Of a stretch of DNA of 64,000 bases, positions 1 to 64,000 are shown one piece after another. The notes beneath the pieces are model-generated. The model did no database searches. It was not told the origin of the DNA and saw only the letters and a program-made list of their open reading frames with translations. Location of the stretch: assembly GCA_017460805.1 (NCBI GenBank), contig JAFUAF010000047.1, positions 50,346-114,345 on the forward strand, written 5' to 3'. A program made the position numbers and the translations under genes. The DNA comes from Bacillota bacterium (GTDB taxonomy: Bacteria > Bacillota > Clostridia > Lachnospirales > CAG-274). Within the stretch, counting starts at the first letter, position 1. Each line of letters starts with the position of its first letter.

Positions 1-380
1 TGGATGCCGCCGACATTTACAAGGTGTGTACCCTGCTCCTCGTTAAAACTGTCAAGGTATGGAACGTGTTCCACATAGTTTGCATCAAATTCGCCGCTTT
101 CAACCACAAGGTTGGGCTGAACATAGTCCTCGAATTCCGTTATCTGAAGATCCCAGCCCTGCTCCGCAAGTATAGGCTTTGCCTGCTCGAGTATCTGAGC
201 ATGGGGAGTGGGGGATGCCGCAACGGTTATAACGCCTTTTTGAGCCGTATCGGCAGAAGCTGTTCCGTTTGCCTGTGAGGATGCGGAAGATGACTCCGAC
301 GAAGCACCGCCGCAGCCCGTTAAAACACTTCCGAGTAAAATTGTTGATAATACAAGTGATAATAATTTTTTTGCTTTCAT
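1..380 (-). CDS. metQ: Methionine ABC importer substrate-binding lipoprotein (5' part)
   Basis: Binding protein of a MetQ/NlpA-type D/L-methionine importer, anchored outside the membrane. The gene is cut by the window edge after about 126 codons. Reading from ATG at 378-380, a hydrophobic signal ends in lipobox LTGC (Cys near residue 23). A Ser/Ala-rich linker follows, then the family core (ITVAASPTPHAQIL, then DYVQPNLVVESGEFDANY). It lies about 30 bp after metI, giving the usual metN-metI-metQ order. The family and the gene order are clear. Methionine itself as substrate is inferred from the family. Confidence 0.93.
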   Translation of the reverse strand, partial: MKAKKLLSLVLSTILLGSVLTGCGGASSESSSASSQANGTASADTAQKGVITVAASPTPHAQILEQAKPILAEQGWDLQITEFEDYVQPNLVVESGEFDANYVEHVPYLDSFNEEQGTHLVNVGGI

Positions 381-410
381 TTTAATTCTCCTTAATTCTC
401 CTTTTTTTCC

Positions 411-1112
411 TTATTTTATTTTTCTTTTGTCCGTTAATTTTGAGAGTGCCATGCCGAGATACTGCATCACCTGAACAAGCAGCACCAGTATGACTATCGT
501 AACTACCATTATTTCCATCTGATAGCGGTAGTAGCCGTAGCGTATGGCGATATCGCCAAGTCCGCCGCCGCCGACTATACCCGCCATTGCGGAATAGCCG
601 AGTATTGTGCCGAGCGCTATCGTTACTCCAACTATAAGCGAGGTCTTTGCCTCGACCAAAAGCACCTTTGTTATTATGGTAAAATTATCCGCACCCATGC
701 TCTGTGCGGCTTCTATAACGCCCTTGTCAACTTCCTGTACGGAGCTTTCGACCATTCGCGCTATAAAAGGTGCCGCCGCAATAACAAGCGGCACTATCGT
801 AGCCGACGAGCCGTAGCTTTTGCCGACGATAAGCTTTGTAAGAGGGCTGACCAAAATCAAAAGAATAAGAAAAGGCACACTTCTTGTTATGTTGACAATA
901 AAATCTAACACGCCGTAGACCGCTTTATTCGGCGCTATGCCCTTTTCGCCCGTGACCGCAAGCACAAGACCCAGCGGCAGGCCGAGCACATAGCCCATAA
1001 GTGTCGAAACAAGGGTCATATACAGGGTCTCCCATATACCGCGGACTATCATGTCCGTGACTTGGGGTGTAAAGACAGACCAATCAAAGCCCGCCGATAA
1101 AAATAAACTCAT
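411..1112 (-). CDS. metI: Methionine ABC importer permease
   Basis: Integral membrane permease of the methionine importer, 233 residues, a usual family length. It has five predicted membrane segments and the cytoplasmic EAA loop that docks on the ATPase (EAAQSMGADNFTIITKVLL, about residues 133-152). The start ATG (1110-1112) overlaps the metN stop in an ATGA, indicating translational coupling. metQ follows on the same strand. Confidence 0.95.
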   Translation of the reverse strand: MSLFLSAGFDWSVFTPQVTDMIVRGIWETLYMTLVSTLMGYVLGLPLGLVLAVTGEKGIAPNKAVYGVLDFIVNITRSVPFLILLILVSPLTKLIVGKSYGSSATIVPLVIAAAPFIARMVESSVQEVDKGVIEAAQSMGADNFTIITKVLLVEAKTSLIVGVTIALGTILGYSAMAGIVGGGGLGDIAIRYGYYRYQMEIMVVTIVILVLLVQVMQYLGMALSKLTDKRKIK

Positions 1113-1888
1113 ATACCCTGACCCCCTTCAAAATTCATGTTCTTTTCGCGGTAGAGCACAAAGCGCTTGGCTTCGTCGGTCTTGGGCGAGTCGAATATCT
1201 CGTCCACCGTGCCGCGCTCCACTATCCTGCCCTTATCGACAATGGCGACATGCGAGCAAATTTCTCTTACGACCGCCATTTCATGCGTAATTATAACTAT
1301 GGTTATGCCGTAGCGCTCGTTTATTTCTTTGAGCAAAGACAGTATCTGCGATGTGGTCTGAGGGTCGAGCGCGCTTGTCGCTTCGTCGCAAAGCAGTATT
1401 TCGGGGTTTGTTGCCAAAGCCCTTGCTATTGCGACACGCTGGCGCTGTCCGCCCGAAAGCTGTGAGGGATATGCCTTTGCCTTGTCGGAAAGGCCGACTA
1501 TCTCCAATAGCTCCATACATCGTGCGTGTGCCTCCGCCTTTTTAACTTTATTTATGTATAAAGGGAAACAGATATTCTGTTCCACATTTTTTTGCATCAG
1601 CAGATTAAAATGCTGAAATATCATTGAGATCTGTGTGCGGGCCCGGCGCAGTTCGCGGGGTGTAAGGCTTTGAAGCTCCTGCCCCCTGACTGTGACCGTA
1701 CCGCTTGTGGGCTTTTCCAAAAGATTAAAGCAGCGCACAAGTGTGCTTTTGCCTGCCCCCGAAAGCCCTATAATACCGTAAATATCCCCTTTTTGTATTT
1801 CGAGATCTATGCTGTCAAGCGCCTTGACGGGATTGGTCTTGGGGTTATAGACCTTCGTCAGCGCTTCTGTTTTTATAATAGGCTCCAT
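1109..1888 (-). CDS. metN: Methionine ABC importer ATPase, short form
   Basis: ATPase that powers methionine uptake. The 259 residues show Walker A (GLSGAGKST), signature (LSGGQRQR), Walker B (ILLCDEATSALD) and the H-loop (ITHEM). The ribosome binding site is GGAG upstream of ATG 1888. Oddity: typical MetN is about 340 residues with a C-terminal NIL/ACT domain that binds methionine and shuts the transporter. This protein stops soon after the ATPase core, so that regulatory domain is absent. It is first in the operon behind the promoter and dyad at 1940-1992. Confidence 0.94.
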   Translation of the reverse strand: MEPIIKTEALTKVYNPKTNPVKALDSIDLEIQKGDIYGIIGLSGAGKSTLVRCFNLLEKPTSGTVTVRGQELQSLTPRELRRARTQISMIFQHFNLLMQKNVEQNICFPLYINKVKKAEAHARCMELLEIVGLSDKAKAYPSQLSGGQRQRVAIARALATNPEILLCDEATSALDPQTTSQILSLLKEINERYGITIVIITHEMAVVREICSHVAIVDKGRIVERGTVDEIFDSPKTDEAKRFVLYREKNMNFEGGQGI

Positions 1889-1938
1889 TTTTTCACTCCA
1901 TTTGTAAACGCGTCAACAATAAATACCAAAGCAATAAA

Positions 1939-1992
1939 AACACCGCCTGTTTGGTATGTGTACATTATACTAAACAAGCGGTGTTTTGTAAA
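1939..1992 (-). promoter_or_regulatory. metNIQ promoter inside a large dyad (operator candidate)
   Basis: On the minus strand TTTACA (1987-1992), 17 nt, TATAAT (1964-1969) is a near-consensus promoter for metN. It lies inside an inverted repeat: AAAACACCGC-T/C-TGTTT-A/G-GTAT on both arms (about 1939-1956 and 1969-1988), roughly 18 matched bases per arm with 2 differences. Such placement suits a repressor operator. No SAM riboswitch or T-box is visible in the short leader. The dyad could alternatively act as a hairpin at the 5' end of the transcript. Confidence 0.7.
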
Positions 1993-2010
1993 GAATAAAA
2001 ATTTGATACC

Positions 2011-2260
2011 GTGTTATAGGCAAAACCTATAGCAGACGCAGTTTGTTGCGTTTTTGTTGACTGCAACTATCGGAATGCGCATAAAGTTTTCGTTTTGCCT
2101 ATATTTTTCATTTGCACCGGAAAGTAAAATTGGAATTTAGCGACGATTTGCTAAAGCAAATCGTCGCTGGAGCACGGGACTGGGAGCTGCGCGCCGTAGG
2201 CGCAATGCGATTCCCGTGCGACTTCCCGCAACGCGCTTGCGCGCCACTTGTGATTAGGTA
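2011..2260. repeat. Composite palindromic repeat element A
   Basis: A run of nested inverted repeats between metN and the next gene. Arms ATAGGCAAAAC (2016-2026) and GTTTTGCCTAT (2092-2102) face each other. A perfect 12-bp palindrome lies at 2140-2151/2156-2167, and GCACGGGA/TCCCGTGC at 2172-2179/2211-2218 encloses smaller GC hairpins. The edge AAAGTAAAATTGGAATTT (2121-2138) recurs near-identically beside element B (15222-15240, inverted), and TGTTGACTGCA is also shared. It overlaps the 3' end of the neighbouring gene. It is probably a REP/MITE-like non-coding element. Confidence 0.65.
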
Positions 2261-3401
2261 ACTTTTTATAGTTATTGGCCAACGCTCCGACAGATAAGAT
2301 CAAAAGCAAACCTATTATAATATATATTCCCGCCATTGTGCCAATGTCTTTGGGAGTATCGGGATTTTGAAGAAGTTCATATAATTTGTATATTTCCGAG
2401 TATGCCGACTCTCTTGAACACTCTTCTTCTGTGTCCTGTATTTCCCTTACCTTGCTCCATTCGGTCAAAATATGGTTATCGGCGGCTGTTTTGTTTAATG
2501 CGCTTAAAACAGTCCTTTGAGATATTGCTTTTTCGTTTATATACAAATCATTGTCAGACCCTAATATACCTTTATCTGCCAAAAACAAGCAATACGGATG
2601 GTTTACATCCACAAAATGAGTGCCCGATGTAAAATTATCAATATTGTAATTCACCGCTCTACAATAAGCCCGCCCCAGAACAATACCAAAATCAAGCTTG
2701 GTTATTCCTTTATCAAAGAAACAAAGTTCATTATTAAATAACAGTTTATCATCTGCCATTTTGTCAATATTTTCGGCAAATTGCTCATCGGAACGTTCAG
2801 TCGGTACAAAATCCGCTGCCGTTTCGCCGTTTTTAAGCTCTTTGAATAAGGCATAATACTTTGTACCGTTTATTTCCTTTTCCTTAAAAGTATAGGATTT
2901 GTCAACCCTTTCAGACTCGGATTCTTCGGTTTCATAGTTCATCTTCAAACAATCAAATGGTATATAACCAATTGTTTTTCTTGCTGTATTTGAATCCACC
3001 AATTTCCCTTCGGAGTTTATTGTAAATAATTCATGAAACCGTATATCATTGTAATGATATTTTGGCTTATATACATCAAATAAACCACCCGAAAGATACT
3101 GATGAAAGGAAATAATTCCAACCTGCTCATCTTTTGCGTATAATGTACAATAATCTCCCGAATTATATAATTGTGTACCATTCGGTTTTAAATATCCATC
3201 TTCAACTCTATCAAAAATGTAATAATCTTCAGGCTCAACTTTATAAAAATCAGGAGAATATGCGACCACACTGTATCCATCCCAAACCCGTTTTGCATAT
3301 TCATAATTGTAATCTGTTAATTGTATTTCATCCGCCAAAACATTACAAGGAGATAAAACTATCATTAAAATAAAAAATAAGTTTTTTATATAATTTTTCA
3401 T
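2151..3401 (-). CDS. Secreted membrane-anchored protein, SLH-like region (paralogue 1)
   Basis: Unrecognised 416-residue protein. It has a signal peptide (IKNLFFILMIVLSPCNVLA) and a C-terminal membrane helix near residue 360-380 (YIIIGLLLILSVGAL). A stretch resembling one degenerate S-layer homology motif lies about residues 235-310 (KLDFGIVLGRAYCRAVNY, then FVDVNHPYCLFLADKGIL). It is about 80% alike to the C-terminal half of the next gene, so it is a tandem duplicate. Its start overlaps that gene's stop (ATGA). The last about 28 residues are translated from repeat element A, whose palindrome supplies the stop codon; the paralogue has a different tail. Function unknown. Confidence 0.75.
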   Translation of the reverse strand: MKNYIKNLFFILMIVLSPCNVLADEIQLTDYNYEYAKRVWDGYSVVAYSPDFYKVEPEDYYIFDRVEDGYLKPNGTQLYNSGDYCTLYAKDEQVGIISFHQYLSGGLFDVYKPKYHYNDIRFHELFTINSEGKLVDSNTARKTIGYIPFDCLKMNYETEESESERVDKSYTFKEKEINGTKYYALFKELKNGETAADFVPTERSDEQFAENIDKMADDKLLFNNELCFFDKGITKLDFGIVLGRAYCRAVNYNIDNFTSGTHFVDVNHPYCLFLADKGILGSDNDLYINEKAISQRTVLSALNKTAADNHILTEWSKVREIQDTEEECSRESAYSEIYKLYELLQNPDTPKDIGTMAGIYIIIGLLLILSVGALANNYKKLPNHKWRASALREVARESHCAYGAQLPVPCSSDDLL

Positions 3402-4954
3402 ATAAGACTCTCCTTACTGCCATATACGGGTTGGTTTTTAATCTTTCGCTTTGATTTGTCGTTAAGCAATGCTCCGACAGATAAGATAAAAAGCGAGCCT
3501 GTTATAATATATATTCCGCTCATTGCGCCAATGTCTTTGGGTGTGTCGGGATTTTGCAAAAGGTCGTATAATTTGTATATTTCGGAATATGCCAACTCTC
3601 TTGAACACTCTTCTTCTGTGTCCTGTATTTCTTTTACCTTGCTCCATTCAGCTAAAATATGGTTTTCGGCGGCTATTTTGTTTAATGCGCTTAAAACCGT
3701 ACTTTGAGATATTGCTTTTTCGTTTATATACAAATCATTGTCGGAACCTAATATCCTTTTATCCGCCAAATACAAGCAATACGGATGGTTTACATCCACA
3801 AAATGGGTGTCCGATGTAAAATTATCAATATTGTAATTCACCGCTCTACAATAAGCCCGCCCCAGAACGATACCAAAGTCAAGTTTGGTTATACCCCTGT
3901 CAAAAAAACATAACTCATTATTATACAACAACTTATCGGCAGCCATTTTGTCAATATTATCGCTGTATTGCCCGTCAGGTCGCTCCGTAGGGATAAAGTC
4001 CGCCGCCGATTCCCCGTCTTTTAATTCCTTGAATAAGGCATAATACTTTACACCGTTTATTATCTTCTCCTTAATAACATAGGAATCGTCCATTCTGTAG
4101 GAAACTATATTTCCACTTTTATAGTCCATATAAACAGGTGACACGTCTCCTTTTGAATAACCGCCTGCTCTTTTCATACTTACACGCACAAACTCCATTT
4201 TTTTATAAATCAAAGATGTTGCAAGGTAAGAAAAGTCTGCATTACTTATTCTATAGCCGAAGTCGAAATTATATACAATCGCTTCGTTCTCATACGTTTC
4301 TATTTTTTCTTTACCTTTATATAATTCTATTTTAACATTTGTTTTATTATTTGTAGCAGGCATATCATAAATCACAGTTGCAAATATGCCATTATCTGCG
4401 TTGTAGTAAACATCTGCTTCTTTTTTAAAATAAAATGCTTCTTCTGTTTGCAAATCTAATATTCCGTAATTTTTGTGACCGATATCACAAATATAGTAAT
4501 AATTGCTAAGAGAATCACAAAACCCACCAAAACCGAATTTTGTCAATAGTTTCCCGTCGGAATTCATTACTGCGTTTGTCAAAGACTCTTCCCAAGTATC
4601 ATTATAAGCAGCAGGTGCTTTGTGAACAATAAAATCTTTACCCGTAACCGATTGAGGATATCTGTAACCTTCGTTATATGTAACCCCTTGTCCGTTATAA
4701 GCATCAAAAAAATTATAATACACTGTATAATCGGCGGAATTGTATAACATTGTTCCGTTTGCTTTAAGAATATTGCTTTCGGTATTAAAATATTTCTTTT
4801 CTCCATATATGTATTCATCAGAATGAGCTACATATGTAAATTTGTCAAGCAGTTTTTTGGCGCTCGTAAAATCATAATCCGTTAATTGTATTTCCTCCGC
4901 AAAGACATTACAAGGGAATAAAACTATCATTAAAATAAGAAATATTTTTTTCAT
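3398..4954 (-). CDS. Secreted membrane-anchored protein, SLH-like region (paralogue 2)
   Basis: Unrecognised 518-residue protein. The start is set at ATG 4954, preceded by AAGGGGTG and opening a clean signal peptide (MKKIFLILMIVLFPCNVFA). An upstream in-frame ATG at 5020 has no better ribosome site. The N-terminal about 300 residues are Tyr/Asn-rich and beta-like. The C-terminal part matches paralogue 1, including the degenerate SLH-like motif and the final membrane helix. The two genes are translationally coupled. An extracellular, membrane-tethered role is inferred from topology only. Confidence 0.75.
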   Translation of the reverse strand: MKKIFLILMIVLFPCNVFAEEIQLTDYDFTSAKKLLDKFTYVAHSDEYIYGEKKYFNTESNILKANGTMLYNSADYTVYYNFFDAYNGQGVTYNEGYRYPQSVTGKDFIVHKAPAAYNDTWEESLTNAVMNSDGKLLTKFGFGGFCDSLSNYYYICDIGHKNYGILDLQTEEAFYFKKEADVYYNADNGIFATVIYDMPATNNKTNVKIELYKGKEKIETYENEAIVYNFDFGYRISNADFSYLATSLIYKKMEFVRVSMKRAGGYSKGDVSPVYMDYKSGNIVSYRMDDSYVIKEKIINGVKYYALFKELKDGESAADFIPTERPDGQYSDNIDKMAADKLLYNNELCFFDRGITKLDFGIVLGRAYCRAVNYNIDNFTSDTHFVDVNHPYCLYLADKRILGSDNDLYINEKAISQSTVLSALNKIAAENHILAEWSKVKEIQDTEEECSRELAYSEIYKLYDLLQNPDTPKDIGAMSGIYIITGSLFILSVGALLNDKSKRKIKNQPVYGSKESLI

Positions 4955-5028
4955 TTGTATCAACACCCCTTTCATATATAATAACACCCATAACGGCAAA
5001 AAGGGGTACAGCATATGCAAAAATTTTT

Positions 5029-5065
5029 TATCGTGAACGTCAAAAATATTTGGACGTTCACGATA
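5029..5065. repeat. Perfect 13-bp inverted repeat upstream of the paralogue pair
   Basis: Arms TATCGTGAACGTC (5029-5041) and GACGTTCACGATA (5053-5065) with an 11-nt AT-rich spacer, 75 bp upstream of the paralogue-2 start. On the minus strand no U-run follows, so an operator or mRNA hairpin is more likely than a terminator. No regulator gene is adjacent. Confidence 0.6.
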
Positions 5066-5140
5066 TGATGGGGCTCATAAATAATTGTACTCAAGCGAGC
5101 TTAAGTCCAATTATTTAATTCGCTTACTATAATTTCCTTA

Positions 5141-5176
5141 ATTAAAAAAGCTGCCCTATGTAATAAGACAGCTTTC
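5141..5176 (-). terminator. Rho-independent terminator after the metallophosphoesterase
   Basis: On the minus strand AAAGCTG...CAGCTTT forms a stem (about 5147-5175) followed by TTTTTTAAT. It ends the transcript of the gene at 5234-6067. Confidence 0.75.
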
Positions 5177-5233
5177 TGATGTGTTTTAAAAGCAGAATTA
5201 TCCCGACGGCGCAAAGTGCGGCGGACCGTCCGC

Positions 5234-6067
5234 CTATCTTACATCGACAACTGCCAGTTCGGGGCGGTTGAAGAAACGCGGAAGGGTATTTCTGCAAAGG
5301 CCGCGGCTTACTATCATGGTATGGTTTTCAAAATCATACCTGCCGCCCGCATATTTTGGGAAAAACCCCTGATTGGGTGCATACAGACCATTAAGCACAA
5401 AGGGTATGCGCACCTGTCCGCCGTGGGCGTGGCCGCAGAGCGATAAATCGAAATCGGTATTTTTATAGTATTCGACCCCGTCGGGGCGGTGGGATAAAAG
5501 CACATTCAGTTCGGCTGTATCAACGCCCGAATTCAGCTGTTCAAGCGTCTGCGCCCATTTGTCATTGACATCCCAGCTGTTGAAATATTCGGGGTCTTCT
5601 ATGCCGTACAGATTTATTTTAGTGCCGTTAAGTTCTATGACCCGTTTGTCGTTTTCGATAACATCCACACCGTAAGAACGCATTTTATCCTTTATCTCCG
5701 CTATTTCGCCCGACCAGTACTCGTGATTGCCCGCCGCATAATAACAGGGATAGCGCTCGGCAATATTTTCAAGCAGTTCCCATGTACGTTCATGGGGCGC
5801 TTTGTCATCGCAGATATCGCCGCCAAGCAGGATAATGTCGGGGCTTGTTTTATCTATGGCTTTTATCAGTTCGCTTTGTTTGTCGCCGTAGTAGGAGCTG
5901 TGCGAGTCCGCCACAAGCAGGATGCGCACAAAGTTTTTGTTTTTGCCCGAATCAAAGGTGTATGTCCGCACCGCAATATCCCAACGGAAAGCGTATATCA
6001 TAAAAATTATCAGCAGCGCAAGGATAAAATTTGCGCGTTTGTTTCGTTTTTTTCTTGCTTTTTTCAT
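5234..6067 (-). CDS. Membrane-anchored calcineurin-like metallophosphoesterase (YkuE-type)
   Basis: A 277-residue dimetal phosphoesterase. An N-terminal basic stretch and one membrane helix (FILALLIIFMIYAF, residues about 14-28) would place the catalytic domain outside the cell. All motifs are present in order: ADSHSSYYGD, GGDICDD, GNHEYW, LSHRPD and GHAHGGQ. Similar proteins (YkuE family) act on envelope or lipid phosphoesters. The substrate here is unknown. It is a single gene with its own terminator. Confidence 0.88.
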   Translation of the reverse strand: MKKARKKRNKRANFILALLIIFMIYAFRWDIAVRTYTFDSGKNKNFVRILLVADSHSSYYGDKQSELIKAIDKTSPDIILLGGDICDDKAPHERTWELLENIAERYPCYYAAGNHEYWSGEIAEIKDKMRSYGVDVIENDKRVIELNGTKINLYGIEDPEYFNSWDVNDKWAQTLEQLNSGVDTAELNVLLSHRPDGVEYYKNTDFDLSLCGHAHGGQVRIPFVLNGLYAPNQGFFPKYAGGRYDFENHTMIVSRGLCRNTLPRFFNRPELAVVDVR

Positions 6068-6068
6068 T

Positions 6069-7574
6069 TTATCCCATTATAAGACCGAGTTCAACTTCCT
6101 CTGTGCCGTATTTCACTGTCGTTGTATCATCCGTGAAATGATATACATAAATATATTCCTTGCCATCCTTGGTCTTGTAGGTCTCTTCCTGACGTGTAAG
6201 GCCTATTTTATCAACTTCCTTGCCGTCCTTGCCGTAAACGGTAAAGATATTGTCCTTGCTGACATAAGTTCTGCCGTCGTCGCCCGCATAGTAAACATCA
6301 TCATCCGTGCCGTAGGACTCGCTGTTGAAAAGAACTTTGTTATGCTCCTCTTCGGGGTCACAGGTCAAAGTTATCGTGCCGCTGTCCGATTTAAGCGTGT
6401 ATTTTTCGGCAAAATCGCCGTCAACGACATATTCCTTTTTGTCATTTCCCGCATATATCATTTTAACGCTGTCGGGAACGGACTTTGCAGATTCGATAAC
6501 ATTGTAGTTTTCGTCGCTTACAATAAGATAATCATACTTGGTCGTATAGATTTTATTGTCGCTGCCCATCTGCGCAAAATCAAATTTTTCCTTAAAGGGA
6601 ACAAACTTGCCGTCAGTACCGATAAAACCGTCCGTATAACCGTCTTCATACGCCTGTACGATGCACACCGTGCCGCCCTTATCATCTGCGTATACATAGT
6701 GATACTCATTTGTGGAAGTATATTCGGCTATCTTTTTGCCGTTTTTATCCGTTATGGTAAGCACATTCATATCGGGGAAGCCGTAAACATTTCCGTCCCG
6801 GTCTTTCAGCTCGTAATTATCGGAAAATGTCATTTCCGTTTTTTTGCCGTCCTTTATGACATAAACTGTGTCCATATCGACATAGCCGTAAATAAGCCTG
6901 TTGCCGTTTTTATCCAAATATACTTCCTCGCTTGCTCCCGAAGATGTGTATGCCGCACTCACTTTGCCGTCCTTGTCCTTTACGGTAAGCGCTGCGACCT
7001 CATTGCCCTCGGCATCTTGGCTGTAAGAAACGGTATAGCTGCCGCCGTTTATGTCCGTGTATGCCTCGCCATCGGGAAGAATGACCTCAACATCTTCGAT
7101 ATCTTCCCCGCCGTCCTCGCCGCCGTAAACGGAAATGCTCTTTGTATCTGCATCCCAGTCTGTTGTATAGCCAAAACTTTCGGCAACAAATCTTATGGGG
7201 AGCATTGTTCTTTCGTTTATGATAACGGGTGCTGTGTCAAGCTGTGTTTCTTCGCCGTTGTAAGAAGCGGTCAGGCTGTTTACGGTGAGTTTTACCTCGC
7301 CGCCTTTGCCGTCCGTAAGTGTAGCCGTTTTGGTGTCCGCATCCCAGTCGGCATTTCCGTCAAGCGCCTCGACTATGGCTCTTACGGGTACAAATGTACG
7401 GCTGTCGATTATAACGGGCGGCGCATCAAGCTGTGAAGCTTCGCCGTTTATCGTCATTTCGGGGTTGTCGATCTGTAAGCCCACAGTCCTGCCCTCGGCA
7501 TAAACCGCCGTACTTAAAGCCATGACCGCAGCCGCAGCCGTTAAAAATGTCAAAAGTTTTTTGTGTTTTTTCAT
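6069..7574 (-). CDS. Secreted stalk-domain protein with beta-repeat C-terminus
   Basis: A 501-residue exported protein. The start is taken at ATG 7574 (AAAGGAAG upstream), opening signal peptide MKKHKKLLTFLTAAAAVMAL. Residues about 30-155 carry two copies of the copper-amine-oxidase N-terminal-like (stalk) motif, seen as DSRTFVPVRAIVEAL...WDADTKTATL and NERTMLPIRFVAESF...WDADTKSISV. The remainder is rich in short DGK/DKNGK turns like a beta-repeat adhesin. The stalk domain binds no copper; it is a structural cell-surface module common in Clostridia. Ligand unknown. Confidence 0.85.
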   Translation of the reverse strand: MKKHKKLLTFLTAAAAVMALSTAVYAEGRTVGLQIDNPEMTINGEASQLDAPPVIIDSRTFVPVRAIVEALDGNADWDADTKTATLTDGKGGEVKLTVNSLTASYNGEETQLDTAPVIINERTMLPIRFVAESFGYTTDWDADTKSISVYGGEDGGEDIEDVEVILPDGEAYTDINGGSYTVSYSQDAEGNEVAALTVKDKDGKVSAAYTSSGASEEVYLDKNGNRLIYGYVDMDTVYVIKDGKKTEMTFSDNYELKDRDGNVYGFPDMNVLTITDKNGKKIAEYTSTNEYHYVYADDKGGTVCIVQAYEDGYTDGFIGTDGKFVPFKEKFDFAQMGSDNKIYTTKYDYLIVSDENYNVIESAKSVPDSVKMIYAGNDKKEYVVDGDFAEKYTLKSDSGTITLTCDPEEEHNKVLFNSESYGTDDDVYYAGDDGRTYVSKDNIFTVYGKDGKEVDKIGLTRQEETYKTKDGKEYIYVYHFTDDTTTVKYGTEEVELGLIMG

Positions 7575-7600
7575 GTTTTTCTTCCTTTCTTTTAATGGTT

Positions 7601-7990
7601 TTATTTTGCTTTTATCCGTCCGCCTAAAAATGAACCCAAAAGCATTGGCATAAATGCTATGATATAGATAACAGCACCCATAAACAGCGCCGAAACAAAT
7701 GCAGTTCCCGCCCCATGCGCTCCGTGCACAAAAATACCGCGGACAGGTATGTACCAAGCGCATAACACAGATATAAAAGGCATTATCCATATTCCCTCAT
7801 ATTTGTCCGTCAGCCCAAGTATTACGCCGCATATTACCGAAGATACAGCTATAACGATCGGCAGACAAATTATGATATATCCAAGCCCGTCAATTATAAA
7901 AACGGGTATTATAAAAACCGTCAAAAACGATATGGCAAAATATATAAAAGCCAATATCTTTGTCGGTATATCAAATATGTCCCAAATCAT
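7601..7990 (-). CDS. Small multi-pass membrane protein of unknown function
   Basis: A 129-residue, very hydrophobic protein with about four membrane segments (for example FLTVFIIPVFIIDGLGYIII and GAVIYIIAFMPMLLGSFL). The start at ATG 7990 is chosen because GGAGGGG lies 5 nt upstream. No family was recognised. It lies just upstream of the stalk-domain gene on the same strand, 26 bp away, so co-transcription is likely. Confidence 0.7.
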   Translation of the reverse strand: MIWDIFDIPTKILAFIYFAISFLTVFIIPVFIIDGLGYIIICLPIVIAVSSVICGVILGLTDKYEGIWIMPFISVLCAWYIPVRGIFVHGAHGAGTAFVSALFMGAVIYIIAFMPMLLGSFLGGRIKAK

Positions 7991-8021
7991 ATATGCCCCT
8001 CCATGATCAATAAACAATTCA

Positions 8022-8050
8022 TTGCATATTTTGCCGCATTATGATATAAT
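8022..8050 (+). promoter_or_regulatory. Promoter of the small hydrophobic peptide gene
   Basis: TTGCAT (8022-8027), 17 nt, TATAAT (8045-8050). The transcript should begin near 8057. Its 5' end GTTGTCAA can pair locally with GACAAC (8077-8082) or at long range with TTGACAAC (8212-8219). Confidence 0.75.
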
Positions 8051-8101
8051 GGCTTTGTTGTCAAACCTCTGATCCCGACAACGGAAAGGGGGGCAAGTAA
8101 T

Positions 8102-8203
8102 ATGCAACATCTCATCGGTTTTTTATTATCTGTTGCGGCAAGTGTATTAGGTAACTTCATAAGCAAGTGCATTGAATACATAAGCAAGTGGCTTGACAGA
8201 TAA
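8102..8203 (+). CDS. 33-residue hydrophobic peptide, candidate type I toxin
   Basis: A short gene with an excellent ribosome site (AAAGGGGGG) about 8 nt before ATG 8102 and stop TAA at 8201. The peptide has one hydrophobic helix (IGFLLSVAASVLGNFI) and then a polar/basic Lys-Trp-Leu-Asp-Arg end (ISKWLDR). This layout is seen in small membrane toxins of Firmicutes. It has its own promoter, a 5' hairpin close to the ribosome site, a 5'-3' complementarity and a terminator shared with a convergent promoter. These are the hallmarks of a type I toxin-antitoxin locus. Toxicity is inferred; no homologue can be named. Confidence 0.72.
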   Translation: MQHLIGFLLSVAASVLGNFISKCIEYISKWLDR

Positions 8204-8254
8204 ACCAAGCGTTGACAACAAGCCCGCGGAATTCCCATAGCCGCCAAAAGTTGG

Positions 8255-8332
8255 GATGAAAAAAGAAAGCGGGAGTGTTGCAGCACCCCCGTTTTCTCTT
8301 TATCGCGTCAAGTAACGCAACATCTCTGGTTT
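8255..8332 (-). ncRNA. Candidate antisense RNA antitoxin
   Basis: The convergent promoter at 8339-8367 would start an RNA near 8332. It runs through the same hairpin (8267-8291), which on this strand is followed by TTTCTTTTTT, giving an RNA of about 75 nt. It overlaps about 45 nt of the 3' end of the peptide mRNA. The geometry resembles B. subtilis txpA/ratA and bsrG/SR4. No expression evidence is available. Confidence 0.55.
8262..8300. terminator. Bidirectional terminator shared by toxin mRNA and antisense RNA
   Basis: GCGGGAGTG-TTGCAG-CACCCCCGT stem. On + it is followed by TTTCTCTTT and on - by TTTCTTTTTT, so it can end both convergent transcripts. Confidence 0.75.
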
Positions 8333-8338
8333 ATAATT

Positions 8339-8367
8339 ATTATAAACCTACGACGTGATTTTGTCAA
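8339..8367 (-). promoter_or_regulatory. Consensus promoter converging on the peptide gene
   Basis: On the minus strand TTGACA (8362-8367), 17 nt, TATAAT (8339-8344) is a perfect sigma-A promoter. The -10 sits in a perfect 21-bp palindrome (8328-8348). It reads toward the peptide gene's 3' end. Confidence 0.8.
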
Positions 8368-8386
8368 GTGTGCGTTTTGGGAAATC

Positions 8387-8662
8387 AACCGCAAAGATAG
8401 ATGCGGACAATTGCGAAGCAATTGGCTTTTGGCGAAGCCAAAAGTTGTGAACTTCAACCGCAAAGATAGATGCGGACAATTGCGAAGCAATTGGCTTTTG
8501 GCGAAGCCAAAAGTTGTGAACTTCAACCGCAAAGATAGATGCGGACAATTGCGAAGCAATTGGCTTTTGGCAAAGCCAAAAGTTGTGAACTTCAACCGCA
8601 AAGATAGATGCGGACAATTGCGAAGCAATTGGCTTTTGGCAAAGCCAAAAGTTGTGAACTTC
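8387..8662. repeat. Four tandem 69-bp repeats of nested palindromes
   Basis: Units 8387-8455, 8456-8524, 8525-8593 and 8594-8662, then a 6-base start of a fifth. Each holds two hairpins with GAA loops (CAATTGC-GAA-GCAATTG and CTTTTGGC-GAA-GCCAAAAG). Units 3-4 carry AAA in the second loop. Because 69 is a multiple of 3, both strands stay open, producing artefactual repeat ORFs. It lies 17 bp downstream of lepA. No spacers are present, so it is not CRISPR. Confidence 0.95.
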
Positions 8663-8679
8663 AACCGCAGTATCCCCGT

Positions 8680-10488
8680 TTACTCCTCATCCAGCTTCAG
8701 CACGCTCATAAAAGCGGACTGTGGCACTTCTATACTGCCGATCTGGCGCATACGTTTCTTACCCTCTTTCTGCTTTTCGAGCAGTTTTTTCTTACGGGTT
8801 ATATCGCCGCCATAGCATTTTGCAAGCACGTCTTTACGCACCGCGGAAATAGTTTCTCTTGCGATTATCTTATTGCCGATAGCCGCCTGAATGGGTATCT
8901 CAAACTGGTGTCTCGGTATTTCTTTTTTAAGCTTTTCGGCCATTTTACGGCCTTTGTCCGCAGCAGAGGACTCGTGAACGATAAACGAAAGTGCATCCAC
9001 GACCTCTCTGTTTACCATCATATCCAGCTTGACAAGCTTGCTTTCCTCATAGCCCTTTAATTCATAGTCAAAAGAGGCATAGCCGCGTGTCCTTGATTTT
9101 AAAACATCAAAAAAGTCGTATATTATCTCGTTAAGCGGCAGGTTATAGGTCAGCACCGCCCTTGTTTCCTCTAAATATTCCATGCCGACATATTCGCCGC
9201 GGCGCTGCTGGCAAAGCTCCATTACAGTGCCGATATACTCGCTTGGCAGGATTATCTCGGCCTTTACGATAGGCTCTTCCATTTTTACTATGGTCGTCAC
9301 ATCGGGCAGGTCGGAGGGGTTTGAAAGGTCGATACATTCGCCGTTTGTAAGATAGACTTTGTAAATAACGCTCGGTGCGGTAGTCACAAGGTCAAGATCG
9401 AACTCTCTTTCAAGACGCTCCTGCACTATCTCAAGGTGCAAAAGTCCGAGGAAACCGCAGCGGAAGCCGAAACCGAGCGCAACGGAAGTCTCCGCCTCAA
9501 AATTAAGAGCGGCATCGTTGAGCTGCAATTTTTCAAGCGCATCTCTCAGATCCTGATATTTGCTGCCGTCCGCGGGGAAAATACCGCAGTATACCATGCT
9601 GTTTACCTTTTTATAACCGGGCAGCGGCTTGTCAACGGGGTTTGCGGCATCGGTAACGGTATCGCCTATCTGTGTATCGCGCACATTTTTAATGCTTGCC
9701 GTAAGATAGCCTACATCGCCCGCCATAAGGCTGTCGGTCGGGATATATCTTCCCGGACCGAAAACACCGACTTCCACGACCTCAAATTCCTTGCCCGTAG
9801 CCATAAAGCGCACCTTTGTACCCTTTTTAAGCGTGCCGTCAAAAACGCGCATAAAAACTATAACGCCCTTGTAGCTGTCGTAAAAACTGTCGAAGATAAG
9901 CGCTTTAAGCGGCGCATTTTCATCGCCGTTCGGCGCGGGGATATTTTTTATTACTCCCTCGAAAACATCGTCGATATTTATATCCGCCTTTGCGGAGATA
10001 AGCGGCGCATTTTCGCAGTCAAGACCGATAATATCCTCTATTTCCTTTTTAACGCGGTCGGGTTCTGCGCTGGGCAGGTCTATTTTATTGATAACGGGCA
10101 AAACTTCAAGGTCGTTGTCAAGCGCAAGATACACGTTTGCAAGTGTCTGCGCCTCCACGCCCTGCGCCGCATCAACAACAAGCACCGCACCGTCACAGGC
10201 TGCCAAAGAACGCGATACCTCGTAATTAAAATCGACATGGCCGGGGGTGTCTATCAGGTTAAAAATATACTCCTCGCCGTCAGCCGCCTTGTGGATAAGG
10301 CGCACCGCCTGGGATTTTATCGTAATACCCCTTTCACGCTCCAGATCCATATTGTCAAGCACCTGCTCCTGCATCTCGCGCTCGGTCAGAAGACCCGTCT
10401 TTTGGATAAGTCTGTCCGCAAGCGTCGATTTGCCGTGGTCTATATGCGCTATTATACTGAAATTTCTAATGTGTGACTGTCTGCTCAA
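8680..10488 (-). CDS. lepA: Elongation factor 4 (back-translocating GTPase LepA)
   Basis: Ribosome-associated GTPase, 602 residues, the family's normal length. It shows G1 (AHIDHGKST), DTPGHVDF and NKIDLP, EF-G-like domains, and the Lys/Arg-rich LepA C-terminal domain ([20 protein letters not shown]). The start is TTG at 10486-10488, giving (M)[18 protein letters not shown], with GAGGAG 8 nt upstream. It overlaps the stop of the preceding dockerin gene (TTGA), so the two are translationally coupled. That is an odd pairing of a housekeeping factor with a surface protease. Confidence 0.98.
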
Positions 10489-13400
10489 TCTTTGTTCTCC
10501 TCATCTTTTTCCTTTTCACAAGGAAATTTTATCTTTTCGTTCTGTACTTTCTGCAATACCATAAGCGCATCGTTTGCGGTCAGCTTGTCATCATCATCAA
10601 CGTCAATAAATATATACCATTCACTCTCCTTCTTTTTGAAGATGGGCATTTCATATTTTTCGTCAAGCACAAGCTGCATGATACAAGTGGCATCCGCCGC
10701 CGTAATTTTGCCGTCCGCATCCGCATCGCCGTATGTTATCTTTATCAAAAACGCTTTAAGCGCGCTGCTGCCCGCATAGTCCTCATGGTCGTTGCCTATA
10801 ATGTCTTTTGAAAGTTCTTTATCCGTAAATATCGTTGCAATGCCCGTACTTACGCCGTTTGCATATAAAACTCCGTCTTTTGCGGTCAGTTTTATACCGT
10901 TTTTGGCATCATTTGTGACTACGGGAAGCGCCAAAAGACTGCCTTCAATATCTTCTCTGCACAGATATTCGTGCTCTTTGTCGGATAAGAAAACTTTATC
11001 CAATTCGCCCTCTTTAAGGTACTGCGAATTATCCTTGCTGTAATTTTGTATATCATCGCAGACAAGACCGTATATTTTTACATTGTCGCTTATCGTCTTT
11101 GACGGCTTTTCACTGCTGTCCTTTGCAGAAGCGGTATTGCCGAGGGCGATACAGTTTACAAGCGTACATTGCGCACCGTTTACGGCATTGACGGAAAGCT
11201 TTGTATACTTGTTCACATTGGCACACAAAGTGGAATTTACCATATTCATCCTGCCGCCGTTTATATAAAGCGTACCGCTTGATGATTTGTTGCCCCAGAA
11301 TGTACAGCCCAGTATATCGAGAGCGGAGTTGTCCGCATAAACAGCGCTGCCGTATGCCGCTTCACAGCCGTCAAATGTACAGTTTTTAAGGATAACATTC
11401 GAGTTGTGTGCCGCTACGACACCGCCTGCCGTGCCTGTCCTGCAAACATAAAAGTTGCAGTTTTCGATATTCGCGGCTGCATCTTCAAGGCAAATGATCG
11501 CTTTGCCGTCATAATAATCGTCACCTACGATATTGATACCCGATAAGTTTAACCCCGCTCCTTTTTTAACGCTGAAAAGCGTCTCTCTTACACGCATATT
11601 CACAGCCGAGGGGATATTTTTGTAAACACGTTCTTCGTTGCCCTCGTACTTTACGGTTATCTTCTTGGTCACTTCTATGGGAGTGTTCACATATATGCTG
11701 TCCAACTCGTCTGAAATAACTATGACATCGCCGTCCTCTGCCGCATTTACCGCCTCTCTCAGCGAAGTCGTACTGTCATATTCATCGACATCATCATATA
11801 AAGTATTAACTATGAGGGAACGGGCTTTTTTTACATATATCTTGCACACCTCGGTCAACGCATACCCGTCGGCATAATCAACACCCGCGCTTACTTCATA
11901 AGAGCCCAAAAGTTCCTTCGTCCAGCTGTCTGCGGTAATTTCCGTCCTGCCCGGTTCAAAGGTATAACTTCCGACCCTGCCTATCTCTTGAATGAGTTCT
12001 GATGAGTTCGCGTGCTTTGCCCAAAGGTAAACATCGCCTTTTACGGCGGCATTGCCCGTGTTTATCACATAAAATTTGATTTTTTCGCCCTCATTGAGTT
12101 TTTTCGCCTGTGAGGGAACGTAAAAATCGGAAAGCTTTCCGTTATTTTTGTCGGCTTCTATATAGAGTGACTTGCCGTCCGTCCACTTGCCGATGATATT
12201 TGCCTGCGGCTTGCTGTTATTGCCCACACGCACCCTTACAAACAATCTGCCGCCCGGGTTATCTATCTTATAAGATGCTTTCAGACCGCCGTTTTCCGTA
12301 CAGTATTTTGTCCATTCTTCGTTTTCCGCCGCTTTCGTATAAACGGTATAATCCGCATCCTCGCCGTAGACCTGTTTAAGCAGGTCAATGCCTTTAAGAT
12401 CGAGGTTGAGCCAAAAGCCGCTCTCACTCTCACCCGTAACATCACACCCAAGAGAGAGCTGAGCCTTATCCAAACCCGTATCTATATAATGAAGCGGAAA
12501 ATCACGCGTATTATCGCCGTAATATGCCTCTTTTATTTTTTTATCGCCGTTTACGGTTACCCTTGCGGTATAATCGCCGACAGGCAAAGCGGGCAAAGTA
12601 AACGAGGGTGTATCCGCCCTGAATACCTCTTTATTTGTCTTATTGTCAAAAACGACCGTATTTATTGCAACTTTATTTTCATCGATAACAGGGTCGGACG
12701 CCCTTGTTGCATCCGTAAAATCGACCTGCATTTTTATTTCTTCCCCCGCAAGCTTGTACGGATAAGCACCGAGGTGAGGATCAAATTCCGTCCTGTCGTG
12801 AAGAAGTACGGGAACAAGGTTATGATCGGTCACAGCATCCTTTGTGGACTCGGGATCGGTCTCCTTTTCACAGCTGTCGCTGTAAGGAAGCAAAGCCGTA
12901 TAATCACTTAAAACACAGGTGTGTCCGTCAAAATCAATGTAACTGCCCGAAAAGGCTATGCTGTCATGGCCGTCATCGCTGTATTTGCCGACTTGCGCCA
13001 GCTGAAGCATATTTTGTGTTCTGTTGCGGTAGGCAAAGCCGTCATTCGTCTCGTAATCATTGTTGTCGCAGAACAAAATGGCTTTTATAACGCCGTTTTT
13101 ATCCGTAACGCTGCCCCAGTATGTCAGGGCGTGAGCACTGCTGTCCTTTTTGTTTGCATCCTTTATGATCTCCACACCAAATGAAACGCCGCAGTTTGCG
13201 CGAAGATAGTCCTGCATTTCGTACAGACCCACGCTGCCCTCCGTATTGAAATATCTGCTTCTGATAAAATTGCCCGGAGCATAATCTTTCAGATAGCCGC
13301 CGCTGTTTCCCGAACGCCAGCCTTTTCCCGAATTACTGTCGTAAACGCCGCCGCTGAAAAACCAGTAAAGACCCGTTTTTTCATGGCCGCCCGTGTTTGT

Positions 13401-13961
13401 ATGCTCGTTCTGAAATACGTCAAACACCTCGTCCTCGCCGGCAAAGCCCGCTTTTTGTGCCCAGCCCGAATAATGCAGGATATTGGAAACTGCGGCAGCC
13501 CAGCACATTGAGTCGTCGCCGCTCACGCCCTCTTCGCCTTTTTTATCCGCATCTATAAATTCCAGATCGTCTATCTCGAATTTTTGACCGTCAAGCTTTG
13601 CTTCCGCAAGCTTCGTTTTTATGGTCTCTATATTGCTTTTGCTAAGACCCGCGATATAAGCGGTGTCACCCGAGGGGAGCGTAAATTCCGCGCTGTAGTA
13701 GCCGTTTGCGCCCTCGCTGTCCGCCGCAACGCTTACGGGATATTCCGTAACGGTAAGCAGGGTCTCGCCGTCCGAGATAAGGCTGTAGGACTCCATGTCC
13801 TCGCTCATATCGCTTATCATACCCATGACCGTAACTTTCGACTCGTCCTTGTATGTTATTTGTGTCAATATTTCATCATCATTTGTTTTTGCAAATACGG
13901 GAACCGAGTCCATGAGCATAATGCCCGCAAGCAAAGCAGCCGTTATCCTTTTAAATTTCAT
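10485..13961 (-). CDS. Secreted IdeS-like cysteine protease with beta-helix and dockerin
   Basis: A 1158-residue modular exported protein. The start at ATG 13961 has GAGG 8 nt upstream. Signal peptide 1-24. Peptidase region about 140-360: Cys ~153 in [19 protein letters not shown], His ~277 in HALTYWG, Asp ~299 in LFCDNNDYE. The His-Asp spacing (22) and surrounding residues resemble the IdeS/Mac immunoglobulin-degrading family (C66). CARDB-like beta domains follow, then a right-handed beta-helix opening with a CSLREA-like motif ([18 protein letters not shown]). The C-terminus is a type I dockerin ([19 protein letters not shown] and [20 protein letters not shown]). Substrate unknown; a cohesin partner candidate lies at 18014. 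Confidence 0.8.
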
Positions 13962-13977
13962 ATACATTACCTCACGA

Positions 13978-14862
13978 TCATTTTATTTCCATAAGTTCAT
14001 AATCCTTTGTGCCAAAGCCGAGTTCTGCTGCATAGTCAATGGTAAGCGTACCCTTGCGGCTGTTCACTCTTTCAAGAAAATGCTCCCTTCCCGGGTCGTC
14101 CGAATTTTTAACAAGATCTATACACGCTTGGTCTATTGCCACGGGGTCGAGAGAAGCGAGTATGCCTATATCTTTCATGCAGGGGTCTTCCGCAACGGCA
14201 CAGCAGTCGCAGTCTACCGAAAGATTGCACGCCATGCTGACAAAGGCTATCCTGTTTTCAAAATGCTTTACCACGCTTGATGCCGCATCCGCCATTGACT
14301 GTAAGAATATTTCCTGCTCGGGTAGATTATCCCATACGATATCCTGATCCGATATCTTACCGCCCGAGTGGATAAGGCACTTGCCCGCAGTTGAAGCACA
14401 ACCTATGGAAAGCTGTTTCAAAGCGCCGCCGAAGCCGCCCATGGGATGACCCTTGAAGTGTGACAAAACAAGCATTGAATCATAGTTCAGAATATTTTTG
14501 CCAAGCAGATTTTTCTTTAAAACTTTGCCGTTGGGGATATCCCATTCCACATCGGGGTCCTCGGCATCCATGATATCCACGTCAAAATATTTTGTCCAGC
14601 CGTGGTCTGCGATAAGTTTTTTATGCTTTTCGGTAGAATTGCGCGCACCGCCGTATGCCGTGTTGCACTCTACTATGGTGCCGTTTACGTGCTCCACCAT
14701 GGGGCGCATAAACTCGGGACGCAGGTAATTTTGGTTGCCCTCTTCGCCCGAATGTACCTTTACCGCTACTTTGCCCGGCAGAGTGATGCCAAGCATCTCA
14801 TACATCTTTATTACATTCTCGGGAGTTATTGTCTTTGTAAAATAAACTTTTGCCTTATTCAT
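13978..14862 (-). CDS. DUF362 domain protein
   Basis: A 294-residue cytoplasmic protein of the DUF362 family, with the hallmark KVAVKVHSGEEGNQNYLRP at the N-terminus and SHFKGHPMGGFGGALKQLSIGC in the centre. Cys residues near the end (SMACNLSVDCDCCAVAEDP) resemble a metal or Fe-S site. The family's biochemical role is not settled. ATG 14862 follows a CAGGAGGAATTAT ribosome site. The 16-bp gap to the dockerin protease and the shared strand suggest they may be co-transcribed. Confidence 0.85.
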   Translation of the reverse strand: MNKAKVYFTKTITPENVIKMYEMLGITLPGKVAVKVHSGEEGNQNYLRPEFMRPMVEHVNGTIVECNTAYGGARNSTEKHKKLIADHGWTKYFDVDIMDAEDPDVEWDIPNGKVLKKNLLGKNILNYDSMLVLSHFKGHPMGGFGGALKQLSIGCASTAGKCLIHSGGKISDQDIVWDNLPEQEIFLQSMADAASSVVKHFENRIAFVSMACNLSVDCDCCAVAEDPCMKDIGILASLDPVAIDQACIDLVKNSDDPGREHFLERVNSRKGTLTIDYAAELGFGTKDYELMEIK

Positions 14863-14940
14863 TATAATTCCTCCTGTCCGTTTTTGTGTATACTTGGTTT
14901 AATTATAACAAAAAAATCAGAATATTTCAATACCCGCTTA

Positions 14941-15268
14941 TTTTTGAGTTTCCCCATTTTTTGAGACCGAATGTTTATGATAACGCCAATTAAGCAGAGT
15001 AGCCGTGTGTCGCCACTTGTTATGTATACTGCAAAATTGGAATTTGACAAGGAGTTGTTGACTGCATTTTAAAGGCGTCCCTTTAGGGAAGCTGGCGCGC
15101 GAAGCGCGACTGAAGGGTGGATAAGCCTCGCAGGAATCACCCTTTCGACGCCGCAAGCGGCGCCACTTTCCCTAAAGGGACAGCTTTTTATACTGCGCAC
15201 GCTCTTACATTAACACCCCGTCAAACTCCAATTTTACTTTTCGATGCAAAAAAATGGGGAAACTCAAA
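14941..15268. repeat. MITE-like repeat element B with 20-bp terminal inverted repeats
   Basis: Terminal inverted repeat TTTGAGTTTCCCCATTTTTT at about 14944-14963 with a perfect inverted copy at about 15248-15267. A further near-copy in direct orientation (CCGCTTATTT...TTGAGTTTCCC, 15269-15291) flanks the right side. Inside, GTCCCTTTAGGGAA/TTCCCTAAAGGGAC (15078-15091/15168-15181) encloses GC-rich hairpins. The inner edge AAACTCCAATTTTACTTT matches element A inverted. No transposase is encoded. This fills the gap 14863-15340. Confidence 0.75.
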
Positions 15269-15340
15269 CCGCTTATTTTTTTGAGTTTCCCTATATTTGC
15301 ACCGCAGTAAAGTCATATCTTGACTCCGTACAAAAATATA

Positions 15341-15369
15341 TTGCTAAATACGTCAAGTTATGATATACT
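15341..15369 (+). promoter_or_regulatory. Promoter of the kinase/PqqD/peptidase trio
   Basis: TTGCTA (15341-15346), 17 nt, TATACT (15364-15369), 33 bp before the first start codon. The three genes appear to form one operon ending at the terminator 16848-16871. Confidence 0.65.
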
Positions 15370-15401
15370 AACTATGTAATATGTTTTTAACGAGGTACAA
15401 A

Positions 15402-16109
15402 ATGAAAAAATTAAAGGTAGCGGATATCAATGTCCTTATAAAATACGGCTATCCCACGCTTATCAAGCAGGCGGAAGCGTATCTGAGCGACTTTGATAAG
15501 GAAAATATAAGAATAAGCATACCCGATGAGGAGCTTGTGCGTTTACAGGCCGAAAACCCGCATCTGTCCATAGATGATGTGGAGTACATCTTCACGGGCG
15601 CGGCATTTTACGAGAGCATAATAAATTTCAACGGATTTTTGCTTCATTCTTCGGGCGTATGCGTGAACGGCTGGGCGTATCTGTTCTCGGCGGATTCGGG
15701 CACGGGCAAAAGCACGCACACGGGGCTTTGGCAGAAATACCTTGGCGAAGATGCCGCAAAGATAATAAACGACGACAAGCCCGCCATACGCATTGTGGAC
15801 GGCAAAAACTATGTTTACGGCACACCATGGAGCGGCAAGACCGACCAGAATTTAAACATACGTATGCCGCTTGGCGCTATAGTTTTTCTTGAACGCTCGA
15901 AAGAGAATTTTATTCAGCCGATAAGCGCACAGGATGCCATACCAAAACTTTTTCAGCAGACACTTCGCCCGCGTGACCCCGCGCAGATGAACAAACTGCT
16001 TGATGTACTTGACAAAGTGCTGAGCGAAACGCCGCTTTACCGCCTTGGCTGCGATATGAGCAAAGAGGCTGTTGACCTTAGCTTTAACACTATCAGACGT
16101 GACAAATAG
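15402..16109 (+). CDS. HPr-kinase-like P-loop protein
   Basis: A 235-residue protein with the HPr kinase/phosphorylase C-terminal fold. It has a P-loop (SADSGTGKST, about residues 100-109), preceded by a region for a small bound or modified partner, and DDKPAIR further on. It is shorter than HprK (~310) and lacks its N-terminal domain. ATG 15402 is chosen for GAGGT 5 nt upstream. Such truncated kinases occur in lasso-peptide and other peptide-modifying clusters, where they phosphorylate a Ser of the peptide. It is followed by a PqqD-like protein and an S26-like peptidase. The substrate is not visible here. Confidence 0.78.
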   Translation: MKKLKVADINVLIKYGYPTLIKQAEAYLSDFDKENIRISIPDEELVRLQAENPHLSIDDVEYIFTGAAFYESIINFNGFLLHSSGVCVNGWAYLFSADSGTGKSTHTGLWQKYLGEDAAKIINDDKPAIRIVDGKNYVYGTPWSGKTDQNLNIRMPLGAIVFLERSKENFIQPISAQDAIPKLFQQTLRPRDPAQMNKLLDVLDKVLSETPLYRLGCDMSKEAVDLSFNTIRRDK

Positions 16110-16122
16110 GAGGAATGTTAAT

Positions 16123-16389
16123 ATGAAAATTAAAGAAGGATTTTTATTAAGAACTGTAGCGGGCAGCAATATTGTTGTGCCTATCGGCGCAGGCAGTATT
16201 GATTTCAGCGGTGTTATCACACTGAATGAGGTTGGCGCATTTTTATGGAAACTTCTGGAAGAGCCGACAAACAAAGAGGCCATGCTTGAAAAACTGACCG
16301 CCGAATATGATGTTGATACAGAAACGGCATCAAAGGATATTGACGCTTTTTTGGCAAAATTAAGGGAGGCAAACCTTTTAGATGATTAA
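16123..16389 (+). CDS. PqqD-family peptide-recognition protein
   Basis: An 88-residue winged-helix protein of the PqqD/RRE type, which binds leader peptides of ribosomally made peptides. It shows the family signature LNEVGAFLWKLLEEPTNKEA and a C-terminal helix (IDAFLAKLREANLL). AGGAGG precedes ATG 16123, 13 bp after the kinase gene. It overlaps the next gene by 8 bp. No radical SAM, cyclase or transporter is adjacent, so the maturation step served is unknown. Confidence 0.82.
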   Translation: MKIKEGFLLRTVAGSNIVVPIGAGSIDFSGVITLNEVGAFLWKLLEEPTNKEAMLEKLTAEYDVDTETASKDIDAFLAKLREANLLDD

Positions 16390-16852
16390 GGAAGTACGCC
16401 TTGCCGAGCTTTACCCCGTAATGAAAGAGGTGCTCGAAAGCGGCGGTACGGCGAATTTTAACCCGCACGGTACAAGTATGCTGCCCATGCTGCATGACGA
16501 CGGAGACCGTGTGGTTTTAAAAAAGCCCGAGGGCGAACTGAAAAAATACGACCTGCCGCTCTACAGGCGTGACAACGGGGCTTTTGTGCTGCACAGAGTA
16601 GTCAGAAAGCCCGAAAACGGCACCTACACCATGTGCGGCGACAATCAATGGCATCTTGAAAAAGGCATCAGACCCGACCAGATAATCGGTGTGGTAGTTT
16701 CCTTTGAAAGAAAAGGCAAAAAAATAAGCGCCGATAACGCGCTGTATAAGCTGTACACAAGGGTATGGGTAAACATTATGCCGTTAAGACACCTGTTTAT
16801 AGGCGGTATGCGAAAGATCAAAAATATTATAAGAAAAATAATTAAAGGCTGA
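16382..16852 (+). CDS. S24/S26-like peptidase of the kinase-PqqD operon
   Basis: A 156-residue protein with the signal-peptidase-like core: Ser in GTSMLPMLHDDGDRVVL (about residues 31-47) and the conserved FVLHRVV...YTMCGDNQW block. A C-terminal basic, amphipathic end (MRKIKNIIRKIIKG) may touch the membrane, but no clear transmembrane helix is present. The catalytic Lys expected after the Ser region is not obvious. It starts inside the pqqD-like gene, so translation is coupled. Plausible roles are leader removal or a non-catalytic DNA/peptide-binding relative. Confidence 0.72.
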   Translation: MIKEVRLAELYPVMKEVLESGGTANFNPHGTSMLPMLHDDGDRVVLKKPEGELKKYDLPLYRRDNGAFVLHRVVRKPENGTYTMCGDNQWHLEKGIRPDQIIGVVVSFERKGKKISADNALYKLYTRVWVNIMPLRHLFIGGMRKIKNIIRKIIKG

Positions 16853-16871
16853 CGGAAGTCAGCCCTTTTTA
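16848..16871 (+). terminator. Terminator of the kinase/PqqD/peptidase operon
   Basis: GGCTGAC-GGAA-GTCAGCC followed by TTTTT, overlapping the stop codon of the peptidase gene. Confidence 0.85.
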
Positions 16872-16876
16872 TTGGA

Positions 16877-16948
16877 TACACCCTAGGGGAATCGAACCCC
16901 CACCTTCCGATCCGGAGTCGAATGCTCTATCCATTAAGCTAAGGGTGC
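16877..16948 (-). tRNA. tRNA-Arg (CCG)
   Basis: The minus strand folds as a full cloverleaf. Acceptor GCACCCT/AGGGTGT ends in a G-U pair. The anticodon stem TTCGA/TCGGA encloses loop CTCCGGA with anticodon CCG. The T-arm is GGGGTTCGATTCCCC. CCA is not encoded. It is alone and faces the trio's terminator. Confidence 0.95.
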
Positions 16949-16980
16949 ATAAATGCGGTTTTGCGCAGCAAAAGCGCATT

Positions 16981-17913
16981 TTAACCGTCTTTTCTGTAAT
17001 TGACTATATATATCCCCGTGCTGACACAGACGAGTGCAAGCACAAGTTTTATATCCAGAAAATCCTCGCCGAGGAAGATGCCCGAAAGGATAACGCCGAA
17101 AACGGGGTTCAGGAAGCCGAAAAGCGAAATTTTCCCAACGGGATTATATTTAATAAGCTTTGCCCACAGGGTAAAGGCCGCCGCGGAGAGGAGTGCGAGA
17201 TATGCCATACTCAAAACGCAGTCCAAGCCGTAAAAACCAAGCCTGCCTCCGAGCGCAAGCCCGAGAACGATAAGCACGATACCGCCAAGTGCGAGCTGAC
17301 TTCCCGTTAAAAGTGCGGGTTCGGTATTTTTTGCATAGACCTTTGTTATCACGCCGCCAAGCGCAAAGCAGAACGCAGCTATAAGCATAAACCCGTCGCC
17401 CGTAAGTGTAAAGCCCGTATTGATATCTCCGCCGAGGTTGCAGATCACAACACCCGCAAAGCCCAATATGCAGCCTATTGTCTTATAGACCGTCATTCTG
17501 TCGTCCTTAAAGGCAAGAGCCGCAAGGATAACGGCAAAGAAATTGCCCATAGAATTTATTATAGAGCCCTTTACACCCGAAAGATTGGCAAGGCTGACAT
17601 AGAAAAACACATATTCAAGCACAGTCTGCACAAAACTAAGCAGCAGGATGCCGCGCATATCGCTTTTTTGCGGCAGTACAAACCGCCTGTTCGCAGCACT
17701 GTTATAGATAAGCACAAGCAGTCCCGCAAGAAGAAACCTGACCCCCGCAAAAACAAACCTGTCGGCAGGTGTACCGTCCGTTATACGAAACACCTTGTAT
17801 CCTATTTTTATCGCAGGGAACGCACTGCCCCACAGCGCCATAGCAATAACGGCGATCATCAGAATAACCGCTTTTTTTGTGTAAAAAGCACGTTCTTTAA
17901 CTTCTTTATCCAT
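16981..17913 (-). CDS. EamA/DMT-family membrane transporter
   Basis: A 310-residue inner membrane protein with ten predicted helices in two EamA repeats (ALWGSAFPAIKIGYK in the first; FGFLNPVFGVILSGIFLGE in the second), the usual length for metabolite exporters of this family. The start at ATG 17913 has AAAGGA 6-7 nt upstream; an upstream in-frame ATG lacks a ribosome site. Substrate unknown. Confidence 0.88.
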   Translation of the reverse strand: MDKEVKERAFYTKKAVILMIAVIAMALWGSAFPAIKIGYKVFRITDGTPADRFVFAGVRFLLAGLLVLIYNSAANRRFVLPQKSDMRGILLLSFVQTVLEYVFFYVSLANLSGVKGSIINSMGNFFAVILAALAFKDDRMTVYKTIGCILGFAGVVICNLGGDINTGFTLTGDGFMLIAAFCFALGGVITKVYAKNTEPALLTGSQLALGGIVLIVLGLALGGRLGFYGLDCVLSMAYLALLSAAAFTLWAKLIKYNPVGKISLFGFLNPVFGVILSGIFLGEDFLDIKLVLALVCVSTGIYIVNYRKDG

Positions 17914-17976
17914 AGTCTTTCCTTTCGTAACGACTATCATATTATACCACCATTTTAAACATATTGCAAGCAAAAA

Positions 17977-18006
17977 AAGAGTGCACCGAAAGATGCACTC
18001 TTTATA
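17977..18006 (-). terminator. Terminator after the SLH/cohesin gene
   Basis: On the minus strand AAAGAGTGCA-TCTTTCGG-TGCACTCTTT followed by TTTT, just beyond the stop of the gene at 18014. Confidence 0.85.
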
Positions 18007-18013
18007 GCTTTAA

Positions 18014-20242
18014 TTATTTAGCCTCTGTTTCTGTTTCTGTTTCTTTTTCCGTTTCTGTTTCTTTTTCTGCTTCAGCTTTTGCTTCTGCCTCTGCCTTTTC
18101 AGCTTCGTCAGCTGCGATTTCCTCTTCGGACTTGGTGTTAAGTGCCTCTGTGTAGGATGCGTCTTCATAAGCAGCATCTTCATAAGCGGGAACTTCTACG
18201 CCAGCTTCCATAGATTCTTCTTCGCCGTCAAGAGCTTCTTCAACAGCTTCCTTGGAAACTGCCTTTGTTGCGTTTACTACGTTGAACATAATAACAGCAA
18301 CTTCTGCTCTTGTGATGTTTACGTTAGGATTGATAACGCCGTTAGCGCCGTTTACAATACCGTTTTCTACAAGGTATGCAACATAAGGTCTTGCCCATAC
18401 AGGGATAGAAGCCTCATCGCCAAACTGTGCAAGAACGCTCTCGTCAGCTGTGATGTCAAGGCCTGTAACCTTAAGTGCGTTAGCAACCATTACCATAAGC
18501 TCTGCTCTTGTGCAGAAGTTTTCGGGACCGAAGTTACCGTCACCGTAACCGTTAACAACGCCTGCTTCCTTAGCAAGACCTACAGGATTGTAGTAGTACT
18601 TGCCTGCTGCAACGTCGTCAAAGTTATCGGTTGCCGTACCCTCAAGACCGAGTACATTTACAAGAATGATAGCGAAATCAGCTCTCTTGCAGCTTGCATC
18701 GGGAGCGAAAGTTCTGTCGCCCTGGCCGTTGATTATGCCAAGTTCTGCAAGTGAATTGATAGCTTCTGCTGCCCAAGGCTTGGATGCGATATCATCGAAG
18801 AAGTCTTCCGAGCTTGAGCTGTTGTTGTAGGATACATAAGTTGTAGCTTCTGTAGCCTTCTCTGTTGCAGTCTCTGTATCGTCGTTGGTAGTCTTCTCTG
18901 TTGTCTCTTCAGCCTCTGTTGTTGATTTAGAAGATTTCTTTGAAGAGCTGCTGCTTGAAGCTGCGGATGATGAAGAACCACCGCCGCCACCGCTGCTTCT
19001 GCGTACTGTTGTTACTTCCGCAACAGTAGTAGCCTGAGTTGTGGGAGCTGCTGTTGTAGGAGCTGTTGTTGTGTCAGAAGAAGGTGCAGGTGCAGCTGTT
19101 GTAGCTTCTGTAGCCTTTTCTGTTGTAGGAGCTGTTGTTGTAGCTGCCTTTGTTGTAGCTTCTGTAGCTTTTTCTGTTGTAGGAGCTGTTGTTGTAGCTG
19201 CCTTTGTTGTAGCTTCTGTAGCTTTTTCTGTTGTAGGAGCTGCTGTTGTAGCTTCCTTTGTTGTAGCTTCTGTAGTTTTTTCTGTTGTGGGAGCTGCTGT
19301 TGTAGCTTCCTTTGTTGTAGCTTCGGCTGTTGTAGCCTCTGTTGTTTCTTCCTTAACTGTTGTTGCTTCGGAAGTCGTTGTTTCGATCTCGGCTGCGCCT
19401 ACAGAAATCTTGTTAGGATAGTTTTCTGTGGGGATAGGTTCTGCATTTGCATCGGAACCGCTGCCCGACATAGGCGGATAACCAAACTTAACAACTTCGA
19501 TAGAAAGGTCTGCATTACCTTCGCCGATAACATCAAATGTCATCGAGAAGAGTTTGCCGTCGCCTTCAACGGGTTTAAGGTAGTTGTTTGAATCAACATA
19601 GCTTTCGGGAACCATACCTGCAAGCTTTACCTTGCCAAGTTCGCCGGCTGTCTTTGTGCCGTCTGCGCTTGTGCCCGAATAGTCGCCCGTTGAATCGGTG
19701 GGTACATAAGCTATCTGTGCGTTGATCTTGTCGTTTGAAAAGAAAGCAGACTTAACATCCACGCCAAGTGCTTCAAGGTAGTATGTATATGTTACATAGC
19801 TGCCAAGATCAGCCTGACCCTTAGGTATATTACCGCTCTTTGCTCTGATAACGTCGGGGTTATACTTTACAAAGAATGTTGCCGATGAAAAACCGGGGTT
19901 CTGCTTAAGATAAAAATCAATGTTTACCGTGCTGCCTTTAAGCTCGGGAGAGATCACCTCGTTGTTTGTATTATCCTGACCCTCGATAACGGGCTGGATA
20001 TACATGATACCTTTCTGCATCTCAAACGGTGCCTCTTCCTGTACGCTTACAGCTGAAGCAGTTTTTACCTTTCTTTCGACACTTACGGCAGATTCACTTT
20101 CTGTAACATCGGTAACCTCTGTTACAACAGCTTCATCAAGAACCGATTCCTCGCCTGCAAACACATTGCTTGTGAGTACGCTTGAAAGAAGCATACTTGT
20201 AGCAACAATACCGCTTACAAGTCTTTTGGTCGTCTTTTTCAC
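18014..20242 (-). CDS. S-layer-anchored scaffoldin-like protein (cohesin-like + 3 SLH)
   Basis: A 742-residue surface protein. Signal peptide 1-30. A cohesin-like domain lies at about 78-255 (GSTVNIDFYLKQNPGFSSAT, FFVKYNPDVI, GKLFSMTFDVIGEGNADLSI). Thr-rich linker 288-415 includes four 18-residue repeats (309-380), then a Gly/Ser hinge. Three SLH domains (480-530, 539-592, 605-657) bind cell-wall polysaccharide. The tail is Glu/Ala-rich and acidic. If the cohesin call is right it would hold dockerin-bearing proteins on the wall; two such proteins lie in this window (10485, 61240). Promoter 20321-20349 and terminator 17977 make it a single-gene unit. Confidence 0.82.
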   Translation of the reverse strand: MKKTTKRLVSGIVATSMLLSSVLTSNVFAGEESVLDEAVVTEVTDVTESESAVSVERKVKTASAVSVQEEAPFEMQKGIMYIQPVIEGQDNTNNEVISPELKGSTVNIDFYLKQNPGFSSATFFVKYNPDVIRAKSGNIPKGQADLGSYVTYTYYLEALGVDVKSAFFSNDKINAQIAYVPTDSTGDYSGTSADGTKTAGELGKVKLAGMVPESYVDSNNYLKPVEGDGKLFSMTFDVIGEGNADLSIEVVKFGYPPMSGSGSDANAEPIPTENYPNKISVGAAEIETTTSEATTVKEETTEATTAEATTKEATTAAPTTEKTTEATTKEATTAAPTTEKATEATTKAATTTAPTTEKATEATTKAATTTAPTTEKATEATTAAPAPSSDTTTAPTTAAPTTQATTVAEVTTVRRSSGGGGGSSSSAASSSSSSKKSSKSTTEAEETTEKTTNDDTETATEKATEATTYVSYNNSSSSEDFFDDIASKPWAAEAINSLAELGIINGQGDRTFAPDASCKRADFAIILVNVLGLEGTATDNFDDVAAGKYYYNPVGLAKEAGVVNGYGDGNFGPENFCTRAELMVMVANALKVTGLDITADESVLAQFGDEASIPVWARPYVAYLVENGIVNGANGVINPNVNITRAEVAVIMFNVVNATKAVSKEAVEEALDGEEESMEAGVEVPAYEDAAYEDASYTEALNTKSEEEIAADEAEKAEAEAKAEAEKETETEKETETETEAK
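19103..19318. repeat. Four 54-bp tandem repeats coding the Thr-rich linker
   Basis: In-frame repeats of 18 codons (TTK-E/A-ATT-A/T-APTTEK-A/T-TEA) inside the SLH gene. Such repeats vary in number by slippage and change linker length. The Thr content suggests O-glycosylation. Confidence 0.85.
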
Positions 20243-20320
20243 TTTTTTTCCTCCTTTTTTAATTTTTTATGCAAATGATGAGAACGTGCAATTTATCATC
20301 CTTTACACTTCTTCAATATG

Positions 20321-20349
20321 ATTATATAATTTTTATCCTCAAAAGTCAA
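20321..20349 (-). promoter_or_regulatory. Promoter of the SLH/cohesin gene
   Basis: On the minus strand TTGACT (20344-20349), 17 nt, TATAAT (20321-20326). Confidence 0.8.
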
Positions 20350-20422
20350 TTTATTTTGCAAAATTTTATTGAATTTTAATTGGGTTTTAAACTTAAAATA
20401 AGCCATTTCCCATATATAGTGC

Positions 20423-20893
20423 TTACAGTTCCTGAACGCCGCCTATCTTGAGTCCCGTATGATGTTCCTCTTCGGCGGGAGCTTCGTCTTTTGTTATGAT
20501 AACGGTCTTTGTCTCGCCGTCCCATGAAACTTCCGCACCTACCGCCTCGCCTATAGCACGCAGGGGAAGCATAAAGCGGTCGTCAATTATCTGCTGAGGC
20601 ACTTCGGGAGTGATCTCCTCGCCGTCAACGGTAAATACCGTGCTGCCGCTTTGGATAACAACAGTCTTTTCGCCCGAAAGTGTGGCTGTCTTTGTTTCGG
20701 CATCCCATTCTACCGTGTAGCCAAGTTCCTCAAATACGCCGCGGACGGGTACAAGAGTTCTGGACTCCACAATAACGCCCGTTGCCTCGATAGTGCCGCC
20801 GTTTACACTGACACCAATGCCGTCCGCAAACGCGCTTACACTTGCACCGATCGTCATTGCCGCAGCTAAAACCGCAAAAATCGTCTTTTTCAT
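20423..20893 (-). CDS. Small secreted stalk-domain protein
   Basis: A 156-residue exported protein with signal peptide MKKTIFAVLAAAMTIGASVSAFA. It is essentially one stalk (copper-amine-oxidase N-terminal-like) domain with two half motifs: ESRTLVPVRGVFEELGYTV..WDAETKTATL and DDRFMLPLRAIGEAVGAEV..WDGETKTVII. Its ATG overlaps the murG stop by 4 bp, so it is translationally coupled to murG. Closely alike to the gene at 60091. A surface or wall role is inferred. Confidence 0.85.
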   Translation of the reverse strand: MKKTIFAVLAAAMTIGASVSAFADGIGVSVNGGTIEATGVIVESRTLVPVRGVFEELGYTVEWDAETKTATLSGEKTVVIQSGSTVFTVDGEEITPEVPQQIIDDRFMLPLRAIGEAVGAEVSWDGETKTVIITKDEAPAEEEHHTGLKIGGVQEL

Positions 20894-21975
20894 TTTTTAT
20901 CCTCCTTGTTTTTGACCGCATTTTCGATCTCGCGCAGCACTGCACTTACGCCGTCGGCACCGCCCGAATTCTTCATTGCGTTAATATACTTTTCTCTGTT
21001 ATTATACAGCATATTCACTTTATTGACAAGTGTTTTCCCGTCAAGTTCCTCTTCTTCTATCACCTCGGCAAAGCCCTGGGCTTTGAAAGAATTGGCATTT
21101 AATATCTGGTCGCCGCGGCTTGCTCTTTTGGAAAGCGGCACAAGCAGCATAGGCTTGTTAAGCGCCATAAATTCACTTATTGCATTTGCCCCCGCGCGCG
21201 AAAGCACCACATCACTTGCCGCAAGCAGATCGCGAAGTTCCTTGTTGACATACTCAAACTGTCTGTAGTCCTTTATATGCTCAAGCGAACTGTCAAGATT
21301 TCCCTTGCCCCGCAAATGCACCACATAGAAAGTGTCCGTCAGTTCTTCCGCAACCTCTTTTACCGCATCGTTTATAACGACCGAGCCAAGCGACCCGCCC
21401 ATTATAAGCAGCACGGGCTTTTTATCTCCGAAGCCGCAGAATTCGCGCCCCATCTGCGCGCTGCCCTTAAACAGCTCCTCGCGTATAGGGGTACCCGTAT
21501 ACACGCCCTTGCCGCCCTTTATGCACTCAACGGCCTCGGGAAAAGTTGTGCAGACCTTTTTTGCAAAAGGCGCAGCCAGCTTATTTGCAAGCCCCGGGGT
21601 CATATCCGATTCATGCGCCACAAAAGGCACACGGTTCAAAAATGCACCTACGGCAACAGGTACGGCCACAAAACCGCCTTTTGAGAAAATGACCTTCGGC
21701 CTTTCCTTGGCAATTATGACGATGGCCTGAAAAATACCCGCTATAACGCGGAAAATATCGCTGAAATTCTTCCAATCGAAATAACGTCTCAGTTTGCCGC
21801 TGCTTATTGGATAATACTTTACGCCCGCGCCCTCTATAAGTTCCTTTTCTATGCCTGTTTTGCTCCCTATATATACTATATCCCAGCCGTCTTTTCTGAG
21901 TCTTGGCAAAAGTGCAAGATTGGGGGTAACATGACCTGCCGTGCCGCCGCCCGTAAGGATAATTTTTTTTGACAT
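20890..21975 (-). CDS. murG: UDP-GlcNAc--lipid I transferase
   Basis: Glycosyltransferase that adds GlcNAc to lipid I on the inner face of the membrane to make lipid II. The 361 residues show GGGTAGHVTPNLAL (N-terminal G-loop), FSKGGFVAVPV, the acceptor-site HESDMTPGLANK, the donor-site GGSLGS, and SRAGANAISEF. It stands apart from the usual mur/fts cluster. murC is in this window at 33404, also outside that cluster. Confidence 0.97.
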   Translation of the reverse strand: MSKKIILTGGGTAGHVTPNLALLPRLRKDGWDIVYIGSKTGIEKELIEGAGVKYYPISSGKLRRYFDWKNFSDIFRVIAGIFQAIVIIAKERPKVIFSKGGFVAVPVAVGAFLNRVPFVAHESDMTPGLANKLAAPFAKKVCTTFPEAVECIKGGKGVYTGTPIREELFKGSAQMGREFCGFGDKKPVLLIMGGSLGSVVINDAVKEVAEELTDTFYVVHLRGKGNLDSSLEHIKDYRQFEYVNKELRDLLAASDVVLSRAGANAISEFMALNKPMLLVPLSKRASRGDQILNANSFKAQGFAEVIEEEELDGKTLVNKVNMLYNNREKYINAMKNSGGADGVSAVLREIENAVKNKEDKK

Positions 21976-22018
21976 TTCAATTACCTCTTTTGATATTTCT
22001 ATATTTTATAGCCAATGT

Positions 22019-22059
22019 TCAAAAAAAATGATACGGATAAAAACTTTTACCCGTATCAG
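22019..22059 (-). terminator. Terminator after the DUF1292 gene
   Basis: On the minus strand GATACGG-G-TAAAA...TTTTA-T-CCGTATC followed by ATTTTTTTT. Confidence 0.85.
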
Positions 22060-22064
22060 ATATA

Positions 22065-22394
22065 TTATTCCTCGTTGAAGGATTCTTCCATTTCCTCGTC
22101 CATTTCCTCGTCTTCGTAGAAAAGGTCAAAGAATGTGTCGCTGACTTTTTCATACTCCTCGTCACTTTCAATGTTCAAAAGCTCAAATTCGTCATTTTCA
22201 CCCTCAACATAGCGGTAAACAAGGACTTCTTCGTCATCCTCGGGCAAAAGGGCGATATACTCCGTATCATCCACTTCAAAAACGCCCAGCACGTCACACA
22301 CAAGCTCGCTGTCATCATCAAGGACAAGCGTCATTTTGTTTGTGTCCTGCTCACAGCCGCAGTCGCAGCCCTGTTCATGTATCTCATTGCTCAT
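22065..22394 (-). CDS. DUF1292 acidic protein (YrzB family)
   Basis: A 109-residue, strongly acidic cytoplasmic protein with the DUF1292 core (MTLVLDDDSELVCDVLGVFE, then DTEYIALLPEDDEEVLVYRY). A Cys-rich N-terminus (CDCGCEQ) could bind metal. In many Firmicutes the relative sits near ruvX/alaS; here it follows the foldase gene. Function unknown. Confidence 0.88.
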   Translation of the reverse strand: MSNEIHEQGCDCGCEQDTNKMTLVLDDDSELVCDVLGVFEVDDTEYIALLPEDDEEVLVYRYVEGENDEFELLNIESDEEYEKVSDTFFDLFYEDEEMDEEMEESFNEE

Positions 22395-22410
22395 AAAGAC
22401 CCCTCCTTTT

Positions 22411-23535
22411 TTACTGTACTTCGGTCGGCTCGGCTTCCTGCACGGGCTGTTCTTCCGCCTGTGTCTGTTCCTCGGCCGGAGCAGCCGTTCCGCCCTCCGT
22501 ATTTATAGTCACACCGTCCCAAACGGCAGTATTTCTCTTGATCTCCGCAGAATTTACCCAACTGTCGTTTTGTGCCTGGTAGATCTCCTCTTTCTTTTCG
22601 CGGATATATTCTTCTTCCATTTCGGCGGAAACACTGTCCATATCGCTCTGATAAACTTCTTTTGCATAGAAAATGTAGTAGCCGCCGTTATACTCTATGA
22701 TATCCGTATATTCGCCTTTGTTCAGCGCATATATCATCGAGCGCACAGACTCGTCATACATATCATCGCTGAGTACAAATTCACGCCTGTCGGGATCCTC
22801 GGAATAATCGTACTGTACCGCCGCAAACTGCTCGCCTTTTTTAAGCAGCGCATAGGCCTTGTCTATTCTTTCCTTGCCTTTAAGGCTGATCTCTTTTTTA
22901 ATGGTGTTTGAAAACTCGTCTATAGCGGGTTCCTCGCCCTCGGGCGGAGCCGCATTAGGGTCGGAGTTTACATAAATGGCCTTTACGGTCACATTTTTGT
23001 ACATAGAAATATTTTTGTTGTAACTATCCTGAAGATAGTTGTTGAATTCCTGTCGGTTTATCTCATAACTTCCCGTTACGGCATCATAAACCTGTGACTG
23101 AACAAGACCGTCACGGATTATGTTTTTGCAAATGTCGAGAGTAACGCCGCTGAGATCTATCCTGCCGATCGTATCGCCCTGAATGGACTCATAAAGTTCT
23201 TTTGCATCGGCATCGACCGAAGCTTCATCGACCGAAGTGTTGACACCCAGACTTGGGGCTTCCTCTACGGCAAGCTTTGCACGCAGGAGAGAATTGGCCG
23301 CATTCTGCTTTGCGACCTCGGGAGCGGAAACGCCGTCAAAATCAATATCCCAGATATCGCTGCCGCCCGTTTCCTCAAAAACCTTTACCTGCTCGTAAAG
23401 ATACACCATATATTCGTTTTTGTCTATTTTATTACCGTTTACACTTATTATCCAGCTGCCGCCTATATTGCTGCAGCCGCAAAAAGCTGTCAGCATAACA
23501 GCCGCCATAATACAAAATACAGCAAATCTTTTCAT
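22411..23535 (-). CDS. PrsA/SurA-like lipoprotein foldase (peptidyl-prolyl isomerase type)
   Basis: A 374-residue exported foldase. The start at ATG 23535 is preceded by AAGGTG. A lipoprotein signal ends at the lipobox-like AFCGC near residue 20. An N-terminal SurA-like helical part (KIDKNEYMVYLYEQ) is followed by a parvulin-like segment (about 240-310: ALLKKGEQFAAVQYDYSEDP, then MIYALNKGEYTDIIEYNGGYYIFYAKE). The tail is Glu/Gln/Pro-rich. It probably assists folding of secreted proteins outside the membrane. The canonical PpiC active site is only partly conserved, so it may be a pure chaperone. Confidence 0.85.
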   Translation of the reverse strand: MKRFAVFCIMAAVMLTAFCGCSNIGGSWIISVNGNKIDKNEYMVYLYEQVKVFEETGGSDIWDIDFDGVSAPEVAKQNAANSLLRAKLAVEEAPSLGVNTSVDEASVDADAKELYESIQGDTIGRIDLSGVTLDICKNIIRDGLVQSQVYDAVTGSYEINRQEFNNYLQDSYNKNISMYKNVTVKAIYVNSDPNAAPPEGEEPAIDEFSNTIKKEISLKGKERIDKAYALLKKGEQFAAVQYDYSEDPDRREFVLSDDMYDESVRSMIYALNKGEYTDIIEYNGGYYIFYAKEVYQSDMDSVSAEMEEEYIREKKEEIYQAQNDSWVNSAEIKRNTAVWDGVTINTEGGTAAPAEEQTQAEEQPVQEAEPTEVQ

Positions 23536-23659
23536 ATTTAATAACACCTTAAATAATACCTTTTTTGTATGCCTTTTCAGTTTCTGATATCATTATACAC
23601 CAATAAGGGGGGAAATAGCAAACAAAAAAGCATTATGTAATGATATTGTAACAATATTG

Positions 23660-24163
23660 TCAACTATCAAAAACACCGAGCGCCTTGCAGCGATAATAAC
23701 GCCTTACCACAGGCGGAGTGATACTGCCGCTTTCGGCAACAGCCTCAAATTCGGCGGGTGTTACCCATTTGGCTTCTTCGGTCTCGCCTTTTTGCAGGCG
23801 CAGGTCTTTAAGGTCAATATCACGCCTTACCATATACATATCCACAATAGCGCCCGTACCGCGGTTTTCGCCTATGTAAACAAGTTCCGACTCATCGGCC
23901 TCGATGCCCGTTTCCTCATACAGTTCGCGGACAGCCGCGTGCAGGCTTTCCTCTCCCGCAACAACAGAACCCGCAGTTATCTCCCACATGGCGGGATAGG
24001 GCTGTTTGTCGGCGCTTCGCAGGGTCAGCAGTATCTCGCCTTTGCTGTTTAAAGTCAGAATCGATACCGCGATATGGTATTCGCCGTGAGGAATGGGTTT
24101 TCCCCTTTTATGCAGTTTGTTAAGCGGACGTCTGTCCTTGTCGTAAAGATCCCATAACTCCAA
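23660..24163 (-). CDS. Nudix hydrolase (IDI-like)
   Basis: A 167-residue enzyme with a complete Nudix box (about residues 67-89: GSVVAGEESLHAAVRELYEE, then TGI). The N-terminus MELWDLYDKDRRPL is typical of the isopentenyl-diphosphate-isomerase-like Nudix group, which acts on nucleotide-type pyrophosphates. It lies 22 bp after ispF on the same strand, but true type I IPP isomerase residues are not evident. Substrate unknown. Confidence 0.87.
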   Translation of the reverse strand: MELWDLYDKDRRPLNKLHKRGKPIPHGEYHIAVSILTLNSKGEILLTLRSADKQPYPAMWEITAGSVVAGEESLHAAVRELYEETGIEADESELVYIGENRGTGAIVDMYMVRRDIDLKDLRLQKGETEEAKWVTPAEFEAVAESGSITPPVVRRYYRCKALGVFDS

Positions 24164-24185
24164 GTGAAAAACCCCCTTTCCACTC

Positions 24186-24659
24186 TTATTTCTCCAAAAG
24201 GCACACTGCTTTTGCCGCTATTCCCTCTTCACGGCCCGTAAAGCCCAGTTTTTCCTCTGTTGTGGCTTTTACGTTTACACAGTCGATATCTATATCCAAA
24301 ACCTCTGCTATATTTTTTTCCATAGCATCTATATGCGGGCGCATTTTGGGGCGCTGCGCAACTATGATGCTGTCTATATTCACAACTTTCCAGCCTTTTT
24401 TATCAAGTTCGCCTTTAACGTGTTTTAAAAGCAGTATGCTCGAAATGCCCTTGTACTGCGGGTCTGTGTCGGGAAAAAGCTTGCCTATATCGCCAAGTTT
24501 TGCCGCGCCGCAGAGTGCATCCATTATCGCATGGATAAGCACATCCGCATCCGAATGACCCAAAAGGCCCTTTTCATGCTCTATTTTTACACCGCCGACT
24601 ATCAGGTCACGCCCCTCGGTCAGCTGATGAACGTCATAACCAAGTCCGACACGAAACAT
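24186..24659 (-). CDS. ispF: 2-C-methyl-D-erythritol 2,4-cyclodiphosphate synthase
   Basis: MEP-pathway enzyme forming the cyclic diphosphate. With start ATG 24659 (AGGGGGGCGG upstream) the protein is 157 residues, the standard length. Metal ligands Asp9/His11 lie in GYDVHQL, a further His in [16 protein letters not shown], and the C-terminal [17 protein letters not shown] is diagnostic. It indicates isoprenoid synthesis by the MEP route. Confidence 0.97.
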
Positions 24660-24675
24660 AGCTTCCGCCCCCCTG

Positions 24676-25101
24676 TCAGTTAAGGTCATGCAGGCTTATT
24701 TTCATATCAAGCCATTTCTTTTTGGGGTCTGTCACTGTTCCAAGTGCTTCAAGCGTATCAAGTGCGGGGATAGTGCCCTTGTTTGCCATGTCCAAAACTA
24801 TAGAAACGGCATCGGCTTGTGTAAGGCCGCTCTTTGCGTATACCTTGTTCATATTGTGGTCGCCCTTGATGCTGAATTCCATTTTAAGACCGCCGTCTTT
24901 GTAGATAACAAAGGTGTCGCAGCCGTCCACGGGCTCGGGCGGTGTAAGAATAACAAACTCGTATATCTCGTCATCTATTCTCGATACGTAGCTTTCTATC
25001 TCGGCCTGACCGATGCCCGAAAACTTGTCAAGATCGGTCTCTGCGTGCCAGTTGTCGAAGCCCGCACCCTTTTTTTGTTTTAAAAAGTCGAATAATCCCA
25101 T
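24676..25101 (-). CDS. Hypothetical cytoplasmic protein
   Basis: A 141-residue soluble protein, family not recognised. It starts [12 protein letters not shown] like many small Firmicute proteins, and has an alpha/beta centre ([21 protein letters not shown]). It ends 16 bp before ispF and follows purD by 67 bp on the same strand, so it is probably part of that operon. Ribosome site AGGAGG upstream of ATG 25101. Confidence 0.75.
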
Positions 25102-25168
25102 TTATTCATTCCTCCTATCTTTATATGCCAAAGGGGCTATTGAAAAAAGCGCAATACCCCCCATGTTT

Positions 25169-26434
25169 TCAGTATTTTTTGATGCCGATATCCCTGCGGA
25201 AGTGCGCATCTTTAAAACCCACCAGCTTAACACCGCTGTATGCTGTTTCAATAGCTTTGTCGAGGTTTTCGCCCCAACCCGTCACGCCGAGTACACGGCC
25301 GCCGTTTGTGACAAATTTGCCGTCCTTTAAGGCTGTGCCCGCGTGGAAGACATAGATATTTTCGGCTTTTGCAGCCTCGTCAAGACCACTTATCTCGTAA
25401 CCTTTTTTATAGCTTTCGGGATAGCCGCCGCTTGCAAGAATAACGCAGGCAGCCGCATTGTCATACCACTCGATATCCATTTTATCGAGTGTGCCGTCTA
25501 TGCAGGCTTCAAAAATGTCCAAAAGGTCGGTTTTAAGGCGCGGAAGCACCACCTGTGTCTCGGGGTCGCCGAAACGTGCGTTATATTCAATAACTCTCGG
25601 ACCTTTCTGCGTAAGCATAAGACCAAAGAAAATTATACCCTTGAAAGTTCTGCCCTCTTTGTTAAGGCCGTCAACCGTGGGTTTGAAGATGGTTTCCATA
25701 CATACTTTTGCTATATCGTCGGTATATACGCGGCTGGGCGAAAATGTACCCATACCGCCCGTGTTAAGACCCTCGTCATTGTCGTATGCGCGCTTGTGAT
25801 CCTGTGCGGATACCATAGGAACAACAGTCTTTCCGTCACAGAAAGAAAGCACGGATACCTCGGGACCCGTTAAAAATTCCTCGATAACGACTTTGTTGCC
25901 GCTGTCGCCGAATTTTTTGTCTACCATTATGGTTTTAAGACCCGCTTCGGCTTCGGCTAAATCGTTGCAGATAAGCACACCCTTGCCCAAAGCAAGGCCG
26001 TCGGCCTTTAAAACAACAGGGAAATCGCCCTTTTTAACATATTCCAAAGCGGCATCGTAATTGTCGAAAGTTTCATAGCCCGCTGTCGGGATATTGTACT
26101 TTTTCATAAGTTCCTTGCTGTATGCCTTGCTGCCCTCGATTATAGCCGCATTTTTACGCGGGCCGAATACGCGCAGTCCCGCCGCCTCAAACGCATCAAC
26201 GACACCCGCAACAAGGGGGTCGTCCATGCCGATAACGGTAAGGTCAATGGAATTTGACTTTGCAAAATCCACCAGCTTGTCTATCTCCATCGCACCGATA
26301 GGCACAAGTTCGGCCAGCTGACCGATGCCCGCATTACCCGGCGCACAGTATATCTTTTCGATTTTTTTGTTCTGAAGCAGCTTCCAGATTATGGCGTGTT
26401 CACGTCCGCCGCTGCCGACTACTAAAACTTTCAT
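25169..26434 (-). CDS. purD: Phosphoribosylamine--glycine ligase
   Basis: Second step of purine synthesis (GAR synthetase, ATP-grasp fold). The 421 residues begin with KVLVVGSGGREHAI; the start at ATG 26434 has AAGGAG 6 nt upstream. ATP-grasp segments are PVVLKADGLALGKGV, EEFLTGPEVSVLSFCDG and EYNARFGDPETQ. It is in the same strand run as purN and purM but separated from them by two small membrane-protein genes. Confidence 0.97.
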   Translation of the reverse strand: MKVLVVGSGGREHAIIWKLLQNKKIEKIYCAPGNAGIGQLAELVPIGAMEIDKLVDFAKSNSIDLTVIGMDDPLVAGVVDAFEAAGLRVFGPRKNAAIIEGSKAYSKELMKKYNIPTAGYETFDNYDAALEYVKKGDFPVVLKADGLALGKGVLICNDLAEAEAGLKTIMVDKKFGDSGNKVVIEEFLTGPEVSVLSFCDGKTVVPMVSAQDHKRAYDNDEGLNTGGMGTFSPSRVYTDDIAKVCMETIFKPTVDGLNKEGRTFKGIIFFGLMLTQKGPRVIEYNARFGDPETQVVLPRLKTDLLDIFEACIDGTLDKMDIEWYDNAAACVILASGGYPESYKKGYEISGLDEAAKAENIYVFHAGTALKDGKFVTNGGRVLGVTGWGENLDKAIETAYSGVKLVGFKDAHFRRDIGIKKY

Positions 26435-26444
26435 TTTTTTCTCC

Positions 26445-27035
26445 TTATAGTGCAAGGCTCGCCCGCACTTCCTTTAGTTTTTTTGAAATATCATCAAACT
26501 GCTTTTCATGCAGCGAATAATCAAGTACGCCAACAAAATGTTTTTTTGTTTTGCCGTTTTTGTTGTACAGAATATGAAGCCTGTAGGCGATTTTGAAGCG
26601 TCTGCGCCACCTCCGTATGTACCATACCGTTTCACTCTCAAAACGCTCAACATCCGACAGTTTTATCATCTTCTGCGGAATATAAACAAAATCTTTTCCT
26701 ATATATAAACGGCCGTTCAAAAACATTGCCGCATTATTTATATCGTTGTATATCTCGTCAATGCCGTATTCGCGTATCAGTTCCTCACACCTGCCGCGCG
26801 CAAGCTTGTTTTCCGCAGCCGAAGCCAATAAAGCCAGCAGACCTACGACCGCCCAGACGGGAGCAAGCAATCCAAAAACCAAACCATAAGCGGCATAGGG
26901 AGTTTGTTTAAGAATCACAGCCAAAACCGCAAATACAGCCGCAAGCCCCATAAACCACACAAAAAGCGAATTTTTAAAACAAGCGCCTTTTTGTATTTTC
27001 AGTTTTGTAAAGATCTCTTCATACCTGTCCGTCAT
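26445..27035 (-). CDS. Hypothetical two-helix membrane protein
   Basis: A 196-residue protein with two membrane helices (about 27-45 and 48-70) and a basic cytoplasmic C-terminal part rich in Trp/Arg (SETVWYIRRWRRRFKIAYRL), somewhat like PH-type membrane domains. It ends 10 bp before purD. Not recognised as a purine gene. Confidence 0.7.
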   Translation of the reverse strand: MTDRYEEIFTKLKIQKGACFKNSLFVWFMGLAAVFAVLAVILKQTPYAAYGLVFGLLAPVWAVVGLLALLASAAENKLARGRCEELIREYGIDEIYNDINNAAMFLNGRLYIGKDFVYIPQKMIKLSDVERFESETVWYIRRWRRRFKIAYRLHILYNKNGKTKKHFVGVLDYSLHEKQFDDISKKLKEVRASLAL

Positions 27036-27097
27036 TTTTTCATATCCTTTTGCATTGCCGAAAAATCGGCTTTCATCAGACGAGTATACTAAAAATA

Positions 27098-27469
27098 TCA
27101 GCTTTTTAGGAGTATCGCTATCATACTTATTGTAAATACAACAGCCACAGCCGCAAAAAACATAATACCATTGGTTATGCCTTTCGATGTAAATATGTGG
27201 ATCAAAAAGCCCAACATAGCATCCACAAGGATGATCGTAGATACGATAATGATCCTCATGCTCTTCGTGCGCTTCTCTTTTTCCTCTATCCTGCGTATTT
27301 CTCTTTGGGCAATATATTCCTCATAGATCGACATATCGTTGAACGCCTGCGCCTTTTGGAGCATAAGCTTTTCTTCCTCTATCTCGTTTCGCTTTCGAAG
27401 TTCTTTGTTTGTCGATTCTACCGCACCGATAAGCAGCCAATCGGTATTATCAATTCTGTTATCGGACAT
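27098..27469 (-). CDS. Hypothetical coiled-coil membrane protein
   Basis: A 123-residue protein with a charged N-terminal coiled coil (STNKELRKRNEIEEEKLMLQ) and two C-terminal membrane helices (IIIVSTIILVDAMLGFLI and MFFAAVAVVFTISMIAIL). ATG 27469 is chosen for GGAG 8 nt upstream. It lies between purN and purD. Family not recognised. Confidence 0.7.
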   Translation of the reverse strand: MSDNRIDNTDWLLIGAVESTNKELRKRNEIEEEKLMLQKAQAFNDMSIYEEYIAQREIRRIEEKEKRTKSMRIIIVSTIILVDAMLGFLIHIFTSKGITNGIMFFAAVAVVFTISMIAILLKS

Positions 27470-27502
27470 ATACCTCACTCCCCGCCGATATACACAGCCT
27501 TT

Positions 27503-28126
27503 TTACCTCTTTATCCTGACCTTATTCCCCACAACCTCAAGTTTGCCCTCGGCAAAAAGTCTTATCGCCTCGGGGAAAATTTTCCACTCGGCCTGTTCCA
27601 TAACACGTTTTTGCAGTATCTCGGGGGTATCGTCATCCATGACCTCAACCGCTTTTTGCAGGATGATAGGGCCGCCGTCCGTTATGGGGCTTACAAAATG
27701 CACAGTCGCACCCGTCAGCTTAACGCCCTTTTCCAGAACAGCCTCATGGACATGAAGTCCGTAAAAGCCGTCGCCGCAGAAACTGGGGATAAGCGCGGGG
27801 TGGATATTCATTATTTTATTTTCAAAAGCGTTGACAAAATCCTCGCCGAGTATGGTCATAAAGCCCGCAAGAACAACAAGGCCGACCCCGCGGGACTTGA
27901 AATGTTCCGCAAGAGCAAGGTCGTAGGCCTTTGCATCCGCATAATCGCGCTTGCGCATAGTCACAGCCTCAATACCCTTGTTTTTAGCGCGCTCCAGAGC
28001 ATAGGCATTCGGATTGCTGCTGACAACGGAAACTATCTCGGCGGGTATGCCCTGCGCATCAATAGCGTCCATTATCGCCTGTAAATTTGTGCCGCCGCCG
28101 CTTACAAGTACACCTATTTTAAGCAT
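27503..28126 (-). CDS. purN: Phosphoribosylglycinamide formyltransferase
   Basis: Third purine step, transferring formyl from 10-formyl-THF to GAR. The 207 residues (start ATG 28126, GAGGTG upstream) show GVLVSGGGTNLQAI for phosphate binding, catalytic Asn/His in NIHPALIPSF and Asp in SPITDGGPIIL. It starts 10 bp after purM, so the two are co-transcribed. The insert SFCGDGFYGLHVHEAVL is the usual folate-binding loop. Confidence 0.97.
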   Translation of the reverse strand: MLKIGVLVSGGGTNLQAIMDAIDAQGIPAEIVSVVSSNPNAYALERAKNKGIEAVTMRKRDYADAKAYDLALAEHFKSRGVGLVVLAGFMTILGEDFVNAFENKIMNIHPALIPSFCGDGFYGLHVHEAVLEKGVKLTGATVHFVSPITDGGPIILQKAVEVMDDDTPEILQKRVMEQAEWKIFPEAIRLFAEGKLEVVGNKVRIKR

Positions 28127-28136
28127 TTTCGGCACC

Positions 28137-29162
28137 TCATTTAAGATTTATCTCAATGCCCTCGCCTGCGGTAACAAAACCGATCTCGTAGGCCTTTTCA
28201 CCCGCAGCTTCAAGCACTTCTATTGCCTTTTTTGCATCTTCCTTTGCGACCGCAACGACCATGCCGATACCCATATTAAAGGTATTGTACATACTCATGC
28301 GCTCAACCTTGCCAAGTTTTTCAAGCAGGCCGAAAACAGGAAGAATTTCCCATGTTCCCTCGTTGATATTTACCTTTGTTCCCTTTGGCATCATACGCGG
28401 GATATTTTCTATAAAACCGCCGCCCGTTACATGGCTGATACCCTTTACATCCACTTTTGAGATAAGGTCAAGTACGGACTTGACATAAATTTTTGTGGGT
28501 GTGAGAAGAGCCTCGCCAAGTGTGCAGCCCAATTCATCATAGTATTTTCTTAAATTTTCTTTATTCGGTTCAAATATCTTGCGCACCAGCGAGTAGCCGT
28601 TAGAGTGGATACCGCTTGAAGCGATACCGATAAGCACATCGCCGTCCGCTATCTTTGTGCCGTCGATAGCCTTTGCCTTGTCCATGATACCAACGGTAAA
28701 GCCCGCAAGGTCATACTCGTCGACAGGATAGAAACCCGGCATCTCGGCTGTTTCGCCGCCGATAAGCGAGCAGCCCGACTGACGGCAGCCCTCTGCAACA
28801 CCGCTTACTATCTCGGCTATCTTTTCGGGCTCGTTCTTGCCGCAGGCAATATAATCAAGGAAAAATAAAGGCTCTGCGCCGCTGCAAACAACGTCATTTA
28901 CACACATTGCAACCGCATCAATACCTATTGTGTCGTGCTTGTCCATTAAAAATGCTATTTTAAGCTTTGTACCGACACCGTCCGTACCGCTTACAAGCAC
29001 AGGATCCTGCATATCCTTTGCCTTTGATATGTCAAACAGACCGCCGAAACCGCCGATACCGCCGATAACTTCGGGTCTGAATGTGCTTTTTACATGACCT
29101 TTCATCAGTTCGACCGCTTTGTAGCCGGCCTCAACATCTACACCTGCCGATTTATAATCCAT
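28137..29162 (-). CDS. purM: Phosphoribosylformylglycinamidine cyclo-ligase
   Basis: AIR synthetase of purine synthesis, 341 residues. It has the N-terminal [17 protein letters not shown], the ATP-binding loop [24 protein letters not shown], and [19 protein letters not shown] lies 6 nt before ATG 29162. It is first of the purM-purN group. Upstream a TATAAT box at 29208-29213 has only a weak -35, and no purine riboswitch is seen. Confidence 0.97.
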
Positions 29163-29261
29163 AGTGAACCTCCCGATTGTTTATTATCTAATTACATATA
29201 TATAGTAATTATATCACAAAATATTTTTTTTGTATAGACAAAAAAATAAATTCTACAAAAA

Positions 29262-29291
29262 AATACCCTCGGTTTTCACCGAGGGCATTAT
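29262..29291 (-). terminator. Terminator of the large surface-protein gene
   Basis: On the minus strand ATGCCCTCGG-TGAAAA-CCGAGGGTAT followed by TTTTTT. Confidence 0.9.
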
Positions 29292-29310
29292 TTATAGAGT
29301 TAATATTTAA

Positions 29311-31902
29311 TTATCTCTTGTTGTAGATAGCTGTTCTTGTTTCAGCATCCCAGTCTACAGGTACACCAAGTGCCTGGCCAAGAGCTCTGAAAGGTACGAA
29401 CATTCTGCTGTCTGTGATTTCAGCTACAACACCATATTCCATAGGAATAGGAGTACCATCAACTACCATGTAGTTGCTGCCAGCCTGGAACTGAATGATC
29501 TTCTGACCGTTACCAGCTGCGTAAAGGATAGTAGCTGTCTTGCTGTTAGCATCCCAAGCGATCTTGCTTGTGTTATCAGCTGTTTCTACGTTCTCTGTAT
29601 CAACACCAAGTGCAAGAGATACAAATCTTAAAGGAACCATTGTAGAGTTGCTGCTTGTCTGGATGTAAGCTGCAACGTCCATGTCAACAGGCTCGCCGTT
29701 AACTGTGATAGTCTTCTCGCCGATTGTAACTTCTACAACACCGTCAAGTGTACCAGCCTCTGTAACGATTTCAACATAGTTGTCGAAGCTGTAACCGTCT
29801 GTTGTGTCGAAGTATGCTCTGTCTCTGTTAACTTCCTTGTTGTTTTCAACCTTGTCAGCATCGTTGATCTTGAAGTTGTAGATCTTGTTGTCAACGTCCT
29901 TGTCGTAGTTGTTAACTACAGCCTCGCCGCCGATCTTAAGGTCATAAGTACCGTAAGGTACGGAACGTGTTGTACCAACCTTGAGGTTAGAGATTGTGAT
30001 CGAAGAAGGTTCTGTGTAGGAAGTCTTGTCAACCTTGAATGTGATAGCGCCTTCCTTAACTTCGAAGTTCTTGATCTCAAGTTCGCCGTCTACTGTGTAC
30101 TCAACGCCTGTGTCGTTGAAACCTAATTCGCTCTTACCGAACTTCTTGTCATCGAAGGAAACTTCTACCTTCTCGCCGTCAAGAAGAACGCCGTCCTGAG
30201 CCTCTGTGATTGTGATGTCAGCTGCATCAAATACCTGGTAACCCATGTTAACCTTTGTTGTAGCTGTTTCTACGCTGATAGGAGCAACTGCTTCTGCAAT
30301 TACAACATCCTCAAGTGTATCTGCTGCAAGACCTGCACCTGCTACTGCGCAAGTTACATCGCCTGTGAAGTCAGCATCGATAGAAAGGTAAAGCTCGAAA
30401 TCGAATTCCATACCTTCATCCTTAGATGAGCTGTAAGCAGACTCAACACCCTTGTCGATCTTAAGGATCTGGCCATCGCCTGCGATCCAAGACTTGTCTT
30501 CAAGAGTACCCTTGCCGCCTTCGATTCTCTTAACATCGTTGTAGTCAACCTTTACGATCTTAACGCCGTCAGGAAGTGTGAATTCAAGCTTACGTGTTGT
30601 GATCCATGTATCCTGAGCAGTTTCCTTAAAGTTAACCTTAGCTGCCTTGAAGTCATCTTCGTCAAGGTCCTTAGTGTTAGCAAGATATGTTCTACCGGAG
30701 ATGATTGTAGGAACTTCGCCCTTAACTGTCATTTCCATACCGTAGTCAACTCTTTCGCCGACCTTGATAGTTTCCTTTGTGATACCTGCTGCGCTGCCGC
30801 TGATTGTAACGTTGATGTCGCCCCAGTTCTTGTCTTCGTCATCAGGCTCTACTTCAAGATTCTTGATGATGAAAGAAGAAGCAATATCTGTACCAACGCC
30901 TGTTACGTATACGTTGTTGTCGTCATCGATTACCCAGTCGCTTGCGATCCAAGAAACAGGAAGATCAAATAAGATATAATCATCGCTTGTATTGTAGTCA
31001 ACGCTGATCTCGCTGCCTTCGATGTTGATACCGGGAGCTATTCTGATCTTAGAGCCGTTAACGATCTTGAAACCGCCGTTTACTCTAACCTTAACCTGAG
31101 CTGCTGTGTAGTATGTGATAGACTTTGTCTTGCCGTCAACTGTGATGTCTTTCTTGTTAGTGATAGCATCGAAGCTGCCCTTAACAGTTTCTTTTACAGT
31201 GATGTCGTCAACCTTAACTGTATCTGTACCGGTCTTGATCTTGCTTACTGTTGTTGTAGTAGCACCGTTCTCGGAAGAAGTAGTAGCTACTGTATGAGTT
31301 GTTGCAGATACGGATGTACCGTTTGCATCGATTGTTACCTTAACATCTTCCTCATCGGATGTAGCAACAGCCTTGATGGGGATTGAGTAGTAAGGCTTAC
31401 CGGGTGTGATAACACCTGATTCGTCAGCTGCACCTGCAGGAACAGGAGCAAGGAATACCTGAAGTTCTGTATCGCTGATCTTCTTAGCATAGTAAGGAAG
31501 GTCACTTCTCTTAGCTGTGTTAGTTGTAAGACCTACTGTAGAGTATGCAGTTGTAACGGAATCTGTCTCCCAGAGAGCTTCTGTCATAGACTCCCATGTT
31601 ACTGCTTCGCCGCCTGTAACAGGGCCGTTGTATGAAGGAAGAGCAGCACCTGAACGAGTTGTGTCAAATTCTGCGTTCTCGATCTTGATGATGATGGAAG
31701 CACCTGAAGGGATCCAGTTGCCGTCGCCGTCAACACCAACAGCAGCCTTAGGCTCGATCTTAAGGTTTACGTTCTTGATTACTTCGTCGTTCTTAACGCT
31801 GTCAATTCTGTCAACGCTGTTGCTTGAAGCAGCCATTGCGCTCATAGGAAGCATAGCAGTTGTCATTACTGCAGCTAACATAATAGCAATTTTTCTTTTC
31901 AT
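29311..31902 (-). CDS. Large secreted surface protein with C-terminal stalk domain
   Basis: An 863-residue exported protein. Signal peptide MKRKIAIMLAAVMTTAMLPM...AMAA. A long acidic, beta-rich body with repeated IKNLEVEP/IKNFEVKE-type strands follows. The C-terminal about 125 residues form a stalk domain (STMVPLRFVSLALGV and DSRMFVPFRALGQALGVPVD, then WDAETRTAIY). Codon use is strongly biased (GTT, GCT, CTT, AAC) as in the ribosomal genes. It also has two near-consensus promoters, a 5' hairpin and AAGGAGG. All this points to a very abundant surface or S-layer-like protein. Exact role unknown. Confidence 0.82.
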   Translation of the reverse strand: MKRKIAIMLAAVMTTAMLPMSAMAASSNSVDRIDSVKNDEVIKNVNLKIEPKAAVGVDGDGNWIPSGASIIIKIENAEFDTTRSGAALPSYNGPVTGGEAVTWESMTEALWETDSVTTAYSTVGLTTNTAKRSDLPYYAKKISDTELQVFLAPVPAGAADESGVITPGKPYYSIPIKAVATSDEEDVKVTIDANGTSVSATTHTVATTSSENGATTTTVSKIKTGTDTVKVDDITVKETVKGSFDAITNKKDITVDGKTKSITYYTAAQVKVRVNGGFKIVNGSKIRIAPGINIEGSEISVDYNTSDDYILFDLPVSWIASDWVIDDDNNVYVTGVGTDIASSFIIKNLEVEPDDEDKNWGDINVTISGSAAGITKETIKVGERVDYGMEMTVKGEVPTIISGRTYLANTKDLDEDDFKAAKVNFKETAQDTWITTRKLEFTLPDGVKIVKVDYNDVKRIEGGKGTLEDKSWIAGDGQILKIDKGVESAYSSSKDEGMEFDFELYLSIDADFTGDVTCAVAGAGLAADTLEDVVIAEAVAPISVETATTKVNMGYQVFDAADITITEAQDGVLLDGEKVEVSFDDKKFGKSELGFNDTGVEYTVDGELEIKNFEVKEGAITFKVDKTSYTEPSSITISNLKVGTTRSVPYGTYDLKIGGEAVVNNYDKDVDNKIYNFKINDADKVENNKEVNRDRAYFDTTDGYSFDNYVEIVTEAGTLDGVVEVTIGEKTITVNGEPVDMDVAAYIQTSSNSTMVPLRFVSLALGVDTENVETADNTSKIAWDANSKTATILYAAGNGQKIIQFQAGSNYMVVDGTPIPMEYGVVAEITDSRMFVPFRALGQALGVPVDWDAETRTAIYNKR

Positions 31903-31973
31903 TTCATATCCTCCTTAAAAATTTGAAAAAAAGTTGTTGGAGATTTTTTATTTTAATCTCCCATACGCGTTCC

Positions 31974-32002
31974 ATTATAGCACTCCAAAACTGTTCCGTC
32001 AA
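31974..32002 (-). promoter_or_regulatory. Proximal promoter of the large surface protein, with 5' hairpin
   Basis: On the minus strand TTGACG (31997-32002), 17 nt, TATAAT (31974-31979). The leader carries GGAGATT/AATCTCC (31939-31961), a likely mRNA-stabilising stem ahead of the AAGGAGG site. Confidence 0.82.
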
Positions 32003-32112
32003 CAAACTTTTTAAAATGTAACAATATTGTAACATTTGTAACATTAAATCAAACTTTCGTCCGATTTGCCGTTTCGTCTGTCGGGATGTGCTGTTTTGTT
32101 TTGCTTGAAAAC

Positions 32113-32141
32113 AATATACCATGTTTTTTTGGGAAATGCAA
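32113..32141 (-). promoter_or_regulatory. Distal promoter of the large surface protein
   Basis: On the minus strand TTGCAT (32136-32141), 17 nt, TATATT (32113-32118), 139 bp upstream of the proximal promoter. Confidence 0.65.
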
Positions 32142-32198
32142 TACCTTTTTGCCGATTGTTAGATACCTGTAATATTTCTGATATTTTCGTAATAATTG

Positions 32199-32226
32199 TT
32201 GATAGTTTCTGAAATCATGCTAAAAT
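32199..32226 (+). promoter_or_regulatory. Promoter of the structured small-RNA candidate
   Basis: TTGATA (32199-32204), 16 nt, TAAAAT (32221-32226), 5 bases before the closing stem of the RNA. Confidence 0.55.
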
Positions 32227-32230
32227 TTAA

Positions 32231-32327
32231 GGCCGCTTTGTGTAATAATGTAACATTTGCGTAACATTATTGGAAGACCTTGGGACACTACGTCCACCCT
32301 CTTCACACAAAACGGCCCGTTTTTTTT
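32231..32327 (+). ncRNA. Structured small RNA candidate (about 95 nt)
   Basis: No protein is encoded. The + strand folds into a three-way junction. The outer stem GGCCG-C-TTTGTGT pairs with ACACAAA-A-CGGCC (32231-32243 with about 32305-32317). Arm 2 is AATAATGT/ACATTATT. Arm 3 is GAAGA/TCTTC with inner GGGAC-ACTAC-GTCC. The outer stem ends in CGTTTTTTTT, a terminator. A plausible promoter lies directly upstream. It is divergent from the large surface-protein gene. I do not recognise it as a known RNA family. Confidence 0.6.
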
Positions 32328-32361
32328 AACAGACAGTGAATATTTTTATTTATTTTTTTGT

Positions 32362-32910
32362 TTATTTCTTATATTTCGGCGGTTCCGTCTCGTAAAGGTT
32401 GTTTCCCTCGCAGTCTATAATAACGATGCCCGGGAAATTCTCTACCTTTAATTCATGTATGGCTTCCGAGCCCAGATCGTCATACGCCACGACCTTACAT
32501 TCCTTTACGCATTCGCTGATAAGCGCACCCGCTCCTCCCACGGCGCCGATATAAACGGCGGTGTTTTTCTTCATGGACTCTATTACCTCTTTGCTGCGCG
32601 CGCCCTTGCCTATCATACAGGTAAGGCCGAGATCCATTGTTTCGGGGGAATAGGCATCCATGCGGTAGCTTGTGGTAGGGCCTACCGAGCCTATAGGCTC
32701 GCCGGGCTTTGCGGGCGCGGGGCCTGCGAAATAAATAGCCGCATCTTTTAAGTCTATCGGCAGTTCAATGCCTTTTTTCAGGTTTTCAAGCATACGCTTG
32801 TGCGCCGCATCGCGCGCCGTGTATATCGTACCCGTTATTTCCACGCTGTCGCCCGCTTTTAAGCCCTTTACAACGTCTTTTGTTATGGGTGTTGAAATAA
32901 TTTTCTTCAT
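32362..32910 (-). CDS. Class I fumarate hydratase, beta (C-terminal) subunit
   Basis: A 182-residue beta subunit of the two-subunit Fe-S fumarase/tartrate dehydratase type. It has AGDSVEITGTIYTARDAAHKR, GPAPAKPGEPIGSVGPTTSYRMD, and KGARSKEV. The Fe-S cluster resides on the alpha subunit, which normally precedes this gene. Here the upstream neighbour is a deaminase, so the alpha gene must lie elsewhere or is missing. Confidence 0.92.
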   Translation of the reverse strand: MKKIISTPITKDVVKGLKAGDSVEITGTIYTARDAAHKRMLENLKKGIELPIDLKDAAIYFAGPAPAKPGEPIGSVGPTTSYRMDAYSPETMDLGLTCMIGKGARSKEVIESMKKNTAVYIGAVGGAGALISECVKECKVVAYDDLGSEAIHELKVENFPGIVIIDCEGNNLYETEPPKYKK

Positions 32911-32946
32911 ATATAATAACCTCTGTAATAACCTCTTATATAAAAT

Positions 32947-33402
32947 TTAATAATTAGTCTTGTCTTCTATCGAAGCATATTCCGCAAAAACCTCAAGGCA
33001 GGCATCCCTGTCAAGTTCATTAAGGCCGATACCGCCCTCGCCGCGCAGCACCTTGTAGAAATCGTTGTCACGAAAACCGATATCTTCGCTGTCGGCAATG
33101 GTGCAGCCGTAATACACGTTTTCGATATTTGCCCACATTATTGCGCCCAGACACATGGGGCAGGGCTCGGAAGTGGTGTATATCTCACAGCCTTTGAGAG
33201 AAAAATCATCTATATTTTTACACGCATCACGTATAGCCATTACCTCGCCATGGCAAATGGGGTCATGGTTTTTTACCACTTCATTGTGGCCTCTGCCGAT
33301 AATTTTGCCGTTTCTTACGACAACGCTGCCGAACGGGCCGCCATGTCCCGCTCTTATACCCGCCTGCGCTTCCTTTATGGCTTCTTTCATATATTCGTTC
33401 AT
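32947..33402 (-). CDS. guaD: Guanine deaminase-like nucleobase deaminase
   Basis: A 151-residue zinc deaminase of the cytidine-deaminase fold. Zn site His/Glu in CHGEVMAIRDAC and PCPMCLGAI. The N-terminal GIRAGHGGPFGSVVV, NHDPICHGEV and the C-terminal Tyr match B. subtilis-type guanine deaminase better than tRNA-adenosine deaminase TadA. It would convert guanine to xanthine. It lies 1 bp after murC, so it is read from the murC promoter. Confidence 0.82.
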   Translation of the reverse strand: MNEYMKEAIKEAQAGIRAGHGGPFGSVVVRNGKIIGRGHNEVVKNHDPICHGEVMAIRDACKNIDDFSLKGCEIYTTSEPCPMCLGAIMWANIENVYYGCTIADSEDIGFRDNDFYKVLRGEGGIGLNELDRDACLEVFAEYASIEDKTNY

Positions 33403-33403
33403 T

Positions 33404-34768
33404 TTATTTCACCAAACTTTCGCCAAGCTTGAATACATCGCCCGCGCCCATTGTGATAAGGATATCGCCGCTTTGGCAGCTGTTTTTGAGAAATTCCTCC
33501 GCAGCTTCAAAGCTCGGCTGATAGAATGCCTCCGCTCCGCCGAGTGCATTAATTTTTTCAACCAGGTCTTTGGAGTGTACCAGACCCGTATCTTTTTCGC
33601 GCGCCGCATAAATATCGAGAACCACGACTTTATCCGATTTTGAGAGAGCCTGTGCAAATTCGTCAAGCAGATCGTGAGTTCTTGTATAGGTATGAGGCTG
33701 GAAAACTATCCACAAAGTTTTTGCACTGCCCGAACGCGCGCTGTTTATTGTGGCCGCAATTTCCGTGGGATGATGAGCGTAGTCGTCAACGACAACAACG
33801 CCGTTAAATTCGCCCTTATGCTGAAAACGTCTGTCAACACCCTTGTAATTGTCGATGCCCTTTACAATATCCTCGGTCTTTAAACCGTAGACCTTGGCTA
33901 TCGCAAAAGCCGCAAGGGAATTATAAACATTGTGAAGTCCGGGTATGGAAAGGGCTATCTCCGCCTGTTTTTCGCCTTTGTAACAAGCCGTGTATCTGCC
34001 GAAGCCCGCCGCATTGAAGCTTATGTTCTCCGCAGTCCAGTCGCCCTTTGTGCCGTAGGTCACGATTTTTGCCTTAACACCGTCCGTCACCCTTTCAACA
34101 TCCTTTATATCGGAGTTTATGACAAGTGTGCCGCCCTCCGGCAGGCGCTTTGCAAAGGTATTGAACGAGCGGTAAATATGGTCAAGGTCTTTGAAATAAT
34201 CGGTGTGGTCTTTATCCACATTAAGAATAACGGCGCTGTGGGGATTGAATTTTAAAAAGCTGTCCCGGTATTCGCAGGTCTCCACCACAAAGTAGTCGTT
34301 TTTGCCGATACGGAAGTTGCCGCCTATCGTATTGAGCACGCCGCCCAAGGAAATAGTCGGGTCTGTGCCCGCTTCAAGAAATATCTCCGTTAATATGGAA
34401 GAAGTAGTCGTTTTGCCGTGTGTGCCCGCAACGGAAATCGGATATTTATATGTAAGCATAAGTGTGCCGACAAGCTCCGCACGGTCTATGACTTTTGCAC
34501 CGCTTGCTTTTGCCGCAATAAACTCGGGATTATCCGCCGATACGGCCGCAGTATAGACTATAAGCTCCATATCGGGTGTGATATTTTCCGCTTTCTGACC
34601 TATACAGACTTTTATTCCGCTTTCTTCAAGGTGCTGTGTCAGCGGGCTTGCCTTCATATCGCTGCCCGAGACCGTCTTGCCCTCATGTGCAAGTATTTCC
34701 GCAAGGCTTGACATACTTATGCCGCCTATGCCTATAAAATGTATTCTGTTATAATCTGCTAAATTCAT
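33404..34768 (-). CDS. murC: UDP-N-acetylmuramate--L-alanine ligase
   Basis: First amino-acid-adding ligase of peptidoglycan precursor synthesis. The start at ATG 34768 (AAAGGGG upstream) gives 454 residues, the family norm. It opens with IHFIGIGGISMSSLAEIL, has ATP loop VAGTHGKTTTSS, and VVDDYAHHPTEI near the C-terminal domain. The guanine deaminase gene follows immediately. Confidence 0.97.
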   Translation of the reverse strand: MNLADYNRIHFIGIGGISMSSLAEILAHEGKTVSGSDMKASPLTQHLEESGIKVCIGQKAENITPDMELIVYTAAVSADNPEFIAAKASGAKVIDRAELVGTLMLTYKYPISVAGTHGKTTTSSILTEIFLEAGTDPTISLGGVLNTIGGNFRIGKNDYFVVETCEYRDSFLKFNPHSAVILNVDKDHTDYFKDLDHIYRSFNTFAKRLPEGGTLVINSDIKDVERVTDGVKAKIVTYGTKGDWTAENISFNAAGFGRYTACYKGEKQAEIALSIPGLHNVYNSLAAFAIAKVYGLKTEDIVKGIDNYKGVDRRFQHKGEFNGVVVVDDYAHHPTEIAATINSARSGSAKTLWIVFQPHTYTRTHDLLDEFAQALSKSDKVVVLDIYAAREKDTGLVHSKDLVEKINALGGAEAFYQPSFEAAEEFLKNSCQSGDILITMGAGDVFKLGESLVK

Positions 34769-34806
34769 TTTTATAAAACCCCTTTCCGGATCTTGTATAT
34801 ATCTAT

Positions 34807-34834
34807 AGTATAACATAAATCCGTAAAAATCAAA
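34807..34834 (-). promoter_or_regulatory. murC promoter
   Basis: On the minus strand TTTGAT (34829-34834), 16 nt, TATACT (34807-34812), 39 bp before the start codon. Confidence 0.6.
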
Positions 34835-34892
34835 CCCTAAATTTTGTTTTTTTGTCTTATGATCAAAAAAGGAAATGATTTTCAAATCACTG

Positions 34893-34936
34893 CAAAAAAA
34901 CAGGGGATGAAGCACCACTAAGTGCGACATCCCCAA
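34893..34936 (-). terminator. Terminator of the Ig-like protein gene
   Basis: On the minus strand GGGGATG-TC-GCACT...GGTGC-TT-CATCCCC followed by TGTTTTTTT. Confidence 0.85.
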
Positions 34937-34940
34937 AATA

Positions 34941-35768
34941 TTATGCTATGATAGTAACAACAAAGGTATAGTTTATACCGCCTGTTGTACTTTCGGCTTT
35001 AAGAAGGCTTATACCGCGGCTCTGGCCTGCTTCGATATACTTGCCGTCTCTTACGCCTACGGAAGAGTCCTTAAGACCCTCAACGGTAAATACATAATTG
35101 GCTACATCATCGCCAAGGTAATTTGCAAGGTTTGTAAGAGAATTTCTCTTGACCTTTATCTCCTTTGCAACGCAGTTATCTGTTACGGTTACATAAAAGT
35201 CGTAAATATTTGTGTTTTCTGTTGCGGTTATGTGTACAATACCTGTTTTAAGGCCTGTTATCTTGCCCTGCTTGATGGAAACGATATTCTTGTCCGAGAA
35301 TATCCATCTGTAGTTGTAGTACTTTTTGCCGCTGTCGAGCATATTTGTAAGAGGAATAGTATCCTTAACACCGATCATAAGATATCTTTCATGGTGTGAT
35401 ATAGTCTGACCTCTTGAATTTTTGCCGTTATTTACAACGCCTGTTGCTGTTGATATGTCCTGGTAGCCCGAGAAGTTTTTGAGTACCTTTACCTTGAACT
35501 CGTAGCTTACGCCGTTTGTCGTTCCCGAAACAACAGACGAGCCTGCCTTAACACCCGTTATGGATGTGCCGTTTACCTTTACCGTGCCAGGAGCACTGTT
35601 TGACCAGCTTATTGCACCGCCGCCCGATTTAAGATAGTTGTCCAGACTTTTTGTTTCGCCGACACCGATAGTAATATTCATGGATACATTTGCATCAGCC
35701 ATTACTATTGCGCAGCTTGCAAGTGCCATTATTACCGTCATCGCCATGGCAATAATTTTTTTAAACAT
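34941..35768 (-). CDS. Secreted bacterial Ig-like (Big_2-type) protein
   Basis: A 275-residue exported protein. Signal peptide 1-25, then three beta-sandwich-like segments. The first two resemble Big_2 domains (ISWSNSAPGTVKVNGTSITG, VKAGSSVVSGTTNG; then IVSIKQGKITGLKTGIVHIT). There is no anchor motif and it has its own promoter and terminator. It is probably an extracellular or wall-associated protein; ligand unknown. Confidence 0.8.
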   Translation of the reverse strand: MFKKIIAMAMTVIMALASCAIVMADANVSMNITIGVGETKSLDNYLKSGGGAISWSNSAPGTVKVNGTSITGVKAGSSVVSGTTNGVSYEFKVKVLKNFSGYQDISTATGVVNNGKNSRGQTISHHERYLMIGVKDTIPLTNMLDSGKKYYNYRWIFSDKNIVSIKQGKITGLKTGIVHITATENTNIYDFYVTVTDNCVAKEIKVKRNSLTNLANYLGDDVANYVFTVEGLKDSSVGVRDGKYIEAGQSRGISLLKAESTTGGINYTFVVTIIA

Positions 35769-35826
35769 TTAAAATTCCTCCTTTGATTTTAAAAACTCCC
35801 ATATATAAGCTTATATTAACACATTT

Positions 35827-35856
35827 TTTATAGAATGTCCAGTGTTTAAGATACAA
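35827..35856 (-). promoter_or_regulatory. Promoter of the Ig-like protein gene
   Basis: On the minus strand TTGTAT (35851-35856), 18 nt, TATAAA (35827-35832). Confidence 0.55.
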
Positions 35857-36008
35857 CAAAATTTTTTTCGTTATTTATAACAATTTCATTTAAAAAAATT
35901 GTCATATTTGCCCAAGCACAGTCCCTATGATTTGTCAAGCAAAAAATTTATTTATCGCCTTTAAAATTAAACAAAATTTAAAACCGCTTAAAATGGCGGT
36001 TTTATTAA

Positions 36009-36160
36009 TGTGGATAACTTTACCCGAAAGTTTTGATTTTGCAAAAAAACCCCACAAAAAATGTGGATAAAGTGGATAACTGTGTGAATAATCTATTTAA
36101 GCGGGTTTCGGCGTGTGGATATGTTGATAAAATTTGTGGATAAGTTGTGGGTGTGGAAAA
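36009..36160 (+). promoter_or_regulatory. Cluster of DnaA boxes
   Basis: Three perfect TGTGGATAA boxes (36009-36017, 36062-36070, 36135-36143), plus near matches AGTGGATAA (36071-36079), TGTGAATAA (36083-36091), TGTGGATAT (36114-36122), TGTTGATAA (36122-36130) and TGTGGAAAA (36152-36160). All are in the same orientation within 152 bp. AT-rich DNA flanks it on both sides and there is no gene in 35769-36401. dnaA/dnaN are not adjacent, and the strand bias argues against a fork starting here. A DnaA-titrating or regulatory cluster is more likely. Confidence 0.75.
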
Positions 36161-36313
36161 CTTGCACTTTGCTGTTTTTTTGTCGATCAATAATCGAAAA
36201 TAAATTTTGGTGTTTTTTGACAAAATTCAGCTTACAACAAAAAATTTACAAATTTTTGCTTGACAAAAACAGAACTGCCTTTTTTAAATTGGAATTCAAC
36301 CCTCGAATCACCA

Positions 36314-36347
36314 CAAAAAAAGGACTGATGCACAAAGTACATCAGCC
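36314..36347 (-). terminator. Terminator of the S10-spc operon after rpmJ
   Basis: On the minus strand GGCTGATG-TACTTTGTG-CATCAGTCC followed by TTTTTTT. It lies about 55 bp beyond the rpmJ stop, so the alpha operon (rpsM-rpsK-rpoA) does not continue here. Confidence 0.85.
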
Positions 36348-36401
36348 CCGATCTAAATTTCTAATATTAAAAATCTAAAGCGTTATACGTATATATATCT
36401 A

Positions 36402-36515
36402 TCAGCCCTGCTTCTGCTTATGCTTGGGATTATCGCAGATAATTCTTACAGCGCCTTTTCTTCTGATAACTCTACATTTTTCGCACATAGGTTTTACAGA
36501 TGGTCTAACCTTCAT
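36402..36515 (-). CDS. rpmJ: 50S ribosomal protein L36 (zinc form)
   Basis: 37 residues starting [20 protein letters not shown]. The Cys-x2-Cys...Cys...His set (C11, C14, C27, H32) binds zinc. ATG 36515 follows GGAG. Last gene of the operon, 13 bp after infA. Confidence 0.97.
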
Positions 36516-36528
36516 TTTTATTCTCCTT

Positions 36529-36747
36529 TCACTTATCTCTCCAGGTAATTCTGCCCTTTGACAGGTCATACGGGGACATTTCCACGCGTACCTTGTCACC
36601 GGGAATTATTTTGATAAAATTCATACGCAGTTTACCCGAAATATGAGCAAGAATCTTATGTCCGTTTTCCAGTTCAACTTGAAACATAGCATTGGGAAGC
36701 TTCTCAAGGACCGTTCCCTCTACCTCTATAACATCATTTTTTGCCAA
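36529..36747 (-). CDS. infA: Translation initiation factor IF-1
   Basis: 72 residues, the standard length, an OB-fold protein that binds the 30S A site. Signature: [38 protein letters not shown], and [13 protein letters not shown]. It lies between the KOW protein and rpmJ. Confidence 0.98.
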
Positions 36748-36768
36748 GGTTTTAACCTCCCCTTACCT

Positions 36769-37074
36769 TTACAAAGACTTGGCGTTTACATCCCCGCCCT
36801 TGTATCGATCGTCTAAATAAGTTTTTATTGCTTTTCTTATATCCGCGTCAAGCAGATATTCGCCGTTATTGAGCTTATGGTTAACAGCTGTATCGGTATA
36901 CTTGGTTATCTGAATGTGTATTTTCTTTTTTTTCTTGGGTTTTTCAAGCTTTCTCAGCTTTCCGTCCGCAAGATAAACATAATTGTCGTCAAAATCGACA
37001 ACTATAAACGCCAGCCCCTTATCGCGGCCGCTTTTTGAAAATACCACCTGACCCTTTGTGTACAATACATTCAC
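36769..37074 (-). CDS. KOW-domain RNA-binding protein (L14e-like)
   Basis: 101 residues. An N-terminal KOW motif (GQVVFSKSGRDKGLAFIVVD) is followed by a Lys-rich stretch (KPKKKKKIHI). Clostridia commonly carry this gene between map and infA, as here, where it overlaps map by 4 bp. It presumably binds rRNA or assists ribosome function. The exact role is not established. Confidence 0.9.
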   Translation of the reverse strand: MNVLYTKGQVVFSKSGRDKGLAFIVVDFDDNYVYLADGKLRKLEKPKKKKKIHIQITKYTDTAVNHKLNNGEYLLDADIRKAIKTYLDDRYKGGDVNAKSL

Positions 37075-37847
37075 CCCTTTTGTCCTTGATCTTTGGACAT
37101 TGTCAATATCTCGGGTTCTCTGCCATCGGGCAGGATGAGCACCGTGTTTTCATAGTGGGCGGAATAGCTTCCGTCCCTTGTCACCAGCGTCCATCTGTCA
37201 CTTAAAAGTCTCACCTTGTGAGTACCTATATTGACCATAGGTTCAATGGCAAGAGTCATACCTGCACGCAGCTTTATGCCGCGTTTGTTGTTGCGGTAAT
37301 TGGGTACATCGGGGTCTTCGTGCATTGCTTTGCCTATGCCGTGACCGACACAGTCGCGTACAACGCCGTAGCCCTCGCCCTCCGCGCAGTCCTGTATGGC
37401 TCCCGATATTTTATATAAAAAATTACCGGCTTTTGCAAAACTTATACCACAAAAAAAGCTTTTTTCGGTCACATCTATCAGTTTCTGATGCTCGGGCAGT
37501 ATCTCACCCACAGCGAATGTGCGGGCGGCATCTCCGTGGAAGCCCTCTATACAAGCCCCTGCGTCAATGCTTATTATATCTCCCTCTTTCAGTACCCTGT
37601 CGGAGGGGATGCCGTGCACCACCTGCTCGTTTACGGAGGTACATATACTTGCGGGAAAACCGTACAGACCTTTAAAAGACGGTACAGCACCCATGCTTCG
37701 TATATAATCCTCGGCGATAATATCAAGCTGTTTGGTTGTGATCCCGGGTCTGACCGCTGCCCCGACCGCTTTTATGGCATCTGCCGTAATGCGGCCCGCT
37801 TTGCGCATGGCTTCGATCTCGTCCCCGCTTTTTATGGTAACAGACAT
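37071..37847 (-). CDS. map: Methionine aminopeptidase, type I
   Basis: Removes the initiator Met from nascent proteins. 258 residues without an N-terminal extension (type Ia). Metal ligands are visible in ISIDAGACIEGFHGDAARTF (two Asp), GHGIGKAMHEDP (His), AIEPMVN (Glu) and HYENTVLI (Glu). It starts 1 bp downstream of the adk stop. Confidence 0.97.
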   Translation of the reverse strand: MSVTIKSGDEIEAMRKAGRITADAIKAVGAAVRPGITTKQLDIIAEDYIRSMGAVPSFKGLYGFPASICTSVNEQVVHGIPSDRVLKEGDIISIDAGACIEGFHGDAARTFAVGEILPEHQKLIDVTEKSFFCGISFAKAGNFLYKISGAIQDCAEGEGYGVVRDCVGHGIGKAMHEDPDVPNYRNNKRGIKLRAGMTLAIEPMVNIGTHKVRLLSDRWTLVTRDGSYSAHYENTVLILPDGREPEILTMSKDQGQKG

Positions 37848-37848
37848 A

Positions 37849-38487
37849 TTATTTTACATCCTTGAGTGCGTCAACAGCCTTTGCAAATATATCATCTATA
37901 TCGCCAACGCCGTCTATCTCGGCAAGGATGCCTTTTTTCTTATAGTACTCTATTACCGGTGCAGTTGTTTCATGGTATACCTTAAGGCGGTTTTTAACCG
38001 TTTCCTCATTGTCGTCCTTACGCTGGATAAGCGCTTCGCCGCAGGCATCGCATACGCCGTCCTTTTTGGGCGGATTGTACTTGATGTGGAACATCTGGCC
38101 GCACTTGGGGCAGCCTCTTCTGCCGGTCATTCTGTCTACGATTATTTCATCGTCTACATTAAAGCAGATAACTTTGTCAAGAGGGCCTGTAATTGCGTCA
38201 AGACCTTCGGCCTGTGATACATTTCTGGGATAACCGTCAAGGATATAGCCCTTTTTGCAGTCATCGGCCTTGATTCTTTCTGCAAGCATAGCGGATACGA
38301 TATCGTCGGAAACAAGTCCGCCCGCATTCATTATCTCGCTGACTTTTTTGCCAAGCTCCGTACCGAGCTTCATCTGCTCTCTTAAAAGATCGCCCGTTGA
38401 AATATGTGCAATATCAAAATGCTTTGAAAGCTTTTTTGCCTGTGTGCCTTTTCCGGCACCGGGGCAGCCAATAAGCACAAGTTTCAT
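37849..38487 (-). CDS. adk: Adenylate kinase (zinc-LID type)
   Basis: Interconverts AMP + ATP and 2 ADP. 212 residues with P-loop GCPGAGKGTQ, AMP-site DGYPRNVSQAEGLD and a LID holding four Cys (CPKCGQMF...GVCDACGEAL) for structural zinc, typical of Gram-positives. Separated from secY by 85 bp that contain a hairpin (38517-38542: TTTCCCGC/GCGGGGGAAA), a possible processing or pausing site. Confidence 0.97.
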   Translation of the reverse strand: MKLVLIGCPGAGKGTQAKKLSKHFDIAHISTGDLLREQMKLGTELGKKVSEIMNAGGLVSDDIVSAMLAERIKADDCKKGYILDGYPRNVSQAEGLDAITGPLDKVICFNVDDEIIVDRMTGRRGCPKCGQMFHIKYNPPKKDGVCDACGEALIQRKDDNEETVKNRLKVYHETTAPVIEYYKKKGILAEIDGVGDIDDIFAKAVDALKDVK

Positions 38488-38572
38488 AGTAATTACTTCC
38501 TTTCAAAACAGGAATATGTTTCCCCCGCTTTTATGCGGGAAAAACAAAACCTTTTTTCTTAATTCAAGAAAC

Positions 38573-39814
38573 TCAGTTCAAGAAACCTTTGTAGTGACGC
38601 ATAAGCATCTGGCTTTCGAGCTGCTTAACGATCTCAAGTGCAACACCTGTTACGATCAGAAGTGTAGTACCGCCGAACGAGATGTTGATTTTGAAAATAA
38701 CCTCAAGTAAGATGGGCACAAGAGCTATAAGAGCATAAGCGCACGCACCGATGAGAGAAATTCTGTCAACTACATTCTGGATATAGTCGCTGGTCGGCTT
38801 ACCGGGTCTGATACCGGGGATGAAGCCGCCGCTTTTTTTGATGTTTTCCGCTACTTCAACGGGATTGAAAGCAAAGCCCGTATAGAAGAATGTGAAGCAG
38901 AAGATCAATATTACGTAAAGCACCGCACCAACGGGGTGGGAAGTGCTTAAATAGCGTGATATAGTATCAAGCACACTGTTGTGGAACAGCTGGTTGATAG
39001 TATAGGGGAACTGCAAAAGGCTGATCGCGAAGATGATGGACATAACACCCGCAATATTTACCTTGATGGGGATATAGGAATTCTGACCGCCAAGGATCTG
39101 ACGTCCTACCATCTTTTTGGAATACTGTACGGGGATACGTCTTTCACCGTCCTGAATAAAGATAACGAACACCATTACTACAAGAAGTATAGCAAGGATA
39201 GCGATAACCTTTACCCAGCCCGAAGCGCCGCCTGTTACACCAACGGTGTAAAGAGCGGAAACACCGCTTGCAAGACCCGAAAGGATGTTGGCGAAGATAA
39301 GGAATGAAGCACCGTTGCCGATACCGACTTCCGTAAGTTTTTCACCCATCCACATTACAAATATAGTACCTGTTACCATTGTAACAAGAGCAACTATATA
39401 CGTATAGAAATTTGCGTGCATAAATGCACTTCTTACTGTGTATACCTGACCGCAGCCCTGTAATAACGCAAGGATAACCGCAGCAACACGGGTATACTGA
39501 TTTATCTTCTTTCTGCCTTCCTCGCCCTCTTTTTGTATCTGTTCGAGTTTGGGAATGGCAACAGTAAGAAGCTGCATGATGATGGAGGCGTTGATGTACG
39601 GTCCGATACCCATAGCGAATACTGTACCGTAGTTACCGCCTGCGATCATCTGATAAAGTGTACTGCTGCCGCCCAGGTTTTTGACCTCGTTAAGGTCAAG
39701 ACCGGGAACGGGCAGGTGTGTACCTATTCTGAATATAAACAATACAAGAAGCATGTACAGAATTCTTGTTCTTGTTTCCTTTATCTTAAACGCATTTAAC
39801 AAAGTGGTAAACAA
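38573..39814 (-). CDS. secY: Protein translocase subunit SecY
   Basis: Channel subunit of the Sec translocon, ten membrane helices, 413 residues. It has N-terminal FRIGTHLPVPGLDL, the cytoplasmic loop RRIPVQYSKKMVGRQILGG, and FNPVEVAENIKKSGGFIPGIRPG. It starts directly after the rplO stop (1-bp spacing). Confidence 0.98.
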   Translation of the reverse strand: MFTTLLNAFKIKETRTRILYMLLVLFIFRIGTHLPVPGLDLNEVKNLGGSSTLYQMIAGGNYGTVFAMGIGPYINASIIMQLLTVAIPKLEQIQKEGEEGRKKINQYTRVAAVILALLQGCGQVYTVRSAFMHANFYTYIVALVTMVTGTIFVMWMGEKLTEVGIGNGASFLIFANILSGLASGVSALYTVGVTGGASGWVKVIAILAILLVVMVFVIFIQDGERRIPVQYSKKMVGRQILGGQNSYIPIKVNIAGVMSIIFAISLLQFPYTINQLFHNSVLDTISRYLSTSHPVGAVLYVILIFCFTFFYTGFAFNPVEVAENIKKSGGFIPGIRPGKPTSDYIQNVVDRISLIGACAYALIALVPILLEVIFKINISFGGTTLLIVTGVALEIVKQLESQMLMRHYKGFLN

Positions 39815-40255
39815 TTAAATCACCTCAGCTTTTCCGCCGGCTGCTTCGATCTTTTCTTTAGCCGAAGCACTGAATGCGTTAACCTGTACAGTAAGCTTTT
39901 TAGTGATATCACCGTTGCCTAAGATCTTAACGCCGTCACGGGGATTTGAAACAAGACCCTTTGACTGAAGCGCTGCGATATCAACAACAGTACCGTCTTC
40001 AAATACGTTTAACAGGTTGACATTAATTGCCACGATCTCCTTTGTATTAATGCACTTGAAGCCCCTCTTGGGAATTCTTCTGTAAAGAGGCATCTGACCG
40101 CCCTCAAAGCCGGGTCTTACACCGCCGCCGGAGCGTGCGTTCTGACCCTTGTGACCCTTGCCGGCTGTTTTGCCGTTGCCCGAGCCATGGCCTCTGCCTC
40201 TGCGGAAACTATTTGATGTTGAGCCCTCAGCAGGCTTTAACTCGTATAACTTCAT
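39815..40255 (-). CDS. rplO: 50S ribosomal protein L15
   Basis: 146 residues, Gly/Arg-rich N-terminus ([20 protein letters not shown]) typical of L15. ATG 40255 is chosen over an upstream GTG because GAGGAGG lies 8-9 nt before it. It lies between rpmD and secY. Confidence 0.97.
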
Positions 40256-40278
40256 TTTAGGATGCACCTCCTCTAAAA

Positions 40279-40452
40279 TTAAATTTCTTCTACCTTAACA
40301 AGGTGACTAACCTGCTTGATCATACCTCTGACAGCAGGATTGTCCTGGTGTTCAGCGCTGCTGTGAAGCTTGTTTAAGCCAAGAGCCTGAACTGTCTTTC
40401 TATGCTTAGGGATAGCACCTATTGTAGATTTTACCAATGTAACTTTTAACAT
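40279..40452 (-). CDS. rpmD: 50S ribosomal protein L30
   Basis: 57 residues on the minus strand, [20 protein letters not shown]...[11 protein letters not shown], matching L30. Ribosome site GGGGGATATCG. It fills the gap between rpsE and rplO. Confidence 0.97.
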
Positions 40453-40465
40453 TTCGATATCCCCC

Positions 40466-40972
40466 TTAACCCATTATTTCTTCAACAGTCTTGCCGCGAA
40501 GTCTTGCTACGATCTCGGGTGAAGTTACCTTTGAAAGACCCTCAAGTGTTGCGCAAACAACGTTCTTTTTGTTACGAGAGCCCAAAGACTTTGTTCTGAT
40601 GTTCTTGATACCTGCAAGCTCGATTACGGCACGAGCGGGACCACCTGCGATGATACCTGTACCTTCGGGAGCCGGCTTAAGAAGAACTCTTGCGGTGCCG
40701 AACTTACCATAGATCTCATGGTAGATACTGTTATTTTCGTTTCTCTCAACGTAAACAAGGTTTTTCATTGCATCTTCCTTGCCCTTGCGGATAGCGTCGG
40801 GAATTTCTGTAGCCTTACCAAGGCCTACACCTACATGACCGTTCTCATCGCCAACTACTACTAATGCAGTAAAACGGAAAGTACGACCACCCTTAACAAC
40901 CTTTGTTACTCTTTTAAGTGTAACAACTTTATCCTGCAAATCAAGGGTACTTGCATCGATTTTATTTCTCAC
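40466..40972 (-). CDS. rpsE: 30S ribosomal protein S5
   Basis: 168 residues. The double-stranded RNA-binding-like N-domain is [20 protein letters not shown], and the C-domain includes [19 protein letters not shown]. It contacts S4 and helps decoding accuracy. 13 bp before rpmD. Confidence 0.98.
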
Positions 40973-40990
40973 GATTTTTTTACCTCCCTA

Positions 40991-41359
40991 TTAGAATTGG
41001 AGACCGGCTTCTCTGGCAGCCTCGGCTAAAGCCTGAACTTTACCCTGATAGATATATCCGCCACGGTCAAATACTACGGTAGTAATACCTTTTGCGGCTG
41101 CTTTCTTGGCAACAGCCTCGCCAACTGCCTTAGCAGCCTCTACATCGTTGGTATGCTCTATCTTTGCCTTAACATCAGCTTCCATTGTAGATGCTGCGCA
41201 AAGTGTGTTGCCAACTGTATCGTCAATTATTTGTGCATAGATATGCTTGTTGCTTCTAAACACAGCCAATCTTGGTTTTGCAGCTGTGCCCGAGATCTTG
41301 TTGCGCAGTCTGTAGTGACGCTTTACTCTGGCATCTGCTCTTGATGGCTTTCTGATCAT
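40991..41359 (-). CDS. rplR: 50S ribosomal protein L18
   Basis: 122 residues, binds 5S rRNA. Signature [24 protein letters not shown] start, [18 protein letters not shown] and the C-terminal [20 protein letters not shown]. Located between rplF and rpsE. Confidence 0.98.
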
Positions 41360-41380
41360 AGAGAACTCACTCCTTTATAA

Positions 41381-41920
41381 TTATTTCTTACCTGTCTTAC
41401 CAACCTTACGTCTGATAGTTTCTGTAGTATACTTGATACCCTTGCCCTTATAAGGTTCAGGCGGTCTTTTTGTTCTGATCTCAGCTGCAAACTGACCTAC
41501 CTTTTCCTTGTCGATACCGCTTACTGTTATCTTGTTGCCGTCAACAGTTGTTGTGATACCTTCGGGGTCTTCCATTTCAACAGGGTGAGAATAACCAAGT
41601 GTTAAAGTAAGTTTCTTGCCTGCCTTAGCAGCCCTGTAACCGACACCGTTTATCTCAAGCACCTTGCTGTAACCATTTGTAACACCCTCTACCATGTTGG
41701 CAATAAGTGTTCTGGTCAGGCCGTGCAGTGATTTATATCTCTTTAAGTCGCTGGGGCGTGTTACTACGATCTCTGCGCCCTCAACCTTTATCTCAAGGTC
41801 GTCAACCAATTTACGTGTTAAAGTACCCTTGGGGCCCTTAACGGTTATTACGTTGCCTTCCTCCAGCTTAACGTCAACGCCGGCAGGAATTGCAACAGGT
41901 AATTTACCTATTCTTGACAT
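41381..41920 (-). CDS. rplF: 50S ribosomal protein L6
   Basis: 179 residues, two alpha/beta repeats. Begins [17 protein letters not shown] and ends with the L6 signature [19 protein letters not shown]. Lies near the sarcin-ricin loop in the ribosome. 18 bp after rpsH. Confidence 0.98.
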
Positions 41921-41938
41921 GATATATTCCTCCTCGTA

Positions 41939-42340
41939 TTACCAAACGTAGGCGATTACTTCGCCGCCAACGCCAAGCTTTCTTGCTTCCTTGTCGGTGA
42001 TAACGCCCTTGTTTGTGGAAACGATGGCTGTACCCATACCGCCAAGTACTCTCGGTAACTCTTCTGTATTAGCATAAACTCTAAGGCCGGGCTTGGAAAT
42101 TCTCTTGATACCCGAGATAACCTTTTCGTTTTTGTCCTTACCGTATTTTAAAGTGATGCGCATTGTTTTCTTTACGCCGTCTTCTATTATTTCATAGCCT
42201 TTTACGTAACCCTCTTTTGTTAAGATGTCAGCAATAGCAACTTTCATCTTGCTTGAAGGTACGTCTACTGTATCATGCTTAGCAGTGTTTGCATTTCTGA
42301 TTCTTGTAAGCATATCTGCGATCGGATCGCTCATTGACAT
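41939..42340 (-). CDS. rpsH: 30S ribosomal protein S8
   Basis: 133 residues. [20 protein letters not shown] at the start and [20 protein letters not shown] at the end. S8 binds central-domain 16S rRNA and in other bacteria represses this spc section; a target site was not searched for. ATG 42340 has GGAGG 8 nt upstream. Confidence 0.98.
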
Positions 42341-42359
42341 TTAAAAAACCTCCTTTCAA

Positions 42360-42545
42360 TTACCAGCTTGCCTTCTTGACACCGGGGATTTGACCTTTGT
42401 AAGCTAATTCACGGAAGCATACTCTGCAAATACCGAATTTTCTTAAAACGGAATGCGGTCTGCCGCAAAGACGGCAGCGTGTATATGCTTGAGTGGAAAA
42501 CTTAGGCTTTCTTGCCTGCTTTATCTTCATAGATGTCTTAGCCAT
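42360..42545 (-). CDS. rpsN: 30S ribosomal protein S14, zinc type
   Basis: 61 residues, the short zinc-ribbon form with C24, C27, C40 and C43 ([19 protein letters not shown]), as in Gram-positives (also named rpsZ). Confidence 0.98.
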
Positions 42546-42562
42546 AACCTGTTTCTCCTCCC

Positions 42563-43102
42563 TTATTTCTTAAATGGCATACCGAATAATCTGAGAAGCT
42601 CTCTTGCTTCCTCATCGGTGTTAGCAGTCGTTACAAATACGATATCCATACCTCTGATCTTGTCGATCTTGTCGTAACGGATCTCGGGGAACATAAGCTG
42701 CTCCTTAACGCCCAGAGTATAGTTGCCTCTGCCGTCAAAGCTCTCTGCGCTTACGCCGCGGAAGTCACGTACACGGGGAAGAGCAAGATTGATAAGTCTG
42801 TTTACAAAACTGTACATCTTCTCTCCTCTTAATGTTACCTTGCAGCCGATAGGCATGCCTGCACGAAGCTTGAATGCAGCGATAGACTTTTTAGCCTTTG
42901 TTACGATAGGCTTCTGACCTGCGATGATGGTCATGTCGTTTACTGCGCTTTCGATAGCCTTTGCATTTTCCTTAGCTTCACCAAGGCCCATGTTTATAAC
43001 GACCTTTTCGATTTTGGGAACTTCCATTTTATTTTTATATGAAAACTTTTTGATCATTGCATCAACGATCTCGCTCTCATAGTATTCTCTTAAAGCGTTC
43101 AC
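42563..43102 (-). CDS. rplE: 50S ribosomal protein L5
   Basis: 179 residues, binds 5S rRNA. Contains [40 protein letters not shown] and [17 protein letters not shown]. Between rplX and rpsN. Confidence 0.98.
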
Positions 43103-43122
43103 TTGTTTGCCTCCCTTCGGTA

Positions 43123-43434
43123 TCAGTCAATCAGGTCGCCTGATGGCTTAGCAATACGCTTTTTAACGTTCTTGCCGTCAACGACCTCAACAGTATAACC
43201 TATTCTTACAGGCTTGCCCTTGTAAAGATACATTACATTAGAAGCGTCAAGCGGTGCTTCCTTGGAAACGATGCCGCCTGCCTGCTGAGCTGTAGCCTTA
43301 ACGTGCTTTTTGATCATGTTGACACCCTCAACGATAACCTTGTTGTTCTCGCGGTCAACCTTGAGCACCTTGCCTTCTTCGCCCTTGCACTTGCCTGCTA
43401 TAACCAGAACTTTGTCGCCCTTTTTAATTTTCAT
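43123..43434 (-). CDS. rplX: 50S ribosomal protein L24
   Basis: 103 residues, KOW fold at the N-terminus ([20 protein letters not shown]), an assembly-initiating protein of the large subunit. Confidence 0.98.
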
Positions 43435-43448
43435 TGAACCTTACCTCC

Positions 43449-43817
43449 TTATAATACTTCGGGAGCAAGGGATAATATCTTCATGTACTGCTTTTCACGA
43501 AGCTCTCTTGCTACAGGTCCGAAAATACGAGTACCTCTTGGGTTCTTGTCTTCTTTTATGATAACAGCAGCGTTCTCATCAAACTTGATGTAAGAGCCGT
43601 CGGGTCTTGCTGCGCCCTTCTTTGTGCGGACAACAACAGCCTTAACAACTTCGCCCTTCTTAACAACGCCGCCTGGTGTTGCATCTTTAACAGTAGCAAC
43701 TATAACATCACCGATGTTTGCATATCTTCTGGTCGAACCGCCTAAAACTCTGATGCATAATAATTCCTTAGCGCCCGAGTTGTCTGCAACGACCAATCTG
43801 CTTTCCTGTTGAATCAT
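43449..43817 (-). CDS. rplN: 50S ribosomal protein L14
   Basis: 122 residues, [20 protein letters not shown] at the start and [20 protein letters not shown] at the end, fully typical of L14, which contacts helix 44 at the subunit interface. Confidence 0.98.
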
Positions 43818-43847
43818 TTATGATTTCCTCCTATCTCTGCTAAGAAA

Positions 43848-44102
43848 TTACTTAACCTTCTCAACGATAGATACAAGTCTCCATCTCTTATCCTTGGATA
43901 AAGGTCTTGTTTCCATTACCTTAACACGGTCGCCGATCTGGCACTCATTATTCTCGTCATGAGCCTTAAGCTTGTAAGTAGTCTTAACGATTTTGTTGTA
44001 CAATGGATGTCTGACATTATTTTCAACAGCAACCACGATAGTTTTGTCCATCTTGTTGCTGATAACTTTGCCTATTCTTGTTTTACGAAGATTTCTTTCC
44101 AC
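43848..44102 (-). CDS. rpsQ: 30S ribosomal protein S17
   Basis: 84 residues, OB fold. [20 protein letters not shown] and [20 protein letters not shown] are the family marks. 30 bp before rplN. Confidence 0.98.
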
Positions 44103-44129
44103 TTAGATTGTCCTCCTTCCGTGTTAATC

Positions 44130-44333
44130 TCAGCCGTTATTTTTCTGAGTGATAACAGTCTGAATTCTTGCGATGTTCTTGCGAACCTCTGTTATTCTTG
44201 CTGTATTGCTCAGCTGATTAGTTGCATTCTGAAATCTTAAATTGAATAATTCCTTTTTAGCTTCAACTAAATCCTGATTTAACTCGTCGATAGTCTTGCT
44301 TCTGAGGTCTTCTACGAAATTCTTAGTCTTCAT
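44130..44333 (-). CDS. rpmC: 50S ribosomal protein L29
   Basis: 67 residues, two-helix protein at the peptide exit. [20 protein letters not shown] is the signature. Its start overlaps the rplP stop by one base. Confidence 0.98.
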
Positions 44334-44764
44334 TAATTGTCACCCTCCGTTTCAAGGTCTGCGCGGGAAACGATCTTGCACTTGATAGGTAATTTGTGCA
44401 CAGCAAGACGAAGAGCTTCTCTTGCAATTTCCTCGCTTACACCAGCGATCTCGAACATTACGCGGCCCGGCTTAACAACTGCTACCCAATACTCGGGTGA
44501 ACCTTTACCGGAACCCATTCGTGTTTCGGCAGGCTTTTCAGTGATAGGCTTGTCGGGGAAAATTTTGATCCAAACTTTACCGCCACGCTTGATATATCTT
44601 GTCATAGCAATACGGGCAGCCTCGATCTGATTGGAAGTGATCCAGCTGGGTTCCATTGCTACGATACCAAATTCACCGTAAGTGATTTTGTTGCCGCGCA
44701 TAGCCTTGCCTGTCATACGGCCTCTGAACTGCTTACGTCTTTTAACTCTCTTAGGCATTAACAT
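44333..44764 (-). CDS. rplP: 50S ribosomal protein L16
   Basis: 143 residues, [20 protein letters not shown] start and [19 protein letters not shown]. The first ATG overlaps the rpsC stop (TAATG), a coupled start; GGGAG lies 9 nt upstream. Confidence 0.98.
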
Positions 44765-45429
44765 TATTCAGCACTCCCTTCCTTTTTTGCTGCCTTCTTC
44801 TCGGGAAGAACTTCGCCCTTGTAGATCCAAACCTTAACACCGATCTTGCCGTATGTTGTGTTTGCCTCTGCAAAGCCGTAGTCGATATCTGCTCTTAAAG
44901 TCTGAAGAGGGATAGTACCGTCATGGTAGCTTTCGCTTCTTGCCATTTCTGCACCGCCTAAACGACCGGAGCAAGCTGTCTTGATACCCTTTGCGCCAAA
45001 CTTCATAGTTCTGCTCATAGCAGATTTCATAGCACGGCGGAAAGTGATACGGTTTTCAAGCTGCTTAGCGATATCCTCTGCAACAAGCTGAGAATCAAGC
45101 TCGGGCTTTTTGATCTCTTCGATATTGATAAGCACTTTCTGTGCTGTCATCTTCTGAAGTTCTGTGCTTAATTCCTGGATGGAAGCACCGTTTCTGCCGA
45201 TGATGATGCCGGGCTTTGAAGTATTGATAGTAATCTTAACTCTTTCGTTGTTTCTTTCGATAGAAACCTTGGAAACACCCGAATTAACTAATTTTTTCTG
45301 GATATAATTTCTGAGCTTCTGGTCTTCAACCAAGAAGTTAGCATAGTCCTTCTTGTCTGCATACCATGTAGAATCCCAGTCCTTTATAATACCAACTCTT
45401 AAGCCATGTGGATTTACTTTCTGACCCAT
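44764..45429 (-). CDS. rpsC: 30S ribosomal protein S3
   Basis: 221 residues. [20 protein letters not shown] start, KH domain with [14 protein letters not shown], and C-domain [20 protein letters not shown]. Part of the mRNA entry helicase. Confidence 0.98.
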
Positions 45430-45444
45430 ATTGGTTGAACCTCC

Positions 45445-45834
45445 TTATTTCACATCTAAGTATATTGAAATGTGAGCAGTCTTTTTGTTGATTCTATAAG
45501 CTCTGCCCTGAGCTCTGGGGCGTATTCTCTTGAGAGTCGGGCCCTGATTAGCTGCAACATCAGCAACATACAAACTGTTTACATCTAACTCTAAGTTGTT
45601 CTCTGCATTAGCGATTGCAGACTTTAAAACCTTCTCGATGATCTCGGCAGCGTATCTGGGTGAGTATGCAAGAATTGCCATAGCCTCGCCTACGCTCTTA
45701 CCTTTGATCTGGTTTAAAACTATTCTAGCCTTTGAATCGGAAACACGAACATACTTTGCATGAGCCTGAGCTCTTCTGTCCTTGTTCTGTTCGTTTCTTT
45801 CCTTCTTAATTTGGCTTCTGTGTCCCTTTGCCAT
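45445..45834 (-). CDS. rplV: 50S ribosomal protein L22
   Basis: 129 residues with a Lys/Arg-rich N-terminus, [20 protein letters not shown], and the exit-tunnel hairpin [20 protein letters not shown]. An 87-bp gap separates it from rpsS, longer than other spacings here, with a small hairpin-rich stretch. Confidence 0.98.
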
Positions 45835-45921
45835 TTTAAGGCTCCTCCTTCCGGTTTATATAACGCATATCGTGCAGGAAACGGCCTTGCCGCTTCCGTA
45901 CCCGAATGCCGTATTATTTAA

Positions 45922-46206
45922 TTACCTTACTTTAGACTTCTTCTCTGCGTCCTTGCCGTGACCGCGGTAAGTTCTTGTGAGAGCGAACTCGCCAAGCTTG
46001 TGACCTACCATATCCTCTGTGATATATACGGGAACGTGCTTTCTTCCGTCATGAACAGCTATTGTGTGACCGATCATTTCGGGGAAGATAGTTGAACGAC
46101 GAGACCAAGTTTTGATTACGTTCTTTGTATTGGCTTCATTCTGAGCAACAACCTTTTTCATAAGGTGGTCGTCACAGAAAGGTCCTTTTTTAAGTGATCT
46201 GCTCAT
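45922..46206 (-). CDS. rpsS: 30S ribosomal protein S19
   Basis: 94 residues, [19 protein letters not shown] and [20 protein letters not shown]. Binds the head of the 30S together with S13. Confidence 0.98.
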
Positions 46207-46222
46207 TTATACCTGACCTCCA

Positions 46223-47053
46223 TTATTTGTTTCTGCCGCGAATAATCATCTTATTGCTTGCTTTATGCTTCTTTCTTGTCTTGTAACCGAGAGCAGGCTT
46301 GCCCCAAGGTGTACAAGGTGCGGGACGACCGATAGGTGCACGGCCTTCACCACCACCGTGAGGATGGTCGTTGGGGTTCATAACAGAACCGCGGACTGTA
46401 GGTCTGATACCCATGTGGCGCTTCTTACCTGCCTTACCGATGTTGACAAGTTCGTGGTCACCGTTGCCTACTGCGCCGATAGTAGCGCGGCAGTCTATGG
46501 GGAGAAGTCTCATCTCGCCGGAGGGAAGTCTTACGGTTGCGTACTTGCCTTCCTTAGCCATAAGCTGTGCAACGTTGCCTGCGGAACGAACAAGCTGTCC
46601 GCCTGCGCCGGGCTTCATTTCGATATTGTGTATTTCGGCACCGATAGGGATGTTTCTCATAGGAAGTGCGTTGCCTACTCTTACTTCGGCATCTGCACCG
46701 TTCATGACAGTGTCGCCTACCTTTAAGCCGTTGGGAGCAAGGATGTATCTCTTCTCGCCGTCAGCATAGCATACAAGTGCGATGTTAGCTGTTCTGTTAG
46801 GATCGTACTCGATAGCTGTTACCTTTGCGGGGATACCGTCTTTGTTTCTCTTAAAGTCGATTATTCTGTATTTCTTCTTAGCACCGCCGCCGATGTGACG
46901 AACGGTTATCTTACCCTGATTGTTACGGCCTGCTGTTGTTTTGATATGAACAGTAAGGCTTTTCTCGGGAGTAGATTTTGTTATCTCAGCGAAGTCAGAT
47001 ACTGTCATCTGTCTTCTTGAAGGTGTATAAGGCTTAAATCTCTTAATACCCAT
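46223..47053 (-). CDS. rplB: 50S ribosomal protein L2
   Basis: 276 residues. The peptidyl-transferase-associated loop [20 protein letters not shown] carries the conserved His. N-terminal [21 protein letters not shown] 205-bp spacer, unusually long, separates it from rplW. Confidence 0.98.
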
Positions 47054-47258
47054 TTTTTACACTCCTTTTCTTTTAATTCTCTGCACGCTTGGTGCAATAT
47101 TCGTTCTGTTGACGCGTTTTCGCCGTGCCATACCTCAACTGCGCTTCGCTTCGTTTCGGTGTCGGGCGGGCGCCCTCCGCATACTGCGCAAAGCAAAAAC
47201 CCTTACAAGCAAGCTTGACGATTTTTTCTTTACTTGTATGCACACGGCTTACTTATTA
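47054..47258. other. Unusual 205-bp spacer between rplW and rplB
   Basis: Other gaps in this operon are mostly 0-30 bp. This one is GC-rich in its centre, with palindromic GC runs such as GGGCGGGCGCCC, GCGCTTCGCTTCG and a short CAAGC-AAGCTTG repeat. No convincing reading frame or terminator is present. It may be a relic of a palindromic repeat like those at 2.1 and 15.1 kb, or a regulatory RNA segment. Confidence 0.5.
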
Positions 47259-47558
47259 TCACATACCGCTGAAGATCTCAATATCCTTGCTGTCTTCAGT
47301 AAGCTGTACGATAGCTTTCTTTCTGTTGTTGGTCTTGCCAACTGTGTAACCGCGTCTTCTTGTCTTACCGTTAAGGTTAAGTGTGTTTACGCTTGCAACC
47401 TTTGTACCCTCAAACATCTTTTCTACAGCCTGCTTGATCTGGATCTTTGTTGCATCTGTGTGTACATAAAAAGTGTACTTCTTTTCAGCCATCTCGTTCA
47501 TACTTTTTTCTGTAACGACGGGCTTTAAAATAACGTCATAATATTTGATATCTGCCAT
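47259..47558 (-). CDS. rplW: 50S ribosomal protein L23
   Basis: 99 residues, [20 protein letters not shown] and [18 protein letters not shown]. Docks SRP and trigger factor at the tunnel exit. One-base overlap with rplD (TAATG). Confidence 0.98.
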
Positions 47559-48178
47559 TATGCGTACACCTCCTGTATCTTCTCAACAGCTGTCTTTGTA
47601 ACTACAAGCGAATCATACTTGATGATGTCGTATACGTTGATAGCGTTTACGCAAGCAGTTTTAACTGTCGGGATATTTCTTGCCGAAAGAACAGCATTGT
47701 TGTTGCCTTCTTCGATAACAACAAGCGCCTTGTCAACACTTACATTCTTTAATACCTGAGCAAATTCCTTTGTCTTGGGAGCATCAAAGCTGAGCTCGTC
47801 AAATACCACAAGGCTGCCCTCGTTTAATTTTGTAGTTAAAGCAGACTTTAAAGCAAGTCTCTTAACTTTCTTGTTTAACTTGAAAGAGTAATCTCTGGGC
47901 TTGGGAGCAAAAACAACGCCGCCGCCTGTCCACTGAGGAGCGCGGATAGAACCCTGTCTTGCACGGCCTGTACCCTTCTGTCTCCAGGGCTTTCTGCCGC
48001 CGCCGCGAACCTCTGCACGGGTAAGCGCACTCTGTGTGCCCTGTCTCTGGTTTGCAAGGTACTGAACAACTGCCTGATGCATAACGTGCTCATTTACCTC
48101 TACTGCAAAAATACTGTCATTCAAATCTATAGAACCAACTTCGCTTCCGCTCATGTTGTATACCTTAACATTTGCCAT
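47558..48178 (-). CDS. rplD: 50S ribosomal protein L4
   Basis: 206 residues. Contains the conserved tunnel loop [20 protein letters not shown] and [20 protein letters not shown]. In other bacteria L4 represses its own S10 operon by binding the leader; a long structured leader exists here (49295-49502). Confidence 0.98.
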
Positions 48179-48203
48179 TAGGTTTTTCCTCCTTTACGTA
48201 ATC

Positions 48204-48833
48204 TCAGGCCTTAACGCTGTTTTTGATCACGATAACGGCACCCTTTGTACCGGGAACGGCACCCTTGATAAGAAGTAAGTTCTTTTCTGCATCTGCACGA
48301 ACAACTTCGAGATTCTGTACCGTAACCTGAACAGAGCCCATGTGACCTGCCATCTTCTTGCCCTTCTTTACCTTACCGGGTGTTGTAGCGGAACTTAAAG
48401 AACCTACACCTCTGTGGTACTTGGAGCCGTGCGCCATAGGACCTCTTGACTGACCGTGTCTCTTGATGGGACCCTGGTAGCCCTTACCCTTGGAAACGCC
48501 TGTAGCGTCAACCTTATCGCCTGCTGCAAATACATCAGCCTTGATCTCGGAACCAACCTCGTAAGCGGATGTATCGTCAAGTCTTAATTCCTTAAGAACT
48601 TTTGTGGGAACAACGCCTGCCTTGTCAAAATGACCTTTCATGGGCTTGTTCACTTTCTTGGCCTTGATCTCACCAAAGCCTACCTGGATAGCATCGTATC
48701 CGTCGTTTTCAACTGTTTTTTTCTGTGTTACAACACAAGGGCCCGCTTCCAGAACGGTTACAGGAATAAGTAAGCCGTTTTCAGCGAAAATCTGTGTCAT
48801 ACCGATTTTCTTAGCAACTATAGCCTTCTGCAT
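48204..48833 (-). CDS. rplC: 50S ribosomal protein L3
   Basis: 209 residues from ATG 48833 (GGAGGT 7 nt upstream). [20 protein letters not shown] start and the L3 signature [21 protein letters not shown] 146-bp spacer with hairpins (for example TGCGGT/ACCGCA) lies between it and rpsJ. Confidence 0.98.
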
Positions 48834-48979
48834 AACTTTTACCTCCATAATAAACTTTACAGCGGATCGCCCGTTTTCGGGAGATCATTCTACAGTTTAT
48901 AAGGTTTTCATTTCTGTACCTATATAAACCTTTGCGGTTATCACCGCAGTTTTGGGTTAATTGTTTTTCTGATTTAAAA

Positions 48980-49294
48980 TCAGTTCATGACTTTTAATGT
49001 AATATCCACACCTGCAGGAAGATCAAGACGTCTTAAAGCGTCAGCTGTCTTTGCTGTAGGCATAAGAATATCAATCAGTCTTTTGTGTGTTCTTAATTCA
49101 AACTGCTCTCTGCTGTCCTTGTACTTGTGTACCGCACGAAGAATAGTAACAACTTCTTTCTTTGTGGGAAGCGGTATAGGACCACTGATTTTAGCACCTG
49201 TTTTCTTTGCTGTCTCGATGATCTGAGCAGCGGACTGGTCGATCAACTTGTGATCGTAAGACTTAAGACTGATTCTAATCTTCTGATTAGCCAT
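48980..49294 (-). CDS. rpsJ: 30S ribosomal protein S10
   Basis: 104 residues from ATG 49294 (GGAGGGG upstream). [20 protein letters not shown] and the signature [20 protein letters not shown]. First gene of the operon; rpsL, rpsG, fusA and tuf do not precede it. Confidence 0.98.
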
Positions 49295-49502
49295 AAAAAA
49301 AGTCCCCTCCTTTTCGTACTTTTCTTGATTACTCAGCACGACAAGTGGTGACTGCACACTCAGCCGCGTGTTTCCCCTTGCAACTCATCGGGAACCGCGC
49401 AAGTATTACAGTGACCTTGTCGCCCGTTTTCTTGAACCGGACATCGCTCCGCGGAAAAACCCTTTCGGCAACCTCCCGCATCAACGCTCTTAATGTCACA
49501 AC
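49295..49502 (-). promoter_or_regulatory. Long structured leader of the S10 operon
   Basis: About 207 nt between the predicted start site and rpsJ. A long closing helix can form: CGACAAGG-TCACTG (about 49407-49422) with CAGTCAC-CACTTGTCG (about 49339-49356), enclosing CGCG/CGCG and CCC/GGG stems. No ordinary coding gene is supported. It is a candidate autogenous (L4- or S10-type) leader. The fold is my own reading. Confidence 0.5.
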
Positions 49503-49508
49503 ACGTTT

Positions 49509-49537
49509 ATTATACACTAATAAAACCCCGATTTCAA
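49509..49537 (-). promoter_or_regulatory. Promoter of the S10-spc operon
   Basis: On the minus strand TTGAAA (49532-49537), 17 nt, TATAAT (49509-49514). It is the only strong promoter upstream of rpsJ. Confidence 0.8.
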
Positions 49538-49642
49538 GCACTTTTTTCAGAAATCGGGGTAAAATTTTTCACAAACTTTACAAAGTTTTGGTTGAATTTT
49601 TGGTTATTTTTTCATCCCGTAGTTGTCGGAATAAATATTGAT

Positions 49643-49708
49643 ACTATATATAGTAGAAATACAAAAAACAACTCCCCTATTGACATCATTCCTCAAAAGG
49701 AATATACT
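49643..49708 (+). promoter_or_regulatory. Promoter and palindrome of the higBA-like module
   Basis: TTGACA (49680-49685), 17 nt, TATACT (49703-49708). A palindrome ACTATATATAGT (49643-49654) recurs in part over the -10 (ACTATATATA), a likely autorepressor site. Confidence 0.7.
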
Positions 49709-49730
49709 ATATATACAAGGATATGAATAT

Positions 49731-50081
49731 ATGTTTAATATAGTCTATTACGAAAAATCAGACGGCACAAAGCCTGTTGCAGCCTTTATCAAAGGACTTG
49801 AGCCCAAAATGAAAACAAAAGTCCTGCGTGAAATACAGCTTCTCAAAGAATTTGGCAACACTTTAGGCGAACCGCATTCAAAATCTTTGAAAAACGGACT
49901 TTTTGAATTAAGAATAAAGCAAGGCTCAAATATTTCACGGGTATTATATTTTTTCTTTGTCGGTAACAAAATAATACTGACGAACGGATTTGTAAAAAAA
50001 GAGCAAAAAACACCGCCGTCCCAAATAGAACTCGCCGCAAAATATAAAGCCGATTATGAGAGGAGACATAAAAATGGATGA
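49731..50081 (+). CDS. RelE/HigB-type toxin (Gp49-like)
   Basis: A 116-residue protein of the phage-derived Gp49-like/HigB mRNA-interferase family. Start of the fold YYEKSDGTKPVAAFIKGL, then LGEPHSKSLKNGLFELRIK and RVLYFFFVGNKIILTNGFVK. ATG 49731 has AAGGAT about 10 nt upstream. The toxin gene precedes the antitoxin, overlapping it by 8 bp, the usual HigB-HigA order. It probably cleaves mRNA at the ribosome when free. Confidence 0.88.
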   Translation: MFNIVYYEKSDGTKPVAAFIKGLEPKMKTKVLREIQLLKEFGNTLGEPHSKSLKNGLFELRIKQGSNISRVLYFFFVGNKIILTNGFVKKEQKTPPSQIELAAKYKADYERRHKNG

Positions 50082-50346
50082 TTTTGAAAAAACCTTACAA
50101 GAATGCCTGCAAGACGAAGAATTTAAAAAAGAGTGGAAAAATACCGAACTTGAATATCAAATAACAAGAATGTTGGTAGCTGCAAGAAACGAAAAGCAGC
50201 TTACACAAAAACAACTTGCCGAAGCTTCCGGTGTCAGACAGTCAAATATCAGCCGTATCGAAAACGGAAACTGCGTACCGAGCATAGCCACTCTCGAAGC
50301 TCTCGCCGAGGGACTCGGGAAACAACTTAAAATAGAACTTGTATAA
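50074..50346 (+). CDS. HTH (XRE) antitoxin of the HigBA-like module
   Basis: A 90-residue protein with an N-terminal acidic part that would cap the toxin and a C-terminal helix-turn-helix (KQLTQKQLAEASGVRQSNIS, then RIENGNCVPSIATLEALAEG). ATG 50074 has GAGGAG 8-9 nt upstream. It should repress the promoter at 49680-49708. Confidence 0.9.
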   Translation: MDDFEKTLQECLQDEEFKKEWKNTELEYQITRMLVAARNEKQLTQKQLAEASGVRQSNISRIENGNCVPSIATLEALAEGLGKQLKIELV

Positions 50347-50350
50347 ACAG

Positions 50351-50384
50351 CAGCCCCGAACCGCAATTCGGGGCTTGTGTTTTA
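50351..50384 (+). terminator. Terminator of the HigBA-like module
   Basis: GCCCCGAA-CCGCAA-TTCGGGGC followed by TTGTGTTTT. Confidence 0.8.
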
Positions 50385-50451
50385 TTTATTGTTCGGCATA
50401 AGTATTTGCATAAAACGGCATCCCCGCCGCCATGCTGTTCCCTGCCTGTTC

Positions 50452-51297
50452 TTACTGGAATGTCCAGCCCCAGCCGCTGTAATCGCCCTCGGCGGCAACG
50501 GCGAAGTTCACAAGAGAGAAAGCGTGGGCTGCGTATACGGAGCCCGTTTCCTTATCGACAAGTGCGCCTACGGAGTCGTTTTCAAAAATGCTCACATACC
50601 AGTAGTGACCCAGATCGTATTTTACCTTGCAGGAAACAGCACCCACAGACGGGAATTTTTCGGCGATATTCTCCTTTGTTACACCGCTGAAGCCCTGTAT
50701 CTGAAATATTGTGTCCTGCATAGAGGGCAGAAATTCATCGAAATAACGCATTTCGGCTATCTTGCCCGCATCTTCCTCACTGACCTTTACGCGCATATTC
50801 TGCTCTACCCATACAAAACGGGTATCTTCGGCAAGGTCGCCCACATAGCCGACTTTTGCGCCGAAAGCAGTCGAAATAGCCCTTAAAGGCACATAGGTCG
50901 AGCCGTCGATTATCTCGGCGGGGTTTGTTGTTTCACGTCTTTCGCCGTTTACCACTACCGCGCTGTCGCCTATCGTGCATTTTATGCTTGTTTTTGCATC
51001 ATTTATAACAACAGTCTTTGTTTCGGCATCCCATGCAACATTAGCCCCGAAACGCTCGCTTATAACACGAAGCGGAACAAGCGTAGTGCCGTTTTTGATA
51101 ATGCCGTCTGCGTCGCCCGCAGCATCGCCGTTTATATAAAGCACGACCGCGGGTGCCGCCGTCTTTTTGATAATGCCGTTCGGGTACATTACCTCCATAT
51201 CGCCCTCAAAACCCGAAACCTCGATAAAAGGCTCGGCAGCAAACGCACTTGTTGTAAAAAGCATTGCCGTCAGTATCCCTGCAATAAATTTTTTCAT
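50452..51297 (-). CDS. Secreted stalk-domain protein
   Basis: A 281-residue exported protein. ATG 51297 (GAAGG upstream) opens MKKFIAGILTAMLFTTSAFA. A stalk domain spans about 50-165 (TTLVPLRVISERFGANVAWD and GSTYVPLRAISTAFGAKVGY). The C-terminal half holds a PepSY-like region (ENIAEKFPSVGAVSCKVKYD, then DKETGSVYAAHAFSLVNFAV). One of five stalk proteins in the window. It lies between two toxin-antitoxin modules. Ligand unknown. Confidence 0.83.
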   Translation of the reverse strand: MKKFIAGILTAMLFTTSAFAAEPFIEVSGFEGDMEVMYPNGIIKKTAAPAVVLYINGDAAGDADGIIKNGTTLVPLRVISERFGANVAWDAETKTVVINDAKTSIKCTIGDSAVVVNGERRETTNPAEIIDGSTYVPLRAISTAFGAKVGYVGDLAEDTRFVWVEQNMRVKVSEEDAGKIAEMRYFDEFLPSMQDTIFQIQGFSGVTKENIAEKFPSVGAVSCKVKYDLGHYWYVSIFENDSVGALVDKETGSVYAAHAFSLVNFAVAAEGDYSGWGWTFQ

Positions 51298-51320
51298 ATT
51301 AAATACCTTCTTTCTTATAT

Positions 51321-51617
51321 TCATTTTAATCTTTTGTCTAAATCCGAAGCACTGTACAAAACGTTTGTTACAAACACCATATCTTCCCTAATAACATAAA
51401 ATACCGAATAATTGTCTGCAAGCATCCGTCTTTGACCAACACTATTTATGCAGCGAAATCTCTCGGGAAAAATATTCAACGAAGAAATAGCATCGGCAAT
51501 TCTGTTATACTGTTTCATCGCAGTATCGGGCGAAAGCAAATTATATGCAATATAACTGTATATCTGCTCCATATCCGAAAGCGCTTCATTCGTCATAAAT
51601 ATTTTGTAACACTTCAT
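51321..51617 (-). CDS. ParE/RelE-superfamily toxin
   Basis: A 98-residue small basic toxin: FMTNEALSDMEQIYSYIAYN at the N-terminus, FPERFRCINSVGQRRMLADN and YSVFYVIREDMVFVTNVLYS with the usual ParE/RelE strand and Tyr/Arg features. It directly follows its antitoxin gene (51618) with no gap. Whether it hits gyrase (ParE) or mRNA (RelE) is not decided by sequence alone. Confidence 0.87.
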   Translation of the reverse strand: MKCYKIFMTNEALSDMEQIYSYIAYNLLSPDTAMKQYNRIADAISSLNIFPERFRCINSVGQRRMLADNYSVFYVIREDMVFVTNVLYSASDLDKRLK

Positions 51618-51920
51618 TTAATGTGTCTCCCTGAAATGCGCAAACGCCTCCCCTGCTTCCTGTACATTTCCTTTTTCTATATCGTCATAGCCCCGCTTTA
51701 AACGCGCCTCAAACTCTTCGTCCGTCATAAGATCGATATTGAGTGTATCGGGTGCTTTTGGGAGAGTGACATTAAAAGGTATCCCGCCGGTCAGATATAT
51801 CTGATTAAGATACATATCTATCGCCGTTGACATGGGCACCCCAAGTTTTGACAGCACTTCTTCGGCACGGGCTTTAACAGTCGGATTTACTCTTAAATTC
51901 AATGTTGTTGTTTTTTCCAT
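51618..51920 (-). CDS. RelB/DinJ-type antitoxin
   Basis: A 100-residue protein. A ribbon-helix-helix DNA-binding start (TTTLNLRVNPTVKARAEEVL, then GVPMSTAIDMYLNQIYLTGG) is typical of DinJ/RelB. The acidic C-terminus (MTDEEFEARLKRGYDDIEKG) would wrap the toxin. ATG 51920 has AAGGAG upstream. Confidence 0.9.
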   Translation of the reverse strand: MEKTTTLNLRVNPTVKARAEEVLSKLGVPMSTAIDMYLNQIYLTGGIPFNVTLPKAPDTLNIDLMTDEEFEARLKRGYDDIEKGNVQEAGEAFAHFRETH

Positions 51921-51941
51921 ATCATCACGCTCCTTATATAC

Positions 51942-51974
51942 TTGTATTGTAACGCAAACGCCGTTACAATACAA
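51942..51974. promoter_or_regulatory. Operator/promoter of the RelB-ParE module
   Basis: Perfect 13-bp arms TTGTATTGTAACG/CGTTACAATACAA around a 7-nt spacer. On the minus strand TTGTAT, 17 nt, TACAAT falls inside the arms, so bound antitoxin would block the promoter. Confidence 0.8.
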
Positions 51975-51984
51975 TATATTTCGA

Positions 51985-52164
51985 CTATTTTTCAATTACT
52001 TTTTTCACATTCTTTTCAAACTTGACCCTCGGCAGCATGACAAGGTGTCCGCAGCCCATACATTTTATGCGGAAATCCGCGCCAACACGCAGTATCTCCC
52101 ATTCATCGCTGCCGCAGGGGTGGGCTTTTTTCATTTTTACAATATCACCTAAATTAAAATCCAT
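51985..52164 (-). CDS. DUF951 protein
   Basis: 59 residues: MDFNLGDIVKMKKAHPCGSD, EWEILRVGADFRIKCMGCGH, with a Cys-x2-Cys pair and the family motif HPCGSDEWE. Its ATG overlaps the mscS stop (TAATG). DUF951 genes commonly sit beside mscS in Firmicutes. Possibly nucleic-acid binding; function not established. Confidence 0.9.
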   Translation of the reverse strand: MDFNLGDIVKMKKAHPCGSDEWEILRVGADFRIKCMGCGHLVMLPRVKFEKNVKKVIEK

Positions 52165-53039
52165 TATTTCTCGCCCTTTCTGCTGACTACCACCTGCGGG
52201 AACGGTATCTCTATGCCCTCTTTGTCAAAGCGGTTTTTAACGCGGTATCTTATGGCGCGCTCGATATTCCAGTTCTGACCTATTTTGCAGTCGGCGGCTA
52301 TCCTTATCCTTATACCGCTTTCGCCAAGTTCTTCAACACCCCAGATAGCGGGTTTTGAAAGCAGTCCGTCTATATGTTCCTTTTCGTATATCTCGGTCAT
52401 TTCATCGTCAAGAACTTTCATTACCCTGTCAAGATCCTCCTCATAAGCAACGGAAACATCCACGACACCGCGGTTGAATTCCTTGCTCATATTGGTAACG
52501 ATTTTTATCTGACCGTTGGGGATAATGTGCATATTGCCGTCCATGCTTCTTAAAACAGTAGTGCGCAGACCTATTGCCACAACCGTTCCCGTACAGCCCT
52601 CGGTCGTGATTATATCGCCCACACCGAACTGATCCTCCATTAAAATAAAAGCGCCCGTCATCATGTCCTGTATTATGCTCTGTGCGCCCAAACCCACAGC
52701 AACCGTCGCGACACTTCCCAGTGCAAGCAGAGAACCCGTATCAACGCCCCATTGGGTCAGCACCACGCACAAAAGCACAAAATACGCCACATATTTTACA
52801 ACGCTTGTCAGCACAGTACCGACCGTCTTTGCCTTTCGCGCGGGCAGTTTTGGGTTTTTGGTTATAGTCTTTTTTATTATCGCCTTTATAATGCCGATAA
52901 TAAAACTGCCGATAATACAGATAACGACCGTAATTACAGCCTTGTGCAAAGCATCTATGGCTATCTCGCTGTATTTTTCAAACAGCCACTCCTGCATATT
53001 ATGTGCGGCGAGCGGCAGAAAATCATAAAATCTCATCAT
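52164..53039 (-). CDS. Small-conductance mechanosensitive channel
   Basis: A 291-residue MscS-family channel that opens under hypo-osmotic stress. Three N-terminal membrane helices; the pore helix reads SVATVAVGLGAQSIIQDMMT. The beta domain has EDQFGVGDIITTEGCTGTVV and IIPNGQIKIVTNMSK. The ATG overlaps the stop of the yfcE-like gene (ATGA). Confidence 0.95.
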   Translation of the reverse strand: MMRFYDFLPLAAHNMQEWLFEKYSEIAIDALHKAVITVVICIIGSFIIGIIKAIIKKTITKNPKLPARKAKTVGTVLTSVVKYVAYFVLLCVVLTQWGVDTGSLLALGSVATVAVGLGAQSIIQDMMTGAFILMEDQFGVGDIITTEGCTGTVVAIGLRTTVLRSMDGNMHIIPNGQIKIVTNMSKEFNRGVVDVSVAYEEDLDRVMKVLDDEMTEIYEKEHIDGLLSKPAIWGVEELGESGIRIRIAADCKIGQNWNIERAIRYRVKNRFDKEGIEIPFPQVVVSRKGEK

Positions 53040-53581
53040 AATTTCAAACTCTTTATAACATTGCCGTCAAAATCCTTTATGCTGAAAACGCCGTTTTCGT
53101 AGAGCATATAGCTGTGGACATCATCATCCTTGGGAAGAGAAGCCGAGCCCGGATTTATATAGGTATAGTTATGTGCCTTTTGGATAACTTTTTCGTGCGT
53201 ATGGCCGTGGATAAGCAGGTCGCCGTCTTTTAAAAGCGGGGGTGCATCGTTGTTGTACAAATGGCCGTGTGTGATAAAAGCACATCTGCCGCCGTCAAGG
53301 TACAAAAGCATATAGTCCGCCATGCACGGGAATTCCAGTACCATCTGATCCACTTCCGCCTCGCAGTTGCCGCGCACGGCAAATATCTCGTTTTTCATAT
53401 CATTGAGCATTGCCGTAACTTTCTTGGGTTCATATTCGCGCGGCAGGTCATTTCTCGGGCCGTGATAAAGCAAGTCGCCAAGAAGTATCAGCCTTTCCGC
53501 CCCCTCTTTTTTATATGCTTCTATCACTTTTTCACAGTAGTACGCCGACCCGTGAATGTCGGATGCAAAAACAAGTTTCAT
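53036..53581 (-). CDS. yfcE: YfcE-type metallophosphodiesterase
   Basis: 181 residues, very like E. coli YfcE: MKLVFASDIHGS, LGDLLYHGPRNDLP, AVRGNCEAEVDQM, FITHGHL, IHGHTH and NPGSASLPK. A dimetal phosphodiesterase active on model substrates; natural substrate unknown. Translationally coupled to mscS. Confidence 0.95.
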   Translation of the reverse strand: MKLVFASDIHGSAYYCEKVIEAYKKEGAERLILLGDLLYHGPRNDLPREYEPKKVTAMLNDMKNEIFAVRGNCEAEVDQMVLEFPCMADYMLLYLDGGRCAFITHGHLYNNDAPPLLKDGDLLIHGHTHEKVIQKAHNYTYINPGSASLPKDDDVHSYMLYENGVFSIKDFDGNVIKSLKL

Positions 53582-53600
53582 TTTTTATTCTCCTTTTATA

Positions 53601-54608
53601 TTATTCCTTTATATGTTCAAGTATATATTTCGGGATTTCGGGATCTTTATAGTCCGCGTCCATACCATAGGTAACGGCAAAGGCAAAATTATCCGCCATG
53701 CACTCTTCCGCCGCTATGACATAATCGGTATTTCTGCCGACAACATCCCAAAAGTCCGATATCTCGTCAACGGTATAAATTTTATTCGGCTCGTCATAGA
53801 ATACAACGCCGGGCAGCATATAGTCAAACGGATAGACATCCTTTTTCCACCCTGCGGAAAAGTAAGAAACTATCGTTCCTTTTTTCCTTTTTCCGTTAAC
53901 GGTAAAATATGCGCTGCAATCGTATTTCGTCACGTCGGGGTTTGATGCTATGACCTTCTTCACATCCTCACCGAAAGGTATTTCTTCATCTATCTCAAAA
54001 CCTATCGCCTTGTACATCCTTGCACGAAAATCGGGGTCGTTTCTTGTCAGCACATGAAAAACTTCGTGTGCAAGCACTTCGTCAACATACGCCTCGTCTA
54101 TAATTTCCTGCTTGTAATATCCGTATATGTCCCGACCTAAGAAAACGTAGTTTGCGTGGGTATATGCCGCCGAGTCAAGCTCGTCCTTGTTGGTGCATTT
54201 TACAAAGACCACGGGCACATCAAGCTCGTATTCGTAACCAAGGTCAAAAAGCCTTTTTTGCAAAACTTCAAGACGGCTTTGATAAAACGTCTTTTCCTCG
54301 TCCGCAAAGTCAAGCACCTGCTCTTTTGCGTATTTGCGCAGCTGTGCAAGTGTCGCATCCGTTTTTCCCATTCTCCAGTCAATATTTATTTGATTCATAC
54401 TGTTGTAATATGCGTCATTCTGCTCTATAAAAGCCGCAGCTTCCGCTCTGTCCGCAAATCCGAAACGAATTTGTTTATCGGTTTTTATTTCGCTTTGCAC
54501 CGCGGTTCGGGCGACCGCCATTTCGGGCAGTTTTGCCGCCGTACCCGCCGACGCTCCCGAAAAAAGCTGCACCACAGCCAACACCGCAATTATAGGATCA
54601 ATACTCAT
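53601..54608 (-). CDS. Secreted HEXXH zinc protease
   Basis: A 335-residue exported protein. ATG 54608 has AGAGGA 6 nt upstream and opens a weak signal (DPIIAVLAVVQLFSGASAG). Zinc motif HEVFHVLTRND, with a later Glu in AEECMADNFAF that may be the third ligand. A coiled region precedes it. Family not recognised; similar lone HEXXH proteins are found in gut Clostridia. Downstream of degV on the same strand. Confidence 0.75.
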   Translation of the reverse strand: MSIDPIIAVLAVVQLFSGASAGTAAKLPEMAVARTAVQSEIKTDKQIRFGFADRAEAAAFIEQNDAYYNSMNQINIDWRMGKTDATLAQLRKYAKEQVLDFADEEKTFYQSRLEVLQKRLFDLGYEYELDVPVVFVKCTNKDELDSAAYTHANYVFLGRDIYGYYKQEIIDEAYVDEVLAHEVFHVLTRNDPDFRARMYKAIGFEIDEEIPFGEDVKKVIASNPDVTKYDCSAYFTVNGKRKKGTIVSYFSAGWKKDVYPFDYMLPGVVFYDEPNKIYTVDEISDFWDVVGRNTDYVIAAEECMADNFAFAVTYGMDADYKDPEIPKYILEHIKE

Positions 54609-54679
54609 ATACATTCCTCTTTTCTTATTTAACTTGCAATTTATCAAATTTTAAGGTATTATATTAAAGTAGGTATTAT

Positions 54680-55558
54680 TTAAAGCAGGTACTCATATTT
54701 TTTGACAGCGGCAACGCCTATAGCGGTAGGTCCTGTGTGCGTACCTATGGTAGCACCTACGGTTATGGAGTCAAAATTGGGTTCGATGCCCGTATTTTTA
54801 ACAAAAATTTGGCGCATTTCCTCCCAGCCCTCCGCACCGTTGCAGGAAGTCGTGAGAAGCCAGTATTTTTCGGGTTCTCCGTTTAAAAACTTCTCCATTT
54901 CCTTGCAGACCGCATCAAGGGCTTTCTTGCGGCCGCGCACCTTCATAACGGGCATTACCTCGGCATCTGTCAAACTTAAAACGGGCTTGATATTGAGGAT
55001 ATTGCCGATAAGAGCGGCGGCTTTGCCTATTCTGCCGCCTTTTTGCAGGTAGATAAGGTCGTCCACGATAAATTTTATGGTGGAATTTGCGGCAAGGGTA
55101 TCTGTCATGGCGGCAACTTTTTCAATGTCTATGCCGTTTTGGAGCATCCTTGCTCCCTCGCTGATAACGAGCGCCTGACCCGAAGTGGCCTGTTTGGAAT
55201 CAACGACAAGTATTTTCCTGTCGGGGAACTCCTCTTTAAGCATATTTGCGGCATTGGTGCCGCTTTGTACGCTGCCGCTCAATTTTTGCGAAAGGCAGTA
55301 GCATATAATATCCTTTCCCTCCGCAAGATAGGGGCGGAAAGCCGACATATAATCATCTATAGACGGCAGGGAGGTCTTTGTAAATACCCCCGACACCTGG
55401 GCGGCGAATATCTCCTCATGGGATATCTCCACACCCTCTTTTAAATAATCGGTGCCGTTTATAGTCACATAGTACGGGATTATTGAAATATCGTATTTTT
55501 TTATCAGGTTATCGGAAAGATCGCCTGCGCTGTCGGTAAAAATTTTATAATCAGACAT
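54680..55558 (-). CDS. DegV-family fatty-acid-binding protein
   Basis: A 292-residue DegV protein, which presents fatty acids to fatty acid kinase in Firmicutes. IFTDSAGDLSDNLIKKYDIS, FTKTSLPSIDDYMSAF, VVDSKQATSGQALV and YLQKGGRIGKAAALIGNILN are diagnostic. Promoter and dyad 55572-55618. Confidence 0.93.
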   Translation of the reverse strand: MSDYKIFTDSAGDLSDNLIKKYDISIIPYYVTINGTDYLKEGVEISHEEIFAAQVSGVFTKTSLPSIDDYMSAFRPYLAEGKDIICYCLSQKLSGSVQSGTNAANMLKEEFPDRKILVVDSKQATSGQALVISEGARMLQNGIDIEKVAAMTDTLAANSTIKFIVDDLIYLQKGGRIGKAAALIGNILNIKPVLSLTDAEVMPVMKVRGRKKALDAVCKEMEKFLNGEPEKYWLLTTSCNGAEGWEEMRQIFVKNTGIEPNFDSITVGATIGTHTGPTAIGVAAVKKYEYLL

Positions 55559-55571
55559 AATTATCTCCTCC

Positions 55572-55618
55572 GCTTAATTTGTTATTCTTATAATAACAAA
55601 TTTAAGAATAGCGGTCAA
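55572..55618. promoter_or_regulatory. degV promoter and divergent dyad
   Basis: For degV (minus): TTGACC (55613-55618), 17 nt, TATTAT (55590-55595). Overlapping it is inverted repeat AATTTGTTATT/AATAACAAATT (55576-55586/55592-55602), extended by CTTAA/TTAAG. Lies between divergent degV and topB. Confidence 0.7.
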
Positions 55619-55645
55619 GGAAAAACAAAAATTTCGGTGATAAAA

Positions 55646-57784
55646 ATGAAACAACTTGTAATAGCGGAAAAACCGTCCGTTGGCCGTGATATAGCGCGTG
55701 TGCTGAAATGCGACAAACGCGGCAACGGATTTTTATACAATGACGACTATGTGGTAAGTTGGGCGGTCGGCCACCTTGTGACCCTGTGGGAGCCCGAGGA
55801 CTACGATCCCGAGCTTAAAAAGTGGCGCAGAGAGTCTCTCCCCATCCTGCCCGACGAGCTGAAATTAAAGGCCATAGAAGCCACCAAAGACCAGCTTGAA
55901 ATACTTAAAAAACTGATAGACAGCGACAAAATAGACTCCCTTATCTGCGCGACCGATAGCGGGCGCGAGGGCGAGCTTATTTTCAGATATATATACGAGA
56001 TAACAAACTGCAAAAAGCCTTTCAAGCGCCTTTGGATAAGCAGTATGACAGACCAGGCAATAAATCAGGGCTTTGCGGGGCTGAAAGACGGCAGCGAATA
56101 CGACAAGCTGTACGATTCCGCCCGCTGCCGCTCCGAAGCCGACTGGCTTGTCGGCATGAACGCCTCCCGCGCTTTTACGCTGCGCTACAACGCACTTTTG
56201 AGCATAGGCAGGGTACAGACCCCCACACTTGCGATAATAGTTGCGCGCCAGCAGGAGATAGACGCTTTCGACTCGCGCGATTATTGGGAGCTTGAAGCCG
56301 ATTTCGGCACTTACAAAGGTCTGTGGTTTGACGAGAAAAACAACAACGATACAAAAATTTTTGAAAAAGAAAAAGCGGACGAAATAACCAAGCGCGTCAA
56401 AGGGCAAAACGGCATTGTAAGCCTTGTCGAGCAGGAAGAGAAAAAAATGCCGCCCCCGCTTTTGTACGACCTGACCGAGCTTCAGCGCGACTGCAACAGA
56501 AAATACGGTATGTCCGCACAGGAAACGCTGAATATTGCGCAGGACTTATACGAAAAACGCAAGCTGCTGACCTATCCGCGTACCGACAGCAGGCATCTTT
56601 CGGACGATATGATACCGCAGCTTTCGACAATAGCAAAAAAACTGGAGCAGATAGACGAATACAAGGATTTTGCCGCTTATGTAACAGGTCTGCCCAAGCT
56701 TCCCATAACAAAACGAATAGTGGACAACACCAAAATAAGCGACCACCACGCAATTATCCCCACAAACGGCAGACTTTATGTAAACGGTCTGAGCGACAAG
56801 GAGTTCAAGGTGTTTGACCTTGTTGTGCGCCGCTTTTTATCGGTGTTCTATCCGTATTATGTATATTCGACAACAAAAATCGTCACCGATGTGGGCGAGG
56901 ACAAATTTATCTCCCGCGGCACAACGGTCATTGACAACGGCTGGAAAGCCCTTGAAAAAGCCGACAAGGAGAAAAAGGGCAAAAAGGACACAGAAGTCGT
57001 GCTGCCCGATTTGAAACAGGGCGATATTTCTCCCGTAAAAGACGTAAAATCAACAAAGAAAAAGACCAAGCCGCCGCAGCCCTACAACGAAGCCACCCTG
57101 CTTTCCGCAATGGAAAATGCGGGCAAGTTTGTGGAGGACGAAGATCTGAAAGAGCAGCTTAAAGAGTCGGGGCTGGGAACACCCGCGACCCGTGCGGCAA
57201 TAATAGAGCGTCTTATCCATGTGGGCTATGTAAAGCGCGACAAAAAGGCGCTTGTACCCACAGAAAAAGCAATAAAGCTTATTGCGGTCTGTCCGCCGGA
57301 ACTTAAATCCGCCGAGACCACGGGCAAATGGGAAAAGGGGCTTTCTTCCATAGCAAAAGGCAAAATGGATCCCGAGCGCTTTATGGCAAGTATACGCCGA
57401 TATGTCTGCTTTTTGGTGGATAACGCCGAAAAAGCGCAGACAAACGTCCAGTTTGCCGCCGAGGGCTACGGCAAGGGCAAAAAACTTAAAATGCCCAAAA
57501 ACGGTCTTGGCATCTGCCCGCACTGCGGCGGTATAGTGCTTGAAAACAGCAAGGGCTATTACTGCAATAACTGGCGCAACGGCTGTAAATTCACTATTTG
57601 GAAAAATGCACTTGAAAGCCACGGCGTAGTTATCGACAAGGATTTTGTAACAGCGCTTTTAAAAGATAAAAAAATAGAGAATGTCAAACTTACCATGCCC
57701 GACACCAATCAGCCCGCAGAAGCAGATATAATGCTGAAAAACGATATGGGTGCGCTTGAAATGGGCACGGTCAGGCGAGAATAA
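55646..57784 (+). CDS. topB: DNA topoisomerase III (type IA)
   Basis: A 712-residue type IA topoisomerase that decatenates and relaxes single-strand-containing DNA. Toprim motifs LVIAEKPSVGRDIARVL and ATDSGREGEL (the second acidic position is Gly, as in a subset of topB enzymes). Catalytic Tyr in LLTYPRTDSRHL. C-terminal zinc ribbon (ICPHCGGIVLE...YYCNNW...GCKFTIW). Clear of mobile-element genes, so probably the chromosomal copy. 15 bp before the pyrB-like gene. Confidence 0.95.
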   Translation: MKQLVIAEKPSVGRDIARVLKCDKRGNGFLYNDDYVVSWAVGHLVTLWEPEDYDPELKKWRRESLPILPDELKLKAIEATKDQLEILKKLIDSDKIDSLICATDSGREGELIFRYIYEITNCKKPFKRLWISSMTDQAINQGFAGLKDGSEYDKLYDSARCRSEADWLVGMNASRAFTLRYNALLSIGRVQTPTLAIIVARQQEIDAFDSRDYWELEADFGTYKGLWFDEKNNNDTKIFEKEKADEITKRVKGQNGIVSLVEQEEKKMPPPLLYDLTELQRDCNRKYGMSAQETLNIAQDLYEKRKLLTYPRTDSRHLSDDMIPQLSTIAKKLEQIDEYKDFAAYVTGLPKLPITKRIVDNTKISDHHAIIPTNGRLYVNGLSDKEFKVFDLVVRRFLSVFYPYYVYSTTKIVTDVGEDKFISRGTTVIDNGWKALEKADKEKKGKKDTEVVLPDLKQGDISPVKDVKSTKKKTKPPQPYNEATLLSAMENAGKFVEDEDLKEQLKESGLGTPATRAAIIERLIHVGYVKRDKKALVPTEKAIKLIAVCPPELKSAETTGKWEKGLSSIAKGKMDPERFMASIRRYVCFLVDNAEKAQTNVQFAAEGYGKGKKLKMPKNGLGICPHCGGIVLENSKGYYCNNWRNGCKFTIWKNALESHGVVIDKDFVTALLKDKKIENVKLTMPDTNQPAEADIMLKNDMGALEMGTVRRE

Positions 57785-57799
57785 AAAAGGGGTGAATAC

Positions 57800-58732
57800 A
57801 TGAGTTTTTCACGAAAAGACTTTATCAGTCTTCAGGACATAACCAAAGACGAGATACATGACATACTTGAAACAGCCGAAACAATGAAATTTGTTCTCGG
57901 TCAGAAAAACAAAAAAACACCGTATCTTAACGGCAAATCCGTTATAATTCTGTTTTACGAGCGAAGTGTGCGCGCAAAGCTGAGCTATGAGCTTGCGGCG
58001 CAGTACCTTGGCGCAAACATAGTCGATATAACCGTACCCGGTGTTGAGGACAGGCACGAGAACATAAACGACATGGGCCGCACGATAGAGCAGATGGGCG
58101 GTGATTTTATCATCTGCCGCCACCCGATGGCGGGCAGTGCAAAACTGCTTGCGGAAAAGGTAAAAGCAGGCGTTCTGAACGCGGGCGACGGCATAAACGA
58201 GGACCCGTCGCAGGCGCTTTTGGACCTTATGACGATAAAACACATAAAAGGCGGTTTTGACGGCCTGAAAGTCACCATTGTAGGCGATGTTATGAACTCG
58301 CGTGTTGCGCGAAGCAATATATGGGGACTTTTAAAACTTGGCGTAAACGTCTGTGTTGTTGCCCCGCCGACCATGATACCCACGCATCTTGACAAATTCG
58401 GCGTTAAGGTATACTACAATTTAAAGGACGCAGCCAAAAACTCCGACGTTATAATGAGTCTGCGGTTGCAGGCCGAGGACAGCTACGGCAGCCGACTTGC
58501 AAGCTTTAACGAATACAAGGACTACTTTAAGGTAACGCCCGAAATACTCGATTATGCAAAGCCCGACTGCATCATCATGCACCCCGGTTCGCCCGACCGC
58601 CGTGTCGAAATAGACAGCGGCATTATAGACAGCGACCGCTGTATCACCGATGACCAGATAACAAACGGCGTTGCCATACGCATGGCGCTGCTGTACCTTT
58701 TATCCATGGGAAGGAGGGATATGGATGAGTGA
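57800..58732 (+). CDS. Aspartate carbamoyltransferase-like protein, divergent active site
   Basis: 310 residues with the full carbamoyltransferase fold of PyrB (GGFDGLKVTIVGDVMNSRVA then RSN; IIMHPG; NGVAIRMALLYLL). Key carbamoyl-phosphate and catalytic motifs are altered. STRTR becomes SVRAK (FYERSVRAKLSYELAA). The mobile-loop Ser/Lys are gone (VEDRHENINDMGRT). HPTQ becomes DPSQ (GINEDPSQALLD), removing the catalytic His. RxQxER becomes RLQAED, and HPGPxNRG becomes HPGSPDRRV. Conserved Arg in RHPMAG and SRVARSN remain. So it may be inactive or have changed specificity. It is operonic with topB and overlaps the pyrC-like gene. Confidence 0.85.
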   Translation: MSFSRKDFISLQDITKDEIHDILETAETMKFVLGQKNKKTPYLNGKSVIILFYERSVRAKLSYELAAQYLGANIVDITVPGVEDRHENINDMGRTIEQMGGDFIICRHPMAGSAKLLAEKVKAGVLNAGDGINEDPSQALLDLMTIKHIKGGFDGLKVTIVGDVMNSRVARSNIWGLLKLGVNVCVVAPPTMIPTHLDKFGVKVYYNLKDAAKNSDVIMSLRLQAEDSYGSRLASFNEYKDYFKVTPEILDYAKPDCIIMHPGSPDRRVEIDSGIIDSDRCITDDQITNGVAIRMALLYLLSMGRRDMDE

Positions 58733-60008
58733 GCTGCTTATAAAAAACGTAAGGATAGTTGCCGACGGATATAACGAAGACGAGGTATATCAGCTTCTTG
58801 TATCCGACCACAAGATATATAAAATAGACAAGGAAATAAAATCGGACACCGCGGAAGTCATTGACGGCAAAGGCTATCTGCTTATGCCGGGACTTATAGA
58901 TATGTCGTGCAAGCTGTGCGAAGCGGGTTTTGAGAACACTTCAAATATTATAACCGTAAGCCACAGCGCCGTTGAGGGCGGCTTTACAAGTCTTGTCTGT
59001 TCGCCCAAAACACAGCCCTGCATAGACACAAAATCCGTTGTGGAATACATTTCTTCCAAAGTAAAGACCTATTCCCCGATAAATTTCTATCTCTACGGCT
59101 CTATCACAAAAAACTGTGACGGCACGGAGATAGCGGAAATGGGCGAGATGATAAGCCGCGGCGTTATAGCGCTTTCCGACGGCGGCACAAGTATTCAGGA
59201 TGCAAGCATACTGCGCCATGTGCTGATGTACAGCAAGATGTTTGACATTCCCGTCGTTACCCGCTGCGCCGATAAAAATTTATGTAAAAACGGCTGTATA
59301 AACAAGGGCTACTACTCCACAAAACTGGGTCTTAACGGCTGTCCTTTGGAGGCGGAGGAAACTATCGTTGCACGCGACCTTATCCTTGCAAAATACGCAA
59401 ACGCAAGGATACACATTACAAAGGTAAGCACGGGCGGCTCGGTCTATCATCTGCGCGGCTCGCGCAAAAGGGGCATAAACGCCACTGCAGATACCTGCCC
59501 GCAGTATTTTACAAAATCCGAGTGTGAGGCAGACAACTACAACACGATAGCGAAAGTCGATCCGCCGCTTCGCACACAGGACGATATAGACCTTATTATC
59601 GAGGGTCTGCGTGACGGCACGATAGACGTTATCTCCTCGGGTCACACACCCGCCACCATCGACACCAAGGATATGGAGTTTGAAAACGCAAGCTACGGCA
59701 TTTCTTCACTTGAAACTGCATTAATGGTCACTTTTACCGCCCTTGTCAAAAACAACGATTTCACGCCTTTGGATATAGCCAAAAAGATGTCCGAAAACCC
59801 CGCCAAAATACTGGGTCTTAAAACAAAGGGCAAAATTGCGGTGGGCATGGATGCCGACCTGATAATCGTTGACGACAAAAATGCACATAAGATTAATGCG
59901 GCAAACTTTGTTTCAAGGGCAAAATATTCGCTCTATGACGGCGAGGAACTTTACGGCAAAACTCTTGTCACCATCTGCGGCGGCGAGATACTTAAAAAAT
60001 CCATTTAA
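58725..60008 (+). CDS. Dihydroorotase-like protein lacking metal ligands (pseudo-PyrC)
   Basis: 427 residues of the PyrC/amidohydrolase family by length and framework (LLMPGLIDM, GGFTSLVCSPKTQP, LGLNGCPLEAEETIVARDL, DPPLRTQDDIDLIIEGLRDG). The metal centre is lost. HVHxREPG becomes SCKLCEAG, HCED becomes RCAD, HxxHVST becomes HITKVST, PHH becomes PQY, and TDHAPH becomes SGHTPA. Inactive pseudo-DHOases are known as structural partners of ATCase in some bacteria. Here its ATCase-like partner is also altered. ATG 58725 has GGAGGG upstream, inside the pyrB-like gene. Confidence 0.87.
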   Translation: MSELLIKNVRIVADGYNEDEVYQLLVSDHKIYKIDKEIKSDTAEVIDGKGYLLMPGLIDMSCKLCEAGFENTSNIITVSHSAVEGGFTSLVCSPKTQPCIDTKSVVEYISSKVKTYSPINFYLYGSITKNCDGTEIAEMGEMISRGVIALSDGGTSIQDASILRHVLMYSKMFDIPVVTRCADKNLCKNGCINKGYYSTKLGLNGCPLEAEETIVARDLILAKYANARIHITKVSTGGSVYHLRGSRKRGINATADTCPQYFTKSECEADNYNTIAKVDPPLRTQDDIDLIIEGLRDGTIDVISSGHTPATIDTKDMEFENASYGISSLETALMVTFTALVKNNDFTPLDIAKKMSENPAKILGLKTKGKIAVGMDADLIIVDDKNAHKINAANFVSRAKYSLYDGEELYGKTLVTICGGEILKKSI

Positions 60009-60090
60009 ACTGCCTGTATGTTCCGATAGACAAAACATATTTTTAATGATAAAATAAAATAAAATAAAAAACACAAAAGGAGAAATCAAA

Positions 60091-60678
60091 ATGAAAAAAT
60101 TAGCAGCAGCTTTACTTGCCGTTGCCGCTATGGCTGTGCCCGCAATGGCAGATACGGAAGTGAATGTAAATGTAAACGGCGTTGATGTGCCCCAGAAAGG
60201 CGTTATACTTGAAAGCCGCACAATGGTGCCCGTAAGAGGTGTGACCGAACAGCTTGGCTTTACAGTTGACTGGGATGCCGACACAAAGACAGCGACTTTC
60301 ACACGCGACATTATCGTTATCAAAATGACCTCAGGCGAAAAGTCCTTCTATGTAAACGACATACCTTTTACACCCGATGTGCCCCAGGCGATAATAAACG
60401 ACCGCTTTATGCTTCCTCTGCGTGCAATGTGCGAAAGCGTAGGCGCGGAAGTTGACTGGGATGCCGATACAAAGACGGCAAGCATCAGCACAAAGTCGCT
60501 TTCCATGCCCGATCTTTCAAACACTTCTCTTCCGACCGAAAAGAAAGAAGATGACGGCGACAACACAGGCGCAAGCACCGATATCGGCACAAAGATAGAA
60601 ACGGGCATCCCCGGCATTTCGATTGAGATAATCGATCCGTCCGAGGCTCCCGACAACATAACCGATATAGAGATTTAA
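60091..60678 (+). CDS. Small secreted stalk-domain protein
   Basis: 195 residues. Signal peptide MKKLAAALLAVAAMAVPAMA, then one stalk domain (ESRTMVPVRGVTEQLGFTVD, then WDADTKTATF; NDRFMLPLRAMCESVGAEVD, then WDADTKTASI). The tail is disordered, Asp/Thr/Ser-rich. AAAGGAG lies upstream. Closest window relative is 20423-20893. Own terminator. Confidence 0.85.
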   Translation: MKKLAAALLAVAAMAVPAMADTEVNVNVNGVDVPQKGVILESRTMVPVRGVTEQLGFTVDWDADTKTATFTRDIIVIKMTSGEKSFYVNDIPFTPDVPQAIINDRFMLPLRAMCESVGAEVDWDADTKTASISTKSLSMPDLSNTSLPTEKKEDDGDNTGASTDIGTKIETGIPGISIEIIDPSEAPDNITDIEI

Positions 60679-60683
60679 AAAGA

Positions 60684-60713
60684 ACCCCGCATCGGAACAG
60701 GTGCGGGGTTTTT
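60684..60713 (+). terminator. Terminator after the stalk-domain gene
   Basis: AACCCCGCA-TCGGAACAG-TGCGGGGTT followed by TTTAC; 6 bp beyond the stop. Confidence 0.9.
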
Positions 60714-60729
60714 ACACAAAAAGAATATA

Positions 60730-60921
60730 ACTATTTTACTTTTCGACACAAAAAACATTGTTGTGACATAAAGATATCAATTTGGACGCATTTCGCCGTA
60801 AAATCACTCGAAAACGCTCGTTTTAACCGCTAATAAGTCGAGCTGAAATGCTGGAAATCTTCAATGGTTTATTATACAATTAGTGTATAAATAAATTAGA
60901 CTATTTGGAGAAAGTATTAAC
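60730..60921. other. Spacer with a relic of the repeat edge
   Basis: TTTTACTTTTCGACACAAAAA (60734-60754) resembles the edge of repeat elements A and B (TTTTACTTTTCGATGCAAAAA), with two base differences. The rest is AT-rich and includes a small palindrome TATACAATTAGTGTATA (60874-60890) just before the next gene, a possible promoter/operator area. Confidence 0.45.
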
Positions 60922-61194
60922 ATGAAAACACTCGACACACATTCACAAACAATAATCATTGACGGCAAAAAACATGTTCTTGTCCACTATCTGACAGAAA
61001 CAAAAGGCATATTTGGTCTTGGCGTGCGCCTTGATGCCGAATATACCGAAGATAATAACTTTACAAAAAGTTATGCTTTTGCACATCGGATTTTTGAGAC
61101 AATGTACAAAGAAGCCGTACTGCCGCTGAATTTTTATTCTGTACTTGATGATATGTATATACCCGAAGAGACTGCCGCCGCGCTTGAAAAATAG
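60922..61194 (+). CDS. Small protein, DUF6514-like
   Basis: 90 residues, soluble. The order HVLVHYLTETKGIFGLGVRL and then FETMYKEAVLPLNFYSVLDD resembles the DUF6514 family of Clostridia; the identification is tentative. GGAG lies 12-13 nt before ATG. Function unknown. Confidence 0.65.
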   Translation: MKTLDTHSQTIIIDGKKHVLVHYLTETKGIFGLGVRLDAEYTEDNNFTKSYAFAHRIFETMYKEAVLPLNFYSVLDDMYIPEETAAALEK

Positions 61195-61239
61195 CAAGCG
61201 TTATGCGGTCGTTCCTCTGCTGTTCCATTAAAGATCATC

Positions 61240-62445
61240 TCATTTTTTTGCGGGAAGATCGATCTCATCAGTCAAAGCCTTTTGCATAATATATGCCGCA
61301 TCGCTTGCGGTAATAACATTGTCGGTGTCCGCATCGACATATTTCAGCCAATCGGAACTCTTTTCCTCAATAGGCAGCACAAACGAGTCCAGCAGTGTCT
61401 TTTGCAGTACAAAAGCCGCATCGCTTGCGGTAATTTGCTTATCGCCGTCTGCATCACCGTAAACAAGTTTGTCCGCAGCAGGAAAAGTATCATATTTATA
61501 ACCATTGTCCGCAGCCCAATTTTGCGCATAGCTGTTTTCTTCAACATAAAAAACCAATTTTTCTTTATCGCAGTCTGCAAAGGCTTCATTGCTTATCCAT
61601 TTTACCCCACCATAAACGGTCACACTTTCTAAGTTTTTACATCCGTTAAATGAAAATCCCGATATTACCGTAACGCTTTGGGGTATCTTTATACTTTTCA
61701 GCGATGTACAGCAGGAGAATGTGTCACCTTTGATCGTACTTATACCCTCGGGAATATCAATATCCGTCAGGTTCTCACATTTATAAAATGCTGATTCATC
61801 AATATTTGTTATCCCCGACGGAAGATCTATACTTGCCAATGAGGAACACTTGGCAAATGCGTATTGACCGATCTCTGTCACGCTGTCGGGTATGCTTACA
61901 CTTGTCAGAGCGGTACAGCCGAAAAAAACATAGCCATCCAACGATGATATCCCCTCGGGTAATTCAATGCTTTTAAGACTTGTGCAGTCTTGAAATGCAC
62001 CACTGTCGATCACAGTCACTCCCGACGGTATATTTATGCTTTCCAAGCTTACACAATCGGCAAAAGCGTCGCAGTCTATTTTTGTTAAGCCGCTTGGAAG
62101 ATGTACATCCGTAAGACTTCTGCATTTCATAAATGCAGCTATATTGATGGTTTTCAGACTTTCGGGAAGACTTACGCTTTTTAAATTTTTACATCCCTCA
62201 AATACATAACCGCCCACAGCGGTCACGCCATCGGGAATAACAACGCTTGTAACCGTAGTATCTGCACCGCTTACCTCGTTATTGACCAGATAAATATTTC
62301 CCCCCTCTGCCTCGACTATCGTATCGTAGTATATTGTTTTGTAACCCACTTCAATAGTCCGTATCTCGCCCGCAGATATCGGCTGAACCGACAATAAAAG
62401 CATTGACACCGCAATTCCCGCCGCAGCGATTTTTTTGAGTAACAT
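61240..62445 (-). CDS. Secreted leucine-rich-repeat (BspA-like) protein with dockerin
   Basis: A 401-residue exported protein from ATG 62445 (GAGGAGGAG upstream). Signal peptide 1-25. About ten BspA-type LRRs of about 23 residues (for example CKNLKSVSLPESLKTINIAA and CTSLKSIELPEGISSLDGYV). The C-terminal type I dockerin has two calcium loops (GDADGDKQITASDAAFVLQK and VDADTDNVITASDAAYIMQK). LRR proteins of this type bind host or polysaccharide surfaces. The dockerin could attach it to the cohesin-like SLH protein at 18014. Confidence 0.85.
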   Translation of the reverse strand: MLLKKIAAAGIAVSMLLLSVQPISAGEIRTIEVGYKTIYYDTIVEAEGGNIYLVNNEVSGADTTVTSVVIPDGVTAVGGYVFEGCKNLKSVSLPESLKTINIAAFMKCRSLTDVHLPSGLTKIDCDAFADCVSLESINIPSGVTVIDSGAFQDCTSLKSIELPEGISSLDGYVFFGCTALTSVSIPDSVTEIGQYAFAKCSSLASIDLPSGITNIDESAFYKCENLTDIDIPEGISTIKGDTFSCCTSLKSIKIPQSVTVISGFSFNGCKNLESVTVYGGVKWISNEAFADCDKEKLVFYVEENSYAQNWAADNGYKYDTFPAADKLVYGDADGDKQITASDAAFVLQKTLLDSFVLPIEEKSSDWLKYVDADTDNVITASDAAYIMQKALTDEIDLPAKK

Positions 62446-62899
62446 AATGACTCCTCCTCTGTTATATAAGTATTTCTTGTTAAACTTGAAAATGCTTCTT
62501 AAAATTGCTTTTAACAGAACGAAGCGGAAATTTTCGAGAATATGGAAACCGTCCGAAAGCACAGCTGAAATGCTATTTTGAGCAAGATTGGCACATCTAT
62601 CGAAAAATTTATCAAGTTATGTAAAGAATGATTTTTAAAAAGTCCCCTTAAATAATTTGCCGTTTATATCATTAGATGACACTAAACGCTTTTAATAATT
62701 CTGCTTTATATTTTAATTGTAGCACATAATCTGAACTTGTCAATATTACTTGACACGTTTTCTTCGTTAGATTTTAGGGATGAACTGTGATGCGTGTAAA
62801 CTTCCTGACCATCATATATACAACGAAGCAAAAAACATTTTTTATATCTGCAAAATATTTCATTATTGTTACATATATATTATTTTATTGTGACTTACA
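62446..62899. other. AT-rich spacer, no gene seen
   Basis: Divergent intergenic DNA between the LRR-dockerin gene and the membrane protein. No reading frame with a ribosome site, and no clear promoter for the LRR gene, could be supported. Confidence 0.5.
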
Positions 62900-62928
62900 T
62901 TGACATTTTGTAAACAATGCTATATAAT
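62900..62928 (+). promoter_or_regulatory. Perfect consensus promoter of the membrane protein gene
   Basis: TTGACA (62900-62905), 17 nt, TATAAT (62923-62928), 36 bp before ATG 62965. Confidence 0.85.
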
Positions 62929-62964
62929 AGGCTTTGATTAAATTTAATAAAAGGAGTGGGAAGC

Positions 62965-63459
62965 ATGAATCCAACAAAAACTATTAAGGTTCTTGCTATA
63001 ATTGCACTTGTATTCGGTATACTCGGCCTTATCGGCAGCGTTTTAGCTGTCTTAGGCGGTGGTGCAGTTACAGCAGTAAGCCAAAATGAGGAAATTATGT
63101 CTCAGATTGCAAACGATGAGGATGTTTCAGCCAGTCTTAGCGAATTAAACAACGCTATAGGTCAGGATGTCAGTGCCGAAGAAGCAACAGCAGGTGCCGG
63201 CGTATTGTTTATGGCAGCAGGTATCATAGGCATTATCTCTTCTATCTTCGGTATCCTTGAGGGCGTATTTGGTCTTAAGGCTGCTAAGGGTGATGTATCG
63301 GGCGCAAGCAAAGCTTTCGTTATCGGTATCATTGAGATCGTTATCGCTGTTATCGGCGTATTTGCAGGCGCAGGCCTTGTAAGCGCCATAATCAACATTG
63401 CAATCGCAGCTCTTTACACATACTGCGCAAAGCAGATCAAAGACGGTGCTGCAGAATAA
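62965..63459 (+). CDS. Four-helix membrane protein of unknown function
   Basis: 164 residues, Gly/Ala/Ile-rich, about four membrane helices (residues ~8-30, 75-100, 113-135, 137-155) in a DUF4064-like layout, with an acidic extracellular loop (QNEEIMSQIANDEDVSASLS). ATG 62965 has GGAG 8 nt upstream. The perfect promoter and terminator suggest strong expression as a single gene. Confidence 0.75.
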   Translation: MNPTKTIKVLAIIALVFGILGLIGSVLAVLGGGAVTAVSQNEEIMSQIANDEDVSASLSELNNAIGQDVSAEEATAGAGVLFMAAGIIGIISSIFGILEGVFGLKAAKGDVSGASKAFVIGIIEIVIAVIGVFAGAGLVSAIINIAIAALYTYCAKQIKDGAAE

Positions 63460-63471
63460 TTCAAATCTAAA

Positions 63472-63500
63472 AAAAACAGCTGTTCACGCGGCTGTTTTTT
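63472..63500 (+). terminator. Terminator of the membrane protein gene
   Basis: AAACAGC-TGTTCACGCG-GCTGTTT followed by TTTT. Confidence 0.85.
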
Positions 63501-63530
63501 TATGTCCCGGCATTATTTAAAATAATATAC

Positions 63531-63560
63531 AAAAAAAATCACACCGTAAAGTGTGATTTT
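63531..63560. terminator. Terminator of the 5S-tRNA operon
   Basis: AAAAATCACAC-CGTAAA-GTGTGATTTTT. On the minus strand it lies just after tRNA-Asp and is followed by T's. It is symmetric and can act both ways. Confidence 0.85.
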
Positions 63561-63566
63561 TTTAAG

Positions 63567-63640
63567 CGACTCGGAAGGGGCTCGAACCCTCGACCTCTGG
63601 CGTGACAGGCCAGCGCTCTAACCAGCTGAGCTACCGAGCC
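63567..63640 (-). tRNA. tRNA-Asp (GTC)
   Basis: Acceptor GGCTCGG/CCGAGTC. Anticodon stem CTGGC/GCCAG, loop CTGTCAC, anticodon GTC. T-arm GAGGGTTCGAGCCCCTT. CCA not encoded. Confidence 0.95.
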
Positions 63641-63674
63641 AAATTTTTATATATGGAAAGGATGGTATGAAAAG

Positions 63675-63748
63675 TGGTCCCTCTGGGACTCGAACCCAGG
63701 ACCGTCCGGTTATGAGCCGGATGCTCTAACCAACTGAGCTAAAGGACC
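63675..63748 (-). tRNA. tRNA with CAT anticodon (Ile2 or elongator Met)
   Basis: Anticodon stem TCCGG/CCGGA, loop CTCATAA, anticodon CAT. The body GGTCCTTTAGCTCAGTTGG is closer to the tRNA-Ile2 (lysidine) type than to B. subtilis elongator Met. The identity cannot be decided by anticodon alone. Confidence 0.9.
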
Positions 63749-63776
63749 ATGTTTATAAACATGGATAATTGTAAAA

Positions 63777-63849
63777 AGCCGATGAACGGACTCGAACCGT
63801 TAACCTGCTGATTACAAGTCAGCTGCTCTGCCAATTGAGCCACATCGGC
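63777..63849 (-). tRNA. tRNA-Thr (TGT)
   Basis: Acceptor GCCGATG/CATCGGC. Anticodon stem GCTGA/TCAGC, loop CTTGTAA, anticodon TGT. First tRNA after 5S. Confidence 0.95.
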
Positions 63850-63862
63850 ATATTGTTAATTG

Positions 63863-63980
63863 ATCCGGCAGCCACCTACTTTCCCAGGCAGTCTCCCGCC
63901 AAGTATCATCGGCCGCTTGGGTCTTAACCGTCGTGTTCGGTATGGGAACGGGTGTGTCCCCCAAGCGTATCGCCACCGGA
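63863..63980 (-). rRNA. rrf: 5S ribosomal RNA
   Basis: About 118 nt on the minus strand beginning TCCGGTGGCGATACGCTTGG, with the conserved CCCGTTCCCATACCGAACAC and GGGAGACTGCCTGGGAAAGT blocks. End of an rRNA operon whose 16S/23S lie beyond the window. Confidence 0.96.
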
Positions 63981-64000
63981 AGTGTTTTATTCTTTTGAAC

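Follow-up and report, generated by a model that had tools for sequence, protein, structure and literature searches.

The window, that is, the whole stretch of 64,000 nucleotides from a gut bacterium analysed here, encodes a PyrB-like protein (hereafter B') and a PyrC-like protein (C') that lack catalytic residues of ATCase and DHOase, respectively. Because both proteins are without these residues and the pair is nevertheless kept by selection in many relatives, a binding or regulatory complex is its likely role. More specifically, we consider it somewhat probable that B' and C' form a predicted complex of the ATCase–DHOase type, whose likely mode of action is not catalysis but the binding of a partner or a small ligand.

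Both genes are open, full length and overlapping, as an earlier note based on the sequence alone had described. The two proteins were defined by open reading frame, family profiles and alignment, and the altered sites within them by alignment:

55637..57784, + strand: topB-like topoisomerase immediately 5' of B', an upstream neighbour in the window's genus only
57800..58732, + strand: B', PyrB-like protein of 310 aa without the ATCase catalytic set
57965..57979, + strand: SVRAK in place of STRT[RK] in B' (T53V, T55A; S52 and R54 retained)
58202..58204, + strand: D135 of B' where the H134 equivalent is expected (DPSQ)
58478..58480, + strand: D227 of B' where the R234 equivalent is expected (RLQAED versus RxQxER)
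58580..58606, + strand: HPGSPDRRV in place of HPGPxNRGV in B'
58725..60008, + strand: C', PyrC-like protein of 427 aa without metal or catalytic residues
58905..58913, + strand: SCK of C' where the zinc ligands HxH are expected
59181..59183, + strand: Gly of C' where the metal ligand Asp153 is expected (A. aeolicus number)
59262..59264, + strand: Arg of C' where the His180 equivalent is expected
59421..59423, + strand: Lys of C' where the His232 equivalent is expected
59640..59642, + strand: Gly of C' where the Asp305 equivalent is expected (SGHTPA versus TDHAPH)

The start of C' is the ATG at 58725, which is preceded by GGAGG and gives an overlap of 8 nt with B'; a longer alternative frame (TTG, from 58671) is unnecessary. 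All the changes that the earlier note had listed are present, both in B' (SVRAK, DPSQ, RLQAED and HPGSPDRRV, by frame and alignment) and in C' (HxH to SCK, TDHAPH to SGHTPA and the later His residues to R and K). Alignment with the genome's own working pair rules out that the motifs are conserved at shifted positions.

Active-site residues lost and kept

By family profile both proteins pass as enzymes. B' is annotated as such because it scores above the NCBIfam ATCase cut-offs (302 versus 263 bits and 251.1 versus 236.95), and it matches Pfam PF02729 and PF00185, the two domains of the transcarbamylase fold. C' exceeds the TIGR00857 cut-off (324.7 versus 279.05 bits) and is assigned by NCBIfam and Pfam to the amidohydrolases of the dihydroorotase group. 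Database homologues of both, where named, carry the enzyme names. AlphaFold models have a pLDDT of 90.0 for B' and 89.5 for C', with 61 for residues 81–90 of B' (the 80s loop). The B' model matches ATCases in the PDB, and in a Foldseek search the C' model matches DHOases, its best match being the B. anthracis DHOase (TM 0.94).

In E. coli numbering, B' of the window lacks T53, T55, S80, K84, H134 and R234 and retains S52, R54, R105, Q137, R167, R229, Q231 and P266. Among the features of transcarbamylases, the two-domain fold and the conserved Arg105 of strand beta 4 (R107 in the window protein) are present; HPxQ, RxQxER and SxRT, the last being a defining motif of the family according to PMC4581275, are absent. 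Table 1 of that source gives the H134 equivalent as His in all nine transcarbamylase types. A different carbamoyl transfer, one of the roles that the earlier note had proposed, appears unlikely for a protein that fails SxRT, HPxQ and RxQxER.

The sites of the same Table 1 were surveyed in 38 distinct B' from other genomes, against 73 working PyrB. In the SxRT motif, S52 is kept in 34 of the 38, T53 in 5, R54 in 37 and T55 in 1. Elsewhere, S80 and H134 are kept in none, K84 in 5, R105 in 36, Q137 in 36, R167 in 38, R229 in 27, Q231 in 20 and P266 in 37, and residue 267 is unchanged in all 38. In a wider set of 56 B', H134 is kept in 0, T55 in 4, K84 in 7, R234 in 13 and Arg167 in 56, and position 134 is Asn in 72 and Asp in 48 of 120 database homologues, His being found in 0/120. 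The same positions being altered in other genomes, the changes are neither chance nor assembly error.

In working PyrB, 68 sites show an invariance of at least 98%; catalytic sites are retained less often in B' than the other invariant sites (mean 0.56 versus 0.80; Mann–Whitney p 0.006; 13 versus 55 sites), and by our own assignment 12 of the 16 sites kept in fewer than half of the B' belong to the SxRT motif, the 80s loop, H134, the 240s loop or the HPGP motif. Trimer contacts are kept: D/E90 in 37/38, R/K269 in 35/38 and D100 in 37/38, the contacts being those named in PMC7053772 and their mapping onto E. coli numbers our own. Retention of R54 and R105 may be structural alone.

In C' of the window, all six metal and catalytic residues are missing. 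The zinc ligands of DHOase are His61, His63 and Asp153, with Asp305 nearby, and His180 and His232 are dispensable in the A. aeolicus enzyme, as described in PMC3880350. Measured against a type I dihydroorotase, C' of the window has the amidohydrolase barrel and has SCK, G and G in place of the zinc ligands and Asp305. Among 120 database C', both His of HxH are kept in 1, Asp153 in 0 and Asp305 in 0, with His180 in 55 and His232 in 68. Since the dispensable His residues are often kept and the ligands are gone, the loss hit the essential site. An Asp is conserved one position before the lost Asp153 in C' of all grades, and a register shift by which it rescued the ligand may be a point against reading this site as lost.

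The HxHLR stretch (58905–58922 in the window) has become CxxC in most C', with Cys at the x of HxH in 112/120 and at the Arg position in 107/120. This CxxC is a possible new metal or redox site.

Distribution, descent and genomic setting

The earlier note had set an altered pair that is the organism's only pyrB and pyrC against its own reading; the genome in fact holds a second, motif-intact pyrB–pyrC pair (G000:C9:137711-139894), with pyrF, carA and carB downstream (names from sequence alone). Identity to this working copy is 47% for B' and 39% for C'. Another ATCase is held by 40 of the 43 B' carriers examined. Seventeen of these 40 have a Bacillus-type ATCase with motifs checked, and G083 also holds another ATCase. 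A PF02729 search of 25 carriers found another ATCase in 22, namely 15 with an E. coli-type PyrB and a PyrI-like frame behind it, 6 of Bacillus type (G056 by score only) and G034, with an E. coli-type form in which one motif was not found. The same search found no other ATCase in G016, G054 and G133 (92–94% complete). A second DHOase above the TIGR00857 cut-off is present in 21/21 carriers searched, with motifs read for part of them. Particular B' were also considered as the sole ATCase of their genomes, an early-grade B' (see below) in the complete f22 genomes G126 and G131 and a derived one in G119 and G064 (one contig each); both cases were rejected, since all four genomes also encode an E. 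coli-type PyrB followed by a PyrI-like frame.

B' occurs in 21 of 41 genomes (40 relatives and the window's own), and a very divergent form occurs in G034. In a sample of 117 genomes from the order, which is Lachnospirales by its named relatives, at least 31 carry B' (32 with G034); this count covers sequences read by motif and does not include two partial and several working-type matches. The locus L229 scored slightly higher with the working copy, but its motifs identify it as B', and the 53-B' tree places it there too. Carriers belong to the families labelled f1, f4, f5, f7, f16, f17, f21 and f22, and those named among the at least 80 loci listed include Anaerotignum sp. MSJ-24, Tyzzerella sp. 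UBA1042, Candidatus Fimicola, a Defluviitaleaceae and a Vallitaleaceae bacterium. One database homologue, with 70% identity to B', is named from [Clostridium] colinum, a species that NCBI assigns to Lachnospirales.

No copy of the pair was found in one genome of the window's genus, G005 (86% complete), or in seven of its family, namely G006, G010, G013, G014, G018, G020 and G021. It is therefore dispensable in some lineages. Two of these family members (G014 and G021, genus g10) have, at loci L060 and L063, an intact PyrB beside a PyrC with lost ligands: HxH has become NxH in this PyrC, HCE has become YSV in G014, and TDHAP has become TNHSP in G021. This is a separate, Pseudomonas-like case; a second PyrC lies at C174 in G014, and none was found in G021 (71% complete).

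Phylogenetically, all 53 B', including that of the window, form a single clade (SH-aLRT 100), which was also recovered with 38 rows in a 113-row tree (SH-aLRT 100) and with 21 rows in a careful tree (100/100). The 36 C' form a single clade as well (SH-aLRT 100). Repeats of one contig were omitted as rows (L072, L073, L078, L035, L036 and L140, later L222 and L224), as were short or cut C'; the 53-B' tree also omitted L070 and near-copies, and the 90- and 69-row trees omitted further near-copies and long rows. B' of the window is a row in the 53-B' tree only, and its C' is represented by relatives in the 36-C' tree, being itself absent from all trees. A recent duplication of the working copy was rejected, as working Lachnospirales PyrB and B' separate in the 113-row tree and again in the careful tree of 69 rows, from which long rows had been removed. 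With 90 rows, however, an AU test did not reject a grouping of B' with working Lachnospirales PyrB (p 0.73), and the likelihood was higher by 11.7 for the joined tree. B' may therefore be either an ancient copy inherited vertically or the product of an ancient duplication; what is shown is its location at the former operon site.

This site was recognised from gene order. In functional relatives (six loci read, four of them functional; names from sequence resemblance) the order is lspA-rluD-pyrR-(uraA)-pyrB-pyrC-pyrF-carA/carB, and most B'–C' copies occupy the lspA-rluD site where other Clostridia have pyrR-pyrB-pyrC. Among 38 B' loci, rluD is the immediate upstream neighbour of 30 (at most 170 bases away) and topB that of 4, all four in the window's genus and arranged as in the window; L094 (Vallitaleaceae) lies behind pyrR-uraA, L052 is near neither, and for the other 2 the upstream sequence is too short. 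Conservation of the altered pair with topB, which the earlier note had suggested checking, holds in the window's genus only: the pair stays linked across genera but elsewhere mostly follows lspA-rluD. No pyrF-carAB match was found beside the B'–C' loci tested, and no pyrR or uraA match upstream of 9 derived loci (8 distinct). Rfam at gathering score gave no match near the pair in window positions 45000–64000, and across 10 B'–C' loci its sole match was a ribosomal leader in L037, with no known RNA control element. Elsewhere in the window, an S10-Clostridia ribosomal leader lies at 49417–49492 (− strand) and a cluster of tRNA-Asp, tRNA-Met, tRNA-Thr and 5S rRNA at 63566–63980 (− strand).

The very divergent pair of G034 (L070, contig C16) also stands behind lspA-rluD; it carries QMRKK, ESPIR and HTGVVRRG and has a branch of 2.1 in the 113-row tree. 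In G054, B' is present at L226 (contig C19), and only the later portion of C', close to where the contig stops, reads in one frame, this gene being either broken or cut.

Within the 53 B', 39 derived rows form a clade (99), and 14 early rows, which are not a clade, lie between it and working PyrB. The early grade comes from f4, f7, f21, f22 and the Vallitaleaceae. A pyrR-like and/or uraA-like gene lies at most 3.1 kb upstream in 12 of its 14 loci, ending within 300 bases in 8 and 1–2 kb away in 4 (L229, L231, L232 and L233); L056 is directly behind rluD, and L053 has just 85 bases upstream. The early B' have 53S, 55S, 134N and 166N in 14/14 and lack Ser80, and keep R234 in 12/14. Their carbamoyl-phosphate side is thus uniformly changed, with the aspartate-side residues mostly kept. 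Among the 42 derived B', R234 is found in 1 (L049) and T55A in 34. The early C' keep H61, H180 and H232 in 13/13 and D305 in 12/13; they have lost H63 in 12/13 and, in 13/13, the Arg of HLRE, which presumably binds the dihydroorotate carboxylate. Among 40 derived C', D305G is found in 38, H180 is kept in 12, H232 is kept in 13, and H63 is lost in all 40. As read from these residues, the window's clade has lost more of both active sites than the early grade.

Selection, pairing and competing explanations

Nei–Gojobori omega for 10 pairs of five genomes in the genus was 0.011–0.065 for B' and 0.058–0.170 for C', compared with 0.014–0.069 for working B, 0.016–0.084 for working C and 0.080–0.177 for topB, values that are rough, most pairs having a dS close to 1 or above it. 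The B'–C' pair is under purifying selection, and C' evolves faster than working PyrC. C' adjoins B' in 36 of 38 loci, the other two running to the contig edge. In the order sample it does so at 20 of 21 loci, three of these being contigs that the first set already contained. The partial distance correlation between B' and C', beyond that of the working genes, is 0.71 (0/2000 permutations; 15 genomes, with G002 and G030 left out); between B' and working PyrB, given C' and working C, it is −0.34. The co-variation of B' and C' is as would be expected for members of a complex. Together with adjacency and the retained trimer residues, it is the basis for inferring a class A-like complex. Between G001 and G003 (L152 and L154), dS is 0.27 in working pyrB and 0.93 in B', perhaps through recombination or transfer of the working operon. 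Transfer of working genes could also weaken the −0.34 figure.

Under the non-catalytic complex that we favour, the pair would have left catalysis stepwise. Change would have begun in the carbamoyl-phosphate pocket, at a stage when the pair still belonged to pyrimidine control, and would then have reached the metal site and the 80s and 240s lids, the trimer and an open anion pocket being kept. This order is read from living sequences alone. The retained Arg residues belong to the carbamoyl-phosphate and aspartate pocket, from which the carbonyl-polarising His and the lids (the 240s loop and the 80s loop contributed by the neighbouring chain) are gone, so that the B' trimer might still hold an anion and be unable to close or react, bridged by C' as in Aquifex and Pseudomonas. 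Such a complex would read a phosphate-like or pyrimidine-pathway ligand and pass the signal to a putative partner. A sensing or regulatory role is proposed because the early neighbours are pyrR and uraA. In its most specific form, which we put forward only tentatively, a double-pseudoenzyme ATCase–DHOase reactor of Lachnospirales would read carbamoyl phosphate or a pyrimidine-pathway ligand and control uptake or synthesis, born in a pyrR-uraA operon and later freed from it.

Since early C' keeps H61, H180, H232 and D305 and early B' keeps R234, some catalysis may persist in the early grade. The pair might still be an enzyme couple acting on another substrate, such as a uracil-derived compound that lacks the carboxylate of dihydroorotate, with B' as a carbamoyltransferase and C' as a ring-opening amidohydrolase. 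The position of 12 of 14 early loci downstream of pyrR-like and/or uracil-permease-like genes would suit such a couple, as would the fixed rather than scattered changes of early B' (the same four residues in 14/14) and the near-complete retention of those four residues in early C', from which the HLRE Arg has gone in 13/13. Against it stand the His that all nine transcarbamylase types share at position 134 in Table 1 of PMC4581275, the loss of H63 in nearly every early and every derived C', the absence of all six ligands from C' of the window (0/6), and Arg167, present in 56/56 B' and unneeded for a substrate without an alpha-carboxylate. On balance we regard a changed-substrate couple as rather unlikely. 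That B' and C' are modulators mixing into oligomers of the working ATCase or DHOase would fit their shared fold, the retained trimer contacts and the 47% identity of the window's B' to working PyrB. The pair is kept, however, in 15 genomes with an E. coli-type ATCase and a PyrI-like gene, where the ATCase is about 30–36% identical to B', and the distance correlation of B' with working PyrB is negative; we consider such mixing improbable.

Two further explanations deserve very little credence. A decaying, functionless remnant would account for the stepwise loss of catalytic residues, the faster evolution of C' and the absence of the pair from several genera, but B' matches the working ATCase in its low omega, the frames are full length in many genomes, and B' and C' are still adjacent after the move behind topB. 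A pseudogene reading was rejected on the open frames and omega. Equally far-fetched, in our judgement, is a C' that is a mere scaffold assembling B' as an active ATCase of odd sequence: it has a Pseudomonas precedent (PMC7053772), yet B' lacks H134 and S80, mostly lacks T55 and K84, and has another ATCase beside it in 40/43 carriers.

Relation to known systems and significance

In a class A complex, ATCase trimers are held by DHOase dimers. The Pseudomonas class A2 ATCase resembles B'–C' in pairing an ATCase-like chain with a DHOase-like chain that lacks an active site, but its ATCase chain is active once assembled, whereas B' lacks the catalytic residues and another ATCase is present; judged by these residues, B'–C' would not be the active ATCase with an inactive DHOase chain that defines class A2. 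The comparison with Pseudomonas drawn in the earlier note thus covers half the case, the inactive DHOase, because the ATCase there is active. Both folds of the Aquifex aeolicus class A1 reactor (3d6n) are matched by the predicted models (TM 0.83/0.88 for B' and 0.94/0.95 for C'), although both Aquifex chains are active in the complex and B' and C' each lack their residue set. With the Bacillus-type PyrB and PyrC of the clostridial lspA-rluD-pyrR-pyrB-pyrC-pyrF-carAB operon, the pair shares its chromosomal place in most carriers, and B' is 44–51% identical; those proteins, in contrast, are working enzymes in one pyr operon, whereas no pyrF-carAB, nor pyrR in the derived clade, was found at the B'–C' loci tested.

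C' also recalls the fungal pseudo-DHOase domains and the CRMP proteins, in which a DHOase/dihydropyrimidinase fold without a metal site is kept for other uses. CRMP proteins are not known to have enzymatic activity, and their structures are among the Foldseek matches of C'. The fungal domain, unlike C', is fused to an active ATCase, and we know of no ATCase-like pseudoenzyme partner of CRMPs. A literature search whose coverage leaves out most subscription journals returned no report of a doubly altered pair of this kind among the matches listed.

If the favoured non-catalytic complex is correct, B'–C' would exemplify an enzyme couple that nature has repurposed and kept beside motif-intact copies. 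Because curated cut-offs call both proteins enzymes, annotation-based metabolic models probably count steps that B' and C' do not perform. The early grade and the derived clade would offer ready stages for studying the loss of catalysis from a complex that itself persists.
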